The position numbers and the translations under genes are program-made. Below, one piece after another: positions 1 to 64,000 of a stretch of 64,000 nucleotides of DNA. This stretch comes from Candidatus Phaeomarinobacter ectocarpi. GTDB taxonomy: Bacteria; Pseudomonadota; Alphaproteobacteria; CGMCC-115125. The first letter of the stretch is position 1. Every line of letters starts with the position of its first letter. The notes under the pieces were generated by a model. That model did no database searches. It saw nothing but the letters and a program-made list of their open reading frames with translations, and had not been told where the DNA came from. The stretch lies in NCBI RefSeq assembly GCF_000689395.1, contig NZ_HG966617.1, positions 3,012,721 to 3,076,720 on the forward strand, written 5' to 3'.

Positions 1-220
1 CGACGGCATGAGCCAGATACTGGAGCCCGGCGACATTCAGGAAGCCATGAATGCAGCGTCAGCCATTGGCGATGACACGCTTCAGCGTCAGGCCGGCGGC
101 CGCGTTATGCCGGACAGCTTCACCCATGGCACTTCTTCGCAAAGGCAGCGCTGGTTCATGAAAGGCTATCAGACCGGCGATCCGGTTCAGTGCGACACGT
201 TTTCAGCCGCAACGCTGTAA
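1..220 (+). CDS. C-terminal end of a neutral zinc metallopeptidase (YpfJ-like), partial
   Basis: Only the last 72 or so codons are inside the window; the reading frame is open to base 1 and ends at the TAA at 218-220. The visible segment has the features I associate with the C-terminus of YpfJ-type putative neutral zinc metallopeptidases: '[13 protein letters not shown]', 'AIGDD', '[16 protein letters not shown]' and a final 'CDTF'. The catalytic HExxH motif would lie upstream, outside the window, so activity cannot be judged. The gene runs towards mdh on the opposite strand and is followed by a clear intrinsic terminator. Family call from remembered motifs; fairly sure. Confidence 0.75.
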
Positions 221-248
221 ATCGAAGGACTGCAGCAGACACGAAAGA

Positions 249-281
249 GGCGCGGTCCCGGAAAGGAACCGCGCCTTTTTT
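249..281 (+). terminator. Intrinsic terminator after the metallopeptidase gene
   Basis: The inverted repeat GGCGCGGT (249-256) / ACCGCGCC (268-275) is followed directly by a six-T run. It lies 28 bases past the metallopeptidase stop codon. Read on the minus strand the same stem is followed by TCTTTC, so it may also end the mdh transcript, less efficiently. Confidence 0.85.
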
Positions 282-302
282 GTTCTTTTGAAAGCTGTTG
301 AC

Positions 303-374
303 CTAGCTCCAGAAAATCCACGCCGGCACCGCGAACATCGCGATCCAGAATGCGACCTTCAGGTAGAACTGCAC
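303..374 (-). CDS. Possible 23-residue hydrophobic peptide directly after mdh
   Basis: The mdh stop codon (TAG) is followed without any gap by GTG and an open frame of 23 codons ending in TAG. The peptide begins MQFYLKVAFWIAMF and ends AWIFWS, so nearly all of it could form a single membrane helix with one lysine near the N-terminus. It would be translated by coupling to mdh termination; an AAGAAG sequence about 20 bases upstream is too distant to be a convincing ribosome site. It is below normal annotation length and could be chance, but its composition is strikingly membrane-like. No function is proposed. Confidence 0.3.
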   Translation of the reverse strand: MQFYLKVAFWIAMFAVPAWIFWS

Positions 375-2104
<1,730 letters not shown>

Positions 2105-2959
2105 ATGAACCAGACTGTGTATCAGCTGGATGCGGCACAAAAAGTGGAAGCAGCGCCGACCGGGAACAAATCCGGGCACAGCCGTTTCCGCAAATTTGCT
2201 GCCCCGCTGGCAATCGTTGCCGGCACGCTGAGTTTGGGTGGCTGCGCCGCCCCCGTTATCGGCGCCATTACCGTGAGCCAGCTTTCCACAGCCGCGGGTA
2301 TCGCCTCTTCCATCATGTCTGGCCGTGATCTGACAGAACATGTCGTCTCTGCCATCGTCGGCGAAGACTGCCGCTTCCTTGAAGCCATCCTGCGCGGACG
2401 CCCCATCTGCGTGCCTTACGGTTCACCGGAAGCAGATGATTCTTTTCAGGGCATCATCGTTGCCCTGCAGGACAACGATGACGACCAGCCGGACTTTGAC
2501 CGCTCCGGCGAATATCAGGTGGCTGGCCTCGACCCAACCGCCATTCAGCTCGGCTTTGCGCCCATCGTCCCTGACTACGATCAGGCAACCGCTTCTCTTG
2601 AAGCCGTAGACCGTGACATTCGCGACAGCGACCGTGGCGACATGCGTCGCGTGTCCTTCGGCATGATGTCCGCCACATACGGCGCCAGCCATTCCATGGA
2701 CGACCTGCTCGCTGCCCAGAACGGCAAGAACGAGCAACCCTTCCTAAAGGGAGCCGCCATTGAAGGCCCTGATGTGATGCCTGCTCCAGCAGCAGCGCCG
2801 CGCGTCATCATGGCGTCAGCCGCAACGCCAACCGTCATGCCGCAGCCGCTTGCATCCAAGCGCAGCGACGGTCAGACGATCGTGCCGCATCTGCCAGCCC
2901 AGAAAACGCGCATTCAGCAGATCATCGAACGCGCACAGATGGCACCGATCCCCGACTAG
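2105..2959 (+). CDS. Predicted outer-envelope lipoprotein, function unknown
   Basis: 284 residues if it starts at the ATG at 2105, which has a GGGGG ribosome-site-like run eight bases upstream; a TTG 15 bases earlier is the only alternative. A basic N-region and hydrophobic stretch end in the lipobox 'LSLGGC' with the lipidated cysteine at about residue 47, a long leader for a lipoprotein. After the cysteine come 'TVSQLSTAAGIASSIMSGRD' and 'AIVGEDCRFLEAILRGRPIC', which I have seen in uncharacterised alphaproteobacterial lipoproteins that begin the same way. The C-terminal 90 residues are Ala/Pro-rich and probably disordered. It stands alone with its own terminator. Confidence 0.75.
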   Translation: MNQTVYQLDAAQKVEAAPTGNKSGHSRFRKFAAPLAIVAGTLSLGGCAAPVIGAITVSQLSTAAGIASSIMSGRDLTEHVVSAIVGEDCRFLEAILRGRPICVPYGSPEADDSFQGIIVALQDNDDDQPDFDRSGEYQVAGLDPTAIQLGFAPIVPDYDQATASLEAVDRDIRDSDRGDMRRVSFGMMSATYGASHSMDDLLAAQNGKNEQPFLKGAAIEGPDVMPAPAAAPRVIMASAATPTVMPQPLASKRSDGQTIVPHLPAQKTRIQQIIERAQMAPIPD

Positions 2960-2984
2960 ACACACGGGCACCATTCAAACAACA

Positions 2985-3016
2985 AGGCCGCAACTCACAC
3001 GTTGCGGCCTTTTTTT
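2985..3016 (+). terminator. Intrinsic terminator after the lipoprotein gene
   Basis: A perfect 10-bp stem, AGGCCGCAAC (2985-2994) and GTTGCGGCCT (3001-3010), with a six-base loop, runs straight into a T tract. A classic rho-independent terminator 26 bases after the lipoprotein stop. Confidence 0.93.
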
Positions 3017-3087
3017 GTCCATGCAGACAGAGATGCACTCGCTACTATCCACACCAGAATTCGCATGAACTTTTCCGGCAGGTAAAA

Positions 3088-3654
3088 ATGGATACCTTCA
3101 TGAGGCTTGTCATTGCAGGCAGCGCACTGTGCCTGAGCTTGATCGCCCCGAAAACAGCGGCCGCAGCCAACTGCAGTGAACCTGAACTGCTCGAAGACCA
3201 TCATGAAGAATACAACAAGCTCATTTGTGACGGCGTCCGAGACGTCCAGGAACATGACTATTCAAGAGCAGTAGATTCTTTTGAAAACGCTCTTGCCATC
3301 AGGCTGCATGAGCAGCCCAATTTCCAGCTGTTCCCAAAGCTGGCATGGGCGTCCTTCAAGGCCGGTCAAACAGAAAAAGCCGAAGTCGCCCTGGAGAAAG
3401 CCAGACTGTCACTCTCGGTCTTCACAGGCATTCTGAAATGCGAGGAACACGAAGACGGATATCAGTTGATGAACCCGCATGGCGAACCCGTCACTGAAAG
3501 ACTAAGTGACCAAGTCACCCTGGTGATGTGTGGTGCAGCTTACGACTACGTCTATCAGCGTCAATCACTCGAACGTGTGCTGGAAGAGGCAGCGATGGTT
3601 GAGCGCTATCTGGATGTGAAACACAGGATCGCGGACGTCAATGCCTCAGAGTAA
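3088..3654 (+). CDS. Secreted helical-repeat (TPR-like) protein, function unknown
   Basis: 188 residues. An N-terminal signal peptide (hydrophobic core 'LVIAGSALCLSLIA', cleavage probably after 'AAAA' near residue 27) is followed by a region with TPR-like spacing: 'DYSRAVDSFENALAIR', then 'LAWASFKAGQTEKAEVALEKA'. Four cysteines in the mature part could form disulfides in the periplasm. AGG seven bases before the ATG supports the start. Base composition is slightly more A/T-rich than neighbouring core genes. It converges with zapE, leaving only three bases between the stops. A scaffold or envelope role is inference. Confidence 0.65.
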   Translation: MDTFMRLVIAGSALCLSLIAPKTAAAANCSEPELLEDHHEEYNKLICDGVRDVQEHDYSRAVDSFENALAIRLHEQPNFQLFPKLAWASFKAGQTEKAEVALEKARLSLSVFTGILKCEEHEDGYQLMNPHGEPVTERLSDQVTLVMCGAAYDYVYQRQSLERVLEEAAMVERYLDVKHRIADVNASE

Positions 3655-3657
3655 CAA

Positions 3658-4785
3658 TCAGACTGCGTGCCCCACGGCCATATACGCTTCGCTTTGCATC
3701 TCAAACAGTCGTGACGCTGTCCGTTCAAATTCAAACGCGCCATCGCCGGCAGGATAAAGCTCCTCGGGCTCACTTGCGGCTGAACAGACAAGCTTAGTCT
3801 TGTTCTCATACAGCGCATCAATCAGCGTCACGAAGCGCTTGGCTTCATTGCGCGACTGCGGCCCCATCTTTGGAATCTCGTCGACCAGCACCGTATGAAA
3901 GCTACGGGCAATCTTAAGGTAGTCCGCAGGACCCAACGGGCGGCGACACAGATCATCAAAGTGAAAGCGCGCAATGCCCATGGCGGCGCGTGGCACCGTA
4001 ACCTTGCGCCCCTTGACCTCCACCATGCACGGCGCCGGTTTGACACCGGCCGTCAGCCGGCCCCAGGCATCATCCATGGCCTGTGAGGACGCACCATTGA
4101 GCGGCGTATGATAGACCGGCGCACCGGCCAGATGCTTCAGGCGATAGTCAGCTGCCGCGACCAGCTCCATCACGTCCATCTGCTGGCGCAACAAATCAAT
4201 GAACGGCACGAAGAGCTGACGGTTGAGGCCATTCTCATACAGCGTGCCCGGATCCCGGTTGGATGTCGCCACGACCACAAGACCGCGCTCAAACAAAGCG
4301 GTGAACAAACGACCAAGGATCATGGCGTCCGTGATGTCTGTTACCTGAAACTCGTCAAAGCACAAAAGCGTTGTCTGCTTCATGATGGCATCGACGACAG
4401 AGGGGATGGGATCACCGCCCGCGCTCTTGGAAACTTTGCCCTGCTTCTCGCGCTGTCGCCATTCATGCACGCGACCATGCACGTCCTGCATGAAGTCGTG
4501 AAAGTGAATACGCTGCTTCTGCTTCACTGGAGCATGGGCAAAGAACATGTCCATCAGCATGGACTTGCCGCGCCCCACACCGCCAAAGATGTAAAGGCCG
4601 CGTGGCGCCTCGACCATACCGCCCAGCCCGAACAGGCCGCGCTTCTTGCCGGGCTGATAGCCCTTGAGCGCGTCATGCAGCATCTGCAGTTGATCTGCCG
4701 CTGCTTCCTGCGCCGGATCATGCTCAATCGCCCCGGAAGCGACCAGCGCACGATAGGCATCAATGGTGGTTGAAGGTTTGGCCAT
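3658..4785 (-). CDS. zapE: Cell division protein ZapE (AFG1-like ATPase)
   Basis: 375-residue AFG1/ZapE family P-loop ATPase. Walker A is 'GGVGRGKS' (about 68-75), Walker B is 'LLCFDEFQVTD' with D144-E145, and sensor-like 'VATSNRDP' follows; 'PRGLYIFGGVG' and 'HFHDFMQDVHGRVHEWR' are hallmarks of the family. In E. coli ZapE binds FtsZ and modulates Z-ring stability under stress; mitochondrial homologues help quality control of respiratory proteins. Alphaproteobacterial copies often lie near mdh or sdh, as here. The start at 4785 matches the family N-terminus. Confidence 0.93.
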   Translation of the reverse strand: MAKPSTTIDAYRALVASGAIEHDPAQEAAADQLQMLHDALKGYQPGKKRGLFGLGGMVEAPRGLYIFGGVGRGKSMLMDMFFAHAPVKQKQRIHFHDFMQDVHGRVHEWRQREKQGKVSKSAGGDPIPSVVDAIMKQTTLLCFDEFQVTDITDAMILGRLFTALFERGLVVVATSNRDPGTLYENGLNRQLFVPFIDLLRQQMDVMELVAAADYRLKHLAGAPVYHTPLNGASSQAMDDAWGRLTAGVKPAPCMVEVKGRKVTVPRAAMGIARFHFDDLCRRPLGPADYLKIARSFHTVLVDEIPKMGPQSRNEAKRFVTLIDALYENKTKLVCSAASEPEELYPAGDGAFEFERTASRLFEMQSEAYMAVGHAV

Positions 4786-4850
4786 ATGAGCCGATTAGCG
4801 GCTTTGAGTGGCAGCGGCAAGTCACGGTCAGTAAAATCGAGATGACGGGC

Positions 4851-5678
4851 CTACTTGTTCGGCCATGTCCAGTCAGCCTTGCGCTTGCCCATCCAGGCGC
4901 GCACAGCTTCCTTGTAGTCACGTTCAGCCACCATTTCGTCCAGCAGCTTGTCCGCTTCGGCGACTGAAGACCCCACATCGCGATGCTGATCCACATAGAT
5001 CTGTCGTTTTGTTGCCGCCAGAGAATGGGGGGCAACACCGTCCGCCAGCGTGCGGGCATAAGCCGTGACTTCGGTCATCAGGTCTTCATGGGGCACAAGC
5101 CGGTTGATGAGCCCCATATCATAGGCCTCGTCCGTCAGAAAAACCCGACTGGACATCAACAGATCATTTGCACGGGCAAGGCCGACAATGCGCGGCAGCA
5201 GCCATGAGAGGCCATACTCGGCAGGCATGTTGAAGCGCCCATGCGCTGTTGTGAGCTTGGCACCCGGCACCGCAAAACGAATATCTGCAAAACACGCGAG
5301 CACAAGCCCTACGCCCGCAGCCGCTCCGTTCATGGCCGCGATCACCGGCTTGGTGAGCCCGAAGTGATACGCAAAATTCTGGTCGAACTCAGGCCGCACG
5401 CCAAAGCCCGGCTTGGGAATGTCATCGCGCGTGCCTGAATCATAGCCGCCCTTCGCCGCATGACCTTCCAGGGCCTGCATGTCGGCCCCGGCACAAAAGG
5501 CGCGCCCCTCGCCGGTGACGATAACCACCCGCACGGACGCATCTGCTTCCGCCTGCTCAAGCGAGTAGCGGTATTCCGTATGCATCCGTCCGGTCCACGC
5601 ATTCATGCGGTCGGGTCGATAGAGGGTGATTGTCGCGATGCCATCAGCGACGTCGTAGCGCGTTGATTTGAGTTCCAT
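4851..5678 (-). CDS. Enoyl-CoA hydratase/isomerase family protein
   Basis: Crotonase-fold protein of 275 residues, expected to act on an acyl-CoA thioester in the cytoplasm. The oxyanion-hole segments are 'GEGRAFCAGADMQAL' and 'NGAAAGVGLVLACFADIRFA'. In the catalytic region the first acidic residue is present in 'PAEYGLSW', whereas the position that aligns with the second catalytic glutamate of hydratases reads Asp in 'RANDLLMSS'. The frame extends to 5840, but the ATG at 5678 has GAGGA upstream and gives the normal length; the stop codon of nat lies only four bases before it, so the two genes are probably co-transcribed. Substrate unknown. Confidence 0.88.
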   Translation of the reverse strand: MELKSTRYDVADGIATITLYRPDRMNAWTGRMHTEYRYSLEQAEADASVRVVIVTGEGRAFCAGADMQALEGHAAKGGYDSGTRDDIPKPGFGVRPEFDQNFAYHFGLTKPVIAAMNGAAAGVGLVLACFADIRFAVPGAKLTTAHGRFNMPAEYGLSWLLPRIVGLARANDLLMSSRVFLTDEAYDMGLINRLVPHEDLMTEVTAYARTLADGVAPHSLAATKRQIYVDQHRDVGSSVAEADKLLDEMVAERDYKEAVRAWMGKRKADWTWPNK

Positions 5679-5682
5679 GTCC

Positions 5683-6528
5683 TCAGTTTGCACTGAGAGC
5701 CCGCCACCCGTCGAGATGGGGCGCGAGAATGGCGTCGCGCTCTGCAGCTGACAGATGCAGATCAAAGTGCTCCGCAAGCGCTGCTGCAATCTCATCAACC
5801 GTGGTGAGCTGGGTAACCTGTGCCACGCCGTCACGCCCACGGATCGTCAGTTCGGTGTTGAACAGCGTTACACGCCGGTCAGCTTCAGGACGCGCGGCAA
5901 TCAGAAATTGCACGAAAATCGAACTTGGATGCGTCGCGGTGTACCAGTTCGACAATTCATAATCGGCAGCCGCCTGAGCTTCCATCGAGAACTGATAGAC
6001 CGGTGCCCATGTGTCCCCAAGCTTTGCCTGCAACTCATATGTGTCCACCGCGCCGCCGACCGACAAAAGCCGACGAGGCTCGTGAGGTGTTTCAAGGACA
6101 GCGTCAGTTTTGAAAGGAATAGGTCCCGTCATGGTAATGCCGCCGAACCCGGCATCCGCCAGATACGGCCCTTCCGGCAACGCCACATGCAGCAGCATAT
6201 GCGTTCGCCCGGTCGCCACGTCCTCAGGCGTTTTCCACCGCACGCGCCCCATAAGACGCGTCACTTCAAAGCCCAACGCATCAAGCGCGGATGCAAGAAG
6301 CGCATTCACCTCGAAACAGTACCCGCCTTGCCCACCATCAATAATCTTGCTGTGCAGGGAGGCAGCATCAAGTTTCGGGGGAGACTTGGCCAGCACCGTC
6401 AAATTTTCAAAAGGCACCTTGAGCGCCTGCGCATAGTGGATGGCCTTGAGCACATCCAGCGTGGGTGCACGCACGCCCGTGTAGCCGATACGGCCAAGAT
6501 AGGCATCAAGATCAAATTCAGCGGACAT
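5683..6528 (-). CDS. nat: Arylamine N-acetyltransferase
   Basis: 281 residues. Transfers acetyl (or another acyl) from acyl-CoA to arylamines and hydrazines through a cysteine intermediate. The Cys-His-Asp triad is visible: C71 in 'GGQGGYCFEVN', H110 in 'GRTHMLLHV' and D125 in 'YLADAGFGG'. The start at 6528 (MSAEFDLDAYLGRIGYTG) is chosen because the family begins with 'YLxRIGY' and GAAAGG stands six bases upstream; the frame continues 39 bases further without features. Translationally close to the downstream crotonase gene. Confidence 0.93.
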   Translation of the reverse strand: MSAEFDLDAYLGRIGYTGVRAPTLDVLKAIHYAQALKVPFENLTVLAKSPPKLDAASLHSKIIDGGQGGYCFEVNALLASALDALGFEVTRLMGRVRWKTPEDVATGRTHMLLHVALPEGPYLADAGFGGITMTGPIPFKTDAVLETPHEPRRLLSVGGAVDTYELQAKLGDTWAPVYQFSMEAQAAADYELSNWYTATHPSSIFVQFLIAARPEADRRVTLFNTELTIRGRDGVAQVTQLTTVDEIAAALAEHFDLHLSAAERDAILAPHLDGWRALSAN

Positions 6529-6629
6529 GTCGCACCTTTCAGAAAACTCGGCACGGCACAAAGACAAACGGGCCTGTCCGGGGACAGAGCCATTTGCTCA
6601 AAACCTGTGTAGCCAATCAGAGGGGGTAA

Positions 6630-8126
<1,497 letters not shown>

Positions 8127-8165
8127 TGCATTGACGCGGGTGATCTACCCAACGCCTCCCTGACT

Positions 8166-8185
8166 GTGACCTTATTGCAAGTCAC
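8166..8185. promoter_or_regulatory. Inverted repeat upstream of mmsA, possible operator
   Basis: GTGAC (8166-8170) and GTCAC (8181-8185) are separated by 10 bases, a full helical-turn symmetry 40 bases before the mmsA start. It is the only clear dyad in this 125-base gap. The cognate regulator is unknown; low confidence. Confidence 0.3.
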
Positions 8186-8251
8186 TTAGCGCCATCGCGC
8201 CCCTGCCTGCAAGCCGGAGCACGCGCGCGCGCCAGGACTCCGCATCACAGA

Positions 8252-8917
8252 TTACTTGCTCTTGTACATCCAGGCGAAGAAACCCACCGCTGACGCTGCG
8301 GCAATCAACTGGGCCGCAATGAAGGGTCCCACATCGTCAGGTCTGATGCCCGCAAATGTATCCGTAAAAGCACGGGCAATCGTCACGGCGGGATTGGCGA
8401 AGGACGTGGAAGACGTCCACCAGTAACCCGCAGTGATCACAAGGCCCACCGCATAGGGAATGGCCTCAGGGCGGGTCTTCAGGAGCGCCAGGATGGAAGC
8501 CAGCAGCGCAAAGGTGGCCAGAAACTCTCCGAGCCATTGGGGCGGACCTGCCCGCACATGGGTCGACGCCTGAACGATGTCGAGCTCAAACATGGCATGG
8601 GCAAGGCCGGTACCAACCAGCCCGCCAGTGACCTGCACAACAATGTATGCCAGCGCCGCCGCCAGCGTGATGTCACGCTTGAGCCAGAACGCAAAAGTCA
8701 CCGCCGGATTAAAATGCGCACCGGACACCGGCCCGAAAACCATGATGAGAACGACCAGGATCGCGCCCGTCGCAATCGTATTGCCCAGAAGTGCAACGGC
8801 ATCATTTCCCGACGCCAGGGCAACGCCCATGATGCCCGAGCCGACAACGGTGCCCACGAGAATGGCCGTACCTGCAGCCTCCGCTGCGAGGCGGCGGGCC
8901 ATTGTGTAATCAGACAT
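8252..8917 (-). CDS. aqpS: Aquaporin-type channel of the ars operon (AqpS-like)
   Basis: 221-residue major intrinsic protein with six predicted membrane helices and both NPA boxes: 'GAHFNPAVTFAF' and 'SFANPAVTIARAF'. Its place directly after arsC (six bases between) follows the Sinorhizobium meliloti aqpS arrangement, where the channel lets arsenite made by ArsC leave the cell down its gradient. That function is inferred from context; the sequence alone says only aquaporin/glyceroporin family. The last gene of the operon, ending with 'AWMYKSK'. Confidence 0.85.
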   Translation of the reverse strand: MSDYTMARRLAAEAAGTAILVGTVVGSGIMGVALASGNDAVALLGNTIATGAILVVLIMVFGPVSGAHFNPAVTFAFWLKRDITLAAALAYIVVQVTGGLVGTGLAHAMFELDIVQASTHVRAGPPQWLGEFLATFALLASILALLKTRPEAIPYAVGLVITAGYWWTSSTSFANPAVTIARAFTDTFAGIRPDDVGPFIAAQLIAAASAVGFFAWMYKSK

Positions 8918-8923
8918 GTGCCG

Positions 8924-9430
8924 TTAGCCCGCCTCGGACAGATCGCGACCAATATCATCAAGGCGCTTCTGCAGAGTGAGTTTATCCAGCGACGCCAGGG
9001 GCAGGCTGACAAAGATTTCCAGCCGTCGCTCAATCTGCCCGTAAATCTCGGCAAACTTCTGTGCGATTTCAGCATCGGTGCCAGTGGCGGCTGCCGGGTC
9101 TTCAAAGCCCCAATGGGCCGTCATCGGCTGGCCCGGCCAGATCGGGCACACTTCGCCAGCCGCGTCATCACACAGCGTAAAGACGAAATCGAGTTCAGGC
9201 GCACCATCAGCAGCGAACTCGTCCCAGTTCTTGGATCGCAGCTCATTGGTTGGGTAGTTCAGTTTCTGGAGAAGCGTCATTGCCCCGGGGTTGATTGTCC
9301 CCTTGGGATGACTGCCCGCACTGAACGCCTTGAACTTTGGTTTGCCGGCACGATTGAGAATGCTCTCTGCCATCACACTGCGCGCGGAATTGCCGGTGCA
9401 GAGGAACAACACATTGTAGGTATCAGCCAT
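8924..9430 (-). CDS. arsC: Arsenate reductase, low-molecular-weight phosphatase type
   Basis: 168 residues. Reduces arsenate to arsenite through a cysteine relay. The phosphatase-like P-loop is 'LCTGNSARS' with the nucleophilic C11 at the N-terminus, and further cysteines follow in 'TLCDDAAGEVCPIWPG', the usual location of the resolving cysteines in this class. The ATG at 9430 is preferred to the in-frame GTG just before it. The gene lies 35 bases after arsI and six bases before aqpS, so the three are one transcript. Confidence 0.9.
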   Translation of the reverse strand: MADTYNVLFLCTGNSARSVMAESILNRAGKPKFKAFSAGSHPKGTINPGAMTLLQKLNYPTNELRSKNWDEFAADGAPELDFVFTLCDDAAGEVCPIWPGQPMTAHWGFEDPAAATGTDAEIAQKFAEIYGQIERRLEIFVSLPLASLDKLTLQKRLDDIGRDLSEAG

Positions 9431-9465
9431 CACTCTTTTCCCTGATGCATGTTGTCGTTATGAGT

Positions 9466-9978
9466 TCAGCAGCAACCGGCGCTCTTGCCCACAATTGGCG
9501 TTGGGATGTAGGTCTCAACGGGTGCTGCGTCCTGCGACGTTGGGACGTCGGTTTTTTCACCCTCACGTGACGTGCTGATGACATCGTCCTGAGCAACCGG
9601 CCCATCACCGAACGTGTCGGTGATCTCACTGGTGAGAAAGGCTTCCCAGCCCAGCCCCGCCGGATCCGTGACCCAGCTCTTTTCAGATTTGGCAAAGCAG
9701 CACTCGGTCTTGCCTTCCTCGCGCACATCATCAGATGCCGCCTCGAAGCGCTCATAGAGGGTGTGCAGTCCCGCTTCATCTTCCGTCTGGATGCCCAGAT
9801 GATCGACACCTTCCGCCTTGCTGCCTTCATTGGCGACGAAGTTCACGCGGGGATCGTCCAGCATCCACTTGGCATAGCCCGGCCGCACGACGGTCGGGTC
9901 CGCGCCGAACATGGCTGCGTAAAACGTCTTGGCGTCTTCAATGTTGGGAACAGTGACGGATACATGTAAGCGGTTCAT
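9466..9978 (-). CDS. arsI: ArsI/CadI family metalloenzyme (C-As lyase-like)
   Basis: 170 residues. ArsI enzymes are Fe(II) dioxygenases of the VOC fold that cleave the carbon-arsenic bond of trivalent methylarsenicals and aromatic arsenicals. Visible: metal ligand candidates H5 ('RLHVSV'), H60 ('VDHLGIQ') and E112 ('GWEAF'), and the diagnostic vicinal cysteine pair C93-C94 in 'KTECCFAKSEKSW', which binds the organoarsenical. A divergent Pro/Thr-rich tail ends in 'SAGCC', adding a second cysteine pair. Second gene of the operon, 21 bases after arsR. The name CadI (cadmium-induced) is used for the same family. Confidence 0.85.
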   Translation of the reverse strand: MNRLHVSVTVPNIEDAKTFYAAMFGADPTVVRPGYAKWMLDDPRVNFVANEGSKAEGVDHLGIQTEDEAGLHTLYERFEAASDDVREEGKTECCFAKSEKSWVTDPAGLGWEAFLTSEITDTFGDGPVAQDDVISTSREGEKTDVPTSQDAAPVETYIPTPIVGKSAGCC

Positions 9979-9999
9979 CGTCTTGTCTCCTTCAGTCAG

Positions 10000-10365
10000 T
10001 TACGCAGTTTGGGTCTGGGCTTGGGCCTCGGCCTGGGGTGTGGATGTACTGACGCAGACACCGCAGCGCCCTTCACAGCAATCCTCCAGCAGGAAGTTCG
10101 CAATCGCCGCGACCTTCTCGAACTGGACCCGGTAAATGATGGAGCGTCCGTCCTTGCGGCTCACCAGAAGCCCTGCCCGTGCCAGTTCCTTGAGATGAAA
10201 GGACAGCGTGGCCGGCGCGACCCCCATACGGGACGCAATCTCGCCCGCAGGAAGACCACCCTTGGAGGGGTCAGGATCATGCGCCTTCACCAGCAACCGA
10301 AACACGTCCAGACGTGTGTCCTGAGCAAGGGCGGCGAAGATATCAACTGCATCATTCGTTTTCAT
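10000..10365 (-). CDS. arsR: ArsR family arsenic-responsive repressor
   Basis: 121 residues, winged helix-turn-helix. The DNA-binding region is 'EIASRMGVAPATLSFHLKEL' followed by the wing 'SRKDGRSIIYRV'. Cysteines cluster near the C-terminus ('EDCCEGRCGVCV'), which is where the Acidithiobacillus-type ArsR repressors bind As(III), unlike the E. coli type with cysteines in the recognition helix. The ATG at 10365 matches the family start ('MKTNDAVDIFAALAQDTRL'); the frame can be extended upstream only via TTG. The start codon lies inside a palindrome, so autoregulation is likely. Confidence 0.92.
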   Translation of the reverse strand: MKTNDAVDIFAALAQDTRLDVFRLLVKAHDPDPSKGGLPAGEIASRMGVAPATLSFHLKELARAGLLVSRKDGRSIIYRVQFEKVAAIANFLLEDCCEGRCGVCVSTSTPQAEAQAQTQTA

Positions 10366-10387
10366 ATTTCGAATATGGTTGAAATAT
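10363..10387 (-). promoter_or_regulatory. Probable ArsR operator/promoter overlapping the arsR start
   Basis: CATATT-TCG-AATATG (10363-10377) forms a dyad that includes the arsR start codon, and ATATTTC (10364-10370) with GAAATAT (10381-10387) makes a second, wider inverted repeat. Such A/T-rich dyads with TTC/GAA are typical of ArsR boxes. On the minus strand TTGTTT (10399-10394) and CATATT (10377-10372), 16 bases apart, could be the promoter; its transcript would begin close to the start codon. Confidence 0.55.
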
Positions 10388-10517
10388 AAAAATAAACAAG
10401 AGCCCTTTTTGCAGGCAGCCAAAAAACAAGACTCCGCCTGGGTTTCCGGTTAAAAATGACCCGGGGACATATATCGTCGTGCAGTCAAAGCCGCCCGGCG
10501 CATATGGGGAATTACAT

Positions 10518-13382
10518 ATGAACCGGTCTATTCGCTGCGTGAGCGCCACGCTGGCTGCGACATTGCTTTGGCTGCCTGGCCCTGCGCTGGCGATCAATAT
10601 CCGCGATGACGTTGCAGCGAATGTTGGGGGGATAGGCAACTACGGCGATTTCACAAACAGCTTCCCAAATGTCGGCAACCTGATGGGCGCCGACGGCAAC
10701 AATTTTTGCACCGGCACGCTGCTCAACGAGCGGACTGTTATCACAGCCGCCCATTGCTTCTATGAGAACGACAAGAGCATCACGCCGGGCCTCGATACTG
10801 CCCGCGTCAGTTTCGACGCAGTCTCAGTCTATGCCGACAGATGGTCTGAGTTCGCATCGATCACTTTGCATCCGCAGTATGGCCATGAGAACAATGTGGC
10901 GGACATGCAGGACGTGGCGATCATTACGCTGGCAACCCCCGTCACAACCATACCCTTTGCTGAGATAGCGACGCAGACACCGGTACCGGGTACCCAGATC
11001 ACTCTTGTTGGCTACGGCACGTCAGGCACTGGCTCTAACGGCAGCAGCAACATCGACAACATCCGTCGCATCGCCACCAACACCCTGGACATAGTGGATG
11101 ACATTGATCTCGACACCGGGGGCCCGACCAATTTTACGTCTGAAGGGGATACAGCGCTCATCTTTGACTTTGATGACCCGTTGACGCCCGGCGACAGTCA
11201 GACCGGACTCAGCACAGCACTGGCCCTTGAGGGCGCATCCGGCGGTGGCGACTCAGGAGGAGCCCTATGGGCCATGGTCGACGGTAGACTTATGATCATC
11301 GGCCTCAACAACTCGAGCATCAATTTGGTGGATGAGGCCCGCGACGGTGGCTACGGCGAGCTGATTGTTTTCACGACCGTAGCGCCCCTGACCCAATGGA
11401 TAGACGAGAACAACCCGCTCATTGAGATTTCTGCCGTAGCAGGCAATGGCGACTGGTTCGATGCGGCCAGATGGCAGGACAACCTGATCCCGAACAACAG
11501 CGATACCGCCTTTCGTGTCGGCGATCCGTCCACCTTCTTCAACGTGATCCTGGACCAGCAGGGCGCAACAATCCTGAATGCGGATGCCACGATTGACCGT
11601 CTGACTCTTGCAAGTCCCCAGGCCAGACTACAGGTAAGGCCCGGCAACGAGTTGAAAACAGTCCTTGGCACGAACATCGACGCGGGTCGGCTGACACTGA
11701 ACGGCACACTGCAATCGTCCGCACTGACACTGGCAGGCGGCATACTTTCAGGGGCGGGTATCGTGGCTGCCGAGGTGACAACAAACGCAGGCGGTCGGAT
11801 TGCCCCCGGCAATTCCATCGGCACCCTGACGATCGACGGCAACTTCGTGCAGACGGCAAACGGTGTACTCGCCATCGAGATCGACCGCACGAGCGCCGAC
11901 AAGCTTGAGGTCAACGGGACAGCCGCGCTCGATGGTGCTCTTGGCGTTCGGCTGGTGCCAGGGGGCGCCATCCCGCTTTCAGACACGGACTACGTGATTG
12001 TCACCGCGGCAGGAGGCATCACCGGCGGATTCTCCCAGGTGCGCGACGGACTTCCCGGCACACTGCGCGTCAGCAACGTGCAGGTAAACGCCAATGACGT
12101 GCGCCTCAGCATTGGCGCGCAAAGCTTTGCGGAAACGTCAAGCAGCGCCGCGGGCCGCAGCATAGGCGCGGCACTGGATTCTCTGCGCGGCACCGGGAAC
12201 TCAACAGTGGACGCGGTGCTGTCGCAGCTCGCCGTACTCGACACCCCGGCCCGCGAGTTGTTGTTCGCGACGCTGGCGCCCTCTCAGAGCTTGTCGCAAA
12301 GCGCCAGTGGGTTTTCGTATGCAGCGACGCTTGCCAGTCAGCTTGGCATCCGAACTGCTGCGCTGCGCAACGGAACGCGCGGTGTTACCGTGGCCCAGCT
12401 TCGGCTGGCTGGCGCACAGCTCGCAAGTTCTAATGCAACCGGTGATGCTTTGAGGAGCGCGGCACAACGCGCCCGCGCCGCTGAGGAAGAAGCCAGAGCT
12501 TTCCCTCACGCACCGACCTTCTCGCTGCCCGATGACATTGGTGTCTTCATCGCCGGCGACGTCAGTTTCGGCGATACCGATGTTCTCGGCGGCACTCAGG
12601 ACTTTACCACCAGCGGGCTCACAGCAGGCATCGACTACCGGGTCACGCCAGACCTCGCCATCGGGGTCGCCGCCAGTGTGTCAGCCACCAGCAGCGACAT
12701 GTCGTTTGGTGGTGCCACGGAACAGCGGGCCTATGGCGGCAGCGTCTACGGCACATGGCGGTCAGCGCCAGATGCCCCTGTTTTTGACGGTGACATGTAT
12801 GTAGACGCCTATGCAGGCGCTGCGACGACGTCGTCTGACACGTCTCGCATCGCGCGCATCGGCGCCACACAGATCAATGCGCAAAGCGACACATCCGGCA
12901 CAACCATCTCCGCCGGTGTGCGCGCCGGGCACGTCACCCGCATCGGCCAGACGAGCATTGGCCCAGTCCTCGCGCTCGACTACGCCCACATCCATACAGA
13001 CGCCTATAGCGAGCGTGGTGCCGGAGCCTTCGGCCTGAATGTCGCGGAGAGCAACGAGGCGTCAATCACTTCCACCCTGGGCATTCAGGCAGCGCACGAA
13101 CTCTCCGTCCTGGGATGGGATGTTGCGCCCTATACAAGCGCTGGCTGGGTGCATGAATTTGAACACGACGCGCCGGTGGCGACCGCCAGCTTCGCGGGCG
13201 CGGCGGGTACAAGCTTCCAGACCACCGGTCTTGCACGAGACAAGGACTGGGTCCGGGCCGGCGGCGGTGTTGCCGTTCGTGCCGGATCGGCCACGTTGAT
13301 CAATGCTGGTATAAACACCGACTTGGGGCGCAGCGGCGTCAATCGGACACAGGTAAGCCTGACCATGCGGTCCGCATTCTAG
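10518..13382 (+). CDS. Autotransporter with an N-terminal trypsin-like serine protease domain
   Basis: 954 residues. A signal peptide ends near residue 25 ('PGPALA'). Residues about 30-310 are a chymotrypsin-fold protease with the triad H79 ('VITAAHC'), D132 ('DMQDVAIITL') and S246 ('GGGDSGGALW'). Next comes a beta-helical passenger with an autotransporter-associated repeat ('GGRIAPGNSIGTLTIDGNF'). From about residue 670 an autotransporter beta-barrel follows, ending in the expected aromatic residue ('TMRSAF'). Presumably displayed at, or released from, the cell surface; substrate unknown. The ATG at 10518 has GGGGA eight bases upstream. Divergent from arsR; its stop overlaps that of the next gene by four bases. 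Confidence 0.9.
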   Translation: MNRSIRCVSATLAATLLWLPGPALAINIRDDVAANVGGIGNYGDFTNSFPNVGNLMGADGNNFCTGTLLNERTVITAAHCFYENDKSITPGLDTARVSFDAVSVYADRWSEFASITLHPQYGHENNVADMQDVAIITLATPVTTIPFAEIATQTPVPGTQITLVGYGTSGTGSNGSSNIDNIRRIATNTLDIVDDIDLDTGGPTNFTSEGDTALIFDFDDPLTPGDSQTGLSTALALEGASGGGDSGGALWAMVDGRLMIIGLNNSSINLVDEARDGGYGELIVFTTVAPLTQWIDENNPLIEISAVAGNGDWFDAARWQDNLIPNNSDTAFRVGDPSTFFNVILDQQGATILNADATIDRLTLASPQARLQVRPGNELKTVLGTNIDAGRLTLNGTLQSSALTLAGGILSGAGIVAAEVTTNAGGRIAPGNSIGTLTIDGNFVQTANGVLAIEIDRTSADKLEVNGTAALDGALGVRLVPGGAIPLSDTDYVIVTAAGGITGGFSQVRDGLPGTLRVSNVQVNANDVRLSIGAQSFAETSSSAAGRSIGAALDSLRGTGNSTVDAVLSQLAVLDTPARELLFATLAPSQSLSQSASGFSYAATLASQLGIRTAALRNGTRGVTVAQLRLAGAQLASSNATGDALRSAAQRARAAEEEARAFPHAPTFSLPDDIGVFIAGDVSFGDTDVLGGTQDFTTSGLTAGIDYRVTPDLAIGVAASVSATSSDMSFGGATEQRAYGGSVYGTWRSAPDAPVFDGDMYVDAYAGAATTSSDTSRIARIGATQINAQSDTSGTTISAGVRAGHVTRIGQTSIGPVLALDYAHIHTDAYSERGAGAFGLNVAESNEASITSTLGIQAAHELSVLGWDVAPYTSAGWVHEFEHDAPVATASFAGAAGTSFQTTGLARDKDWVRAGGGVAVRAGSATLINAGINTDLGRSGVNRTQVSLTMRSAF

Positions 13383-13741
13383 AGCGGTTGCAGAATTTCG
13401 ATGCGGTTGCCGAAGGGGTCAGCCACGAAAAAGCGGCTGAAGCCTTCAAGGGCGTTGTCGTCCTTGACCTCAACGCCACCGGCGATCATCCGGTCGCGAA
13501 TGGCTGCAAGGTCAGACACCTGAAAAGCCGGGTGGGCTTTCCTGGCCGGGCGGAAGTCTGCTTCCACACCCATATGGATGCGGATATCCCCGTCCTCGAA
13601 CCAGCAACCGCCCCTCTTTGCGAGTTCGGCCGGCTTGGGAACTTCCGGAAGGCCCAGAAGCTCGCCGTAGAACCGGCGGGCCGCGTCTTCGCCACCGACG
13701 GGCATGGCAAGCTGGACGTGATGGAGGGCTGAGATGCTCAT
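13379..13741 (-). CDS. VOC (glyoxalase/dioxygenase) superfamily protein
   Basis: 120 residues, one vicinal-oxygen-chelate unit pair. It starts 'ISALHHVQLAMPVGGEDAAR' with a metal-ligand-like histidine pair and ends 'FFVADPFGNRIEILQPL', the usual C-terminal strand with a glutamate ligand. Such small VOC proteins include lactoylglutathione lyases, dioxygenases and antibiotic-binding proteins, so the reaction cannot be stated. AAGGA stands just before the start. It follows the next VOC gene by nine bases, and they are probably one operon. Confidence 0.82.
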   Translation of the reverse strand: MSISALHHVQLAMPVGGEDAARRFYGELLGLPEVPKPAELAKRGGCWFEDGDIRIHMGVEADFRPARKAHPAFQVSDLAAIRDRMIAGGVEVKDDNALEGFSRFFVADPFGNRIEILQPL

Positions 13742-13750
13742 GAGGTCCTT

Positions 13751-14143
13751 CTATGCGGGCGCATGGCAGACCGCCTCAATGTTGTGGCCATCAAGATCGT
13801 GGACGAATGCCGCGTAGTAGCTTGCATGGTAGTCGGGCCTCAGACCCGGCGTTCCATTGTCACTGCCGCCTGCGGAAAGCGCTGCCGCATGGAAGGCGTC
13901 GACCGCCTCGCGGTCCTGCGCCCTGAAACACAAATGCAGGTCAGGCTGGACCACGCGATTGCCGTATAGCCAGAAATCAGCCCCCTGAGCATCTGTCGTA
14001 TGCAAGTCATCGCTGAAGCCCGCATAGGGGCCTTCGTCGCGGTAGTCCAACACAAGCCGATATCCTAGCGGCCTGAGGGCGGCCGAATAGAACCGGATCG
14101 AAGCGTCGTAGTCGGAAACGGCGATGCCCACATGATCGAGCAT
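13751..14143 (-). CDS. VOC (glyoxalase) superfamily protein
   Basis: 130 residues. N-terminal 'MLDHVGIAVSDYDASIRFY' and C-terminal 'AAFVHDLDGHNIEAVCH' frame a typical VOC fold with metal ligand candidates H4 and the final glutamate. The start at 14143 is preferred over the open frame to 14185 because the family begins with 'LDHVGI' and a GGGGGGAT ribosome-site-like run precedes it. Related in fold, not closely in sequence, to the adjacent VOC gene. Reaction unknown. Confidence 0.82.
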   Translation of the reverse strand: MLDHVGIAVSDYDASIRFYSAALRPLGYRLVLDYRDEGPYAGFSDDLHTTDAQGADFWLYGNRVVQPDLHLCFRAQDREAVDAFHAAALSAGGSDNGTPGLRPDYHASYYAAFVHDLDGHNIEAVCHAPA

Positions 14144-14193
14144 TCGATCCCCCCTCGAACCTCCAGGCAAATACCCGCAGGACAATCCAGACG

Positions 14194-14976
14194 TTAAACC
14201 TGCCGCTCGACCATCATCTTCTTGATTTCGGCAATCGCCTTCGCCGGGGACAGACCCTTCGGGCAGGCCTTGGCGCAGTTCATGATGGTGTGGCAGCGAT
14301 ACAGCCGGAACGGGTCTTCCAGGTTGTCCAGACGCTCACCCTTGGCTTCATCGCGACTGTCCGCCAGCCAGCGATAGGCCTGCAGCAGGGCTGCCGGTCC
14401 AAGATACCGGTCCTGGTTCCACCAATAGCTGGGGCAGGCTGTTGAGCAGCACGCACACAGAATGCACTCGTAAAGACCATCCAGCTTGGCACGGTCTTCG
14501 TGGCTCTGCTTCCACTCCTTTTCAGGGGCGGGCGTATCCGTCTTGAGATAAGGCTCGATTGACGCGTGCTGCGCATAGAAGTTGGTCAGATCAGGCACCA
14601 GATCCTTGACCACCTGCATCTGCGGCAGCGGGTAGATCGCCACAGCGCCCTTCACGTCTTCAATGGCCTTGGTACAGGCCAGCGTGTTGGTGCCGTCGAT
14701 ATTCATGGCGCAGGACCCGCAGATCCCTTCGCGGCAGGAGCGCCGGAAGGTCAGCGTCGAATCCATCTCGTTTTTGATCTTGATGAGCGCGTCGAGCACC
14801 ATCGGACCACAGGTGGACATGTCCACCTTGTAGGTATCCACCCGCGGGTTCTCATCATCGTCAGGCGACCAGCGATACACCTTGAAGGTCTTGACCTTCT
14901 TGGCTCCCTTGGGCGCGGCATGGGTCTTGCCCTTGCCGTTAACTCTGGAATTCTTTGGCAGCGTCAGTTCGACCAT
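14194..14976 (-). CDS. sdhB: Succinate dehydrogenase iron-sulfur subunit
   Basis: 260 residues. Carries electrons from the flavin subunit to quinone in complex II at the inner membrane. Cluster ligands are all present: [2Fe-2S] C81, C86, C89 and C101 ('CREGICGSC'); [4Fe-4S] C171, C174, C177; and the [3Fe-4S] set C181, C228, C234 ('CHTIMNC'), with C238 completing the second motif. A basic 30-residue N-terminal extension is usual in this class. Last gene of the sdh operon, separated from sdhA by a small secreted-protein gene. Confidence 0.97.
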
Positions 14977-15040
14977 AGGTCCTGGTTCCCGCTTCGAGTA
15001 GTCACTTAAAACATCCGGACCATCGGTCCATCTTATTGGT

Positions 15041-15358
15041 TCAGCCCGCCTTGCAAGCTGTTGGCACGGTGGTCATGAACGTCATGACCTCCATGGCCTC
15101 GTCCCCTGATAGCTTCGAGGCAAAGCTGTTAGCAGCAGCATCTCCGGAAACGCTGGAGACAAAAAACGCATATTGCGTTTCGCTAAGCTCGGATTCAGAC
15201 CGGTCTGCGACGCAGGCGCAGCCCGCCTCATCCAGTTGCAGGTTAGCGCGGCAGCTTTCCAGCACCGTATCGCGATCACCGGCCTGCACCGCACCAACCA
15301 TGAGTGCGCAAACAAACACCGCTGCAACGCCAGTCGATTTCAAAACCTGCTTAAACAT
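15041..15358 (-). CDS. Small secreted cysteine-containing protein inside the sdh operon
   Basis: 105 residues with a good signal peptide (core '[18 protein letters not shown]', cleavage near residue 26). The mature part has four cysteines, three of them in '[20 protein letters not shown]', and one near the end ('TACKAG'), so two disulfides are plausible. No family recognised. GGAAGG and GGGGA lie before the ATG. It is in the same direction as, and lies between, sdhA (50 bases upstream) and sdhB, so it should be co-transcribed with complex II genes. A link to respiration or periplasmic redox is only inferred from position. Confidence 0.72.
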
Positions 15359-15408
15359 GTCCCCAAACCTTCCTTGGTTCGCCCGTCCGGGCGATGTTTT
15401 GCCAGCCC

Positions 15409-17229
15409 CTAGTAAACGCGCGCCTTGGGCGCAATGTATTCAATGTCGTTGCTCATGGTGAAGCTGTGCACAGGGCGGAAGTCGAGCGACACAGCGCCCT
15501 TGTCATCAACCCATGCCAGCGTGTGCTTCATCCACTCGTCATCATTGCGATCCGGATAGTCCTCACGGGCATGCCCGCCGCGGCTTTCCAGTCGGTTGGC
15601 AGCAGATGTCATGGTGACGGCTGCCTGTGAAATCAGATTGTCGAACTCAAGCGTTTCGATCAGGTCCGAGTTCCAGATCATCGAACGGTCCGTGACCTTG
15701 ATGTCCGGCAGGCCGGAATAGATGTCAGCCATCTGCGTCACGCCTTCGTTCAGCGTTTCGCCGGTGCGGAACACAGCACAATTGGTCTGCATGTTCTTCT
15801 GCATCTTGAGGCGAAGCTCTGCTGTCATCGTGCCGCCATCCGCGTAGCGGAAACGGTCAAGACGATCGAGCGAGGCCTGACCTGCATCTGCAGGAAGCTC
15901 GCGCTGACGCTCACCCGGGGTAAGAATTTCAGCACAGCGCAGACCCGAAGCACGACCAAACACAACAAGGTCGATCAGCGAGTTGGAGCCAAGACGGTTT
16001 GCTCCGTGCACGGACACACAGGCTGCCTCACCAATGGCCATGAGACCCGGCACCACCGCATCAGGATCGCCATCCTTCGGCGCCACGACTTCGCCGTGAT
16101 AGTTCGTCGGGATGCCGCCCATGTTGTAGTGCACCGTTGGCAGAACCGGGATCGGTTCCTTGGTCACATCAACGCCGGCAAAGATGCGCGCTGATTCAGA
16201 AATACCCGGCAGGCGTTCCGCCAGAATTTTCGGATCAAGGTGGTCAAGATGCAGGAAGATGTGATCTCCCTCATCGCCCACACCGCGGCCTTCGCGAATT
16301 TCCATGCTCATGGAGCGGGACACCACGTCGCGGGACGCAAGGTCCTTGGCGGAGGGCGCATAGCGTTCCATAAAGCGCTCACCTTCGGAGTTGGTGAGAT
16401 AGCCACCTTCGCCGCGCGAGCCTTCTGTAATCAGGCAACCCGACCCGTAAATGCCGGTCGGATGGAACTGCACGAACTCCATGTCCTGCAGCGGCAGACC
16501 TGCGCGCAGAACCATCGCATTGCCGTCACCCGTGCAGGTGTGAGCGGACGTGCAGGAGAAGTATGTACGGCCATAACCGCCGGTCGCCAGGATCACCATA
16601 TTCGCCTGGAACCGGTGAATGGTGCCGTCATCCATATTGAGAACCATGACACCGGCGCAACGGCCATCGACCATGATCAGGTCGAGCACGAAATACTCGA
16701 TGAAGAATTCAGCGTTGTGGCGAACAGCCTGGCCATAGAGCGTATGCAGGATGGCGTGGCCGGTCCGGTCAGCAGCAGCACAGGTGCGCTGCGCAATGCC
16801 TTCACCGTAATTGGTGGTCATGCCACCAAACGGACGCTGATAAATCTTGCCTTCTTCGGTACGCGAGAACGGCACACCGAAATGCTCAAGCTCATACACA
16901 GCCTTGGGCGCATTGCGGCAGAGATACTCAATCGCGTCCTGGTCACCCAGCCAGTCAGACCCCTTGACGGTGTCGTACATGTGCCAGCGCCAGTCGTCGT
17001 CGCCCATATTGCCAAGAGACGCAGAGATGCCGCCCTGCGCTGCAACCGTGTGCGAGCGTGTGGGAAACACCTTGGAGATGCAGGCAGTCCGAAGACCCGC
17101 TTCCGCACAGCCCAGCGTGGCGCGAAGGCCCGAGCCCCCGGCGCCGACAACCACAACATCGAATGTGTGGTCTGTAACTTCATAGGCCGGTGCTGTAGAT
17201 GCGCCGTTAGTTGACCCGTTCGTGCTCAT
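15409..17229 (-). CDS. sdhA: Succinate dehydrogenase flavoprotein subunit
   Basis: 606 residues. Oxidises succinate to fumarate. FAD-binding '[16 protein letters not shown]' is near the N-terminus, and H60 in '[13 protein letters not shown]' is the residue that carries the covalent flavin. Substrate-site segments '[21 protein letters not shown]' style sequence and 'REGRGVG' are present, as is the conserved '[11 protein letters not shown]'. Length is normal. It follows sdhD by 30 bases. Confidence 0.97.
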
Positions 17230-17259
17230 ACAAACTTTTCCTTATCCGAGCCGTGGCCC

Positions 17260-17643
17260 TTACGCGCCCAATGCCAGTTTCAGAACCGAGAAACCGGCAA
17301 CGGCAGCGATAACAATCGCGAAAAACGTGCTGGCCAGAAGTGCCAGAACCTTGCGGACCTCGGTGTGCACGTAGTCTTCAATAACCACCTGCATTCCAAG
17401 GCGCATATGATAGGTGCCCGTGAAGATCAGCAGCAGGAAGCCGACAGCCACCAGCGGGTTACCCATGAAGGACTTAAAGCTTTCATGGTCGGCGCCAAGC
17501 TGCGAAATGACGGCTGCCACCAAAGCGATGCCAAGCGGCACCATGGCAATGGCTGTCACACGCTGGGCAATGAAGTGGCCGGTGCCGTCCTTGGCAGACC
17601 CAAGTCCGCGCACTTTGGCGCGGGGTGTACGAAGATCACTCAT
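17260..17643 (-). CDS. sdhD: Succinate dehydrogenase membrane anchor subunit
   Basis: 127 residues with three predicted membrane helices. It anchors SdhAB and helps form the quinone and haem sites. 'GTGHFIAQRVTAIAMVPLG' and 'YHMRLGMQVVIEDYV' are characteristic of SdhD; the histidine in 'TYHMRLG' is the expected haem or quinone-site residue. Its start overlaps the sdhC stop by one base (TAATG), indicating coupled translation. Confidence 0.94.
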   Translation of the reverse strand: MSDLRTPRAKVRGLGSAKDGTGHFIAQRVTAIAMVPLGIALVAAVISQLGADHESFKSFMGNPLVAVGFLLLIFTGTYHMRLGMQVVIEDYVHTEVRKVLALLASTFFAIVIAAVAGFSVLKLALGA

Positions 17644-18059
17644 TACATGGCTCCCATCATGCGGAAGGTGGCAAACCAGATCACCAGCGTGAGGGACACC
17701 GACACGATCAGTGTGCCCCAGGCCATCAGATCAACCATGCCAAGGGCAAAGCCGCGCCCCGTGTCCCAGATGAAGTGGCGCAGGCCACCCAGCATGTGAT
17801 GGATCAGCGCCCAGGTGTACCCGAAGAGCACGAGGCGACCGATGGTGCTGTCAGCCAGCGCCATGAAGCTCGCATAGGCATCCGGACCGATGGCAGCGGC
17901 CGCCAGCCACCAGGCCAGCAGGATCGTACCGAAGAACAGCGCCACGCCGGTCATCCGGTGAACGATGGACATCACCATCGACATCAGCGGCGTATAAATC
18001 TGCAGATGCGGCGACATCGGCCGCTCTCTCAGCGCCGGCTCCACCTGTGTGTCTGCCAT
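17643..18059 (-). CDS. sdhC: Succinate dehydrogenase cytochrome b556 subunit
   Basis: 138 residues with three membrane helices. 'RPMSPHLQIYTPLMSMVMSI' and 'HRMTG' at the N-terminus and 'ALIHHMLGGLRHFIWDTG' (haem-ligand histidine region) are the SdhC signatures. First gene of the leftward operon sdhC-sdhD-sdhA-[secreted protein]-sdhB. The operon promoter must lie in the 300-base gap shared with the divergent gene at 18363. Confidence 0.94.
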   Translation of the reverse strand: MADTQVEPALRERPMSPHLQIYTPLMSMVMSIVHRMTGVALFFGTILLAWWLAAAAIGPDAYASFMALADSTIGRLVLFGYTWALIHHMLGGLRHFIWDTGRGFALGMVDLMAWGTLIVSVSLTLVIWFATFRMMGAM

Positions 18060-18098
18060 TTGCGAATGCCTCTCAAAAACCTTGGAATCCTGAGGGAA

Positions 18099-18115
18099 AA
18101 CCCCTTTGAGGGGTT
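18099..18115 (-). promoter_or_regulatory. Short perfect hairpin in the sdhC leader
   Basis: AACCCCT (18099-18105) and AGGGGTT (18109-18115) form a seven-pair stem with a three-base loop, 40 bases before sdhC. It is not followed by a T tract, so it is not an ordinary terminator; it may stabilise the mRNA or be a protein site. The rest of the 18060-18362 gap shows no gene. Confidence 0.35.
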
Positions 18116-18362
18116 ACTTATCGCGGGTGCCCTCGCGAGGCAAACCGCCCGCGACCAAAAATCCGGCCGGCGCAGGGAAACAAAGACAGGAAAACTGCGT
18201 TCTTCAGGGGGTGCAAACAGGATCATCTGCCCCATTTCCCCAACGGCGGGCGACAATTTCTGGACACGAATGACCGCCAGTATCCAGGTCTGGAACGCTC
18301 GGCGGACAGTCCTGAACGCGGCGGACCGCACGATTTATTTGTTTATGTAGAGAGGTTTACCC

Positions 18363-18833
18363 ATGGCTCGAGTTAATAGGCCCCTTTTTGTAAGCGCTCT
18401 GGGCGCAGCGATTTCGCTGGCGGCCTTTCCCGCGATGGCGCAGGAAAAAGTCGTAAACCTCGTCGTTGACCCGGCACTGACCACTCTTTCAGGTCCGCAC
18501 CTGCAGGTCTGCCAGCAGGGATTTGAAAATCTCTTTGGCGTCCCCCCGGGCGTAGACCCCGACGAAGCCCTGATTATCCGCGGCGCACGCCAGACATATG
18601 TGAAGGACGAGCGCTATGGGGACGCCTTTGGCAGCACCCTTGAAATCGCCATGCCCTACGAGCGCGTGCTGCCTCCCGGGCCGCCTGACGGGGCGGTTCT
18701 GACCGGCAAAATCACATGCTACTTCGCAGCAAACGATGCAGGCGCCTTCCCCCTGGCACCCTACGCCGTTCTAATCGAAGAAGAAGATACAGTGCGCCGC
18801 GCCACCCCGACCGAACTTGGTGGCTTCAGGTAA
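18363..18833 (+). CDS. Secreted protein of unknown function
   Basis: 156 residues. A signal peptide ('LFVSALGAAISLAAFPAMAQ', cleaved near residue 26) is followed by a small domain with two cysteines ('LQVCQQGFENLFG' and 'KITCYFA') that could pair. No family recognised. AGAGAGG stands seven bases before the ATG. Divergent from the sdh operon; the downstream 177-base gap holds two copies of a 16-bp repeat. Periplasmic location is inferred from the signal peptide. Confidence 0.72.
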   Translation: MARVNRPLFVSALGAAISLAAFPAMAQEKVVNLVVDPALTTLSGPHLQVCQQGFENLFGVPPGVDPDEALIIRGARQTYVKDERYGDAFGSTLEIAMPYERVLPPGPPDGAVLTGKITCYFAANDAGAFPLAPYAVLIEEEDTVRRATPTELGGFR

Positions 18834-18848
18834 GCCAAAGCAACGACG

Positions 18849-18933
18849 CGCAAACTGCGTTGCGGTTTCTGGCATTCCAGGCCGCGACGCAGCGTGCGCC
18901 TTGCCCGCCACGGGGCACGCAAAATGCGTTGCG
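18849..18933. promoter_or_regulatory. Two copies of a 16-bp partial palindrome, possible operator pair
   Basis: CGCAAACTGCGTTGCG (18849-18864) recurs as CGCAAAATGCGTTGCG (18918-18933), 15 of 16 bases identical and 69 bases apart. Each has CGCAA/TTGCG arms around a six-base centre. They lie in the gap just before the thioesterase-crotonase gene pair, where a regulator of acyl-CoA genes could bind. Confidence 0.45.
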
Positions 18934-19010
18934 CCGGGCACCTGTTGCACCCCGCGTTTCTGAGACAGACGTTGTGCCCGCAACCCCTCCAATGCGGGAC
19001 ACCATGACGC

Positions 19011-19460
19011 ATGACCATTCAGGCACTCGACACCGAAACACTTTCCAAAGACCTCAGACGCGTCGCCACCACAGTTCTGGGCCAGCCCTTCACACAGCTT
19101 GTCGGGGCGCAGATGTCCGCCATCAGCGAAGGACATCTTGAGCTCTATGTGGACAACCGCGAGGACCTGAGCCAGCAAAACGGGTTCATCCACGGCGGCG
19201 TCATCGGCTACCTGGCAGACAACGCCAGCGCCGCCGTTGCGGGCACCATGCGCCCCGCAGGCGCGCTGGGTGCCGTCACCGCCGAATACAAGATCAACAT
19301 CCTGCGCCCTTCCGTCGGCGACCGCGCCATCGTGCGCGCAAACATCATACGCCGCGGCAAAACCCAGGCCGTCACTGAAGCCAAGGTGTCGTGCATCAAC
19401 AAGGGCGAAGAGAAACTCGTCGCCGTTGCGCTGGCCACCATCAGCTACCTCTACCCGTGA
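19011..19460 (+). CDS. PaaI-type hotdog-fold acyl-CoA thioesterase
   Basis: 149 residues. Predicted to hydrolyse an acyl-CoA. The hotdog core is clear: 'QNGFIHGGVIGYLADNASAA' carries the His-Gly-Gly and Asp of the PaaI active site, followed by 'VTAEYKINILRPSVGD' and 'VTEAKVSCINKGEEKLVA'. The start at 19011 leaves a normal 40-residue N-terminal region; no strong ribosome site is visible. It is 12 bases from the crotonase gene, so they form an operon. Confidence 0.85.
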   Translation: MTIQALDTETLSKDLRRVATTVLGQPFTQLVGAQMSAISEGHLELYVDNREDLSQQNGFIHGGVIGYLADNASAAVAGTMRPAGALGAVTAEYKINILRPSVGDRAIVRANIIRRGKTQAVTEAKVSCINKGEEKLVAVALATISYLYP

Positions 19461-19472
19461 AGGACGCAGCCC

Positions 19473-20198
19473 ATGACACACACCCCCCGCATAACCACCG
19501 AGACGAAAGACGGCGTGACAGCCATCACCATGGATGACGGCAAGGTCAACGTGATGTCCCCCGCCATGCTTGGCGATCTGCACGCGGCTTTCAGGGAAGC
19601 AGAAGCCAACAGGGACACCAAGGTCATCCTGCTGACCAGCACCGCAAAAGTGTTTTCTGCAGGCTTTGACATGGCAGTGTTTGCTGCCGGTGCGGATGCC
19701 TCTTTGGAAATGCTTGTGCTCGGCGCGGAGCTGGCAGAGCGCATTCTCAAATGTTCAAAGCCCGTGGTCACTGCATGCCGTGGCCATGCCTATCCCATGG
19801 GCGCCTTTTTGATGATGTGCGCGGATGTAAGGCTTGGTGCCGACAGCGACTACCGCATCGGCATGAATGAAGTGGCCATCGGCCTGACACTGCCAGCCTT
19901 CGCGATTGAGATTGCTCGCCAGCGTCTGACGCCCGCCTACTTCAACAGATGCCTCATGACCGGTGAAATGCTGGCGCCATCAGAAGCAGCGCTTGCCGGG
20001 TTCATCGACAAGGTGGTGCCCGCAGACACACTCGACGCACAGGCGCGCTATACCGCTCACAGCCTGACGCAGATCGACCTCAAAGCGCATGCAGGCACCA
20101 AGAAGAAAGCGCGCGACACAGCCGCGAAAGCCTTGCGGTGCGCGATAGAAAGCGAACTGACGCCGGACAATCTTGCCACATCAATGGGTGTCAATTAG
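19473..20198 (+). CDS. Crotonase/enoyl-CoA hydratase family protein
   Basis: 241 residues. Oxyanion-hole segments are 'TSTAKVFSAGFDMAVFA' and 'CRGHAYPMGAFLMMCADVRLG'. The second normally reads 'xGxAxGGG'; here the glycines are replaced by 'PMGAF', as in several shorter crotonase-like proteins, so hydratase activity is uncertain. 'NEVAIGLTLPAFAIEIARQR' takes the place of the usual catalytic helix. Its stop overlaps the stop of the MaoC-like gene on the other strand by four bases. Confidence 0.85.
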   Translation: MTHTPRITTETKDGVTAITMDDGKVNVMSPAMLGDLHAAFREAEANRDTKVILLTSTAKVFSAGFDMAVFAAGADASLEMLVLGAELAERILKCSKPVVTACRGHAYPMGAFLMMCADVRLGADSDYRIGMNEVAIGLTLPAFAIEIARQRLTPAYFNRCLMTGEMLAPSEAALAGFIDKVVPADTLDAQARYTAHSLTQIDLKAHAGTKKKARDTAAKALRCAIESELTPDNLATSMGVN

Positions 20199-21238
20199 CG
20201 CGGCACGGCCACCCACATATCAAGGTCCAGAATGACACCCTTTCCATCATCTGACTCTGGAAAGGTGGCACACGGAAGATCCTTGGTCGCGATCATGCGC
20301 AGGCGCAACAGGCCCGCATCATCGCGCCCTGCAATCTCCGCCTTGTCTTGCACCGCGCTCCAGGCAAAGACGGTATCGCCTGCAAACAGCGGCGCCACAT
20401 GCCGCCCGCCATTCAGCGCCACCACCTTGACGGCGTTCGCCAGTCCGTTGAACGACAGCGACCGCGCCAGACTGATGACATGGCCGCCATAGATGAGCCG
20501 CTTGCCAAACCGGCCCTCGCTTTCGGCAAACTGATTGAAGTGAACACGGGCCGTGTTCTGATAAAGCCGCGTCGCCAGCTGGTGCTCGGCTTCTTCAATC
20601 GTCATGCCGTCCATGTGGTCGATCTTCTCGCCCACTTCATAATCGTCCCAGCGATGCGGTTCACCGCTCAAGCCACAATCAAAGTTTGAAAAGTCAGGCA
20701 CCGAGCGCGACAGAATGCTCTCATGCGCCACGTGACCGGCCAGCACGGGCGGCGGGCTCGCCTCAATGACAGATGCCTCATCACGCTTGCGCACCATCAC
20801 CCAGCGCACATAGGACAAGACCTCCTGATGGTTCTGATTGAGCCCCCGGGTGCGCACATACACAACGCCGGTCTTGCCGTTGGAGTTCTCCTTGATGCCA
20901 ATCACCTCAGAGACAGCCCGCAACGTGTCGCCCGCATAGACCGGAACACCAAAGCGCCCTTCGGCATAGCCAAGATTGGCCACAGCATTGAGAGAGATGT
21001 CCGGCACCGTCTTGCCAAAGACGATATGGAACACCAGCCAGTCATCCAGCGGTGCCTGATGCAGTCCGCAGGATTGCGCGAAGATTTCAGAGGATTGAAG
21101 CGCAAACCGCGAGCCGTAGAGCGCCGTATACAGCGCAACATCGCCCGCTGTCACCGTGCGGGGCGTTGCATGCTCAAGAATCTGCCCGGCAGAAAAGTCT
21201 TCAAGAAAATTGCCGCCGCTGGATTTGGATTGGCTCAT
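20195..21238 (-). CDS. MaoC-family dehydratase, mesaconyl-CoA hydratase-like
   Basis: 347 residues with two hotdog domains. The length and the sequences 'LEDFSAGQILEHATPRTVTAGD', 'VFGKTVPDISLNAVANLGYAEG' and 'NQFAESEGRFGKRLIYGGHVI' resemble the (2R,3S)-beta-methylmalyl-CoA dehydratase (mesaconyl-CoA hydratase) of the ethylmalonyl-CoA pathway. It is translationally coupled to the upstream CoA-ester lyase by an ATGA overlap at 21235-21238, which fits consecutive steps of that pathway. Substrate assignment is from similarity and context, not from residues alone. Confidence 0.8.
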   Translation of the reverse strand: MSQSKSSGGNFLEDFSAGQILEHATPRTVTAGDVALYTALYGSRFALQSSEIFAQSCGLHQAPLDDWLVFHIVFGKTVPDISLNAVANLGYAEGRFGVPVYAGDTLRAVSEVIGIKENSNGKTGVVYVRTRGLNQNHQEVLSYVRWVMVRKRDEASVIEASPPPVLAGHVAHESILSRSVPDFSNFDCGLSGEPHRWDDYEVGEKIDHMDGMTIEEAEHQLATRLYQNTARVHFNQFAESEGRFGKRLIYGGHVISLARSLSFNGLANAVKVVALNGGRHVAPLFAGDTVFAWSAVQDKAEIAGRDDAGLLRLRMIATKDLPCATFPESDDGKGVILDLDMWVAVPR

Positions 21239-22104
21239 ATCGCCGCCTCCTTGGCGGCAATGGCATCCGCCACGGCCACCAGGCGTCGCGACTCTTCTGC
21301 ATGCAGCAGTTCGACCATCTTGCCGGCGACCGTGATGACGCCTTTGCCGCGCGCATCCGGCGTATCGAATGCTGCAATGATGTCCCGCGCCTCCGCCACG
21401 GCCTCAGCCGATGGCGCAAACACGTCGTTGCAGGGCGCAATCTGCGATGGGTGGATCAACGTCTTGCCGTCAAAACCAAAGTCGCGACCCTGTTCGCACT
21501 CCTCTGCAAAGCCGCTTTCATTTTTGATATCATTGTAGACACCATCAATCGCGATGCAGGCCGCATCGCGCGCTGCCAGCAATGACATCTGCAATGCCGT
21601 GAGCAACGGCGCGCGCCCGGGCACGCGTGCCGCCTTGAGTTCTTTCACAAGGTCGTTGGTGCCCATGACCAGAACACACATCAAGGGATGCTGCGCAATT
21701 TCTTGCGCTGCAAACATCGCAGCCGGTGTTTCCATCATCGCCCAGATCGGTTCGTTGGTGAGAAGGCCCGCCGCTGCATCAACGTCGCCTGGTCCGTTGA
21801 CCTTGGGAACCAGAATCCCGTCAGCCCCAATGCCATTAACGGCGCGAAGATCATCGCCCCCCCACGGCGTGTCCAGACCATTGACGCGCACAATGACTTC
21901 GCGGGGGCCATAGCCGCCGGCCTTTACGGCTGCCACCACCTGCTCCCTGGCAAGGTCCTTGGCGTCCGGCGACACCGCATCCTCAAGATCAAGGATCAAC
22001 GCATCCGCATCCAGCGTCCGGGCCTTTTCAAGCGCACGCGCATTGGCGCCGGGCATATACAAAACAGAGCGGCGGGGGCGGCCGGCATCAAACTGAGGTA
22101 GCAT
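21235..22104 (-). CDS. HpcH/HpaI-CitE family CoA-ester lyase (malyl-CoA lyase/thioesterase-like)
   Basis: 289 residues. TIM-barrel enzyme of the CitE family; magnesium and CoA-ester binding residues appear in 'RRSVLYMPGANARALEKA', 'ADALILDLEDAVSPDAK', 'IWAMMETPAAMFAAQ' and 'FDGKTLIHPSQI'. Members with this length cleave malyl-CoA or beta-methylmalyl-CoA or hydrolyse malyl-CoA. Paired with the MaoC-type hydratase it suggests part of the ethylmalonyl-CoA pathway, but the key enzyme (crotonyl-CoA carboxylase/reductase) is not in the window. Exact activity not settled. Confidence 0.82.
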   Translation of the reverse strand: MLPQFDAGRPRRSVLYMPGANARALEKARTLDADALILDLEDAVSPDAKDLAREQVVAAVKAGGYGPREVIVRVNGLDTPWGGDDLRAVNGIGADGILVPKVNGPGDVDAAAGLLTNEPIWAMMETPAAMFAAQEIAQHPLMCVLVMGTNDLVKELKAARVPGRAPLLTALQMSLLAARDAACIAIDGVYNDIKNESGFAEECEQGRDFGFDGKTLIHPSQIAPCNDVFAPSAEAVAEARDIIAAFDTPDARGKGVITVAGKMVELLHAEESRRLVAVADAIAAKEAAI

Positions 22105-22233
22105 GGTGGTTCCAACGCATTAGAAATGGGCAATATTATCGGCCCGCACCTTATGTCCCAATCGGCAATCACGCCAACAGTCACCCATCTCACACAGGCT
22201 AGCCATCACATACAGGATGATCACAAGAGCCCG

Positions 22234-23055
22234 ATGACTGTTCTCGCCATTTCATCTCAGGTCGTTGCCGGACATGTCGGCAATTCAGCAGCGCAATTCG
22301 TGCTGCAGACCCTTGGCCACGAGGTCTGGGCCATACCCACTGTCCTGCTGTCGCATCATCCCGGCCACGGCAAACCAGCTGGCCGCGGTACGCCTGCAAC
22401 TGAGATCAAAGCACTGCTGGATAGTCTATGGGCCGGCGGCTGGATGGATCAGGTCACAGCCGTCATGACCGGCTATTTCACCAGCGATGATCAGATTGAC
22501 GCTGCGGCAAACACCATCTCGCGCCTCAAACATGCGAAACCCGATCTCCCGGTGTTGATTGATCCCATACTTGGCGACAACGGCACGGTATATGTCCATG
22601 AGAGCGTCCCACCAGCCTTGCGCGATACGCTCATGCCCCTGGCCACTATCACCACGCCCAATCTGTTTGAGCTGACCACTCTGGCAGGCCTGCCCTGGCC
22701 CGTGGACGACAAGGCCAGGATTGCTGAGGCCGCGCTCAGCCTGAAAACCGCAGAACTGCTTGTGACGTCTGCTCCGGGCACGTCACGTGAGACAATCTCG
22801 ACCCTTGTCTATGCACACGACGAACACATGACGTTGGAGACACCGCGCACGCCGTCACCGCCCAACGGGATTGGCGACGTCATGGCTTCATCCTATCTGG
22901 CCATGCGGCTTCGCGGGTCGGACCCCAGAGCAGCGGCAACAGCAGCATCACGGATTGTCAGCGGGTTGATCGAGACGGCAAGCCGTCAGGCTCTTGCGGA
23001 GTTGCCACTCGTGGGCGCAGGTAACATCATCAGGAAGATCGCAGACAGCGCTTAG
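22234..23055 (+). CDS. pdxY: Pyridoxal kinase
   Basis: 273 residues. Phosphorylates pyridoxal to PLP for vitamin B6 salvage. The ribokinase-like fold shows 'MTVLAISSQVVAGHVGNSAA' at the N-terminus, 'LIDPILGDNGTVYV', and the anion-hole/catalytic segment 'PPNGIGDVMASSYLA', where the usual GTGD reads GIGD. The frame is open to 22126, but the family begins with 'VLAISSQVV', so the ATG at 22234 is chosen. The stop overlaps the stop of the Amt-kinase gene by four bases. Confidence 0.88.
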   Translation: MTVLAISSQVVAGHVGNSAAQFVLQTLGHEVWAIPTVLLSHHPGHGKPAGRGTPATEIKALLDSLWAGGWMDQVTAVMTGYFTSDDQIDAAANTISRLKHAKPDLPVLIDPILGDNGTVYVHESVPPALRDTLMPLATITTPNLFELTTLAGLPWPVDDKARIAEAALSLKTAELLVTSAPGTSRETISTLVYAHDEHMTLETPRTPSPPNGIGDVMASSYLAMRLRGSDPRAAATAASRIVSGLIETASRQALAELPLVGAGNIIRKIADSA

Positions 23056-25199
23056 GCAGCCGCTGTCTTGTTCATGACAATACGCTCAAGCGGGAAGCGG
23101 ATCGTGATAGCGGTGCCGCGACCCGGTTCGCTATCCACCACCAGCGTTGCCTGATGACTGCGGGCCAGGGCTGCGGTCAACGGAAGACCAAGGCCTGTAC
23201 CGTCAGCCTTGAACACCGTTGCATCTGCCTGCAGCTGGGCAAACGGCTCAAACGCCTTGGCAATGTCAGAGCGCGCAATGCCGACACCTGTGTCAGCGAC
23301 CTCAAGGGCAATTCGCCCGTCGGCCTCACGGCGTGCCCGCAGCGTGATGTCACCCCCCTCTGGCGTGAACTTCACGGCGTTGGATACGAGGTTGATCAGC
23401 ATCTGTTTGAGAGCACGTTCATCCGCGACAAGTCCGGGAAGGTTCGGCTCGATTTCGACAGCCAGGTTCAACTGCCCGCTTTGCGCCCGCGTCCGGATCA
23501 TGCGTTCGCACGCGACCATGACGTCACCGACATTGAGGTCGTCTTCCGCCAGATCGTAGCTGTCTGCTTCAATCTTTGAGAGATCAAGAATGTCGTTGAT
23601 GATCGACAGAAGATGGGATCCGGAGTCGTGAATGTCAGACACATACTCCTTGTACTGCTCGTTACCCAACGGACCGAACAGCTCGCTGTTGATGATTTCA
23701 GAAAATCCGATAATGGCATTGAGCGGCGTACGAAGTTCGTGGCTCATATTCGCCAGAAACTGTGACTTGGCGGCATTGGCGATCTCCGCCTGGTCGCGCG
23801 CCGTCCGCAGCTGCGCCGAAGTCTGTTCGCGCGCCGTCATCTCGCCATGCACGCGGTCCAGCACCTGATTGTACTGGGCAGCAATCTGCCCGGCTTCCGT
23901 GTAGGGCTCCACCGGCACGCGCATGGAGAAGTCACCGGTCTGCTTCTGCGTGTCCATGGCATTGATCAGGTCATGAATGGCTGTGGATGCGCCATGCTCG
24001 GATGCGTTTAGACCCATATGTTCGGCCTCGGCAGACACGCGCAGGGGGAAGAACCAGTTGATGACCGTCAATGCTGCATAGCCCACGCCGAACGCATAGA
24101 TGCCGGCAACTGTGACGCCCATCGCCTGCACACCCAGCTGTTCAAGCCGTGTATGGCCCGTGCCCCACAAGGAGGCGTCACCCAGAAGGGCCACTGCCAG
24201 CGTGCCCCAGATCCCGGCAGCCAGATGAACCGGCACCGCGCTCACGGCATCATCAATGCGATAGCGCTTGAGCAGTGCCTGGCAGCCAAGTGCCACGGCT
24301 GCACCAATACCGCCAATCAGGATGGCCGTGCCGATCGTCGCCACATGAGCGGATGCTGTAATCGCAACAAGTCCGGCCAGGACGCCATTGAGAGAATCCA
24401 CCGCGTTGGGCGCACCACGGCCGCTCCAGGTCATGCCCATAGCCGTTACACCACCTGCGGCAGCCGCAATCAGCGTGTGGACCATGATGTGCGGGACGGA
24501 GACATCCATCGCCAGCGTTGACCCGCCATTGAATCCGAACCAGCCGACCCACAGCAGAAACATGCCGAATACGGCAACCGGGGTATTGTGGGATTCCGTG
24601 GCCGAATTGTTTTCATCAAACTGGCCAAGGCGCGGACCAATGATGATCACCGCTGCCAGTGCGACCCAGCCACCGATGCTGTGCACCACAGTTGACCCGG
24701 CAAAATCGATAAACCCAAGCTCCTGCAGCCACCCCATCTGAGTATCAATGCCAAAGCCACCCCAGGCCCAGTGACCAAACACAGGGTAGATACAGGCACT
24801 CAGAATGACCGCAGTTATGAGATAGCCGCGAAAGCTCATGCGCTCAGCAACAGCGCCGGACACAATGGTCGTCGCCGTGCCGCAGAAAGCCAGCTGAAAG
24901 AAGAAGAACGCCATCAACCAGGCGCTGCTGGTGCCCTCAAAAGGGCCGGTATCAAAGAAGAAGAACGACGTGCCGAAGAGACCACCCGCCGTCGCACCGA
25001 ACATGATGCCGAACCCAACTGCCCAGAAGGCAAGACTGGCAACGCAGAAGTCCGCTACGTTTTTAACGGCAACATTGATGGAGTTCTTGGCGCGAACAAG
25101 ACCCGTTTCAAGACAGGTAAACCCTGCCTGCATGAGCAGCACCAAAACGGTGCAAACCAATAGCCAGATTGTATTATCCGTAGTGACGGGATCGCCCAT
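23052..25199 (-). CDS. Ammonium transporter fused to a sensor histidine kinase
   Basis: 715 residues. Residues about 8-385 are an Amt/Mep/Rh transporter with 11 predicted helices; the twin pore histidines are H173 ('STVVHSIGG') and H325 ('VPVHLAAGIWG'). Residues about 405-475 are a linker with HAMP-like and coiled-coil character. Then come a HisKA domain with phospho-acceptor H487 ('NMSHELRTPLNAIIGF') and a HATPase domain with N box ('INLVSNAVKFTPEGG'), G1 ('VADTGVGIA') and G2 ('GTGLGLPL'). No receiver domain is attached and no response regulator is adjacent. It may sense ammonium or its flux, as shown for Amt-kinase fusions elsewhere. Nothing is broken: one uninterrupted frame. Confidence 0.92.
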   Translation of the reverse strand: MGDPVTTDNTIWLLVCTVLVLLMQAGFTCLETGLVRAKNSINVAVKNVADFCVASLAFWAVGFGIMFGATAGGLFGTSFFFFDTGPFEGTSSAWLMAFFFFQLAFCGTATTIVSGAVAERMSFRGYLITAVILSACIYPVFGHWAWGGFGIDTQMGWLQELGFIDFAGSTVVHSIGGWVALAAVIIIGPRLGQFDENNSATESHNTPVAVFGMFLLWVGWFGFNGGSTLAMDVSVPHIMVHTLIAAAAGGVTAMGMTWSGRGAPNAVDSLNGVLAGLVAITASAHVATIGTAILIGGIGAAVALGCQALLKRYRIDDAVSAVPVHLAAGIWGTLAVALLGDASLWGTGHTRLEQLGVQAMGVTVAGIYAFGVGYAALTVINWFFPLRVSAEAEHMGLNASEHGASTAIHDLINAMDTQKQTGDFSMRVPVEPYTEAGQIAAQYNQVLDRVHGEMTAREQTSAQLRTARDQAEIANAAKSQFLANMSHELRTPLNAIIGFSEIINSELFGPLGNEQYKEYVSDIHDSGSHLLSIINDILDLSKIEADSYDLAEDDLNVGDVMVACERMIRTRAQSGQLNLAVEIEPNLPGLVADERALKQMLINLVSNAVKFTPEGGDITLRARREADGRIALEVADTGVGIARSDIAKAFEPFAQLQADATVFKADGTGLGLPLTAALARSHQATLVVDSEPGRGTAITIRFPLERIVMNKTAAA

Positions 25200-25293
25200 A
25201 CCAAACTCATCAAGACGCAGGTTGAAACAAATACCTGAGCGAGAGTTTGGTGGAAGAAGGTTAAGATTGACGGAACGTCAGTTGTGGAAATGA

Positions 25294-25329
25294 GACGGGT
25301 CCGGAGACTTTTCTTCGTCCGGACCCGTC
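25294..25329 (-). terminator. Strong hairpin after the phytanoyl-CoA dioxygenase-like gene
   Basis: GACGGGTCCGG (25294-25304) and CCGGACCCGTC (25319-25329) form a perfect 11-bp stem with a 14-base loop. On the minus strand it is followed by TCATTTCC, a weak T tract, 24 bases after the stop of the leftward gene. It probably separates that gene from the Amt-kinase gene. Confidence 0.6.
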
Positions 25330-25352
25330 ATATCTTAACAAGTGCTTAGCAG

Positions 25353-26261
25353 CTACTGGGCTTCAAGCGGAACGAAGGACCCGATCTCAGCTGACGAATT
25401 TTCCATAAGCTTCTTTGCTGTCGGCGCTTCGCGCGGCAGCCGGCCCAGGGCCAGCTCCGGGGGGACCGTGTCCGGAATGTCCGGATTAGGCTGCGGTGGA
25501 CTGAAGTAGCCAAGAGCGTAAGACCCCATGGTGTACCCAAGTAGCTCCTGAAGCTCTGGGGCCAGTGTCTTGGCAACCTCAGGGGGACAGGACAGATACT
25601 GGTTTTCTTCCGTCCGCAGCCAACCAAGGCAATAGGTGATGTTCATGCCCACGCGTGGTGCCTGCGACTTGTTTTCACCGCCACTGTGAATGACCGAGCC
25701 TGTATACAGCAGCACCGAGCCACGCGGCATCACTGCCTGACACACTTCCTCAGGTTCAGCCTGGCGCTTCTCGTCCCATTTGTGGCTGCCCGGCACCACC
25801 TGCGTCGCACCATTTTCCTCGGTGAAGTCCGTCAGTGCCCAGATCGTATTGAACTGCGGCTCGATGTCCGGCAGGTAGCCACCCCACGCAAGCCTGTCGC
25901 GATGAAGAGGCTGCTTGCCCTGCCCCGGCAACAGCCGGATGAGCTGCGTCAGATGCAACTGGATCCGATCGCAGTAAGGCAGCAGGAAGTTATTGGCCGC
26001 TTCAAGAACAGTAGAGTTCATGACAGCCTCACGACAGGCTGGCGAGCGCGAGACAAGCGCGCCCGTCCGCGTCGTATTGTGACCCGTGAACGCATCATTG
26101 CCTTTGGCGGACGCATCCATCAGCGGTTGCGTCTCCGCATCAATGCGCGCGAACAACCCATCATCAAGCGCACCCGTCAAAATCATCGCGCCATCGCGAT
26201 CCATGATCTTGGCAATGTCTTCCTGCGAGGCCGTTGCCGGCAGGCTTGTCAGTTCAGGCAT
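25353..26261 (-). CDS. Phytanoyl-CoA dioxygenase (PhyH) family protein
   Basis: 302 residues. Fe(II)/2-oxoglutarate dioxygenase fold: iron ligands H120 and D122 ('QPLHRDRLAWGG') and H192 ('GSVIHSGGENKS'), and a 2-oxoglutarate-binding arginine R203 in 'APRVGMNITY'. Substrate unknown; the family hydroxylates acyl-CoAs and many small molecules. The TetR gene lies immediately upstream (nine bases between its stop and this start), so TetR probably controls this gene as well as itself. Confidence 0.88.
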   Translation of the reverse strand: MPELTSLPATASQEDIAKIMDRDGAMILTGALDDGLFARIDAETQPLMDASAKGNDAFTGHNTTRTGALVSRSPACREAVMNSTVLEAANNFLLPYCDRIQLHLTQLIRLLPGQGKQPLHRDRLAWGGYLPDIEPQFNTIWALTDFTEENGATQVVPGSHKWDEKRQAEPEEVCQAVMPRGSVLLYTGSVIHSGGENKSQAPRVGMNITYCLGWLRTEENQYLSCPPEVAKTLAPELQELLGYTMGSYALGYFSPPQPNPDIPDTVPPELALGRLPREAPTAKKLMENSSAEIGSFVPLEAQ

Positions 26262-26270
26262 TGGTGTCTC

Positions 26271-26852
26271 CTATCTGAGCGAACTGTTTGGGTCATGCGC
26301 TGCCATCAGCGGCAGCATCAACGCTGAAACCGTTTTACGCATGCGCGTCATGTCCCAGGCGTCGGGCTCCATCGCCACCCGCACGGCGATGCCGTCCACG
26401 CCGGCAATCATGGCATCGGCAACGGTCTGCGGATCGCTAACACCGCCCGCTTCAAGCTCAAGACGCAGTGAGTAGGCAAGCGCCTCATACCCTGCGCGAT
26501 GCCGCTCCCGAAACGCCGGATCACTGACCCCGCGTCCCCAGAATTGCAGGAACACCCGCCACTCCCGCGCAGTCTCTTCGTCATGCGGCAGATAGGTCAT
26601 GGCGCGATCCACCGGGTCCATGCCGCGCGTTTGTTCAAGGCGCTCGGCATTGCGCAACCCAACCTGATCAAAGGCCGCCAGCAACACATCGTCCTTGTTG
26701 TTGAGATAGTGGACCACAGCTCCGGTGGTCAGCTTGGCCTCGCGGGCCACATCCACCAGCCGGACGCTGTCGAGCCCGTGGGTATCAATGGCAACAACTG
26801 CTGCTTCAGCAAGCTGGGAACGGCGCTGATTATGGTCGACTTGTTTTGGCAT
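26271..26852 (-). CDS. TetR family transcriptional regulator
   Basis: 193 residues. N-terminal helix-turn-helix: 'RRSQLAEAAVVAIDTHGLDS' then 'VDVAREAKLTTGAVVHYLNN', typical of TetR, and a ligand domain containing 'AREWRVFLQFWGRG'. The BetI-like C-terminal region ('AMIAGVDGIAVRVAME') suggests that branch. The frame continues to 26954, but the ATG at 26852 begins the usual 'MPKQVDHNQRR' arm. A perfect small palindrome overlaps this start codon. Probably autoregulated and controlling the dioxygenase-like gene downstream. Confidence 0.88.
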   Translation of the reverse strand: MPKQVDHNQRRSQLAEAAVVAIDTHGLDSVRLVDVAREAKLTTGAVVHYLNNKDDVLLAAFDQVGLRNAERLEQTRGMDPVDRAMTYLPHDEETAREWRVFLQFWGRGVSDPAFRERHRAGYEALAYSLRLELEAGGVSDPQTVADAMIAGVDGIAVRVAMEPDAWDMTRMRKTVSALMLPLMAAHDPNSSLR

Positions 26853-26887
26853 AATGGTAATTATATAAAAAGCATCTCGTCTCGCAA
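26851..26887 (-). promoter_or_regulatory. Promoter and operator of the TetR gene
   Basis: On the minus strand TTGCGA (26887-26882), 16 bases, and a perfect TATAAT (26865-26860) form a promoter whose start point would fall at or next to the ATG at 26852, implying a leaderless mRNA. The palindrome ATAAT-GGTA-ATTAT (26851-26864) overlaps both the -10 box and the start codon, a good place for autorepression. Confidence 0.6.
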
Positions 26888-26962
26888 CCCCAAAATGCGG
26901 CTGGGCCGATCCTGATCTCTCAGAACCGGCCCACCCAGATGTCGTCGACGGCAAAAGCGGCC

Positions 26963-27985
26963 TTAAGCAGCTTTCGCCAGATACTTCGTGTTCAGCAACT
27001 CGGCGATCTGCACCGCATTGAGCGCTGCGCCCTTGCGCAGATTGTCAGACACAACCCATAGCGCCAGACCATTGTCCACGGTCGGGTCCGTGCGGATGCG
27101 GCTGACGAATGTCGCAAAGTCACCCACGCACTCAACCGGCGTGACATAGCCGCCGTCTTCGCGCTTATCCACCACCAGGATGCCCGGCGCCTCACGCAGA
27201 ATGTTGCGCGCTTCCTTGTCGGAGATCGGCTTGGCGAACTCGATATGAACCGCTTCGCCATGGCCCACAAATACCGGCACGCGCACGGACGTGGCCGTAA
27301 GCTTGATCTTGGGATCAAGGATCTTCTTGGTCTCGACGGTCATCTTCCACTCTTCAGTGGTGTAGCCGTCCTCCATGAAGTCGCCCCCATGGGGGATCAC
27401 GTTGAACGCGATCTGCTTGGGATAGATCGACTTCTCGATCGGATCATTCACAAACACAGCGCGGGTCTGGTTGAACAGCTCATCCATCGCATCCTTGCCG
27501 GTGCCCGACACCGACTGATAGGTCGACACAACCACGCGCTCGATCTGGGCTGCGTCATGCAGCGGCTTCAGCGCCACCACCAGCTGCGCCGTTGAGCAGT
27601 TGGGATTGGCGATGATGTTCTTTTTGGCGTAGCCCGCAATCGCGTCCGCATTCACTTCCGGCACAATGAGGGGCACATCCGGGTCCGTCCGCCATGTGGA
27701 TGAGTTGTCGATGACAACCGCCCCCTGCTTGGCGATTTTCGGTGACCATTCCTTCGACACACCGCCGCCTGCAGACATCATCACGATGTCCGTGTCGGAA
27801 AAGTCAAAATTCTCCAGCGCCTGACACTTCAGTGTCCTGTCGCCATAGGACACTTCCTTGCCCTGGCTACGGCGCGAGGCAATGGCCACAACTTCAGTGG
27901 CGGGAAACTGACGCTCTTCGAGAATATTGAGCATCTCATGCCCGACATTCCCTGTGGCGCCCACAACTGCAACTTTCAAACCCAT
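26963..27985 (-). CDS. asd: Aspartate-semialdehyde dehydrogenase
   Basis: 340 residues. Makes aspartate semialdehyde, the branch-point precursor of lysine, threonine, methionine and isoleucine, and of the cell-wall diaminopimelate. NADP-binding 'VAVVGATGNVGHEML' is at the N-terminus, the catalytic cysteine is C130 in 'IANPNCSTAQLV', and the active-site histidine lies in 'VPVFVGHGEAVHIEF'. Length and start are normal; GTTAAGGAACAG precedes the ATG. A 350-base leader upstream carries a Thr-rich leader peptide and alternative hairpins. Confidence 0.96.
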   Translation of the reverse strand: MGLKVAVVGATGNVGHEMLNILEERQFPATEVVAIASRRSQGKEVSYGDRTLKCQALENFDFSDTDIVMMSAGGGVSKEWSPKIAKQGAVVIDNSSTWRTDPDVPLIVPEVNADAIAGYAKKNIIANPNCSTAQLVVALKPLHDAAQIERVVVSTYQSVSGTGKDAMDELFNQTRAVFVNDPIEKSIYPKQIAFNVIPHGGDFMEDGYTTEEWKMTVETKKILDPKIKLTATSVRVPVFVGHGEAVHIEFAKPISDKEARNILREAPGILVVDKREDGGYVTPVECVGDFATFVSRIRTDPTVDNGLALWVVSDNLRKGAALNAVQIAELLNTKYLAKAA

Positions 27986-28023
27986 CGGTTCTGTTCCTTA
28001 ACGTCTCTGTCTCTTCCGCACCC

Positions 28024-28073
28024 GCCTGCTTCAACAGGCAAAGCCCCAACTCGTCTGCTCTTGCCTCAAGAGC
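28024..28073 (-). promoter_or_regulatory. Mutually exclusive hairpins in the asd leader (attenuator-like)
   Basis: Read on the minus strand, GCTCTTG (28073-28067) pairs with CAAGAGC (28063-28057) around a three-base loop. The overlapping AGGCAA (28066-28061) can instead pair with TTGCCT (28041-28036), and GCCTG (28039-28035) can pair with CAGGC (28028-28024). This is the 1:2, 2:3, 3:4 layout of amino-acid attenuators. The last stem is not followed by a U tract, so control may act on translation or by another termination mode. Confidence 0.5.
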
Positions 28074-28109
28074 CGGCAGAAGAGAGGACAAGCGGCGCAA
28101 GGGGCAGGA

Positions 28110-28250
28110 TCAGACGGTGATACCCGTCTTGGTTTTGGTGGTCGGAGTGGTGATGGTGGCCGGCGAACACGCAAGATCGCCCGCAAGCGCGCCAACAAAA
28201 CGGGCGTCTCGCGCGGTCAAAAACTCAGGGCTCATCTCATGCTTGGCCAT
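28110..28250 (-). CDS. Thr/Ile/Lys-rich leader peptide upstream of asd
   Basis: 46 codons from ATG (28250) to TGA (28110), too short for routine gene finding. The last 16 residues read ATITTPTTKTKTGITV: eight threonines, two isoleucines and two lysines, all end products of the pathway that asd feeds. This closely resembles the Thr/Ile-rich thrL leader peptide of enterobacteria. A GGA about five bases before the ATG is a weak ribosome site; an in-frame ATG at codon 6 is an alternative start. A small stem, AGACGG/CCGTCT (28112-28117, 28124-28129), covers the last codons and stop. I infer ribosome stalling at Thr codons when charged tRNA is short. Confidence 0.65.
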   Translation of the reverse strand: MAKHEMSPEFLTARDARFVGALAGDLACSPATITTPTTKTKTGITV

Positions 28251-28279
28251 CAAGGTCCAATTTCCATCAATTTCCGGCG

Positions 28280-28310
28280 CTTATATGTCACCGCACACCC
28301 ATTCAGTCAA
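28280..28310 (-). promoter_or_regulatory. asd: Probable promoter of the asd leader transcript
   Basis: On the minus strand TTGACT (28310-28305) and TATAAG (28285-28280), spaced by 19 bases, resemble a sigma-70 type promoter. The transcript would start about 25-30 bases before the leader-peptide ATG. The spacer is slightly long, so the assignment is tentative. Confidence 0.45.
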
Positions 28311-28337
28311 TGAAAGGCGCGTGGGCTGCAGCCATGC

Positions 28338-29039
28338 CTAAAAGGCTGAGGTGCCACCAAATTTCAGCTTCCGTACGGTCCGTTCCAGCCCCTCGTCAAA
28401 CACAGCCTCAATGCTCTTTTGAATCTGCTCCTGCTCGACATCCGTATAACTGGCTGGATTCTCCTTGAATTCGACCGGTAGCGGCATGCACGGGCCATCC
28501 CATGAGTTGAAGCCCCACTCCCATGCCAGCCGGTCGCCGGTGTCCGCATCAAGAACCCGAACGACAGTCTGCTGGTAGGCACAGTTCTGTCCCATTCCAA
28601 AAGTAGACTTACGGTAGACCCCATACCCCGGCGTCACATAGGGATAGTTGTCGTAGCCGGACGGGTGAATGACGGCGACAGCGTCAAAACCCTGCTCTTT
28701 GGCTGCCGCCAGAAGAGCCGCAGGCGAACTGGCGAAAAGATCCCGATCAAGACCTTCGGCATCGATGACGCCAACCCGCCCCGGCAACGGACCTGCATCA
28801 AGATATTTGGCAAGCGTCGCTTCCGCAAAGCCTGGAACATCCCAATCTGTTACGTCGACCTTCTGGCGTTTATTTTCAAAAATGAGCGTCCCGACAAAAT
28901 CGTGTTGCCGCATGTTTGACAGGGCAGACGTGACACCCAGCCGCTGGATACCCGCGACATCCTCGGCATCCATCGTCCGGTCCAGCGTCGCACACCCCGC
29001 CACAAACATGGCCAGACCTGCGGCAATTGCCGTCTTCAC
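28338..29039 (-). CDS. Predicted lipoprotein of unknown function
   Basis: About 233 residues starting at the GTG at 29039 (MKTAIAAGLAMFVAGC), which gives a compact leader with a lysine, a hydrophobic core and the lipobox 'FVAGC'; in-frame TTG codons up to 29066 are alternatives. The mature protein has 'FENKRQKVDVTDWDVPGF' and a segment rich in Tyr/Pro/Gly ('YDNYPYVTPGYGVYRK'), plus two cysteines ('GQNCAYQQ' and 'DGPCMPLP') that may be bonded. No named family recognised. Its start region abuts the divergent small-lipoprotein genes. Confidence 0.65.
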   Translation of the reverse strand: MKTAIAAGLAMFVAGCATLDRTMDAEDVAGIQRLGVTSALSNMRQHDFVGTLIFENKRQKVDVTDWDVPGFAEATLAKYLDAGPLPGRVGVIDAEGLDRDLFASSPAALLAAAKEQGFDAVAVIHPSGYDNYPYVTPGYGVYRKSTFGMGQNCAYQQTVVRVLDADTGDRLAWEWGFNSWDGPCMPLPVEFKENPASYTDVEQEQIQKSIEAVFDEGLERTVRKLKFGGTSAF

Positions 29040-29195
29040 ATGATCAATCAATCCACTCACTCCCAAAAACTCAATCTGCCCAAATCACTCAACCTGATAA
29101 TCGCACCATCATACCCAATCACCACTGCTCACCAACATATGATACGCTCAAGGCGCGCGGGGGTGGATAAGGTTGTGGTCCAAGGAGATGACCTC

Positions 29196-29456
29196 ATGAC
29201 ACCAACGAAAACAGGCGCCCTGGCCCTCATCTGTACGCTGGGTCTAGCGCTATCAGCCTGTGCCGGCGACCGCTCCGAGCAGATCGCGGCACAAAACGAG
29301 ATCGACCATCAAAACTGCCTCGAGCTTGGCTTCGAGGAAGGCACGGAAGCCTATGGCAACTGCCGCTTGAAACTGCGCGAGATCCGTGCCGCAGAAAGCC
29401 AGCGCGACAGTGGCGGCAATTTTGGTGTCGGCATCGGCATTGGCATCGGGCTTTAG
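29196..29456 (+). CDS. Small lipoprotein with a two-cysteine motif, copy 1
   Basis: 86 residues from the ATG at 29196, preceded by AAGGAG at eight bases. Leader 'GALALICTLGLALSAC' gives a lipobox with the cysteine at residue 22. The mature part contains 'NCLELGFEEGTEAYGNCRLK', a C-x3-GF-x2-GTxAxxxC pattern I associate with small alphaproteobacterial envelope proteins, and ends in an oscillating Gly-Ile run ('VGIGIGIGIGL'). Adjacent, six bases downstream, is a clear paralogue. Function unknown. Confidence 0.75.
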   Translation: MTPTKTGALALICTLGLALSACAGDRSEQIAAQNEIDHQNCLELGFEEGTEAYGNCRLKLREIRAAESQRDSGGNFGVGIGIGIGL

Positions 29457-29462
29457 GAGGCA

Positions 29463-29756
29463 ATGATGACCCGCATCCTGCTCGCCGCAGCGCTTGCCCT
29501 CACCGTCTCAGCCTGCGCCACGGCTGAAGACCGCGCCGCCCGCGCCCAGGCACAACTGGCCGCCGACAAGGCCGAGTGCCAGACCCTCGGCTTCACGCCG
29601 GACACCGAAGCCTTCAGCAATTGCCTGCTCAAACTGCGCGAAATCCGCGCCGAGGAAGCCGCCGCCATCGAGCAGCGCCGCGCCAACAACCGCGCCATCT
29701 GGGGCCCCGACTGGCCGTGGTACTACAATCGCGGCTATCGGCACCGTCGCTGGTAG
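29463..29756 (+). CDS. Small lipoprotein with a two-cysteine motif, copy 2
   Basis: 97 residues; GGAGG immediately precedes an ATGATG start, so either ATG may be used. Lipobox 'LTVSAC'. The motif 'ECQTLGFTPDTEAFSNCLLK' followed by 'LREIRAEE' aligns with the upstream gene ('LREIRAAE'), showing a tandem duplication. The C-terminus differs: an Arg/Trp/Tyr-rich end ('WPWYYNRGYRHRRW') that could contact membrane or cell wall. Function unknown. Confidence 0.75.
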   Translation: MMTRILLAAALALTVSACATAEDRAARAQAQLAADKAECQTLGFTPDTEAFSNCLLKLREIRAEEAAAIEQRRANNRAIWGPDWPWYYNRGYRHRRW

Positions 29757-29787
29757 CGGCAATATCGCCCATCCAAATTCGGCCTTC

Positions 29788-29806
29788 CCTCCGGCGTGAC
29801 CGGAGG
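29788..29806. repeat. Intergenic palindrome, CCTCCGG family (copy a)
   Basis: CCTCCGG (29788-29794), five-base centre, CCGGAGG (29800-29806), between the small lipoprotein gene and the convergent leuB. One of several related palindromes with a CTTGA/TCAAG-like centre in this window; it may act as a bidirectional terminator. Confidence 0.6.
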
Positions 29807-29828
29807 AAGAGCGGAAAGGTGTGGATGC

Positions 29829-30932
29829 CTAGTTGGTCGCCATCTCTTCCACAACCGCGCGACCCATCTGCGATGTCGACACCTTGGTCATGCCGTCCTG
29901 CATGATGTCCCCGGTGCGCAGACCCTTGTCCAGCACGGACGTGATCGCGCCTTCCAGCTTGTCTGCCACGTCGCCCATGTTGAACGAATAGCGAAGACAC
30001 ATGGCCAGGCTCGACAGCATGGCGATGGGGTTGGCAATGCCGTTGCCCGCAATGTCAGGAGCTGACCCATGCACCGGCTCGTACAGCGACTTGCGTTTGC
30101 CATTGGCGTCCGCCGCACCCAGCGACGCGGACGGCAGCATGCCCAGCGAGCCGGTCAGCATGGCAGCCACATCCGACAGCATGTCACCGAACAGATTGTC
30201 CGTGACGATCACATCAAACTGCTTGGGCGCCCGCACCAGCTGCATGCCGCCCGCATCTGCCAGCATGTGGGTCAGCTCAACGTCCTGATAATCCCGCTTG
30301 TGCACTTCGGTCACGACTTCATTCCACAGCACGCCGGACTTCATGACGTTGCGCTTCTCCATGGAGCAGACGCGGTTGTCGCGGGTGCGCGCAATGTCAA
30401 AGGCTGCCGCAGCAATACGTTCAATCTCGTAGGTGTCATAGACCTGCGTATCGATGCCGCGGCGCTGACCGTTTTCAAGCTCGATGATTTCCTTGGGCTC
30501 ACCGAAGTAAACCCCACCCGTCAGCTCACGGACGATCAGAATGTCGAGCCCCTCAACAAGCTCCTTCTTCAGCGAAGAGGCTTCCGCCAGCGCACCAAAG
30601 CAGATGGCCGGGCGCAGATTGGCAAACAGTTCCATGTCCTTGCGCAAACGCAAAAGACCGGCTTCCGGCCGCACATCGTAGGGCACGTCATCCCACTTGG
30701 GGCCGCCGACAGCACCAAACAGCACCGCATCCGCTGCCATGGCCCGCGCCATGTCGTCTTCGGAGATCGATAGCCCATGAGCGTCATAAGCGGCACCGCC
30801 GACGAGGCCTTCTTCCACCTCAAAGGACGTCAGCCCCTGGCTGTTCATCCACTCAATGGCGCGGCGCACTTCGCCCATGACTTCAGGGCCAATGCCGTCG
30901 CCGGGCAGAAGGAGGATTTTCTGGGTCGCCAT
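29829..30932 (-). CDS. leuB: 3-Isopropylmalate dehydrogenase
   Basis: 367 residues. Oxidative decarboxylation of 3-isopropylmalate in leucine synthesis. '[20 protein letters not shown]' at the N-terminus, '[12 protein letters not shown]' style metal-site sequence, '[12 protein letters not shown]' and '[19 protein letters not shown]' (NAD specificity region) are all present. The frame is open to 31238, but the family start is the ATG at 30932 with GGAGGA-like sequence upstream. Here leuB is separated from leuC/leuD by 5 kb of other genes, rather than being adjacent. Confidence 0.96.
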
Positions 30933-31037
30933 GGGACTATGTCTCCGCACTAAAATATCGTGTTCCGTTGGCCGGGTTCCTAGCAGGGCACGAGGCCTGA
31001 TGCCAGTACCCCCTTCCTCCGCCCCCTCAACCCCGCC

Positions 31038-31060
31038 ATCCTCCGGCTTGACCGGGGGAT
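31038..31060. repeat. Intergenic palindrome, CCTCCGG family (copy b)
   Basis: ATCCTCCGG (31038-31046), centre CTTGA, CCGGGGGAT (31052-31060), one mismatch in the stem. Lies upstream of leuB and belongs to the same family as the palindromes at 29788, 35472 and 35521. Confidence 0.6.
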
Positions 31061-31090
31061 CCATGCCACGCTCGTGACACGGGGAGGTGG

Positions 31091-31113
31091 ATTGTCCGGT
31101 CGAGCCGGACAAT
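31091..31113. repeat. Intergenic palindrome, CCGGTCGAGCCGG variant (copy c)
   Basis: ATTGTCCGG (31091-31099) and CCGGACAAT (31105-31113), a perfect nine-base stem around TCGAG. Thirty bases from copy b; same core design with different outer arms. Confidence 0.6.
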
Positions 31114-31174
31114 GGCGTCGATAGGGCTAACCCATGCCTGACCACCTCACAGCCCCATGGCTGCAAGGAGAAAG

Positions 31175-31582
31175 ATGGGATGGCAGGAGCACCGCCCAAA
31201 GGCAGCATGTCCGTGTCTGATGCATTCAGCGCAATCAAGCGCGTCCGGCTACCTGATGGCAGCGCTCCTGCGCGGATGGTCTTCGGCGCCGACCGTCTCC
31301 ACCGGTGAGCCCGGGTGTTACCCGGTGACCCGCCCGATGCTGCTTTTGTACCGGTCTATCCCTCGTATGAGACGCGAGAACCGCCGGGGCCCGAGAGGAC
31401 GCAAGGGCCAGCAGAGTCGTCACCGCCATATCGCTGAAGTCCGTTACCCTTCAGCACGCCTGATGACATCCCGCCCGTGTCCCTGTTGGGCAGTCATCAC
31501 CACGCTCCATGGCATCCGCCCTCCCACCCAGCACCCGGACGGTCCGGACTGCCCAAAAGCAGGAGGCATGCGAGAAGTATGA
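31175..31582 (+). CDS. Unassigned open frame (or part of a non-coding RNA) upstream of leuB
   Basis: 135 codons from an ATG with AAGGAG four bases upstream to a TGA that lies just before a plus-strand terminator. The conceptual protein (starting [14 protein letters not shown]) is rich in Arg, Pro, Ser and Cys, has no recognisable domain, and its codon third positions are not clearly G/C-biased like neighbouring genes, so coding is doubtful. The same DNA contains several local inverted repeats (for example CCGGGT/ACCCGG near 31318-31332 and GCAGCAT/ATGCTGC enclosing about 31202-31342). A structured RNA is an equal possibility. The whole 30933-31659 gap holds no recognisable family. Confidence 0.25.
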
Positions 31583-31584
31583 GG

Positions 31585-31621
31585 CCCCGCGAGAGACCGG
31601 GGATAAGTTTTTGAACTTTTT
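31585..31621 (+). terminator. Probable intrinsic terminator in the gap upstream of leuB
   Basis: CCCCG (31585-31589) and CGGGG (31598-31602) form a stem followed by two T tracts (GTTTTTG and CTTTTTT). It indicates that something is transcribed rightward through 31160-31580. It could instead act as a spacer between the two leftward genes, but the T tracts are on the plus-strand side. Confidence 0.5.
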
Positions 31622-31659
31622 TGAAACCAACCTGACACCAAGGCCGGACAGACAGGAGA

Positions 31660-32313
31660 TCAGCTCCCGATCACCAGTTCCTGAGAGGGTGCAGTCGTGC
31701 CTGCCTGCTCGAGAATGTCATGGTTCTGCCACGGCATAGGGCCAATGGCAGCCAGTCGCTGAGGCTCATCCATCTGGCAGATATCCCCGTTGCGGCTGAT
31801 GGTTGCCCGCTCCAGGCCTGGCTTGTCCTCGGCTGTTGCAACCACCGGATGCAGCGCGCCCAAGACCTTGCTGACCGAAAACACAAGAGCATCCGCCGGG
31901 AATGTGTTTTCCGGCTGCGCGGTCACTTCGATTTCGGCAGACGGCAACCCGCTCGCCGACCCCATCTGTTTTAAATGCGCTGGGTAGGAGTAGAAGCAGC
32001 GCATCGACAGGTGGATCTTATCGATAACGAAAACCGCGTTTCCCGAGGCCTGCGCCATTTCAGCCGCACGGGTAATCAGGATCGCAACCGCCCGCTCATA
32101 TGAGGTCGCTCCAGAAGCAGCGACCTCGACCTTGAAACGGTTCGGAGCCAGGACCTCGTCTTTGTAACCGCCAGCGTAAGTCCAGAAGTTGTAAGGTTTG
32201 AGGACCACTGGCTGTATGGTGTCGACCTTGTACCGCCCGCCGCCCTTCGAGGTGCAGGCGACCAGCAATCCGCTGGCAAACACAATCAACCCAATCTTTA
32301 AGAGTCCTGACAT
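31660..32313 (-). CDS. CC0125/CC1285-like lipoprotein
   Basis: 217 residues with lipobox 'LLVACTS' (cysteine at about residue 20). The mature part has 'YAGGYKDEVLAPNRFKVEV', 'AVAILITRAAEMAQASGNAVF', the pattern of the CC0125/CC1285 family of alphaproteobacterial lipoproteins: a GY-x-D-x3-x3-NRF motif followed by an 'RAAEL/M' helix. Function of the family is not known to me. It is third in a leftward row with a TerB-like gene and a second family member at 32839. Confidence 0.75.
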   Translation of the reverse strand: MSGLLKIGLIVFASGLLVACTSKGGGRYKVDTIQPVVLKPYNFWTYAGGYKDEVLAPNRFKVEVAASGATSYERAVAILITRAAEMAQASGNAVFVIDKIHLSMRCFYSYPAHLKQMGSASGLPSAEIEVTAQPENTFPADALVFSVSKVLGALHPVVATAEDKPGLERATISRNGDICQMDEPQRLAAIGPMPWQNHDILEQAGTTAPSQELVIGS

Positions 32314-32419
32314 TCTTCACCCCCAATGCGTGCAATAGCGGCCAGTCTGATCATGCAACTGGCATCGCGCAAGGCGTGCTAAATTAAATGTTTGAAAGCC
32401 CGTAACGGTTGCGGCCGGG

Positions 32420-32827
32420 CTAGAGCGCGCCCTTTTCAAGACCAAGCGCCATCGCAATCCGGTCCAGCGCGTGCTCTTCCTGCGGTGAAATTGCCTGATC
32501 CGCAATCACCGCCACCCGCGCTGCGTGCTTCACCGCCCGCCTTTCCACCTCGTGCTCCTTGATGGATGCAATGGACACCAACACATCGAGCGCAGTCGCT
32601 TCATAATCATCGGGAAAAGCCTGCATCAGCTCTGCCATCTCTGCCGCCAGGACCGCCTGATCAAAACGCTTGAACGCTTCATCCGCCGCCAGCTCACTGA
32701 TCAGCCGCCCTTCTTCCACAGGCGCAAACTGACCATCGGAATAGGCGACCAGAAGATAAGCACCGCAGATGGCGTGAATGGCGATCTCAGCCTGTGAGCG
32801 GATCGCGGGCTTCTTGAAAGACGTCAT
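32420..32827 (-). CDS. TerB-like (tellurite resistance TerB family) protein
   Basis: 135 residues, all helical. 'YLLVAYSDGQFAPVEEGRLI' and 'HEVERRAVKHAARVAVIADQ' followed by 'ISPQEEHALDRIAMALGL' match the TerB/DjlA-N-like fold with paired acidic segments that can bind metal. A frame open to 32956 exists, but the ATG at 32827 begins the domain and lies 11 bases after the stop of the upstream gene. Function unknown; TerB-like proteins often act near membranes in stress responses. Confidence 0.7.
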   Translation of the reverse strand: MTSFKKPAIRSQAEIAIHAICGAYLLVAYSDGQFAPVEEGRLISELAADEAFKRFDQAVLAAEMAELMQAFPDDYEATALDVLVSIASIKEHEVERRAVKHAARVAVIADQAISPQEEHALDRIAMALGLEKGAL

Positions 32828-32838
32828 AGGCGATGGCC

Positions 32839-33891
32839 TCAGTTGGATGCGGGGCGAGCGGGACGGGCGAGGATGTTGTAGGTATCCCATGGATAGACAG
32901 AACCACCAGTCAGGCGCGTTATGCCGCACGACTCCGCGTTTTTCAGGTACATCCACCGCCGCGATTTATCACTGGGTGTGTTCTGGCGGACCACATGGCG
33001 CATGATCGAATTGATCTTCTCGACAGACATGACGTTGAAATCATCGGGAAAATCGCCGGGTGTATCTGCCGCCATGAAGGTGACAGTCAGGCTCGTGTGG
33101 ATCCCCGCTGTCGTACAGGGTGCGCGCGCGACTAGATCATTTGTCCCAAGGTAGGCAAAGCCATTCGCACTTGCCATGCCCGCTGCCTCTAGAACGGCCA
33201 ACTGGGCCAGGCGGGATGGCTGTGTAAATCCCGTCGTCGCCGCACTCATTTCAATTCGCTGATCGGTCAACACATTCACCGTCAACGTCTCATCGAACAT
33301 GATCGGTGAGGACAAACTGATCTCCTGGCCTTCCAATATATTGTAGTAGTGCCAAGGACGGAGCGTCTGCCGTTCAAACCCACCTGTACACAAACGGTGG
33401 TTCGCCCGCCCCACTTCCTTAGGCGGCAGACCGGTTACCTCTCCTTCGGTAACGGCGGGATAGAGATTAGCGAGCACCTTCTCCACCGAAATGACGACTG
33501 CATTATTGTCAAAACTATCCGGCGGACCAGCAATCCCGAGACCTTCTACATTGGCACTCCCACTCGGTCTGTTCGCATGCGAAGGCAAGCAGGTGATCTC
33601 GCTCTCAACGCTCTTGATGATGAAATGTGTGTGGCCGCGTTCGTTGGAAAGTTCTGCAACGCGCGTAACAAGGATCGACAGCATGTGGACATGCGAACTG
33701 ATCGACACGCCACCGGTCCAGACCCTGAATGTATTCTCGTCGACAATGTCCTCCCGGTAGCCCGTTTCTGCACCAACCGTGATCATGCCGCGCTTCTTGT
33801 ATTCATGAGCAGCATGGGCAGCCGTGGCGTGCGCGACCAGCCAGACCGCCGCCATCACCCCTGCACCAAGGCGCGACATGAGATCACCCAT
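32839..33891 (-). CDS. Secreted protein with two CC0125/CC1285-like repeats
   Basis: 350 residues from the ATG at 33891 (GGGGA seven bases upstream; 33879 is an alternative). Signal peptide ending 'HATAAHA'. The N-terminal half has 'TGYREDIVDENTFRVWTGG' and 'LSILVTRVAELSNERGHTHF', clearly the same motif as the lipoprotein at 31660. The second half contains 'MFDETLTVNV' and 'LAQLAVLEAAGMASANGFAY', a degenerate second copy of the same unit. It lacks a lipobox. First gene of a three-gene row with the TerB-like protein and the lipoprotein. Confidence 0.7.
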   Translation of the reverse strand: MGDLMSRLGAGVMAAVWLVAHATAAHAAHEYKKRGMITVGAETGYREDIVDENTFRVWTGGVSISSHVHMLSILVTRVAELSNERGHTHFIIKSVESEITCLPSHANRPSGSANVEGLGIAGPPDSFDNNAVVISVEKVLANLYPAVTEGEVTGLPPKEVGRANHRLCTGGFERQTLRPWHYYNILEGQEISLSSPIMFDETLTVNVLTDQRIEMSAATTGFTQPSRLAQLAVLEAAGMASANGFAYLGTNDLVARAPCTTAGIHTSLTVTFMAADTPGDFPDDFNVMSVEKINSIMRHVVRQNTPSDKSRRWMYLKNAESCGITRLTGGSVYPWDTYNILARPARPASN

Positions 33892-34274
33892 CAATCTGTC
33901 CCCACATTCTCAAAAAAACACCGCAACCAGTCACACGTTCACGGCAACGAGCTTTGTCGGCAGATGGAACCATGTCAATGCGGGCACCCGAAGCTTGATC
34001 CCGATCATGTACACAGACCTGGAAAACCCGTACCGTCATTTCCACACAGATATGAAACCAACACAGGAGAAATTTGTGACTGCCATTGTGCTCCAGCCCG
34101 CTGGTGGACCCACAGGATAAGACAGCACCCAACGCGTGCTTCTGGGTCAGGCATTTATGCTGACCGCCCTGTCACCAGCCCTTTTTGGAACGTCACCTCC
34201 GGACATTTCCGGCGGTGGACCTGTGTTCGCCCTGCGCCCGGCCATCCGGAGTTGCAGAAGCTGGTAGACCAACA
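33892..34274. other. Intergenic region between divergent genes
   Basis: About 380 bases, somewhat A/T-richer in its left half, serving as the upstream region of both the leftward CC0125-like gene and rightward rsgA. A short plus-strand frame ending at 34120 has no family features or good ribosome site. No clear promoter or repeat recognised. Confidence 0.5.
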
Positions 34275-35369
34275 ATGACAACGCGAATTTCCACCCAAAT
34301 CTCCACCTTGGCCGATCTCGGCTGGACCAATTTCTTTCTCTCTCAACTCGATGCCGATGAGCTGGCAGCCCCTGCCCGCGTCATGTCCGTGCATCGCACC
34401 AAGATGGACGTCATGGGATGCGGCCCGGATCAGGTGCCGTTTGAAAAAACCATCATGCCCTTCAGCGAACCTGACGACCCCGACGACGGGTCGCCGGGGC
34501 GCGCCGCAACCGTCGGCGACTGGGTGCTGCTTGATCCCGTTACCGGGCAGGCGCACCGGCTGCTGGACAGAACAAGCGTGTTCAAGCGCAAGGTGGCCGG
34601 TCATGAGCGTAAGGAGCAGCTCATCGCGGCCAATGTGGACACGCTCTTTGTCGTCACATCCTGCAATCAGGATTTTAACGTGGCGCGGCTGGAGCGATAT
34701 CTGGCGCTTGCTCAGGATGCCGGCGTAACACCGGTCATCATCCTGACCAAAGCCGATCTGACAGACGATCCGCGCGACTATGAGCAGCAGGCCATGGGGC
34801 TGATGCCCGGCATCGTCGTGGAAATGCTTGATGCCCGCGATCCGGACCAGATCGCCAGTCTGCTGCCCTGGTGCACAACAGGTCAGACGGTGGCCTTTGT
34901 CGGGTCGTCCGGCGTTGGCAAGTCAACCCTGATCAACACCCTGACCGGCCAGGACTCCATTGAGACCGCAGGCATTCGCGAGGACGACGCCAAGGGACGC
35001 CACACAACCACCAGCAGGCAGTTTCACCGGCTGGCCTCCGGCGCGTGGTTACTGGACACCCCGGGCATGCGCGAGTTGCAGCTCACCGATGTGCAGGACG
35101 GCATTGATGCTGTGTTTGCAGATGTGGTGGCACTGGCCGAAGACTGCCGCTTCAAGGACTGTCAGCACGAGACCGAGCCCGGCTGTGCCGTCACGGCCGC
35201 CATTGACGCAGGCACCCTCGACCCCAAACGCCTGCACCGCTGGCGTAAGCTCGCCCTCGAAGACCAGCACAACACCCAGACCATCGCCGAGCGCCGCTCC
35301 CACGAAAAATCCTTCAAGAAAATGGTCAAGCGCACCGTCGCCCAGAAAAAACGGTTTCGCGACGACTGA
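34275..35369 (+). CDS. rsgA: Ribosome small-subunit-dependent GTPase A
   Basis: 364 residues. Late 30S maturation factor with a circularly permuted GTPase. An OB-fold N-terminus is followed by the permuted motifs: G4 'ILTKADL' (157-162), G1 'GSSGVGKST' (210-218), G2 'HTTT' (243-246), G3 'DTPGMRE', and a zinc-binding knuckle C291, C296, H298, C304 ('CRFKDCQHETEPGC'). The ATG at 34275 gives a normal N-terminus; longer frames are unsupported. A basic C-terminus ends 'AQKKRFRDD'. Confidence 0.94.
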   Translation: MTTRISTQISTLADLGWTNFFLSQLDADELAAPARVMSVHRTKMDVMGCGPDQVPFEKTIMPFSEPDDPDDGSPGRAATVGDWVLLDPVTGQAHRLLDRTSVFKRKVAGHERKEQLIAANVDTLFVVTSCNQDFNVARLERYLALAQDAGVTPVIILTKADLTDDPRDYEQQAMGLMPGIVVEMLDARDPDQIASLLPWCTTGQTVAFVGSSGVGKSTLINTLTGQDSIETAGIREDDAKGRHTTTSRQFHRLASGAWLLDTPGMRELQLTDVQDGIDAVFADVVALAEDCRFKDCQHETEPGCAVTAAIDAGTLDPKRLHRWRKLALEDQHNTQTIAERRSHEKSFKKMVKRTVAQKKRFRDD

Positions 35370-35378
35370 TTCACCCTC

Positions 35379-35409
35379 AAAAAAGGCGGCGCTCATCACG
35401 AGCGCCGCC
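35379..35409 (-). terminator. Terminator at the end of the leuC-leuD operon
   Basis: GGCGGCGCT (35385-35393) and AGCGCCGCC (35401-35409) form a nine-base stem; on the minus strand it runs into six T (complement of 35379-35384). It ends leftward transcription from leuD and lies only 10 bases after the rsgA stop, so it may also slow rightward transcription. Confidence 0.8.
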
Positions 35410-35471
35410 TACCGGCAGATCAATAAACAGATACCTCTTACCGCTCTTCCTCCGGCTTGGTGACCCTTTAG

Positions 35472-35492
35472 CCCTCCGGCTTGACCGGAGGG
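35472..35492. repeat. Intergenic palindrome, CCCTCCGG family (copy d)
   Basis: CCCTCCGG, centre CTTGA, CCGGAGGG: a perfect eight-base stem. Its exact reverse complement lies 29 bases further on. Confidence 0.7.
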
Positions 35493-35520
35493 GGAGGACC
35501 CATCTGACCCTCCGCATGGC

Positions 35521-35541
35521 CCCTCCGGTCAAGCCGGAGGG
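35521..35541. repeat. Intergenic palindrome, CCCTCCGG family (copy e, inverted)
   Basis: CCCTCCGG, centre TCAAG, CCGGAGGG: the exact reverse complement of copy d. Together d and e form an inverted pair in the gap after leuD. Confidence 0.7.
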
Positions 35542-35563
35542 AAAGCGGGAGAGGGAGCAGGCG

Positions 35564-36169
35564 CTAGACCCAGCTACGCGCGGCTTTGTCCTTGCCTTCG
35601 AAGCTGTCGATGGCTTCGGCCTGCTGCATGGTGAGGCCGATGGCGTCCAGGCCGTTCAGCATGCAGTGCTTGCGGAAGGCATCGATCTCGAACGTGATCG
35701 TGCCGCCGTCCGGACCTTTGATTTCCTGAGCTTCGAGGTCGATGGACACAACCGCGTTGGAACCGCGCTCCGCGTCGTCCATCAGCTTGTCCACATCCGC
35801 CTTGGGCAGAACAATCGGCAGGATGCCGTTCTGGAAACAGTTGTTGTAGAAAATGTCTGCAAACGATGTGGAGATGATGCAGCGAATACCGAAATCCATC
35901 AGCGCCCACGGCGCGTGTTCGCGCGACGAGCCACAACCAAAGTTGTCGCCCGCCACCAGAATCTTGGCGTCGCGATAGGCCGGCTGGTTGAGCACGAAGT
36001 CTTCAACTTCCGAGCCATCATCCTTGTAGCGCATCTCGTCAAACAGATTGACCCCCAGCCCCGTCCGCTTGATCGTCTTGAGGAACTGCTTGGGAATGAT
36101 CATGTCCGTATCAACATTGGTGATCGGCATCGGCGCCGCAACGCCTGAAAGTTTGTCGAATTTATCCAT
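35564..36169 (-). CDS. leuD: 3-Isopropylmalate dehydratase small subunit
   Basis: 201 residues, the normal size. With LeuC it isomerises 2- to 3-isopropylmalate. '[20 protein letters not shown]' at the N-terminus and '[17 protein letters not shown]' are LeuD signatures. The first 92 bases of coding sequence and leader occur again at 37307-37398, upstream of an intervening OmpA-type gene. Separated from leuC by 2 kb, though still in the same direction. Confidence 0.95.
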
Positions 36170-36195
36170 CGTATGTTGCTTCCTTGGCTGCAGTT

Positions 36196-37218
36196 CTAGT
36201 CGCCGGCAGGCACGCTGGCCTGCACGAGCTCTACGCGGCGGTTCTGCCCGCGTCCCGCATCGCTGGCGTTGGTAAAGACAGGCACCAGCGGGCCGACGCC
36301 GTGCGGCGACAAGCGCGCAGGATCAATCCCGTGGCCGGAGACGAGCGCATCCGCCACGGCAGCGGCCCGATCACGCGACAGGGCGCTGTTGTAGTCAAAC
36401 CCGCCGGTCAGGTCTGTGTGCCCCACGACGAAGAATTTCGTATCGCCCGCCGATGTCAAAAATTTCGCGATCTCCACCAGCGACGGCTCCGAAGCCGAAG
36501 TCAGCGTGGCCTTGTTGTGGTCAAAGTAAAGTCCATCCAAAACAACGCGGCCAAACTCGGTCATGTCCTTGCCGATGGCCTCTGCGTTGGCGGTCACAAG
36601 CCCGGTCTCGGCGGCTTCTTCCTCGATCACGTCAACAAGCGTCGACACCTGCTCGGCGCTGTACTGATAGACGCTCACCACCAGATAGAGCGGGCCTTCC
36701 GCACGGTCCTTTTTGGCCACAACCACACCGCGTCCGCCGGAACTCGACGTGCCCTTCACGATCTCGCCCACCGGCTCGCCAGTGCCGCCGTCCCACGGGT
36801 TCTCGCGGTAAAGCGTACCCGTCCAGCTGCGGCCACCCGGTTCTGTCGACTTTGCATCCAGACCCACCGCCAGAATTTCAAAGCCCGCCGCCTCAATGGC
36901 ATCGCGGTAGTTCTTCCAGATTTCCTGATAGGTCCGTTCACCTGTGGTGCGGTAATAGATGCGTGTGACGCGACCCTCGGTCTCAACCCAGTCTTCAATG
37001 GCGCGGTAGCCCGTCTCCGGCCCCACCGGGACCCGGTATGGCATGTAGTTCTCAATGTCGTACCAGGCGATGACAGACCCCGGATAGCGCGACAGCGCCG
37101 GGTGATCTTCCGATCCATCAACGTCTTCCGCAGCCGCAACGACAGCCATCAACGGCAGCGCGACAAGGGCGAACAGACCCACAAAGGCACTGCGCAAAAA
37201 AGTATCAGGTCTATTCAT
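36196..37218 (-). CDS. OmpA-type peptidoglycan-binding protein with N-terminal DUF4892-like domain
   Basis: 340 residues. Signal peptide ending 'VVAAAE' near residue 30. Residues about 45-200 resemble DUF4892 ('[20 protein letters not shown]', '[18 protein letters not shown]'). The C-terminal 110 residues are an OmpA domain: '[20 protein letters not shown]', '[10 protein letters not shown]' and '[10 protein letters not shown]' with the expected Asp and Arg that hold diaminopimelate. Likely an outer-membrane or periplasmic anchor. The start at 37218 has GGAGG eight bases upstream. It interrupts the leuC-leuD operon. Confidence 0.85.
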
Positions 37219-37262
37219 CGGTTCCGCCTCCTGTTCAAGCCATTTCATCCGTACACTGCGTG

Positions 37263-37397
37263 TCAGTGAACTGATGCATTTTGCGGCCAATTGGACTTGG
37301 TGGCCGTGAGGAACTGCCAGGGAATGATCATGTCCGTATCAACATTGGTGATCGGCATCGGCGCCGCAACGCCTGAGTGTCTGTCGAATTTATCCAT
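37263..37397 (-). pseudogene. Truncated duplicate of the 5' end of leuD
   Basis: The frame from the ATG at 37397 reads [18 protein letters not shown] and then '[12 protein letters not shown]', identical to LeuD in 26 of its first 30 residues, after which it turns into unrelated residues ('[14 protein letters not shown]') and stops at 37263. The 92 bases 37307-37398 match 36079-36170 at 87 positions. It lacks the catalytic part of LeuD and cannot be active. Its ATG overlaps the stop of the gene upstream (GATGGATAA). Confidence 0.88.
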
Positions 37398-38160
37398 CTT
37401 CATTCTTGCCATCAGTGTTTGCGGCTTCATAGGCTTCGACGCCGCTCGCAAGAGCCCAAACCAACTGGGCACCATAACCGCTCTCGAAAACTCTCATCAT
37501 AGGCGCCGGTGCTTCAAGCTCACCAAGAGTACTCCAAGCTTGTCGAACAACAGATGAGAATGCGCGGATTCGACTTTGCAGAGAAATGGAGTCCATGCCG
37601 GCAACCCAAACGCGTTCCCGATCCCACCAGTTGGGATTTCGATGCAACTCCTCCAGAAGTTGAGCCATTACATGCTCGCGGTCTCCCTGCTCAAATCTCT
37701 CCCAAATTCGGGACAACTGGAAGTCAATAAGTCGCTTTCCATCGCTCCAAGGATACGCTTGTGTCCGATCTTGCCAAAATATGTAGAAGTACAAATCACT
37801 GGCGTGAGTTGATGCAGTGTTTAGGTAGTTGTTGTGCACATGCCAGCGAATTTCTTCTTTCGTATATTTTTCCGAAGCGGACAAAGATGCTGCCTGTTCT
37901 CCTGCATGCTTAACAGACTCGTGTAACTCTTTAGCTTGCAATCGCAGTTCTTCGCCTTGCTGAAAGAACCCAAGCACCAGCCACAACAAAGCCAATGGTG
38001 CAAAAAGGCCAGCCAAGAAATCACCAAGCTCATTTAGCTCTAAACCCGAAGCATCATCCCATCGCACTACAACTAGCAGGACAAAAACGGCCGCATAGCC
38101 AGCAGACAAGCCAAACCCAATGGTCTTCCACCTTGTTCGCAGTTTGGTGTCAGTAGCCAT
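37390..38160 (-). CDS. Two-helix membrane protein of unknown function, lower GC
   Basis: 256 residues. Two membrane helices ('[12 protein letters not shown]' and '[20 protein letters not shown]') joined by a short acidic loop, then a Gln/Glu-rich coiled-coil stretch ('[17 protein letters not shown]') and a soluble C-terminal domain. The '[20 protein letters not shown]' segment is common in orphan accessory-genome proteins of many bacteria; no function is established to my knowledge. The gene is visibly more A/T-rich than its neighbours, suggesting recent acquisition. Six bases from the leuC stop; its own stop overlaps the leuD fragment. Confidence 0.78.
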
Positions 38161-38166
38161 TCTTGC

Positions 38167-39573
38167 CTACTTCACATCCCGCACATCAACGAAGTGACCG
38201 GCAATCGCAGCGGCTGCCGCCATCGCCGGCGACACCAGGTGTGTACGACCGCCGCGGCCCTGACGGCCTTCGAAATTGCGGTTGGAGGTGGAGGCGGAGC
38301 GTTCGCCCGGCGCCAGCTTGTCGGCGTTCATGGCGAGGCACATGGAGCAGCCCGGCTCGCGCCAGTCAAAGCCTGCGTCGATCAGCACCTTGTCGATGCC
38401 TTCGGCTTCCGCCTGTTCTTTCACCAGACCAGACCCCGGCACAACCAGCGTGCGGATGCCGTCCTTGACCTTCTTGCCCTTGGCCACTTCTGCGACGGCG
38501 CGCAGGTCTTCGATGCGACCATTGGTGCATGAGCCGATGAACACCGTGTCGATGGCGACATCGGTCATCTTGGTGTTGGGCTTGAGCCCCATATACTCAA
38601 GCGCGCGCTCGACGGAGCGCGCCTTGTCCGCGTCTTCAATCTTGGCGGGGTCCGGTGTCGACCCGGTGATCGCCACCACGTCCTGCGGGCTCGTGCCCCA
38701 GGTCACGATCGGCGACAGATTGTTGACGTCCAGCGTCAGTTCACGATCGAACGTGGCGCCGTCATCAGATGGCAGCGACCGCCAGTAGGCTTCCGCCGCA
38801 TCCCACGCTTCGCCCTGGGGCGCACGCGGGCGACCCTTGAAGTATTCGATGGTCTTTTCGTCTGGCGCGATGAGGCCAGCGCGCGCGCCACCTTCAATCG
38901 TCATGTTGCAGACGGTCATGCGGCCTTCCATGGAAAGCGCGCGGATCGCAGGACCGGCAAACTCAATCACATAGCCCGTGCCGCCCGCCGTGCCGATCTC
39001 ACCGATGATCGCCAGGATGATGTCCTTGGCAGTCAGGTGTTCCGGCAGTGTGCCTTCCACATTGACGCGGAAATTCTTGGCTTTCTTCTGGATCAGCGTC
39101 TGCGTGGCGAGCACATGCTCAACTTCCGACGTACCGATGCCGTGCGCCAGCGCCCCGAATGCGCCGTGGGTGGATGTGTGGCTGTCGCCGCACACAATGG
39201 TTGTGCCCGGCAGCGTAAAGCCCTGCTCGGGCCCGACGATGTGAACGATGCCCTGGCGGATATCGTCCGTCGCCAGATACTCGATGCCGAATTCCTTGCA
39301 GTTGGCCTCAAGGGTCTCGACCTGAATGCGGCTTTCTTCATCCGCAATGCCCTTGGAGCGATCGGACGTGGGGATGTTGTGGTCGGCTACCGCCAGCGTC
39401 TTTTCAGGACGGCGCACTTTGCGGTCCGTCATGCGCAGACCTTCAAAGGCCTGCGGGCTGGTCACTTCGTGAACAAGATGGCGGTCAATATAAAGCAGGC
39501 CCGTGCCGTCTTCGCGGGTTTCAACAATGTGATCATCCCAGATCTTGTCGTACATCGTGCGCGGGCCGGACAT
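38167..39573 (-). CDS. leuC: 3-Isopropylmalate dehydratase large subunit
   Basis: 468 residues. Aconitase-like [4Fe-4S] enzyme. Cluster ligands are in '[13 protein letters not shown]' and '[10 protein letters not shown]'; '[20 protein letters not shown]' and '[14 protein letters not shown]' are family hallmarks. The ATG at 39573 ([15 protein letters not shown]) with AAGGAAG upstream is chosen over the open frame to 39645. A 147-base leader with two strong hairpins separates it from rplS. Confidence 0.96.
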
Positions 39574-39627
39574 CAGCTTGCTTCCTTCTTGTTCAAACAA
39601 CGAAATATGCCTGCGTCGCTCAGGCAA

Positions 39628-39704
39628 CCGCATGGAACAGGGCACACCTGTCCATGCGGATCGGTCATATAGGCATCAAAGGCGGCAACAGGAACCCTGC
39701 TGCC
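39628..39704 (-). promoter_or_regulatory. Two hairpins between rplS and leuC
   Basis: The stem nearer leuC is CCGCATGG-A-ACAGG (39628-39641) with CCTGT-CCATGCGG (39647-39659): 13 pairs with one bulged base and a five-base loop. The other is GGCAACAGG (39684-39692) with CCTGCTGCC (39696-39704), containing one G-T type pair. Neither has a proper T tract. They may be a processing site, a weak terminator for rplS or a leucine-gene leader structure. Confidence 0.45.
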
Positions 39705-39720
39705 AGTAGGGAAGAAGCAC

Positions 39721-40116
39721 TTACGCTTTCTTCTTTTTACCCTTGGGGCCGTTCTTGTGGTCGACGCGTTCTGCGATACGTGCAGATTTACCGCGACGGC
39801 CGCGCAGGTAGTAAAGCTTGGCGCGACGCACCTTACCCGTACGGACCAGCTCGATTGAGTCGATCAGCGGGGAGAAGATCGGGAACACACGCTCCACACC
39901 TTCATTGTACGAAATCTTCCGTACCGTGAAGTTCTGGTTCAGGCCATCGCCTGAGCGCGCGATGCACACGCCTTCATAGGCCTGGACACGCTCGCGTGAG
40001 CCTTCCACAACCTTTACGTTGACGCGCACCGTGTCGCCGGGGCGAAAGTCAGGAACTTTCTTGGTTTCGCCCAGTTTCGCGGCCTGCTCGGCGTTGATTT
40101 CTTCGATGATATTCAT
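39721..40116 (-). CDS. rplS: 50S ribosomal protein L19
   Basis: 131 residues. '[20 protein letters not shown]' and '[35 protein letters not shown]' style sequence, followed by '[18 protein letters not shown]', are the L19 core. A basic C-terminal tail ('GPKGKKKKA') is usual. Last gene of the leftward rpsP-rimM-trmD-rplS group, 50 bases after trmD. Confidence 0.97.
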
Positions 40117-40166
40117 GGGATGAACCCTCGTTTCTATTCGTCAGTCAATTATCAGGTCGGGCGCGC

Positions 40167-40898
40167 TTACCGTAACGGCGCACCCGCATCTTTCGTCTCA
40201 TAGGCCGCCCACAGATCAGGCCGCCGTTCCTTCGTAATGCGCTCGGCTTCATGCAGCCGCCACTCACGCACTTTTTCATGGTGGCCGGAGGTTAAAACCG
40301 CCGGTATCTCCATGCCGTCAAACTCCTGCGGCCGCGTGTAGTGCGGGTACTCCAGAAGTCCGTTCTCAAAACTCTCATCGTCGCCGGAGGCCTGCGCCCC
40401 CATGACGCCAGGCAACAACCGAACGCAAGCATCGATCATGGTCAGCGCGGCTGCTTCACCGCCCGACAGAACAAAATCCCCAAGGCTCACTTCCAGCCCC
40501 GGCCGTGTGGCGAACACGCGCTCGTCCACACCTTCAAACCGTCCGCACACAAACCGTGCGCCGGGTCCCGCCGCAATCTCGCGGACAAGACCCTGGGTCA
40601 GCGGCACGCCGCGCGGCGTCAGATACACCAGCGGGCCTGGTGCATCAGAAGACGCATCAATCGCCGCGCACATCACATCCGCCCGCATCACCATGCCCGG
40701 GCCACCGCCCGCCGGCGTGTCGTCCACCGTGCGGTGCTTGTCGTCGGCATGGTCACGGATGTTGCGTGCATCCAGCGCCCACTTGCCCTCTTCCAGCGCC
40801 CGGCCCGCAAGGCTCAGCCCCAGCGGCCCCGGAAACATGTCCGGGTACAGCGTCAGAACGGTGGCGGTCCAGACCGAAGAAGAAGCAGCGTCAGTCAC
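40167..40898 (-). CDS. trmD: tRNA (guanine-N1)-methyltransferase
   Basis: 243 residues. Methylates G37 of tRNAs that read CNN codons. SPOUT knot motifs: '[22 protein letters not shown]', '[18 protein letters not shown]', '[18 protein letters not shown]', '[10 protein letters not shown]' and '[16 protein letters not shown]'. The GTG at 40898 is the chosen start: AAGGAGAG lies just upstream and the frame then overlaps the rimM stop by eight bases. The longer frame into rimM is not credible. Confidence 0.95.
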
Positions 40899-41502
40899 GA
40901 GACTCTCCTTCTCCCAACTCTTCTTCAAGAGGTTCCGCCTCATCGAGGAGACCAACCGGCGGCACACACACGATCCGGCGCGCGGCAATATCAACCTCGG
41001 GACATACCGCGCGCGTGAACGGCACCAGCACGGTTTTACCCGCGCCTTCCGCATCACTGCGCAGCACATCAAGCAAGTCGCCCGCGCCAAAATCGTGAAC
41101 GGCAGTCACCCGTCCAATCTCCTCGTTCTGCTCACTCACCAAAACGCAGTCCACAAGGTCTGCATGGAAGTAAGCCTCGTCACCGTCATCGTCCGCACCA
41201 AGCCCATCACTGGGATGGCCGAGCGCCTCCCGAGACACATAAAGGCGCGTGCCTTTAAGAGCCTCTGCCTGATCGCGGTCCGTGACCCCATCAAGCTTTG
41301 CGGCCATGCCGCCTTTCACCGGTTTGGTGACTTTCAGGGTGAACACCCGTCCGTCTTCCGTATGCACCGGTCCGTAATCACCGATGGCTGCAGGGTCTTC
41401 CGTAAACGTCTTGAGCCGCACATCGCCGCGCACCCCATGGGCACCGGACACCGCACCAAGAAGTACGTCCGTGGGCAAGACACCGTCAGAGCCACCAGCC
41501 AT
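40891..41502 (-). CDS. rimM: 16S rRNA processing protein RimM
   Basis: 203 residues. Assists maturation of the 30S head. '[24 protein letters not shown]' and '[10 protein letters not shown]' mark the N-terminal RimM barrel, and '[19 protein letters not shown]' with '[13 protein letters not shown]' the PRC-like barrel. The ATG at 41502 is preferred to a TTG one codon earlier. The protein is followed by overlapping trmD, as in most bacteria. Confidence 0.95.
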
Positions 41503-41514
41503 CAAGCAACCGCC

Positions 41515-41955
41515 CTAGGACGCAGCTTCTTCGGTTGCTGCTTCTTCAGCCGGAGCTTCTTCTGCAGGGGCTTCCTCAGCGGGAGCCTCTTCAGCAGCCT
41601 TGGCAGCTTCAGCAGCATCTTCTTCAGCAATGCGCTTGGCTTCGATGCGCTCCTGCGCCTTCTTGCCGGGCAGTGCCTTCTGCGGGTTGTTGCGTGGCTC
41701 ACGCTTGCCAATGCCTTCGATCTCCAGCAGACGCGATACGCGGTCTGTCGGCAGGGCACCCTGGCCGAGCCAGTACTTGGCACGATCCACATCGAGCTTC
41801 AGACGCGCGTCGTCGTCCTTGGCCAGCAGCGGGTTCAGTGTGCCGATCTTTTCAACAAAACGGCCATCGCGCGGGCTGCGGACATCCGCAACAACGATGC
41901 GATAAAATGGACGCTTCTTGGCGCCACCACGGGCAAGCCGGATCTTCAATCCCAT
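41515..41955 (-). CDS. rpsP: 30S ribosomal protein S16
   Basis: 146 residues. '[20 protein letters not shown]' and '[19 protein letters not shown]' are the S16 core, followed by a long C-terminal tail rich in Ala and Glu (repeats of 'APAEE'), common in alphaproteobacteria. The start at 41955 has AAGGAG nine bases upstream; the frame continues further without homology. First gene of rpsP-rimM-trmD-rplS. Confidence 0.96.
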
Positions 41956-42083
41956 AACAATAGTCTCCTTAGGTTGTCTCTTTGACCGGCGCGTCGCACG
42001 CATCCGGAAATCTCAATTAATCCGTAGTCGTCATATTTCCGGGCTGCTCTTATTGGTTGTTCTTTGCCCGGCACTCAAAAACT

Positions 42084-43649
42084 CTATTTCTTCTTTGGTC
42101 CACCAAGGCCGGGGAGCGTTGGAGCGCCCAGTCCCGGCAATCCTGTTCCACCGCCAAGCCCCGGAGGCATTCCACCGCCCAGTCCGGGCATGCCGCCGCC
42201 CATGGGACCACCAAGGCCGCCGCCCATTCCTCCGGGGGGTGTCACACCGGGAGGCAGGCCGCCGCCGCCACCCATAGCGCCCATCATGGCGGCAAGGCCT
42301 TTCTTGCCGCCCTTCTTGCCCATCATCTTGAAGACGTCGGCCATCTGCCGGTGCATCTTCAACACGCGGTTCACTTCCTGAACCTGGGTGCCCGAGCCTT
42401 TGGCCACACGCTTCTTGCGGCTGGCATTCAATACTTTGGGGTTGCGGCGCTCGGCTTTCGTCATTGACGAAATGATCGCCCCCTGCCGCTTGAGGACGTT
42501 GTCGTCCATGCCCGCGGCATCCATCTGCTTCTTGGCCTTGCCCATGCCCGGCATCATCGCCATCACGCCGGACATGCCGCCCAGCTTGGCCATCTGCTTG
42601 AGCTGTTCAGCCAGATCATCCAGGTCGAACTGACCCTTCTTCATCTTGGCAGCCATCTTCTCGGCTTTTTCAGCGTCGAGGGTTTCAGCCGCCTTCTCCA
42701 CGAGCGACACCACGTCGCCCATGCCCAGAATGCGTCCGGCGATCCGCTCGGCGCGGAACACTTCCATCTCGTCCAGCTTTTCGCCGGTGCCCAGCAGCTT
42801 GATCGGCTTGCCGGTCACAGCGCGCATGGAGAGCGCCGCCCCGCCGCGCCCGTCACCATCGGCACGGGTCAGCACAATGCCGGTGAGGCCGACGCGCTTG
42901 TTGAACAGGTCAGCGGTGGTAACTGCGTCCTGACCCGTCAGACTGTCCGCCACCAGCAGAATTTCATGCGGGTTGGCAGCTGACTTGATCTCGGCCATCT
43001 CGGCCATCAGCGCTTCATCAACGGACAGACGGCCCGCCGTATCCAGCATCACCACGTCGTAACCGCCCAGGCGACCCGCATCCATGGCGCGCTTGGAGAT
43101 CGCCACGGGGTCCTGGCCCGCCACGATCGGCAGCGTATCGATACCCGCCTGCTCGCCCAGCACCTTGAGCTGTTCCTGAGCTGCGGGACGGCGCACATCA
43201 AGCGACGCCATCAACACCTTGCGCTTGGCCTTGTCGCGCAGCCGAATGGCCACCTTGGCGGTTGATGTGGTCTTACCGGACCCCTGAAGCCCCACCATCA
43301 TCACCGGCACCGGCGCAACGGCCCCAAGATCGATGCCCGCCATATCATCCGGCGAGCCTTCTTCGGCTCCGGACGCAGGCGCATCACCGGCCAACATCGA
43401 AATCATCTCGTCATGGACGATCTTGATGACCTGCTGGCCCGGCGTCACCGAGCGCAGAACGTCCTGGCCGACGGCCCGCTCCGTGACCTTCTTGATGAAG
43501 TCACGCGCCACCGGCAGCGCCACGTCCGCCTCGAGCAGCGCCCGGCGCACCTCACGCATCGCCTCGGAGACATCTTTCTCCGACAGCGCCCCGCGCTTGG
43601 TCAGCCCCTCAAATATGGAGCCCAGACGATCCTGAAGGTTGTCAAACAT
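42084..43649 (-). CDS. ffh: Signal recognition particle protein
   Basis: 521 residues. Binds signal sequences on the ribosome and 4.5S RNA and pairs with FtsY (encoded at 48701). NG-domain motifs: 'VGLQGSGKTTSTAK' (120-133), 'DVRRPAAQEQL', 'DTAGRLSVDE', 'TRADGDGRGGAAL'. An Ala/Gly-rich insertion of some 25 residues precedes the P-loop. The M domain ends with a Gly/Met/Pro-rich low-complexity tail. Transcribed in the same direction as rpsP, 128 bases upstream of it. Confidence 0.97.
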   Translation of the reverse strand: MFDNLQDRLGSIFEGLTKRGALSEKDVSEAMREVRRALLEADVALPVARDFIKKVTERAVGQDVLRSVTPGQQVIKIVHDEMISMLAGDAPASGAEEGSPDDMAGIDLGAVAPVPVMMVGLQGSGKTTSTAKVAIRLRDKAKRKVLMASLDVRRPAAQEQLKVLGEQAGIDTLPIVAGQDPVAISKRAMDAGRLGGYDVVMLDTAGRLSVDEALMAEMAEIKSAANPHEILLVADSLTGQDAVTTADLFNKRVGLTGIVLTRADGDGRGGAALSMRAVTGKPIKLLGTGEKLDEMEVFRAERIAGRILGMGDVVSLVEKAAETLDAEKAEKMAAKMKKGQFDLDDLAEQLKQMAKLGGMSGVMAMMPGMGKAKKQMDAAGMDDNVLKRQGAIISSMTKAERRNPKVLNASRKKRVAKGSGTQVQEVNRVLKMHRQMADVFKMMGKKGGKKGLAAMMGAMGGGGGLPPGVTPPGGMGGGLGGPMGGGMPGLGGGMPPGLGGGTGLPGLGAPTLPGLGGPKKK

Positions 43650-43718
43650 TTATGCGCAAAATCCGCAGTTTTAAGCCGTTTTTGCCGAAAACACCGCCCA
43701 ACATCCATCAGCCAAACG

Positions 43719-43754
43719 AAAAACGCACCCGTGGGCGCAACGCGCTGACGGGTG
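43719..43754 (-). terminator. Probable terminator upstream of ffh
   Basis: On the minus strand CACCCGT (43754-43748) and ACGGGTG (43732-43726) form a seven-pair stem followed by CGTTTTTCG. It would stop transcription from the leftward gene at 43874 before ffh, or act as an ffh leader element. Confidence 0.55.
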
Positions 43755-43873
43755 GCGACGTGCGGGCGCGAAAGCCCGCTGGCCGAAGGAGACAGGAGAT
43801 GTCTCGGAAATGAGCCGGTGTTTTAGGGGGAAAGAGGGTGGATGGTCAAGCGAGCGCTTGAGAGGACAATTCC

Positions 43874-45070
43874 TTAACCGGCAAGATCAATGTCCACAAA
43901 AACCCGCTCACCATCCTCCGCAGGCTCACCAAAGTACCGGTACGCCCACTCCAATGCCGCAGATCTTTCACCGTCGCTGAGCCGGGCCGCCACCGCATCA
44001 CGGTCTGCCTCAACGGCTTCGCCCTCCTCCACCGCGACCATCAACATCGCATAGGCATATTGGTCATCCGTGAGCGGAGTATCCTGGGCTATGAAATCCC
44101 ACCGCCGCTCGGCCAGGTATCTGGGCTCGGTGCCGTCCAGTATTTTACGCGCATAGAGCGCAAGCGATGGGCCATAGGCAGTGTCCAGGCTGACACCGAA
44201 GGTAACAAACAGGTCCTCATATTGCTTTGCGACCGCTGCCTCATCCTGCATATCCACAAACCACGGCCAGACGCCATGCACCAGTGGGCGCGCCGCGTAG
44301 ACATAGTCTCCCCTTGGCAGCCACCGCGCGTGATGCAGCATAACGTCTAGCGCGCGGCCTTTGCCGCCAGTCGCGCCGATCCCGACACTGTCAACCAGTG
44401 ACAGCACTGCACTTGCGCAGTTTTCCGCAACCTGCTGCCAAGGGCCGTTTGAAAGTGTTGTCTCCGGATCATCCACCGCCCATGCCTCGACAAAGCGCCA
44501 GTCGGGTCGACCCGAGCCGCGCACCGGATCGCATTTGAGAACCGCCCACGCAGCCCTGAAACGGTCACTCACCGACAAATCCACAAAGTCAGGCTCGTAG
44601 CGGGCACGATCGCCTTCATATCCGGTTTCGACCCAGAACCCGTTCAGCGCAGCCCACACAGTTCCCAACCGGCTGACGGCAAGGTCGGCACGTGGGGGTT
44701 GGGGGGCGGATGCCTGCGTCCGCAAATCCTCCATTGCTGCAGCAACCAGATCATCGGGCGTATCAGGTGCCCCAAACAATGCTTCCCATGACGGCGCACA
44801 AGGCGGCGGTTCGTTGGCAGCGATCAGGGCCCCATAGGTGTCGTGCCAAAACTCAAACCCGCCGGGCACCCCTGCGCCACTGACGACCACAGCAATTGTA
44901 TAGGCCCGACTGCAATTATCCGCCGCGCGCGCTGCGTAATAGGCCGCGCGCCAGTCCGGCGGCGGTGGCAGGCGCAGTTGCACATAAAGCAACCCGGACA
45001 TCAGCAAAAAAATCAGAGCCGTTCCGGTCAGGACAGGCCGCCTGCGGGTCCATGCCATCAGAGTATTCAC
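43874..45070 (-). CDS. Membrane-anchored protein of unknown function
   Basis: 398 residues. One N-terminal membrane helix ('VLTGTALIFLLMSGLLYVQL') preceded by arginines (N-in), then a soluble, probably periplasmic region of 360 residues rich in Trp and acidic residues, with four cysteines. Segments such as 'PWQQVAENCASAVLSLVDSVG' and 'ERSAALEWAYRYFGEPAEDG' suggest alpha-helical repeats, but no family was recognised. Codon use is like the core genes. Divergent from the small coiled-coil gene at 45136. Confidence 0.72.
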   Translation of the reverse strand: MNTLMAWTRRRPVLTGTALIFLLMSGLLYVQLRLPPPPDWRAAYYAARAADNCSRAYTIAVVVSGAGVPGGFEFWHDTYGALIAANEPPPCAPSWEALFGAPDTPDDLVAAAMEDLRTQASAPQPPRADLAVSRLGTVWAALNGFWVETGYEGDRARYEPDFVDLSVSDRFRAAWAVLKCDPVRGSGRPDWRFVEAWAVDDPETTLSNGPWQQVAENCASAVLSLVDSVGIGATGGKGRALDVMLHHARWLPRGDYVYAARPLVHGVWPWFVDMQDEAAVAKQYEDLFVTFGVSLDTAYGPSLALYARKILDGTEPRYLAERRWDFIAQDTPLTDDQYAYAMLMVAVEEGEAVEADRDAVAARLSDGERSAALEWAYRYFGEPAEDGERVFVDIDLAG

Positions 45071-45135
45071 GAGCTTATCCCCGGTCCGTCAGGTCATGAG
45101 AAACTACAAACTCAACCTAACACACGGAATTTGAC

Positions 45136-45657
45136 ATGCCACATATCTCAAACACGGGCCCAGGGATTGAAACCAAGGCTGCTTCTCCTTGCGACAACAT
45201 CCTGAGCGAGCTCAATTTTATCTCCCGGGAACTCAATACCCTCAGCATTCAACGCGCGCGCATCGTGACAGCCCTGGAAGGGGCGAATATCCGACGGCGA
45301 GCAGCTGAAATCGAACGTGATCGTCAGCGGACGTCTCCGACGATGCCCGGCAGACCGTCGAGCCGTCGGCGCAGATTGACCGATTGGTTGTCAGATGCTG
45401 GCGATGCAGCCGTTGCTCAGGATAACCAGCGACGGCTGGCACAGGCCGAAGCGCGGGTGCAGCAGGCACAGCGCCAGATACCGGCTCTCAGGGTTCAACT
45501 CAGCCAGATCGATCGCAAGATCAGTCAAAAGACGCAAAACGACGATCGCTTGCGCGAAAACTGGACAAGGCTGGGGTGCAGCCGCACAAGTGGAAAAAGG
45601 CTTCCGTGGCGATTGCATCCGCCAAAGACCCCATCAGCTGGCGACTTTATCGTCTAG
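45136..45657 (+). CDS. Predicted coiled-coil protein, function unknown
   Basis: 173 residues, rich in Arg, Gln and Ala. Two helical coiled-coil stretches: 'LNFISRELNTLSIQRARIVT' to about residue 65, and 'NQRRLAQAEARVQQAQRQIP' to 'ISQKTQNDDRLRENW'. Between them is a basic, Ser/Pro-rich linker. No signal peptide or domain, and no good ribosome site before the ATG, so the start is uncertain and the gene itself could be doubted. It converges with the PIG-L gene, four bases apart. Confidence 0.5.
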   Translation: MPHISNTGPGIETKAASPCDNILSELNFISRELNTLSIQRARIVTALEGANIRRRAAEIERDRQRTSPTMPGRPSSRRRRLTDWLSDAGDAAVAQDNQRRLAQAEARVQQAQRQIPALRVQLSQIDRKISQKTQNDDRLRENWTRLGCSRTSGKRLPWRLHPPKTPSAGDFIV

Positions 45658-45661
45658 CCCC

Positions 45662-46492
45662 TCACCGCACCTCTTCGACGAAGTAAAACTCCTTGTCGAA
45701 GAAGCTGTAGAGCACATTCGCAGGCACGAGATAGGTCTCTTCCACATAGTCGCGCTGGCTTTCGTGGATGTCCCAGCCGCGCAGTTTGGCGTCGGCGTTG
45801 CTTGGCATGGAATGGGTCGGGTCTGGCTGGTTCTCCGCTACAAAGTCGCCGCGCTCACCGCCCAGCCGCTGCATGACGCCGCGCGGCATCAGCGTGTAGG
45901 CGATATTGCTGGGGCCCTGATAGACGTGAATGCCCTCGAACTGCCGCACCGCATGTTGGGCTGCCAGACCGATACGCATGTGATCACGATGGCCTGTCGC
46001 GCCGGACTCAGGCCAGAACGTGACGACGAGATCCGGCTCGAAGCGATGAAACGCCTTGGTGATTTCAGCCGCCAGCGACAGGAACGGCACATCGCGTTCC
46101 AGTGCCCCGTCCGGCATCGGCCACACTTCGTGGGCATCGATGCCCAGCGCATAGCTGTTCTTGAGCGCTTCCGCCATGCGGATGATGCCCAGATGCTGCT
46201 GGTGCACGATCTTCGGCATCTGCGTGCCTGCTTCGCCGCGCGTGGCGGTAATCATGCCCAGGTCCGCCCCTTCGGCCTTGGCCGCCACCAGCAGACCCGC
46301 CACCAGCTGCTCATCATCGGGATGCGCGAAAATCGCCATGACGCGCTTGGCACCCAGCTCCTGGGTCAGCGACGTCACGTGCTTGACCCCCGGCTCTTCA
46401 AACAGGGAATCCAGCCAGATCGCGCCCACCATGCTCACCAGGAGCGCAATTCCGCCGACAATTGCACCGATGCGCCCCAGAAGCTTGAGCAT
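45662..46492 (-). CDS. PIG-L/LmbE family deacetylase, membrane anchored
   Basis: 276 residues. An N-terminal membrane helix ('IGAIVGGIALLVSMVGAIW') precedes a LmbE-like zinc deacetylase domain: the 'MAIFAHPDDEQLVAGLL' motif holds the zinc ligands His and Asp and the catalytic Asp, and 'SGATGHRDHMRIG' the third ligand and general acid histidine. The family removes acetyl groups from N-acetylglucosamine-type substrates or from thiol sugars. Substrate here unknown; the anchor suggests a membrane or cell-envelope glycan. Confidence 0.85.
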   Translation of the reverse strand: MLKLLGRIGAIVGGIALLVSMVGAIWLDSLFEEPGVKHVTSLTQELGAKRVMAIFAHPDDEQLVAGLLVAAKAEGADLGMITATRGEAGTQMPKIVHQQHLGIIRMAEALKNSYALGIDAHEVWPMPDGALERDVPFLSLAAEITKAFHRFEPDLVVTFWPESGATGHRDHMRIGLAAQHAVRQFEGIHVYQGPSNIAYTLMPRGVMQRLGGERGDFVAENQPDPTHSMPSNADAKLRGWDIHESQRDYVEETYLVPANVLYSFFDKEFYFVEEVR

Positions 46493-46578
46493 GCGACCTC
46501 TCCCGATTTCACGGGTCTGCTATTCAGACCCTGCCGTGTTTCTGGCATTTCGACGCCAAAAGCGCCATATAGGCGCCC

Positions 46579-47445
46579 ATGAACGTGCAGTTTCACAAGA
46601 TGAACGGCCTCGGCAACGAGATCGTGGTGATCGACGCCCGCGACGGGGGCTTTGCCCTCGACGCCGATGCTGCACGCCTGATCGGCAATCCCGCGACCGG
46701 CCCCGGCTGCGACCAGATCATGGTGATTGAGCCAGGAAGAAAGGGCGCCGACGTCTGGACGTCCATCTGGAACAATTCCGGCGAGGAAGTGGAAGCCTGC
46801 GGCAACGGCGCCCGCTGTGTCGCCGCCTACCTTTTTAAGGCCGATCTCTTCCAGGAAAGCGGCGCGACGCAGCTCACCATGGGCACCCTGGGCGGCACAA
46901 TCGTCGCGACGGACGCCGGCGACGGCAACATCACCATCGACATGGGGCGCCCACGCTTTGACTGGCAGGACATTCCGCTGTCTGAAGAAATCCGCGACAC
47001 CCGTGCCATCGAACTGCAGATCGGCCCCATCGATGACCCGATCCTGCACTCGCCATCGGTCGCCAATGTGGGCAACCCGCACGCGATCTTCTGGGTGACG
47101 GACGCAGACGCCTACGATCTGGAAAAGATCGGGCCGATGCTCGAGAACCATCCGATCTTCCCCGAGCGGGCCAACATTTCGCTGGCTCAGGTGATCGACG
47201 ACAAGACCATCCGCACCCGCGTGTGGGAACGCGGCGCCGGGGCAACGCGCGCCTGTGGCACAGCCGCCTGCGCCATTGGCGTCAGCGCCGCGCGCACCGG
47301 CCGCACCGGTCGCGATGTCTCCGTGCACCTGCCCGGCGGCCCCCTGCGCATCCAGTGGCGCGAGGCGGACGACCATATTTTGATGACCGGTCCCGCGGAG
47401 TTTGAATTCTCCGGCGACATTGATCTGTCGGGAACTGCCGCATGA
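46579..47445 (+). CDS. dapF: Diaminopimelate epimerase
   Basis: 288 residues. Interconverts LL- and meso-diaminopimelate for lysine and peptidoglycan. The two catalytic cysteines are C74 ('EACGNGARCVAAYL') and C226 ('GATRACGTAACA'). 'FHKMNGLGNEIVVIDAR' at the N-terminus fixes the start. First gene of a chain in which each start codon overlaps the preceding stop (ATGA): dapF-mtaB-ftsY-yciB. Confidence 0.96.
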   Translation: MNVQFHKMNGLGNEIVVIDARDGGFALDADAARLIGNPATGPGCDQIMVIEPGRKGADVWTSIWNNSGEEVEACGNGARCVAAYLFKADLFQESGATQLTMGTLGGTIVATDAGDGNITIDMGRPRFDWQDIPLSEEIRDTRAIELQIGPIDDPILHSPSVANVGNPHAIFWVTDADAYDLEKIGPMLENHPIFPERANISLAQVIDDKTIRTRVWERGAGATRACGTAACAIGVSAARTGRTGRDVSVHLPGGPLRIQWREADDHILMTGPAEFEFSGDIDLSGTAA

Positions 47446-48704
47446 GCGCCCCCGAAATAGTAACCTTCGGCTGCCGCCTCAACGCCTATGAGAGCGAGGT
47501 CATGCGTGACCACGCCCGCGCCGGCGGCATCGACAACGCCATCATCTTCAATACCTGCGCTGTCACCGGCGAAGCCGTGCGCCAGGCCCGTCAGGCCATC
47601 CGCAAGGCCCACCGCGATCATCCGGATGCGGAGATTATCGTCACCGGATGCGCTGCCCAGATCGAGCCCGAGACGTTTGCCAACATGCCGGAGGTGTCCC
47701 GCATCGTCGGCAACGCGGAAAAGACAAAGGCCGAAACCTTCCTCAAGGGCTCCAACGCCCCGCGTATCGCCGTGGCTGACATCATGGAGGTGCGCGAAAC
47801 CGCGAGCCATCTCATTGCGGGTTTCGAAGCCCGCGCCCGCGCCTTCGTGGAAGTGCAAAACGGCTGCGACCATCGCTGCACGTTCTGCGTCATCCCCTAT
47901 GGCCGCGGCAACTCCCGCTCTGTGGCGGCAGGCGAAGTCGTGACGCAGATCCGTCAGCTTGTTGAAAACGGCACCCAGGAGATCGTCCTCACCGGCGTTG
48001 ACCTCACATCCTGGGGCAGTGACCTGCCCGGCACGCCGCCGCTGGGCAATCTCGTGCAGCGCATCCTCAAGCTGGTGCCCGAGCTGCCGCGCCTGCGCCT
48101 CTCATCAATCGACAGCATCGAAGCAGACCCGGACCTCATGCGCGCCATCGCCGACGAGGAACGTCTGATGCCGCATCTCCACCTGTCCCTGCAGCACGGC
48201 CACGACATGATCCTCAAGCGCATGAAGCGCCGCCACTCGCGCGCCGACGCCATTGCCTTTTGTGACGAAGCCCGCCGCCTGCGCCCCGAAATTGCCTTTG
48301 GTGCTGACATCATGGCCGGCTTCCCGACCGAGACCGACGGGATGCACGCCGCCAATCTGTCGCTCATCGATGCCTGCGGTCTCACCCATGTGCACGTCTT
48401 CCCCTATTCGCCCCGCCCCATGACGCCTGCCGCCAAGATGCCGCCAGTGGATGGCGCCACCATCAAGGCCCGCGCCGCAGACCTGCGTGCCCGCGGCACA
48501 GCAGCACTGGCTGCAAGCCTCGATACCCATGTGGGTCACACCGTCCGCCTTCTCGCTGAACGCGAGACCGAAGGGCATACGGATGATTTTGCTTCCATCC
48601 GGCTCACCCATGCGGTGACGCCGGGCAGCATCATCGAAGCGCAGGTGACAGGCCGCGACGGCACAACCCTTATCGCAACACCAAAAGTATCCGCCGCCGC
48701 ATGA
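47442..48704 (+). CDS. mtaB: tRNA t6A37 methylthiotransferase MtaB
   Basis: 420 residues. Radical-SAM enzyme that converts t6A37 to ms2t6A37 in tRNA. The N-terminal domain carries the auxiliary-cluster cysteines C11, C39 and C70; the radical-SAM motif is C142, C146, C149 ('NGCDHRCTFCVIPYGRG'). A TRAM domain lies at the end. ATGA overlaps join it to dapF (47442-47445) and ftsY (48701-48704), so expression must be coupled. Confidence 0.94.
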   Translation: MSAPEIVTFGCRLNAYESEVMRDHARAGGIDNAIIFNTCAVTGEAVRQARQAIRKAHRDHPDAEIIVTGCAAQIEPETFANMPEVSRIVGNAEKTKAETFLKGSNAPRIAVADIMEVRETASHLIAGFEARARAFVEVQNGCDHRCTFCVIPYGRGNSRSVAAGEVVTQIRQLVENGTQEIVLTGVDLTSWGSDLPGTPPLGNLVQRILKLVPELPRLRLSSIDSIEADPDLMRAIADEERLMPHLHLSLQHGHDMILKRMKRRHSRADAIAFCDEARRLRPEIAFGADIMAGFPTETDGMHAANLSLIDACGLTHVHVFPYSPRPMTPAAKMPPVDGATIKARAADLRARGTAALAASLDTHVGHTVRLLAERETEGHTDDFASIRLTHAVTPGSIIEAQVTGRDGTTLIATPKVSAAA

Positions 48705-49762
48705 CCAGCACCCCCCGCATCCCCCGGATTATCGATCTGGGCGCCAACGCGCCTGCACAGCCAGACGAGCCTGAGAAGAAAGGCCTCTTCAAACGCCTGC
48801 GCGAGGGTCTGAGCCGCTCCACATCCAGCATGACCACCGGCATCGCGTCGGTGTTCACCAAGCGCAAACTCGACGGCACCACCATCGAAGAGCTGGAAGA
48901 CCTGCTGATCCAGGCAGACCTCGGCGTGGACACAGCGACCGCCATCACTGACGCTGTGAGTGATGGGCGCTACGACAAGGAAGTGGACGAAGCCGAAGTC
49001 CGCGCCATCGTCGCCAGCGAAGTTGCCAAGGTGCTGGAGCCGGTAGAGGCGCCTTTGCTGCTGGACGGCACCCACAAGCCGCACATCATTTTGGTCGTTG
49101 GCGTCAATGGCGCAGGCAAAACCACCACCATCGGCAAGCTCGCCAAGAAGATGTCAGCTGCCGGTAAATCCGTTGTGCTCGGAGCCGGCGACACTTTTCG
49201 TGCTGCTGCCATCGACCAGCTGAAGATCTGGGGCGAGCGCATCGGGGCACCCGTCGTCGCCCACAATGTCGGCGCGGATTCAGCCGGCCTCGCCTTCGAC
49301 ACCATCACCAAGGCCGAAGAAGTCGGCGCAGACATTGTGATGATCGACACAGCCGGACGCCTGCAGAACAAGACCGAGCTGATGTCCGAGCTTGAAAAAG
49401 TCGTGCGCGTCATCAAGAAGCGCAACGAGACAGCCCCACATTCCGTTTTGCTGGTGCTTGATGCCACCACCGGCCAGAACGCCCTCAACCAGGTTGAGGT
49501 CTTCACCAAGGCTGTTGGCGTCACCGGCCTCGTCATGACCAAGCTCGACGGCACGGCGCGTGGTGGCATTCTTGTCGCCATCGCCAAAAAGTCCGGCCTC
49601 CCCGTTCACGCAATTGGGGTTGGCGAAGGCGAAGACGATCTGCAACCCTTCATCGCCTCGAACTTTGCCCAGGCCATAGCCGGTCTAGATGACACGCAAA
49701 CGCCAACCGCCGCCCTCGACGCATCGGCTGAAGCCGCAGCCACATCCGAAAGCACCTCATGA
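48701..49762 (+). CDS. ftsY: Signal recognition particle receptor FtsY
   Basis: 353 residues. GTPase receptor of SRP at the inner membrane; partner of Ffh at 42084. P-loop 'VVGVNGAGKTTTIGKLAKK' (from 132), 'GDTFRAAAIDQLKIWGER', 'DTAGRLQNKTELM', 'TKLDGTARGGI' and 'GVGEGEDDLQPF' are present. The acidic A domain is short, and a C-terminal Ala/Thr-rich tail follows. Third gene in the overlapping chain. Confidence 0.97.
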   Translation: MTSTPRIPRIIDLGANAPAQPDEPEKKGLFKRLREGLSRSTSSMTTGIASVFTKRKLDGTTIEELEDLLIQADLGVDTATAITDAVSDGRYDKEVDEAEVRAIVASEVAKVLEPVEAPLLLDGTHKPHIILVVGVNGAGKTTTIGKLAKKMSAAGKSVVLGAGDTFRAAAIDQLKIWGERIGAPVVAHNVGADSAGLAFDTITKAEEVGADIVMIDTAGRLQNKTELMSELEKVVRVIKKRNETAPHSVLLVLDATTGQNALNQVEVFTKAVGVTGLVMTKLDGTARGGILVAIAKKSGLPVHAIGVGEGEDDLQPFIASNFAQAIAGLDDTQTPTAALDASAEAAATSESTS

Positions 49763-50382
49763 GCGACGCCGCCGTAAAAAAAGAACCTTTAAGCCCGACC
49801 GTCCGCCTGCTGATCGAGATCGGACCGCTGGCGGTGTTCTTCATCGCCAACTGGCGGTTCGACATTTTTACGGCCACCGGCGCGTTCATGGTTGCCATTA
49901 CGGCATCCCTCGCGGCGTCGTGGATACTGGCCCGCCATATCGCCACCATGCCGCTCGTCACCGGCGTCTTCGTGCTCGTGTTCGGCGCCCTCACGCTCTA
50001 CCTGAACGATGATCTATTCATCAAGGTGAAGCCGACACTGGTAAACGGGCTTTTCGCCGCCATCCTGTTCAGCGGCTTGTTCTTCGGCAAATCACTGCTG
50101 AAGATCGTGTTTGACGGCACCTTCCGCCTGACACCCGAAGGCTGGCGCAAGCTCACCTGGCGCTGGGCCTTTTTCTTCGTGTTTCTCGGCATCCTCAACG
50201 AAATCATCTGGCGCAACTTCTCCACCGATTTCTGGGTGAGCTTCAAGGTCTTCGGGAACATGCCCATCACCATGGTATTCGCCGTCGCACAGGTCGGCCT
50301 GCTGCAGAAATACGCCCTGCCCGAACCCAAGACAGAAGCCGAGCAGGAAGCCGAAGCCGAACGCCAGAACGAAACGCTGTAG
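49759..50382 (+). CDS. yciB: Inner membrane-spanning protein YciB (septation protein A, IspZ)
   Basis: 207 residues, five predicted membrane helices. 'LLIEIGPLAVFFIANWRFDI', 'VNGLFAAILFSGLFFGKSLL', 'WRKLTWRWAFFFVFLGILNE' and 'FWVSFKVFGNMPITMVFAVAQ' are the YciB/IspZ signatures. Involved in cell-envelope/septum formation in enterobacteria; molecular role not clear. Last gene of the dapF chain (ATGA overlap at 49759) and followed by a terminator. Confidence 0.94.
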   Translation: MSDAAVKKEPLSPTVRLLIEIGPLAVFFIANWRFDIFTATGAFMVAITASLAASWILARHIATMPLVTGVFVLVFGALTLYLNDDLFIKVKPTLVNGLFAAILFSGLFFGKSLLKIVFDGTFRLTPEGWRKLTWRWAFFFVFLGILNEIIWRNFSTDFWVSFKVFGNMPITMVFAVAQVGLLQKYALPEPKTEAEQEAEAERQNETL

Positions 50383-50408
50383 TTTCCACCACCCCACCAT
50401 TTGTCATT

Positions 50409-50441
50409 CCGTGGCTTGACCACGGGGTAACACCCTTTTTT
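50409..50441 (+). terminator. Palindrome and terminator after yciB
   Basis: CCGTGG (50409-50414), centre CTTGA, CCACGG (50420-50425) belongs to the intergenic palindrome family with the same CTTGA centre. It overlaps a second small stem, GGGT (50425-50428) with ACCC (50432-50435), that runs into six T. Together they probably end the dapF-yciB transcript. Confidence 0.65.
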
Positions 50442-50465
50442 GGGGGAGGAAGCCTCACTTGCCCT

Positions 50466-51599
50466 CTAGTTGAAGTTCTGAACCAGTTCCGGGCTGGCGA
50501 GACGCCGCCCGTTGTCCCACCCCAGCCAGCCGATCTGCGTGCCGTGGGGATGGGAGTCAGCCAGGACGCGCGCATCACACGTCCCATCACCGCGCCACAG
50601 GGCCAATGCGACATGCATGGGCTTGTTGTTTGTTTCAGGTTCAAGCCGCAGCCACGCAACGGGCGCATCCAGTGTCGCTGCCTCACCTGCCTTCACAATG
50701 GCTGCATACGCCCGGTCCTGAACGTGCGTGGGCATGTACTGCCACATCACCGAATGCAGCACGCATCTCGCCTGACCGGGTACTACGGATGCACCCAGCA
50801 CATCTTCAAGCCACGCATCGGCCGACGCATTCTCGACGACCGGCTTCACCTCCTGCGCAATGGCAATCGCCGCATCCAGCCGGGCGAGACGCTCAGGCAT
50901 GTCCGTCCAGATGTAAGACCGCACCTTGAGGGCATTGTCCGAATTGAGAATATCAATCGGCGCCGCATCACACGCCCGCCGGGCCGCGATCGTCAAAGGC
51001 GCGTCCACCGGCGGCGTTAATGGCAGTGTCCAATCCGGCGTCATGCGGCAGTCGGACGTGTCATCCCCCCATGTGGCCGCCCCAAAGGTGTAGTGAAACC
51101 GGTCAAGCCCCTGCAGCAACCCGGCGCTGGCGCCCAGTTCAAATGTGGCGACCGGCATCTGCACCAGTCGGGCGAGTTCCAGCAGTCCCGGAACCAGTGA
51201 GCCGGACCGGGCCACTTCGTTGGTCTGCGGCGGCTGGGTGACATAGTCCATGGTGAAGGCCGTGTGCGCGGCAAAAGCCTCAAGGACGTGTGTCCAGACG
51301 CCATCCGCCACACCATCGCCGCCACATGAGGGATAATGCCGGGCAAGCACCGGAACATCGCCGCTCAGAGCCAGCGCATGCGCGCAGCCCAAAAACCGCA
51401 ACGGCAAAACATCTGTTGCCACATAGGCCGCCGTAGACCCTTCCCACCACGGCATGTAGGTCGCGACGATATCGTCTCCTGCTTCAAACGCATCCGCTGC
51501 CTGTTCAAGCAGGGCAGCTGAAAAAGGTGATCCAAGCAAATGGCAAAACTCGGCCTGCTTGCGAAAACCAACTGCGAAAGCTTCAAGACGATCACTCAT
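50466..51599 (-). CDS. DUF2332 family protein
   Basis: 377 residues. Matches DUF2332 as I know it: 'FRKQAEFCHLLGSPFSAALL' at the N-terminus, 'HYPSCGG' and 'TNEVARSGSLVPGLLELAR' in the middle, 'VATFELGASAGLLQGLDRF' (a Rossmann-like glycine motif), 'VVPGQARCVLHSVMWQYMP' and 'AWLRLEP' later. The fold suggests a SAM- or nucleotide-type binding site, but function is unknown. No close partner; a Nudix gene lies 97 bases upstream in the same direction. Confidence 0.85.
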   Translation of the reverse strand: MSDRLEAFAVGFRKQAEFCHLLGSPFSAALLEQAADAFEAGDDIVATYMPWWEGSTAAYVATDVLPLRFLGCAHALALSGDVPVLARHYPSCGGDGVADGVWTHVLEAFAAHTAFTMDYVTQPPQTNEVARSGSLVPGLLELARLVQMPVATFELGASAGLLQGLDRFHYTFGAATWGDDTSDCRMTPDWTLPLTPPVDAPLTIAARRACDAAPIDILNSDNALKVRSYIWTDMPERLARLDAAIAIAQEVKPVVENASADAWLEDVLGASVVPGQARCVLHSVMWQYMPTHVQDRAYAAIVKAGEAATLDAPVAWLRLEPETNNKPMHVALALWRGDGTCDARVLADSHPHGTQIGWLGWDNGRRLASPELVQNFN

Positions 51600-51696
51600 G
51601 CGACGCTCCGTTATGAACCCTGCGAATTGAGGGCGGGCGAACGGTGCGGGCTAACCCTGCCGCAAGGGAAGTCCATTGACGCAAGGCTGATATCCG

Positions 51697-52332
51697 TCAG
51701 TCCGGCTTGCCAGCATCCTCAACTGGGTTGGTGAAAGGGGCAAAAACCGGCGTTTGCGCAACTTCCTGAAACTGTGTGAGCGCCCAGCGCACGCTTGGAA
51801 AAGCCAACTCGTCCCAGGGGATGTCTTCCTTGCGGAACAAAGCCACCTCCAGACTTTCCTCACCTACATCAATGTCAGGAGATAGCAGGGTTGCTTTGTA
51901 CATCAGCTGCACCTGAGAGATATGCGCCAGGGAATAGACCGCCAGCAGCGCATCAATGCGAATGTCCGCACACGCTTCTTCGAGCGCTTCGCGCCGGGCG
52001 CCCGCATCAGTCGTTTCCCCGTTCTCCAGATAGCCCGCCGGCAGCGTCCAGAACCCCTTGCGTGGCTCAATGGCACGACGGCACATCAAATACCGCACGT
52101 CACCATCTTCCGCGCAGTGCCACGTAACAACAGACCCCACAACAATCTTGGGATTTGTGTAGTGGATGTACCCGCAGTCATTGCACACGTGCCGCGCATG
52201 GGTATCACCATCGGGAACCCTCAACGTGAATGCGTGTTTGTCATCTATCGACCGCGGCAACAAAGCCGCATTACGTTCCGCATCCGACACAACAGGCTGC
52301 GCGGGATCAGGAGTCTTGCTTGATTTGGTCAT
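51697..52332 (-). CDS. Nudix hydrolase with N-terminal zinc-ribbon motif
   Basis: 211 residues if it starts at the ATG at 52332; an ATG at 52353 is also possible and neither has a good ribosome site. The Nudix box runs from G100 to A122 ('GYLENGETTDAGARREALEE'), with E106 and E118-E119 binding metal; the normal final glycine is C121. Upstream is a 'HVCNDCGYIHYTNP' knuckle, usual in the NUDIX group that also contains NadM- and ADP-ribose-type pyrophosphatases. Substrate unknown. Confidence 0.85.
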   Translation of the reverse strand: MTKSSKTPDPAQPVVSDAERNAALLPRSIDDKHAFTLRVPDGDTHARHVCNDCGYIHYTNPKIVVGSVVTWHCAEDGDVRYLMCRRAIEPRKGFWTLPAGYLENGETTDAGARREALEEACADIRIDALLAVYSLAHISQVQLMYKATLLSPDIDVGEESLEVALFRKEDIPWDELAFPSVRWALTQFQEVAQTPVFAPFTNPVEDAGKPD

Positions 52333-52748
52333 TGTAGAATTGGCACTCCGCATGCGGATTGTTGCAAGGCGTCGCGGCTACGCATTGCAGCCCGGCTGAA
52401 ACCGTAAAACTAGATCATGGTGCGGATTGAGCCAGCGCAAAACTGCATGCAATTTGGCATCGAATTACGCCCATGCTCTTGCGTCCCATTCTGAATGGTG
52501 CACTGTTAGCGTGTTGGAAAACTTTGTGCGGTCTAACGCACCAACTTGCTCTGCGCTCAACGTCACCAAATTACGCGACGCAAAATGGACGCAAAGACAA
52601 AATACGTATGTACCCGGACGACATTTGAAATACCCGTGCCACGCCGCCCCGATCCCCGATCGCAAGCCCCATTGAAGGCAAGCAGTCCGAGGCGGAAATA
52701 TTCCCAAGGCGCGGACCCGGCAAACCGAAGACAAAGGAAGCAAGCACC
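52333..52748. other. Intergenic region upstream of the MarR-H1 gene
   Basis: About 400 bases, more A/T-rich than the neighbours, with no supported gene. It should carry the promoters of the leftward Nudix gene and the rightward MarR gene. Repeated ACGCAAA-type words occur near 52577-52595 ('gacgcaaaatggacgcaaag'), a possible regulator site, but no clear palindrome is visible. Confidence 0.5.
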
Positions 52749-53396
52749 ATGGCCAAGAAGCTAGACCTCGAACAATCCCCCGGACATCTGCTCCGCCGCG
52801 CCACGCAGTTCGCGCAGGACCTCTTCACCAAGGAAGTTGGCGCCGGCGGTCTGACCGCGCGTCAGTTTGCTGTGCTCGTGACTGTCGAACGCGATGAAGG
52901 CCTGAGCCAGACCGATCTGGTGAAACAGACCGGCATCGACCGCTCGACCCTCGCAGACATGATCAGCCGCATGATTTCCCGCGGACTTCTGCAGCGCAAG
53001 CGCACCAAGACGGACCGTCGCGCAAACTCCGTGAACCTCACAGCAGCCGGCCGCCGCGCCCTGAACGCCACAATGCCTCAGGCCGTGCGCGCTGAAAAAA
53101 TGGTGATGGATGCCCTGAGCCCCAAGCAGCGTGAAAACCTGTTTGAAATCCTCGGCGTCATCGCAAATCTCGGCAACGACGCCATGGAAGCCGTGAGTGC
53201 TGCAACGGGTCGCAAGCCTGCCGCCAAGAAGAAGGCCGCAGCTAAAAAGAAACCTGCCGCAAAGAAGAAGGCAGCACCCAAGCGCAAGGCAGCCGCCAAG
53301 AAAACGACGGCCAAAAAGAAAACAGCCGCCAAAAAGAAGGCTGCTCCCAAGCGTAAGACAGCAGCCAAGAAGAAGACAGCAGCAAAACGCCGCTAG
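52749..53396 (+). CDS. MarR family regulator with a histone H1-like Lys/Ala tail
   Basis: 215 residues. Residues 1-150 are a MarR winged-helix protein: 'GLTARQFAVLVTVERDEGLS', the helix-turn-helix 'TDLVKQTGIDRSTLADMISR', the wing 'RKRTKTDRRANSVNLTAAG', and a dimerisation helix. Residues 155-215 contain only Lys, Ala, Pro, Arg and Thr in AAKKK/APKRK repeats, like eukaryotic H1 tails and bacterial H1-like proteins (AlgP, Hc1). The tail would give strong non-specific DNA binding. The frame is continuous; ACAAAGGAAGCAAGCACC precedes the ATG. Monocistronic. Confidence 0.92.
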   Translation: MAKKLDLEQSPGHLLRRATQFAQDLFTKEVGAGGLTARQFAVLVTVERDEGLSQTDLVKQTGIDRSTLADMISRMISRGLLQRKRTKTDRRANSVNLTAAGRRALNATMPQAVRAEKMVMDALSPKQRENLFEILGVIANLGNDAMEAVSAATGRKPAAKKKAAAKKKPAAKKKAAPKRKAAAKKTTAKKKTAAKKKAAPKRKTAAKKKTAAKRR

Positions 53397-53421
53397 TCAG
53401 CCGGTCTGGCCTGAGCCGGAC

Positions 53422-53781
53422 TTAAATTTGAATATCAAGATTGGTGCCGGGGCGCGAGTTGCGTGTCCCAGCATTTTGCTGCGCGTCCCTTAGGGGCGCT
53501 TCGCGGGCAAATTCACGTGCCAAATCACGTGCCAAGTCGTTTGTCCGCGCATCTGCCGCATCACGCCGCTCATCGGCTCGCTTGTCGTCATCATTGCGCG
53601 TTTCAAACCGCGCCTGCTCCGCCTTGCGGGCTTCTGCTGAAATTTCCACCTGAACCGCATTGCTGCTGCCCCGCGCCGCCAGTTTTTCCACCGGCGGAGG
53701 CGCATAGGCGCGCACATTTTTGGGCGCAGCATAGGTCTGCGCCTGTGCGGCAATCAGCGATGAGGTGATGGGCAAAGCCAT
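53422..53781 (-). CDS. Small secreted or cytoplasmic Ala/Arg-rich protein, unknown
   Basis: 119 residues from the ATG at 53781; a TTG at 53793 is an alternative with GAGGA closer to it. The N-terminus ('LPITSSLIAAQAQTYAAPK') is weakly signal-like. The rest is charged and low in hydrophobics: 'VQVEISAEARKAEQARFETR', then Asp/Arg/Ala repeats ('DDDKRADERRDAADARTND'), probably disordered or coiled. No family recognised. Lies 25 bases from the convergent MarR-H1 gene. Confidence 0.5.
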   Translation of the reverse strand: MALPITSSLIAAQAQTYAAPKNVRAYAPPPVEKLAARGSSNAVQVEISAEARKAEQARFETRNDDDKRADERRDAADARTNDLARDLAREFAREAPLRDAQQNAGTRNSRPGTNLDIQI

Positions 53782-53853
53782 AAAAGCGCGCAAATCCTCG
53801 AAAGAAGGAAAAAACGGTCCTACCGGTTTAGGCCGTCCAGGGTTGCCGCAAAG

Positions 53854-54438
53854 TTAATCTGAAAGCTCAGATACGGGGGTTCTGGCGGATTCGAGCTCCG
53901 GCAGGATCACGTTTTCGATATCCGCCGGCGCAATCGGGCCCACATATTTGAAGCGGATGATCCCGTTGCCATCAACGATGAAGGTCTCCGGCACCCCATA
54001 GACGCCCCAATCAATGGCCGTGCGCCCGGTTCTGTCCGCCCCCACCGCCTGAAACGGGTTGCCCAGCGTGCCCAGGAACCGCCGGGCATTCTGAGGCGCA
54101 TCCTTGTAGTTCAGCCCCACAAGCCGCACGTCGTCGCGTTCGGCCAGCTGCATCAACACCGGATGCTCGACCCGGCACGGCCCGCACCACGAGGCCCACA
54201 CATTCACGATGGTCGGTGCGCCGGTCTTGAGATCGTCGGAAGCAAGGCCGGGCATGTTCTGCAGGCCGTCCACCGGCGGCATCACAAAGTCAGGAACCGG
54301 CTTGTCCTTGAGTGCCGTGGGGATTTCGCTGGGGTCTCCCCAGAACAGCGCCAGATAGAGCAAGGCGGCAAGGGCTGCAAAAACCGCAACGGGTACAAGC
54401 GCCCCATAGCGACGCCCTGCAGGCGCATCCTCGCTCAT
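53854..54438 (-). CDS. ccmG: Thiol:disulfide interchange protein CcmG/DsbE
   Basis: 194 residues. Periplasmic, membrane-anchored thioredoxin that reduces apocytochrome c for haem attachment. One N-terminal helix, then a thioredoxin fold with 'NVWASWCGPCRVEHP' (C85, C88), 'LVGLNYKDAPQNARRFL' and 'WGVYGVPETFIVDGNG', the CcmG cis-proline loop. Start at 54438: an upstream ATG that overlaps the ccmD stop is out of frame here because of a 17-base direct repeat. Last gene of ccmABCDG. Confidence 0.94.
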   Translation of the reverse strand: MSEDAPAGRRYGALVPVAVFAALAALLYLALFWGDPSEIPTALKDKPVPDFVMPPVDGLQNMPGLASDDLKTGAPTIVNVWASWCGPCRVEHPVLMQLAERDDVRLVGLNYKDAPQNARRFLGTLGNPFQAVGADRTGRTAIDWGVYGVPETFIVDGNGIIRFKYVGPIAPADIENVILPELESARTPVSELSD

Positions 54439-54451
54439 GACGCTTGCTCGC

Positions 54452-54619
54452 TCATGACCCGGGCCTGTCTGCCTGCGCTTCAAGCAGGGCGACGCGCGCC
54501 TTCACCGCACGGTGCGCCTGCGCGCTCCACACAATCAGGCCAACAACCACAAGTGCCGTCACCCCGTAAGCGGGCCACACAAAACTTCCATACCCACCCA
54601 TGGCGAGAAAATCAGCCAT
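54452..54619 (-). CDS. ccmD: Haem exporter protein CcmD
   Basis: 55 residues, below common gene-finder cut-offs. One membrane helix ('YGVTALVVVGLIVWSAQAHR') after the typical 'FLAMGGYGSFVWPAY' N-terminus, then a basic cytoplasmic tail. CcmD helps release holo-CcmE from the CcmABC complex. Its ATG overlaps the ccmC stop by one base (TGATG), and ccmG follows. Confidence 0.92.
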   Translation of the reverse strand: MADFLAMGGYGSFVWPAYGVTALVVVGLIVWSAQAHRAVKARVALLEAQADRPGS

Positions 54620-55359
54620 CACGCACCTCCCGCCTGCGCCTGCTGCATTTCAAGCGCAGCCGCCCGGCGTTGCATGATTTCCGTCCGCGTGCGCACCAAA
54701 GTGAGCACGATGAACAATAGCGTAAAGCCAACCGCCATCACCAGCAGCGGCGTCAGGATGGACGAATGAATGGCCGGACCGTCGAGCCGGGCAACAGATG
54801 CGGGTTGATGCAACGTGTTCCACCAGTCGACCGAAAACCGGATGACCGGCAGATTGACCGCGCCGGCAAGACAAAAGACCGATGTCGCCCGCGCCGCGCG
54901 GCCAAAGTCCTCAATCACTTCCCACAGGGCCATGTAGCCCAGATAGATGAAAAACAGCACCAGCACAGACGTCAGCCGCGCGTCCCACACCCAGTAGGCC
55001 CCCCACATGGGCTTGCCCCACAGGGAGCCCGTGACCAGCGCCAGAAACGTGAACGCAGCCCCCAGCGGGGCCATCGCCTTGGCAGAGGCAAAGGCCAGCG
55101 GATGCCGCCAGATCAGCCCAACCGCACAGGCAAGCGCCATGGAGGCATAGCCTGCGGACGCCAGCCACGCTGACGGCACATGCACATACATCATGCGCAC
55201 GGTCTCTCCCTGCTGATAGTCCGGGGGCGACGCAATCAGCGCCAGATACAGCCCGACACTCAGCGTCAGCGCCGTGGCGGCAATGGCCCACGGCAAAACT
55301 GCGCCGGAAAGCGCCATGAAGCGCGCCGGATTTGCAAACCGCTGTATGGATTTAGCCAT
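54619..55359 (-). CDS. ccmC: Haem exporter protein CcmC
   Basis: 246 residues with six predicted membrane helices. Transfers haem to CcmE. The tryptophan-rich WWD motif is 'WGAYWVWDARLT' (119-130), flanked by the periplasmic haem-ligand histidines H60 ('MMYVHVPSAW') and H184 ('WWNTLHQPA'). The family start is the ATG at 55359, with GGGGAT upstream; the frame beyond it is not related. Separated from ccmB by 85 bases. Confidence 0.95.
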   Translation of the reverse strand: MAKSIQRFANPARFMALSGAVLPWAIAATALTLSVGLYLALIASPPDYQQGETVRMMYVHVPSAWLASAGYASMALACAVGLIWRHPLAFASAKAMAPLGAAFTFLALVTGSLWGKPMWGAYWVWDARLTSVLVLFFIYLGYMALWEVIEDFGRAARATSVFCLAGAVNLPVIRFSVDWWNTLHQPASVARLDGPAIHSSILTPLLVMAVGFTLLFIVLTLVRTRTEIMQRRAAALEMQQAQAGGA

Positions 55360-55444
55360 ATGATTTTTTATCCCCGCCACGCATCCGCAGCAAGAAAAGC
55401 TCCCTGCGGCGAAATAGCGTTTTCGTGAGGGGTGCGGACCAAAG

Positions 55445-56098
55445 TCATGACACCGAAATCCGCAACGCCGCCGCAGCCGCAAAGGGCGCCAGCGCCAGGG
55501 AGGCCAGCGAGAAAGCCCCCAGAAACAGCATGGGTGTTCCCATCAGGTCGCCGGTGCCCGCCGCCGCGCCGAAAATCAGCGCCGGGACATACAGCGGCAG
55601 CACAATCAGGGACAGCACAAGTCCGCCCCGGCGCACGCCCACCGTGAGGGCAGCGCCAAGGGCACCAATAAAACTCAGCGACGGGGTCCCCACCAGCAGG
55701 CTCACAAGGAGGGGCAGCAGAATGTCGGTATCCAGATTGACCAGAAACGCGACCGCCGGCATCGCAATGATCAGCGGCACGGTGTTGGTGATCCAGTGCG
55801 CCAGACACTTGGCAAGCACCTGCGCTTCCACCGGCAGCGGTGACATCAAGAACAGGTCCAGCGACCCGTCCTCGAAGTCCGCCTGAAACAGCCGGTCCAG
55901 CGACAACAAGGTTGCCAGCAGCACCGCCACCCACAAAACGCCCGGCCCGATGCGCGACAGGAGATCCAGATCAGCGCCCACACCAAACGGCACCATGGTC
56001 ACGACGATGATGAAAAAGCCAAGCCCCACAAACGGTCCACCGCCCAGCCTTCCAGCGAGCTTGATGTCGCGCGCCACCAGCGCCCAGAACGCGCTCAT
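55445..56098 (-). CDS. ccmB: Haem exporter protein CcmB
   Basis: 217 residues with six predicted membrane helices. Membrane component of the CcmAB ABC transporter. 'FGVGADLDLLSRIGPGVLWVA', 'EDGSLDLFLMSPLPVEAQVL' and 'KCLAHWITNTVPLIIAMP' are CcmB signatures. The stop of ccmA overlaps the start by four bases (ATGA at 56095). Confidence 0.94.
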   Translation of the reverse strand: MSAFWALVARDIKLAGRLGGGPFVGLGFFIIVVTMVPFGVGADLDLLSRIGPGVLWVAVLLATLLSLDRLFQADFEDGSLDLFLMSPLPVEAQVLAKCLAHWITNTVPLIIAMPAVAFLVNLDTDILLPLLVSLLVGTPSLSFIGALGAALTVGVRRGGLVLSLIVLPLYVPALIFGAAAGTGDLMGTPMLFLGAFSLASLALAPFAAAAALRISVS

Positions 56099-56712
56099 GA
56101 CCCCATCCCCAGTTCACCGATATTGAGTTCGCCCATTTTGAGTTCAGTGGCGTCAATGCCCAGGCCCCGATGGGTTGCCGCCAGCACTACACCGCCAAGG
56201 GACAGGTGCTCGGCGAGCAGCTCGTCCAGCAACCCGCGCCCGGCATCGTCCAGCGCGCTGTCAGGCTCATCCATCAACCAGATCGGCCGTGCGCTATCGC
56301 CACCCAAAAAGCAGGAGAACCGCGCCAGCGTCAGCCGCCGCCGCTGCCCGGCCGACAGAACGCCTGCCGTCAGGTCAGGAATATGCCCAAGCCCGAACCG
56401 CGTGAGGGCCGTATGCAAATCGCCGGTACCGCCAAAAAGCGCGACCCAGAACCGCAGATTTTCCATGACACTCATCTGCGGCTTCAGCGCGTCCAGATGC
56501 CCCAGATACAGCATCTCGTCGTCATGACTGATTTCGCCGTCTTCTTCCTCAAGAAGCCCCGCCAGAATGCGCAACAGGCTCGACTTTCCGGTGCCGTTTG
56601 GACCGGTGATCACCAGCGCTTCGCCGCGCCCAAGCGAAAAGGACACGTCTTCAAACAGAAGACGCGCTCCACGCTGGCAGGCCAGATCGATCACTTGAAG
56701 ACATGTAGTCAT
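56095..56712 (-). CDS. ccmA: Haem exporter ATP-binding protein CcmA
   Basis: 205 residues. ABC ATPase of the cytochrome c maturation system. Walker A 'ITGPNGTGKSSLLRILAG', the signature 'VLSAGQRRRLTLARF', Walker B 'PIWLMDEPDSALD' and the switch histidine in 'AATHRGLG' are intact. The gene is first in ccmABCDG. Its upstream 80 bases separate it from a membrane-protein gene; promoter not located. Confidence 0.95.
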   Translation of the reverse strand: MTTCLQVIDLACQRGARLLFEDVSFSLGRGEALVITGPNGTGKSSLLRILAGLLEEEDGEISHDDEMLYLGHLDALKPQMSVMENLRFWVALFGGTGDLHTALTRFGLGHIPDLTAGVLSAGQRRRLTLARFSCFLGGDSARPIWLMDEPDSALDDAGRGLLDELLAEHLSLGGVVLAATHRGLGIDATELKMGELNIGELGMGS

Positions 56713-56795
56713 ATGCGGTCGTAGCTCTCAACTATTTGCCAAGTCCGGTTATGAAATCGCGACATACCGCGTTCCAAGCATAAATGAGGGAGTTT

Positions 56796-57290
56796 CTAAC
56801 CTGGCAAGTTTTTGGGCAGCTTGAGAAATGTCTTCGGCGTTTCACGGCCAGCCCGCTTGTAGAAATAGGCCCAGAACGCCGTCGCCACGGCAATACCAAG
56901 AATGGCAAAAAGAAAAATGCGATGTTCGACGGAGACAACCTCTGGCAAATCAAGGTCGTAAAAAAGAGCAAGTCCCAAATGAATCACGGCTAAAGACAGC
57001 AAGCCACCAAAATGAACTAGACACACCGTGAGGAAAACAAACGTCGTAACCCAGTTTGCCCACACGATGACCATGGTTGGGAGCATGTACATGATTCCCA
57101 ATCCAGCTAGCCATACGACGACCGTTGCAAACGCCACCTGCGGCGCAGACAGTCCAATCTCAAACGCCAGCCAAAATCCAATTCCGATACTTGGCAGAAA
57201 AACGGGCAGTGCCAGCATCACGAACCGGTCCAGCATCGAAAAGTCACGGCGCACGTACAACGCACGCTGACCGCTCCCCAATGCCACCAT
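56796..57290 (-). CDS. Four-helix membrane protein of unknown function
   Basis: 164 residues if it starts at the ATG at 57290, thirteen bases after the crotonase stop; another ATG at 57236 ('MLDRFVMLALPVF') is possible. Four membrane helices: around 'FLPSIGIGFWLAFEIGL', 'FATVVVWLAGLGIMYMLP', 'VFLTVCLVHFGGLLSLAV' and 'FLFAILGIAVATAFWAYFY'. The DNA is more A/T-rich than the neighbours, which suggests a different history. No family recognised. Confidence 0.65.
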   Translation of the reverse strand: MVALGSGQRALYVRRDFSMLDRFVMLALPVFLPSIGIGFWLAFEIGLSAPQVAFATVVVWLAGLGIMYMLPTMVIVWANWVTTFVFLTVCLVHFGGLLSLAVIHLGLALFYDLDLPEVVSVEHRIFLFAILGIAVATAFWAYFYKRAGRETPKTFLKLPKNLPG

Positions 57291-57303
57291 GATAAGAAAT
57301 CGG

Positions 57304-58146
57304 TCAGATGTCTTCAAAGTTTCCCCCGCGCCCCTTGCCCGCCGCAAAGCGCGCGGCGCCTTCGCGGGTGGCACCGGATGCCAGCGTCACCCGGCCAAGG
57401 CGGAACTCGTTGGCCATGGCCTGATCGTAGGGCATGTCCCACTGCATGTATGCGGACATTCTGTCGCCGCGCATACAGCCCTGGGGGAATTTCGCCAGCT
57501 GCTGCGCAATCTTGATGGCTTCCGCCCGTGCCTCACCTTCCGGCACCACGCGATTTGCCAACCCAAGCTGCAGGGCCTCCTTCGCATCCACCGGACGGCC
57601 CGTCAAAATCAAATCCATGGCCCGGCCATGACCGATGATGCGCGGCAGCCGCACCGTACCGCCGTCAATGAGCGGCACGCCCCAGCGCCTGCAGAAAACA
57701 CCAAAGATCGCGCTCTCGCTTGCCACCCGCATGTCCGCCCAGCAGGCCAGCTCAAGCCCGCCGGCCACCGCATGACCTTCGACGGCGGCAATCACCGGCT
57801 TTGACAGCAACATGCGCGACGGCCCCATGGGTCCGTCATCTGCCAGCGGGTCGGCCACAATGCCGGTTTTGGGGAATACGCCCTGGTTGGCGCGCGATGT
57901 ATCTCCGCCTGCCACCGCCTTGAGGTCAGCGCCTGCGCAGAACGTGCCGCGTGCACCGGTAAACACTGCCGCACTGGCATCTTCATCGCGCTCAAAGGCC
58001 AGAAACGCGTCCACCAGCGCATCTGCCGTTGGCCGGTCAACGGCGTTGCGCGCCTGCGGTCGGTCGATGGTGATAATTGTGACGGGTCCGTCTTTTTCAA
58101 CGATGACAGGCTGGGTTGCGGTGTCGGCTGGTCCGGATTCGGTCAT
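57304..58146 (-). CDS. Enoyl-CoA hydratase/isomerase family protein
   Basis: 280 residues. The crotonase core is complete: oxyanion-hole segments 'GTFCAGADLKAVAGG' and 'VEGHAVAGGLELACWADMRV', and the active-site helix region 'RRWGVPLIDGGTVRLPRIIG'. The aspartate after 'PLI' takes the place normally occupied by glycine or proline, as in a branch of crotonase-like proteins. Unrelated in detail to the crotonases at 4851 and 19473. Substrate unknown. Confidence 0.88.
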   Translation of the reverse strand: MTESGPADTATQPVIVEKDGPVTIITIDRPQARNAVDRPTADALVDAFLAFERDEDASAAVFTGARGTFCAGADLKAVAGGDTSRANQGVFPKTGIVADPLADDGPMGPSRMLLSKPVIAAVEGHAVAGGLELACWADMRVASESAIFGVFCRRWGVPLIDGGTVRLPRIIGHGRAMDLILTGRPVDAKEALQLGLANRVVPEGEARAEAIKIAQQLAKFPQGCMRGDRMSAYMQWDMPYDQAMANEFRLGRVTLASGATREGAARFAAGKGRGGNFEDI

Positions 58147-58416
58147 TTAGTGTGTTTCTCCCGTGCTTTAGCGCACTCAAACGGCCTAGTTGCTCTAGGC
58201 GCGCATACCTGTTCGGAGTATAAAGCGCCCGCACACTCCCGCACGCCCAGAATGCGCGAACTCGTTTGCGCCGCCTGAGGGTCACAACCCCGGTGCCAGA
58301 AAAAAACAAAACCGCGCGCGGATCACTGTCTTTTTCGCGCTGATGCATGCCCCGACATCGCATGCGTTTGCGCTCAAGGACGCTGTCCTAAAATTGCCTG
58401 ATGAGGAGGATCTCTC

Positions 58417-61197
58417 TTGGCACCTGCAAAGAAAAAAGCAGCAAAAAAATCGGCGACCCCAGCCAAAACCCCAAAAGGCGTGGCACCGGTCTCTCTCGAC
58501 AGCTTCAAATGCCGCAAGACCCTCAAGGTCGGCAATAAGAGCTATGAATATTTCTCGCTGAAAGACGCTGAGAAAAACGGCCTCAAGAACATCACGCGCC
58601 TGCCCTACTCGTTGAAGGTGCTGCTGGAAAACCTCCTGCGCTACGAAGACGGCCGCTCCGTCAAGAAAGCCGACATCGAAGCGATGGCCAAGTGGCTGAC
58701 GCGCCGCAAGTCGAGCAAGGAAATCGCGTTCCGCCCGGCCCGCGTTCTGATGCAGGACTTCACCGGCGTGCCCGGCGTGGTTGACCTCGCCGCCATGCGC
58801 GACGCCATGGCTGCCGCAGGCGGTAACCCGGACAAGATCAACCCACTGGCCCCTGTTGATCTGGTGATTGACCACTCTGTGATGGTTGACCACTTCGGCG
58901 GCAAGGATTCGTTCAAGAAGAACGTGAACGTTGAATATGAGCGCAACGGCGAACGTTACGAGTTCCTGCGCTGGGGCTCTGAAGCCTTCAACAACCTCCG
59001 CGTTGTTCCTCCTGGAACCGGCATCTGCCACCAGGTGAACCTGGAATATCTGGCCCAGACCGTCTGGACCAAGAAGGAAAAGCGCGCAGCAGCGGGCGGC
59101 AAGACCAAGACCGTTGAAGTTGCCTATCCTGACAGCCTCGTCGGCACAGACAGCCACACCACCATGGTCAATGGTCTGTCCGTTCTGGGGTGGGGCGTTG
59201 GCGGCATCGAAGCTGAAGCAGCCATGCTCGGCCAGCCGATCTCCATGCTGATCCCTGAAGTCATCGGCATGAAGCTCACCGGCAAGATGGCCGAAGGCAT
59301 CACCGCCACTGACCTCGTGCTGACTGTCACCGAAATGCTCCGCGCCCGTGGCGTGGTTGGCAAGTTCGTTGAGTTCTATGGCCCGGGCCTGGATCACCTG
59401 TCTCTCGAAGATCAGGCGACGCTCTCCAACATGGCACCGGAATATGGCGCCACGTGCGGCTTCTTCCCGATTGACGCCGAAACACTCCGCTACCTCAAGG
59501 CCACAGGCCGCAAGAAGGCCCGCGTGGACCTTGTTGAAGCCTACGCCAAGAAGCAGGGCATGTTCCGCACGTCCAAGTCGGAAGACCCGATCTTCACAGA
59601 CAGCCTACACCTTGATCTCAGCAGTGTGGTCCCAAGCCTTGCAGGTCCAAAGCGCCCGCAGGACCGCGTGGCTCTCTCCGACATTGCAGACAGCTTTGCT
59701 GGCTCGATGGTCAACGAGTTCAAGAAGGCAGATGACGGCTTCCAGCGCGCCAAGGTTGACGGCACCGATTACACGATCGGTCACGGCGACGTTGTGATTG
59801 CAGCCATCACGTCATGCACCAACACCTCCAACCCCTCTGTGCTCATGGCCGCCGGCCTCGTCGCGCAGAAGGCCAACAAGCTGGGTCTCAAGACCAAGCC
59901 ATGGGTGAAGCCGTCACTGGCTCCGGGCTCACAGGTCGTGACGGAATATTTGAAGGACGCCGGTCTCCAGAAGGAACTCGACAAGCTCGGCTTCAATCTG
60001 GTCGGTTACGGTTGCACAACCTGCATCGGTAACTCCGGTCCACTGCCCGCGCCAATCTCCAAGGCCATTCACGAGGCTGACCTGGTTGCGACGTCTGTTC
60101 TGTCAGGCAACCGTAACTTCGAAGGCCGCGTGTCTCCGGATGTGCGCGCCAACTACCTGGCCTCACCGCCGCTGGTTGTCGCCTACGCGCTGGCCGGTTC
60201 CGTCAATGTGAACCTCACAAAGGAACCCATTGGTCAGGACAAGAAGGGCAATGATGTCTATCTCAAGGACATCTGGCCGACCTCTCTCGAGATTGCCGAA
60301 GCTGTGCGCAAGTCCGTGACCCAGAAGATGTTCCGCGAACGCTATGCGGACGTGTTCAAGGGCGACCCGCAGTGGCGCAAGATCAAGGTCACCGGTGGCA
60401 AGACCTACAACTGGAACAAGAAGAGCACCTACGTGCAGAACCCGCCTTACTTTGAAGGCATGACGGCCGACCCCGCAGCGGTCGAGCCGATCAAGGATGC
60501 CCGCATCCTGGGCCTGTTCGGTGACTCGATCACCACCGACCACATCTCTCCCGCCGGCTCCATCAAGGCGGACAGCCCGGCTGGTGACTACCTCAAGGCC
60601 AACAAGGTCAAGCCTGCTGACTTCAACTCCTACGGCTCGCGCCGAGGCAACCACGAAGTCATGATGCGCGGCACCTTTGCCAACATCCGCATCAAGAACC
60701 AGATGGTTCCCGGTGTTGAAGGCGGCGTGACGGTCCACTATCCGTCAGGCGATGGCATGCCGATCTACGACGCGGCCATGAAGTACGCCGAGTCAGGCAA
60801 CAAGCTTGTGGTCTTCGGTGGCAAGGAATACGGCACCGGCTCATCCCGTGACTGGGCGGCCAAGGGCACCAAGCTCCTGGGCGTTGAAGCTGTGATCGTG
60901 GAAAGCTTCGAGCGTATCCACCGGTCCAACCTCGTCGGCATGGGCGTTCTGCCCCTGCAGTTCGAAGATGGCATGAGCTGGAGCAAGCTGGGTTTGAACG
61001 GCTCTGAAACCGTGACGATCACCGGCAACGAAAAGGGCATCAAGCCCCGCATGACGCTCACCCTTGAGATCACCGATACCAAGGGCGCGACCAAGAAAGT
61101 ACCGGTGCTGTGCCGCATCGATACCGCAGATGAAGTCGATTACTACGAAAACGGCGGCATCCTGCACTTCGTGCTTCGGAACCTGATGGCGTCGTAA
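58417..61197 (+). CDS. acnA: Aconitate hydratase A
   Basis: 926 residues. Isomerises citrate and isocitrate. Cluster ligands C467 ('[12 protein letters not shown]'), C533 and C536 ('[13 protein letters not shown]') are intact, along with '[21 protein letters not shown]' style substrate sequence and '[10 protein letters not shown]' equivalents ('[12 protein letters not shown]'). It starts with TTG; GAGGAGGA six bases upstream leaves no in-frame ATG. The usual start is 'SLDSFK', and here about 25 extra residues precede it, beginning '[17 protein letters not shown]'. Confidence 0.96.
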
Positions 61198-61219
61198 GAC
61201 ACCACCAGCACCGATAAGA

Positions 61220-61254
61220 AAGCCCGGAAGCCACTACGGTTTCCGGGCTTTTTT
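61220..61254 (+). terminator. Intrinsic terminator after acnA
   Basis: AAGCCCGGAA (61220-61229) and TTCCGGGCTT (61241-61250) form a perfect ten-base stem with an 11-base loop, followed by TTTTT. It lies 22 bases after the acnA stop codon. Confidence 0.92.
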
Positions 61255-61390
61255 GTGCCTGATCACCTGAAAAACAGCGGTTTTTCGCCGTGATCACGCA
61301 GCCCCTCACACTCTCTTGAGTGGATCATGAGCCGGCAAATCCCTAGGTTGATCCTTAGGGAGCCCCACCCTCCAACGCGAAGAGACTGCA

Positions 61391-62155
61391 ATGACCGCCC
61401 TGCCACAGATCACCTCACGCGCCTCTATGCGCATTGCTGCACCCGCGTTGCTGGCTGCCGCCATGCTGATGCCCGCATCCGCCCAGGCGCGGCCTGCTGT
61501 CGTGGAACTCTTCACAAGTCAGGGCTGCTCCTCCTGCCCCCCGGCTGACGCGCTGATCAACGAAGTCGCCCCCCGCGACGACGTCATCGCGCTGACCTAC
61601 AACATTACCTATTGGGACTATCTGGGCTGGCGCGACACCCTGGGCCGCGAAGAACACACGCAGCGCCAGGAAGCCTATGCGCAGCACTTCATGGACCGGA
61701 AATATACGCCGCAGCTGATCATCGACGGCGAGACCCATATGCCCGGCAGCCGCCAGCAGGCGTCCCGCAAAGCCATCAATGATCAGGTGGACAGCGTCGA
61801 AGGCGCAGGGGCCCTCGTCACCACCCCGACAGATGATGGATTTGCCGTCACAGCCGATGCCACGGCGGGGTCCCAGACAGCCGCCGTCTGGCTCGTCCAG
61901 TACGATGTCGCCCATGAAGTGATGATCACCCGCGGCGAAAACGCCGGTGAGACCATTACCTACTCAAACGTGGTGCGGGATATCATCCGCCTGGACGACT
62001 GGGACACGTCAAAGCCGCTGAGCATCGATCTCGCCAAGGACATGCTGATGGAAGGCGACCATGACGGCTGCGCCATCATCGTGCAGCAGGCCGGTGAGTA
62101 CGGCGTCGGCAAGGTCCTCACAGCCGCCCGCATCGACATGGCCCTGATGAACTAA
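61391..62155 (+). CDS. DUF1223 thioredoxin-like secreted protein
   Basis: 254 residues. A signal peptide ('AAPALLAAAMLMPASAQA') is followed by the DUF1223 fold with a CxxC: 'VELFTSQGCSSCPPADALI' (C46, C49), then 'NITYWDYLGWRDTLG' and 'YTPQLIIDGETHMPGSR'. Typically found just after acnA in alphaproteobacteria. Redox function is inferred from the CSSC motif; the substrate is unknown. GAAGAGA precedes the ATG. Confidence 0.88.
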   Translation: MTALPQITSRASMRIAAPALLAAAMLMPASAQARPAVVELFTSQGCSSCPPADALINEVAPRDDVIALTYNITYWDYLGWRDTLGREEHTQRQEAYAQHFMDRKYTPQLIIDGETHMPGSRQQASRKAINDQVDSVEGAGALVTTPTDDGFAVTADATAGSQTAAVWLVQYDVAHEVMITRGENAGETITYSNVVRDIIRLDDWDTSKPLSIDLAKDMLMEGDHDGCAIIVQQAGEYGVGKVLTAARIDMALMN

Positions 62156-62228
62156 TACCGTCCCAATTCTCGCCTTCTTCAAATGGAATCTCGGCATTCC
62201 ACCTGGCAGCAGACATTGGTTTGGCAAG

Positions 62229-62459
62229 ATGAAAAACGTTTACATACTTTGGCACACGCATGTCTTTGATGATGGGAGCGAAGATGACAAGCAATGCGGG
62301 GTGTATTCATCGAGAGAGGCAGCAGAAGCAGCAAAGACGCGTCTACTGCTGCAGCCAGGTTTCAAAGACCACCCAGATGGCTTTATGATCGACACTCCGG
62401 AGATCGACAAGGATCAATGGACCGAAGGCTTCATAACAGTGCTGCATGGCGACGAATAG
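62229..62459 (+). CDS. Small acidic conserved protein starting VYILWHTH
   Basis: 76 residues. 'MKNVYILWHTHVFDDGSEDD' followed by 'GVYSSREAAEAAKTRL' and 'FKDHPDGFMIDTPEIDKDQW' is a pattern I recall from small cytoplasmic proteins of unknown function that often appear as singletons in accessory regions. Acidic overall. Base composition is lower in G+C than acnA and its neighbours, consistent with acquisition. No close partner; the gene to the right is on the other strand. Confidence 0.72.
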   Translation: MKNVYILWHTHVFDDGSEDDKQCGVYSSREAAEAAKTRLLLQPGFKDHPDGFMIDTPEIDKDQWTEGFITVLHGDE

Positions 62460-62473
62460 CCAGCTGCGCTTCT

Positions 62474-63598
62474 CTATTGCACTTCGTTCGCGCTTTCCAC
62501 AGCTTCCAGATCGACCTCAGCACCTTCCACAGGCTTGGCTTCTGTCAGCGTCTCGAATGACCGCGTCAAATCCGCCCCGCGAGGTGTCGGCAGCGCAAAG
62601 GCATAGGGCGCAAAGCCCGCCGCAAGCCGGGCTGCTTCCTGCACCACGGCCTCATCCGCATCGTCAACAGCGCGCGCATCAAGCACCGCATAGTAGCTGC
62701 CGCCCTGCTTTTCAGCCTGCACGGTGACCTGCAACCCGTCATCCGTGTGATAGACCGACGACACGGGCGCTTCGAGGGTTATGTTGGCCTGCGGCAAAAC
62801 ATCCGTGAACTGAAGACCGACCAGACCATTGCCGATGCCATCAATCGCATAGTCCGTCACCACCTGAAGATCATCAGGCAGATCATCCAGCTGGTAGGCC
62901 GGCTTGCTGGCGCCGTCCCCGTCCGCCAGTGACACCGTGTAAGACGGGCCTTCCTGCGGCAGCACATCCACCCGCGTGACACGGCCGGACGCCAGATCAA
63001 CCACACGCGTGTCGAGCCAGGGGACCTGCTTTTGTTCAAGATTGAAGGACCCGCGGGCCACATAGGACTGATCTTCATCGGGACGCCGCACATAAATCGT
63101 GCCGGTCCCATCAATGTCAGCGGAGCCTTCCAGCTTGCCTACAATGAGGGACGCCAGTTCCTCGCCCGCATTGTCAAAGACCGAAACACGCACGCCGGTT
63201 CCCTTGTCGGCAGGGTCGGTCAGGTTGATGTGCTTGTGCCAGTCCGGCAGCGCCGTGCGCGCTTCGACCAGTTCCAGATCAGCCAGACCCACCACCGTCC
63301 GCTTCACAAGGTCGGCCCGCGCGGGATGATTGTCTTTTTCAACCAGGCGCCATGTGTCACCGGTGTCCCCGTCACGCACCACCGTCACCGCCGTCAGTCG
63401 ATTGACGATCTCGATACGCGCCGCATCGTTCACCTGTTCACTGAGATCAGGAAACATCAGCCGGGTTTCAAAGTCCGAGGTCAGCGCCCGCCGCTGCATA
63501 GAGACCGCAAAGATAGCCAGCGCCACGAGCAGCACCGTCACCACACCAAGCATGGTCAGCGTGCGTGCCTGTCCGCCGCGCAAAAGCACATCCCTCAT
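62474..63598 (-). CDS. DUF4340 domain protein of a GldG-type ABC system
   Basis: 374 residues. One N-terminal membrane helix ('LGVVTVLLVALAIFAVSMQ') and a DUF4340 region: 'EQVNDAARIEIVNRLTAVTV', 'DTWRLVEKDNHPARADLVKR', 'IYVRRPDEDQSYVAR', 'WLDTRVVDL'. Such proteins sit with GldG-like integral proteins and an ABC exporter of unknown substrate. Its start overlaps the stop of the neighbouring gene by four bases (63595-63598), so they are coupled. The last 30 residues are acidic and unstructured. Confidence 0.85.
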   Translation of the reverse strand: MRDVLLRGGQARTLTMLGVVTVLLVALAIFAVSMQRRALTSDFETRLMFPDLSEQVNDAARIEIVNRLTAVTVVRDGDTGDTWRLVEKDNHPARADLVKRTVVGLADLELVEARTALPDWHKHINLTDPADKGTGVRVSVFDNAGEELASLIVGKLEGSADIDGTGTIYVRRPDEDQSYVARGSFNLEQKQVPWLDTRVVDLASGRVTRVDVLPQEGPSYTVSLADGDGASKPAYQLDDLPDDLQVVTDYAIDGIGNGLVGLQFTDVLPQANITLEAPVSSVYHTDDGLQVTVQAEKQGGSYYAVLDARAVDDADEAVVQEAARLAAGFAPYAFALPTPRGADLTRSFETLTEAKPVEGAEVDLEAVESANEVQ

Positions 63599-64000
63599 GA
63601 CGCAGCTCCCGTGTTTGTATCAGCACTCATCACAGAGCGACCCGCCGCCTGCGCCCGCGTTGCGCGTTTACGCCGGCGTGTCCAGCTCAGCACCAGCCAG
63701 ACGGCCCCGACGAGCAGCGGCACCAGCGCCATATTGAGGAACGCAATCCGTGCACCCAGCGCATCAACGTCCCGGCGCAGGTCCCCCTGCACATCACGCA
63801 ACGCCCGGCGACCTTCGGCCAGCTCGCGTTGAAGCGACGCCATTTCAGCTTCCTGTGCATCCGTCAGCAGTGCCGCAGCACCGGCCCCTTCGGGCAACTC
63901 GGCGCGCAGGGCAGCAAGGCGCGCTTCTGTTTCATCAATGCGGGTCTGCAGGCGGGTTTCTTCTGCCAGGAACTTTTCTTCCGCATCACGGCGAATGTCT
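63595..64000 (-). CDS. GldG-like ABC-system protein, C-terminal part (runs off the window)
   Basis: Only the last 134 codons are in the window; the frame is open through base 64000 on the minus strand. Visible is a coiled-coil region ('ETRLQTRIDETEARLAALRA', 'SLQRELAEGRRALRDVQGD') and one membrane helix ('FLNMALVPLLVGAVWLVLSW') followed by a basic C-terminus. This layout, next to a DUF4340 gene, is that of the GldG-family protein of an uncharacterised ABC-type system. The ABC ATPase and permease would lie beyond the right end. Confidence 0.75.
   Translation of the reverse strand, partial: DIRRDAEEKFLAEETRLQTRIDETEARLAALRAELPEGAGAAALLTDAQEAEMASLQRELAEGRRALRDVQGDLRRDVDALGARIAFLNMALVPLLVGAVWLVLSWTRRRKRATRAQAAGRSVMSADTNTGAAS

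Follow-up and report, generated by a model that had tools for sequence, protein, structure and literature searches.

The minus strand of the 64,000-nucleotide stretch of Candidatus Phaeomarinobacter ectocarpi DNA analysed here (the window, to which all coordinates refer) carries a short, Thr-rich frame ahead of asd, the gene for aspartate-semialdehyde dehydrogenase, which makes the branch-point compound for lysine (and cell-wall diaminopimelate), threonine, methionine and isoleucine. A first, sequence-only reading of this DNA had identified both gene and frame, and both identifications hold: the asd product scores 514 bits against NF011456 (cut-off 223) and 454.6 bits against TIGR01296 (cut-off 324.2), and the frame runs over 46 codons from 28250 to 28110, with eight Thr, two Ile and two Lys in its tail. 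Its stop codon (28112-28110) lies 124 nt from asd. In order of transcription, the parts of the region are:

28282-28310, minus strand: candidate promoter-like site, TTGACT (28310-28305), 17 nt, CATATA (28287-28282); from sequence
28253, minus strand: alternative start of the leader ORF, an in-frame TTG; from sequence
28110-28250, minus strand: putative leader peptide ORF, 46 codons and stop; from sequence, with counterparts in G001, G002 and G003
28113-28160, minus strand: putative control codons, the Thr/Lys-rich tail ATITTPTTKTKTGITV, in which the last Thr is the penultimate codon; from sequence and survey
28092-28109, minus strand: segment A, directly 3' of the stop codon, near-invariant in the genus, able to pair with C (CUUGC:GCAAG); from alignment and complementarity
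28072-28086, minus strand: segment B, CTCTCTTCTGCCGGC, invariant in four genus sequences; from alignment
28050-28065, minus strand: segment C, GGCAAGAGCAGACGAG, pairing with B (as a hairpin) or with A; from complementarity and swap test
28025-28039, minus strand: third short hairpin, GCCTG-TTGAA-GCAGGC, with no U tract after it and not kept in G001; from sequence and folding
28011-28019, minus strand: segment D, GCGGAAGAG, complementary to B, 25 nt before the asd start; from complementarity
27994-27999, minus strand: probable Shine-Dalgarno sequence of asd, AAGGAA; from sequence
26963-27985, minus strand: asd, aspartate-semialdehyde dehydrogenase, the presumed regulated gene; from profile matches

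The sequence-only reading had paired TTGACT with a TATAAG, which would leave a spacer of 19 nt; TTGACT can be kept, but CATATA at 17 nt fits better, and by eye the same layout recurs in G001 as TTGACG-17-CATATA. The site is called a candidate because a strict sigma-70 consensus scan found no site upstream of the leader. It lies 30-60 nt 5' of the leader ATG, and asd therefore probably has its own transcript. The three overlapping stems described earlier fare less evenly: overlapping complementary segments are present, but the region from leader to asd folds no better than its shuffles (z -0.77; 42 of 200 shuffled versions did as well), so that the stems alone are no evidence.

Some neighbouring features deserve mention in their own right. 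A 242-aa frame (28338-29066, minus strand) that begins like a lipoprotein and matches nothing in Pfam lies between leuB and asd. Two adjacent small putative lipoproteins (29040-29456 and 29463-29756, plus strand), also without Pfam match, have a common motif (CLELGFEEGTEAYGNCRLKLREIRA / CQTLGFTPDTEAFSNCLLKLREIRA) and are possible tandem duplicates. At 23052-25199 (minus strand), a 715-aa frame combines an ammonium transporter domain with a histidine kinase (PF00909, PF00512, PF02518), an Amt-sensor kinase.

Thr/Lys tails in the genus and the class

The frame is present in all four distinct genus genomes compared (three of the sequences are nearly alike, and L031 duplicates L003), and its gaps are whole codons. 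Counted from the first in-frame ATG, GTG or TTG, the genus leaders are 42-53 aa long; the N-terminus drifts and the Thr/Lys tail is kept. Between L001 and G001, 62 of 95 aligned bases are identical in the N-terminal part of the ORF (65%, with 38 gap columns), 28 of 39 over the last 12 codons and stop (72%, gapless), 36 of 46 over the 46 nt 3' of the stop (78%, gapless), 48 of 77 over the remainder to asd (62%, 20 gap columns) and 77 of 90 over the first 90 nt of asd; in the alignment, a near-invariant genus block extends from the last leader codons through CTCTCTTCTGCCGGC. The comparison with related genomes that the sequence-only reading had proposed thus comes out in its favour as regards the Thr codons, which are conserved beside a drifting N-terminus, but covariation is not demonstrable within the genus: no compensating double change could be shown among the four sequences, three of them near-alike, and matched stem partners are evident only in the wider set, by the swap test described below.

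Upstream regions were surveyed at 211 asd loci (208 placed, 205 distinct upstreams), any upstream ORF being scored by the number of Thr and Lys in its last 14 codons. L124, L126 and L143, whose asd match began late, were left out (their best scores are 1, 1 and 2, and none has a leader), and L033 and L148 (score 6) were judged to be tails of upstream genes. A score of at least 7 is reached by 27 of the 205 distinct upstreams against none of 4080 dinucleotide shuffles (maximum 6), the other 178 sampled upstreams scoring below 7; 27 of 205 is not a prevalence, because the sample is uneven, its 80 named loci being the best asd matches of one scan and its class draw (261 of 289 genomes with an asd match) being taken from the top of the list by identity. 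The window leader scores 9, above the maximum of the 4080 shuffles, and its Thr-rich tail, earlier read as a sign of a leader peptide, is to that extent above chance. On the antisense strand, the maximum is 5. Among 190 amino-acid pairs, KT ranks first (27) and AR second (21), and a looser 12-codon window gives 28 of 203 upstreams against 8 of 4060 shuffles.

The 27 high scorers come from seven class-draw families (f1, f2, f38, f44, f71, f102, f140) and from named loci, and comparable frames in other Alphaproteobacteria end about 100-140 nt 5' of asd. Tails are alike across families (KTTKTTKTV, TTKTTKTV, APTTTKKTKTVA, ETKTKTKKTTV, ATTKTATKTTGKTTGV, KTTTTKTKTTKTGR) and whole peptides are dissimilar: lengths range from 10 to 77 aa, and the N-termini are seemingly unrelated between families. 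In 52 of 53 leaders, all chosen by tail score, the last Thr or Lys falls within two codons of the stop. Isoleucine makes up 1.2% of the last 14 codons in these 53 leaders and 4.7% of the remaining codons of those ORFs, a figure that shows only that there is no regular Ile addition, because the leaders were picked for a Thr/Lys tail. The conserved code, as predicted from these tails, is Thr plus Lys, and isoleucine is not part of it; the earlier suggestion that Thr, Ile and Lys are sensed survives for Thr and Lys but not for Ile.

A second sample was reached through L082 (Aestuariivirga sp.): in this family, G303, 52 of 60 genomes have asd at the cut-off, and of the 50 upstreams scored, 31 score at least 7 (1 of 1960 shuffles) and 47 at least 5 (61 of 1960 shuffles). 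No Thr/Lys leader was found before asd in the Methylobacterium bullatum, Ruegeria sp. TM1040 and Sphingomonas parapaucimobilis records, nor does any same-strand ORF upstream of hom, lysC or dapA in the window's own genome reach a score of 7. Among loci with leuB ending no more than 200 nt from asd, a leader is found in 0 of 50, and among the others in 49 of 190 (p 5e-6), a limit picked after the distances had been seen; without a distance limit the position test is not significant (p 0.26 and 0.37). The pattern is consistent with a leader tied to asd genes that have their own promoter, and a short leuB-asd spacing also leaves little space for a leader.

Two further loci were noticed in passing. 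In L317 (Azospirillum brasilense p1), a Thr-rich short ORF (MNRSLAITTTTTKTTRSGG...), missed by the tail-based score and caught by the 12-codon window, precedes a GC hairpin (GGCCCCGCCGGACACGGACGGGGCC) and then an asd relative that is more distant (48% identity). In L189 (G228), a possible asd leader with Thr and one Trp, ATTTWTTITTTASVKTMKVKM, ends 154 nt before asd.

Terminators, pairing partners and ribosome positions

The sequence-only reading had remarked that the final stem has no U tract, and this is so for the whole minus-strand interval: with a terminator defined as a stable hairpin between leader and asd that has at least 5 T among the 8 nt after it, none was found in the window or its genus. 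The sole candidate, in G002, is a weak structure (-7.3 kcal/mol) inside other stems and falls outside this definition. Such terminators occur in 9 of 64 distinct leaders (76 loci) and are absent from the other 55, the window's genus included. L167 has a textbook 2:3 / 3:4 arrangement, its stop being followed by CGCGGGCCT (2), AGGCCTGCGG (3) and CCGCGGGCCTTTTTC (4). Over the 20 nt that follow the stop, C makes up 53% and G 18% in 39 leaders without U tract, and 30% and 33% in 7 leaders with one. As a separate observation, L248, L250, L252, L255 and L277 have GGGG(G)...CCCC(C) about 50 nt after the leader stop, then 0-1 nt and 3-5 U; these elements, found in a subset of the G303 family and also in L097, look like a weak terminator-like remnant, as if between two forms.

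In the swap tests, a segment's own partner was set against the partners of other species, with the reversed partner as composition control. The set held leaders scoring at least 6 with a stop 95-150 nt before asd (L033, L148, L058, L104 and L317 were left out); near copies were removed, this being the sole control for kinship, which left 46 leaders, 7 with and 39 without a terminator. Segment A was taken as the first 16 nt after the stop, and its window shares 6 nt with that of B. For the 7 U-tract leaders, the own-partner effect for 2x3 is -3.75 kcal/mol (p 0.003; reversed control p 0.44). For the 39 U-less leaders, it is -2.12 kcal/mol for AxC (p <0.0002; reversed control p 0.06) and -1.84 kcal/mol for BxC (p 0.0002; reversed control p 0.23). 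Between the post-stop RNA and the asd ribosome-site region of the same 39, it is -0.81 (p 0.11; B part p 0.09); the A part reaches p 0.036, but its reversed control reaches p 0.012. On these p values, the predicted competition of A and B for C in U-less leaders is supported across the set, and pairing with the asd ribosome site is not; the long-range pairing of segment D is likewise without support in the wider leader set. With transcripts ended after C and A masked, B pairing rises in 26 of the 39 U-less leaders and in 4 of the 7 with a U tract, and falls in none, a gain that is partly built in, since masking A removes a competitor by construction.

Within the G303 family, the swap test is coarse, and pairs for which no pairing is expected (AxB, Bxg, AxD) also reach p 0.01-0.03. 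RNAalifold gave almost no consensus (-3.6 kcal/mol) on a 46-sequence alignment of the family (L251, L288, L289 and L290 left out), in our opinion because the helices slide. By eye, a g:D2 helix (UGGC/GCCA, GCCCG/CGGGC, UGGCCG/CGGCCA) and B:D1 seemingly covary in L271, L275, L281 and L286, and together they would form a pseudoknot near the asd ribosome site; this candidate, B:D1 across g:D2, is no more than a lead, g:D not being confirmed (p 0.6) and B:D being supported in the family's swap test.

Equilibrium folding, of the whole leader and under ribosome masking, yielded no decisive switch and is weak evidence. Moving the ribosome from the first Thr/Lys codon to the stop raises a B:C-type hairpin by more than 0.2 in three of four genus members, and in only 1 of the 11 leaders first grouped as terminator-type, among which L011 and L191 do not count as terminator-bearing under the later U-tract definition. 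The same gain is seen in 7 of 46 G303 members, and the strongest hairpin, often A:C there, is lost in 25 of 46; the equilibrium hairpin model is a weak guide. Mean opening energies of the asd start at the successive ribosome positions are 7.8, 7.3 and 7.5 in the genus and 7.0, 6.3 and 6.7 in the G303 family, shifts of less than 1 kcal/mol in what is again a weak test. With a stall at the last Thr/Lys codon, the opening energy falls from 6.7 to 3.9 in G001, and the asd start opens more easily in 23 of 46 G303 members and less easily in 9 of 46.

Possible modes of action

The reading preferred here, to which a probability of about 0.8 is given, is that the leader belongs to a ribosome-mediated attenuator coupling asd to the supply of charged tRNA-Thr and tRNA-Lys; that Thr and Lys would be sensed by a ribosome reading the leader before asd is very likely. 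The attenuator proposed earlier from this one sequence is supported by the Thr-rich frames at the same place in relatives and by the classical attenuators of some lineages. The leader would be translated while RNA polymerase is still close. With ample Thr and Lys, the ribosome would reach the stop codon and cover A, and B would pair with C; a ribosome stalled on the Thr/Lys codons would leave A free to take C ahead of B, and asd would be on. The replete state would be a plain intrinsic terminator in several lineages, and in the window's genus and most other leaders an equivalent hairpin without U tract, which would lower asd expression mainly via transcription and less by covering the asd ribosome site. 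We infer from sequence that Thr and Lys are sensed and which way the switch works. As for the output in the genus, U-less or Rho-assisted termination is somewhat favoured, because the RNA just after the stop is C-rich and G-poor; an output through translation is rather unlikely, and something besides termination or translation would be the other alternative.

Translational attenuation, in which the post-leader RNA would hide the asd ribosome site and stalling would free it, transcription being unchanged, has several observations in its favour. There is the missing U tract in window and genus, and there is the purine-rich segment D, 25 nt before asd, whose complementarity to A and B is strong in the genus (duplexes of -18 to -29 kcal/mol); in the G303 family, a leader's own B:D pairing beats the swapped ones (p <0.0005; A:D p 0.0145), and the easier opening of the asd start under a last-codon stall, in half of that family and in G001, points the same way. 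Set against these are the lack of significance of the long-range pairing across the 39 non-redundant U-less leaders and the small shift of mean opening energy with ribosome position, and segment D presumably ends upstream of the usual 30S footprint, which also counts against this explanation; on balance it is rather unlikely. Less probable again is a purely factor-dependent control, with Rho loading on the C-rich RNA after the stop, leader translation gating access and no A:C/B:C switch at all: the base composition after the stop in U-less as against U-tract leaders is what it would predict, but the A:C and B:C partners are matched beyond their reversed controls, and a bare rut site would not need such matching.

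The two remaining alternatives concern the frame itself. It is very improbable that it encodes a small protein with its own function, placed before asd incidentally: its probable S. meliloti counterpart, SEP5, was detected as a tagged protein (according to passages of PMC10117765), but what is kept is mainly the Thr/Lys tail, on N-termini and lengths that differ widely between families, and neither the window nor the S. meliloti peptide has a Pfam or NCBIfam match. A chance low-complexity frame is barely credible. Thr-rich frames do arise at a low rate in shuffles (8 of 4060, on the loose score), and others exist in the same genome, where AMNx6 shows no enrichment (37 sites; its reversed control has 86) and inspection of all 37 sites led to four distinct short ORFs with a Thr/Lys tail (score at least 7). 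Only two of those four have a frame of at least 100 aa within 400 nt downstream, however, one being the asd leader and the other lying before a 149-aa frame, and conservation and position across genus, class and G303 family contradict chance.

If the attenuator exists as proposed, a leader reading Thr and Lys codons would give two branch products a simple means of repressing the step they share. One attenuator that exists both with an intrinsic terminator and without a U tract would also supply natural pairs, making the working of the U-less form directly testable. More broadly, and tentatively, the leaders may represent a widespread, formerly unrecognised family of Thr- and Lys-sensing asd attenuators, mostly with a U-less A:C/B:C switch that would pass control to Rho or to a hairpin without U tract, by which two branch end products would jointly set the common step without regulator protein or riboswitch.

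Relation to known leader peptides

Rfam gave no match in window positions 20000-36000 at gathering, nor in 27980-28330 at E up to 5, and over 13 related loci its sole match was a tRNA gene in L248; the element is therefore not filed as a gammaproteobacterial Thr leader (presumably Rfam RF00506), a lysine riboswitch or a T-box. It resembles a leader-peptide attenuator in its proposed working and shows most of the features that sequence can reveal. Because an intrinsic terminator was looked for and is absent in the window, it is filed as a leader-peptide attenuator variant and not as a standard transcription attenuator. With the thrL/thr operon attenuator of gammaproteobacteria, whose leader has Thr and Ile codons and regulates thrABC (as described in part of PMC12925634), it has in common a leader rich in Thr codons before aspartate-family genes, and in some of the window's relatives the U-tract form follows the same 2:3 / 3:4 logic. 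The window differs in its gene, asd, in its Thr plus Lys codons, and in having neither an Rfam match nor a U tract.

Leader peptides of the same class include rnTrpL/peTrpL of S. meliloti, whose control codons are Trp, and the ilvB leader, which concerns branched-chain amino acids. The former, treated in passages of PMC10117765 as an alphaproteobacterial leader-peptide attenuator, differs in acting on trpE and in its leaderless ORF; the latter, mentioned as known in Alphaproteobacteria in a passage of PMC1273637 (citing Vitreschak et al. 2004), likewise precedes an amino-acid synthesis gene, though another one.

The closest likeness is to SEP5 of S. meliloti (Hadjeras et al. 2023, PMC10117765), a small ORF in a 5' UTR in which six Thr and three Lys codons lie towards the 3' end. 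Its translation was seen by Ribo-seq and by Western blot of the tagged protein; in the relevant passages, the authors guess it to be a leader peptide, hold it conserved only in Sinorhizobium and term the downstream gene 'aspartate dehydrogenase' (PMC10117765). In S. meliloti Ak57 (L312, CP090106.1), a hypothetical protein annotated directly 5' of aspartate-semialdehyde dehydrogenase ends in ARKTTAKTTTKTV, and its six Thr and three Lys agree with SEP5 in count and place; SEP5 is equated with this ORF because of that match, not by an accession, and the ORF seen to be translated as SEP5 is very probably a counterpart of the frame in the window. (Although CP090106.1, 3.7 Mb, is titled plasmid pSymB of S. 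meliloti Ak57, asd and genes for ribosomal proteins lie on it, and the record may be a chromosome under a wrong label.) The S. meliloti tail recurs in Sinorhizobium sp. C101 and Shinella, and Rhizobium sp. NLR16a has AKTKAKTTTKTV; in S. meliloti, Sinorhizobium sp. C101, Shinella and Rhizobium, the Thr/Lys tails end in TTTKTV, 110-113 nt before asd. The pattern of putative Thr/Lys leaders extends beyond one genus.

The sequence-only reading knew of no such attenuation of asd in alphaproteobacteria; the S. meliloti member had been proposed as a leader peptide in 2023 (PMC10117765); a literature search with most subscription papers outside its scope found no other report on an asd leader peptide. 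SEP5 and the window's frame are alike as Thr/Lys-coded small ORFs before asd, and they differ in that the SEP5 passages of PMC10117765 give no RNA switch and no wider family. A Thr/Lys leader of asd would explain SEP5 and would widen its pattern from one genus to many families: what appears to be new here is the wider family of putative Thr/Lys leaders before asd, to which SEP5, already proposed as a leader peptide, would belong.
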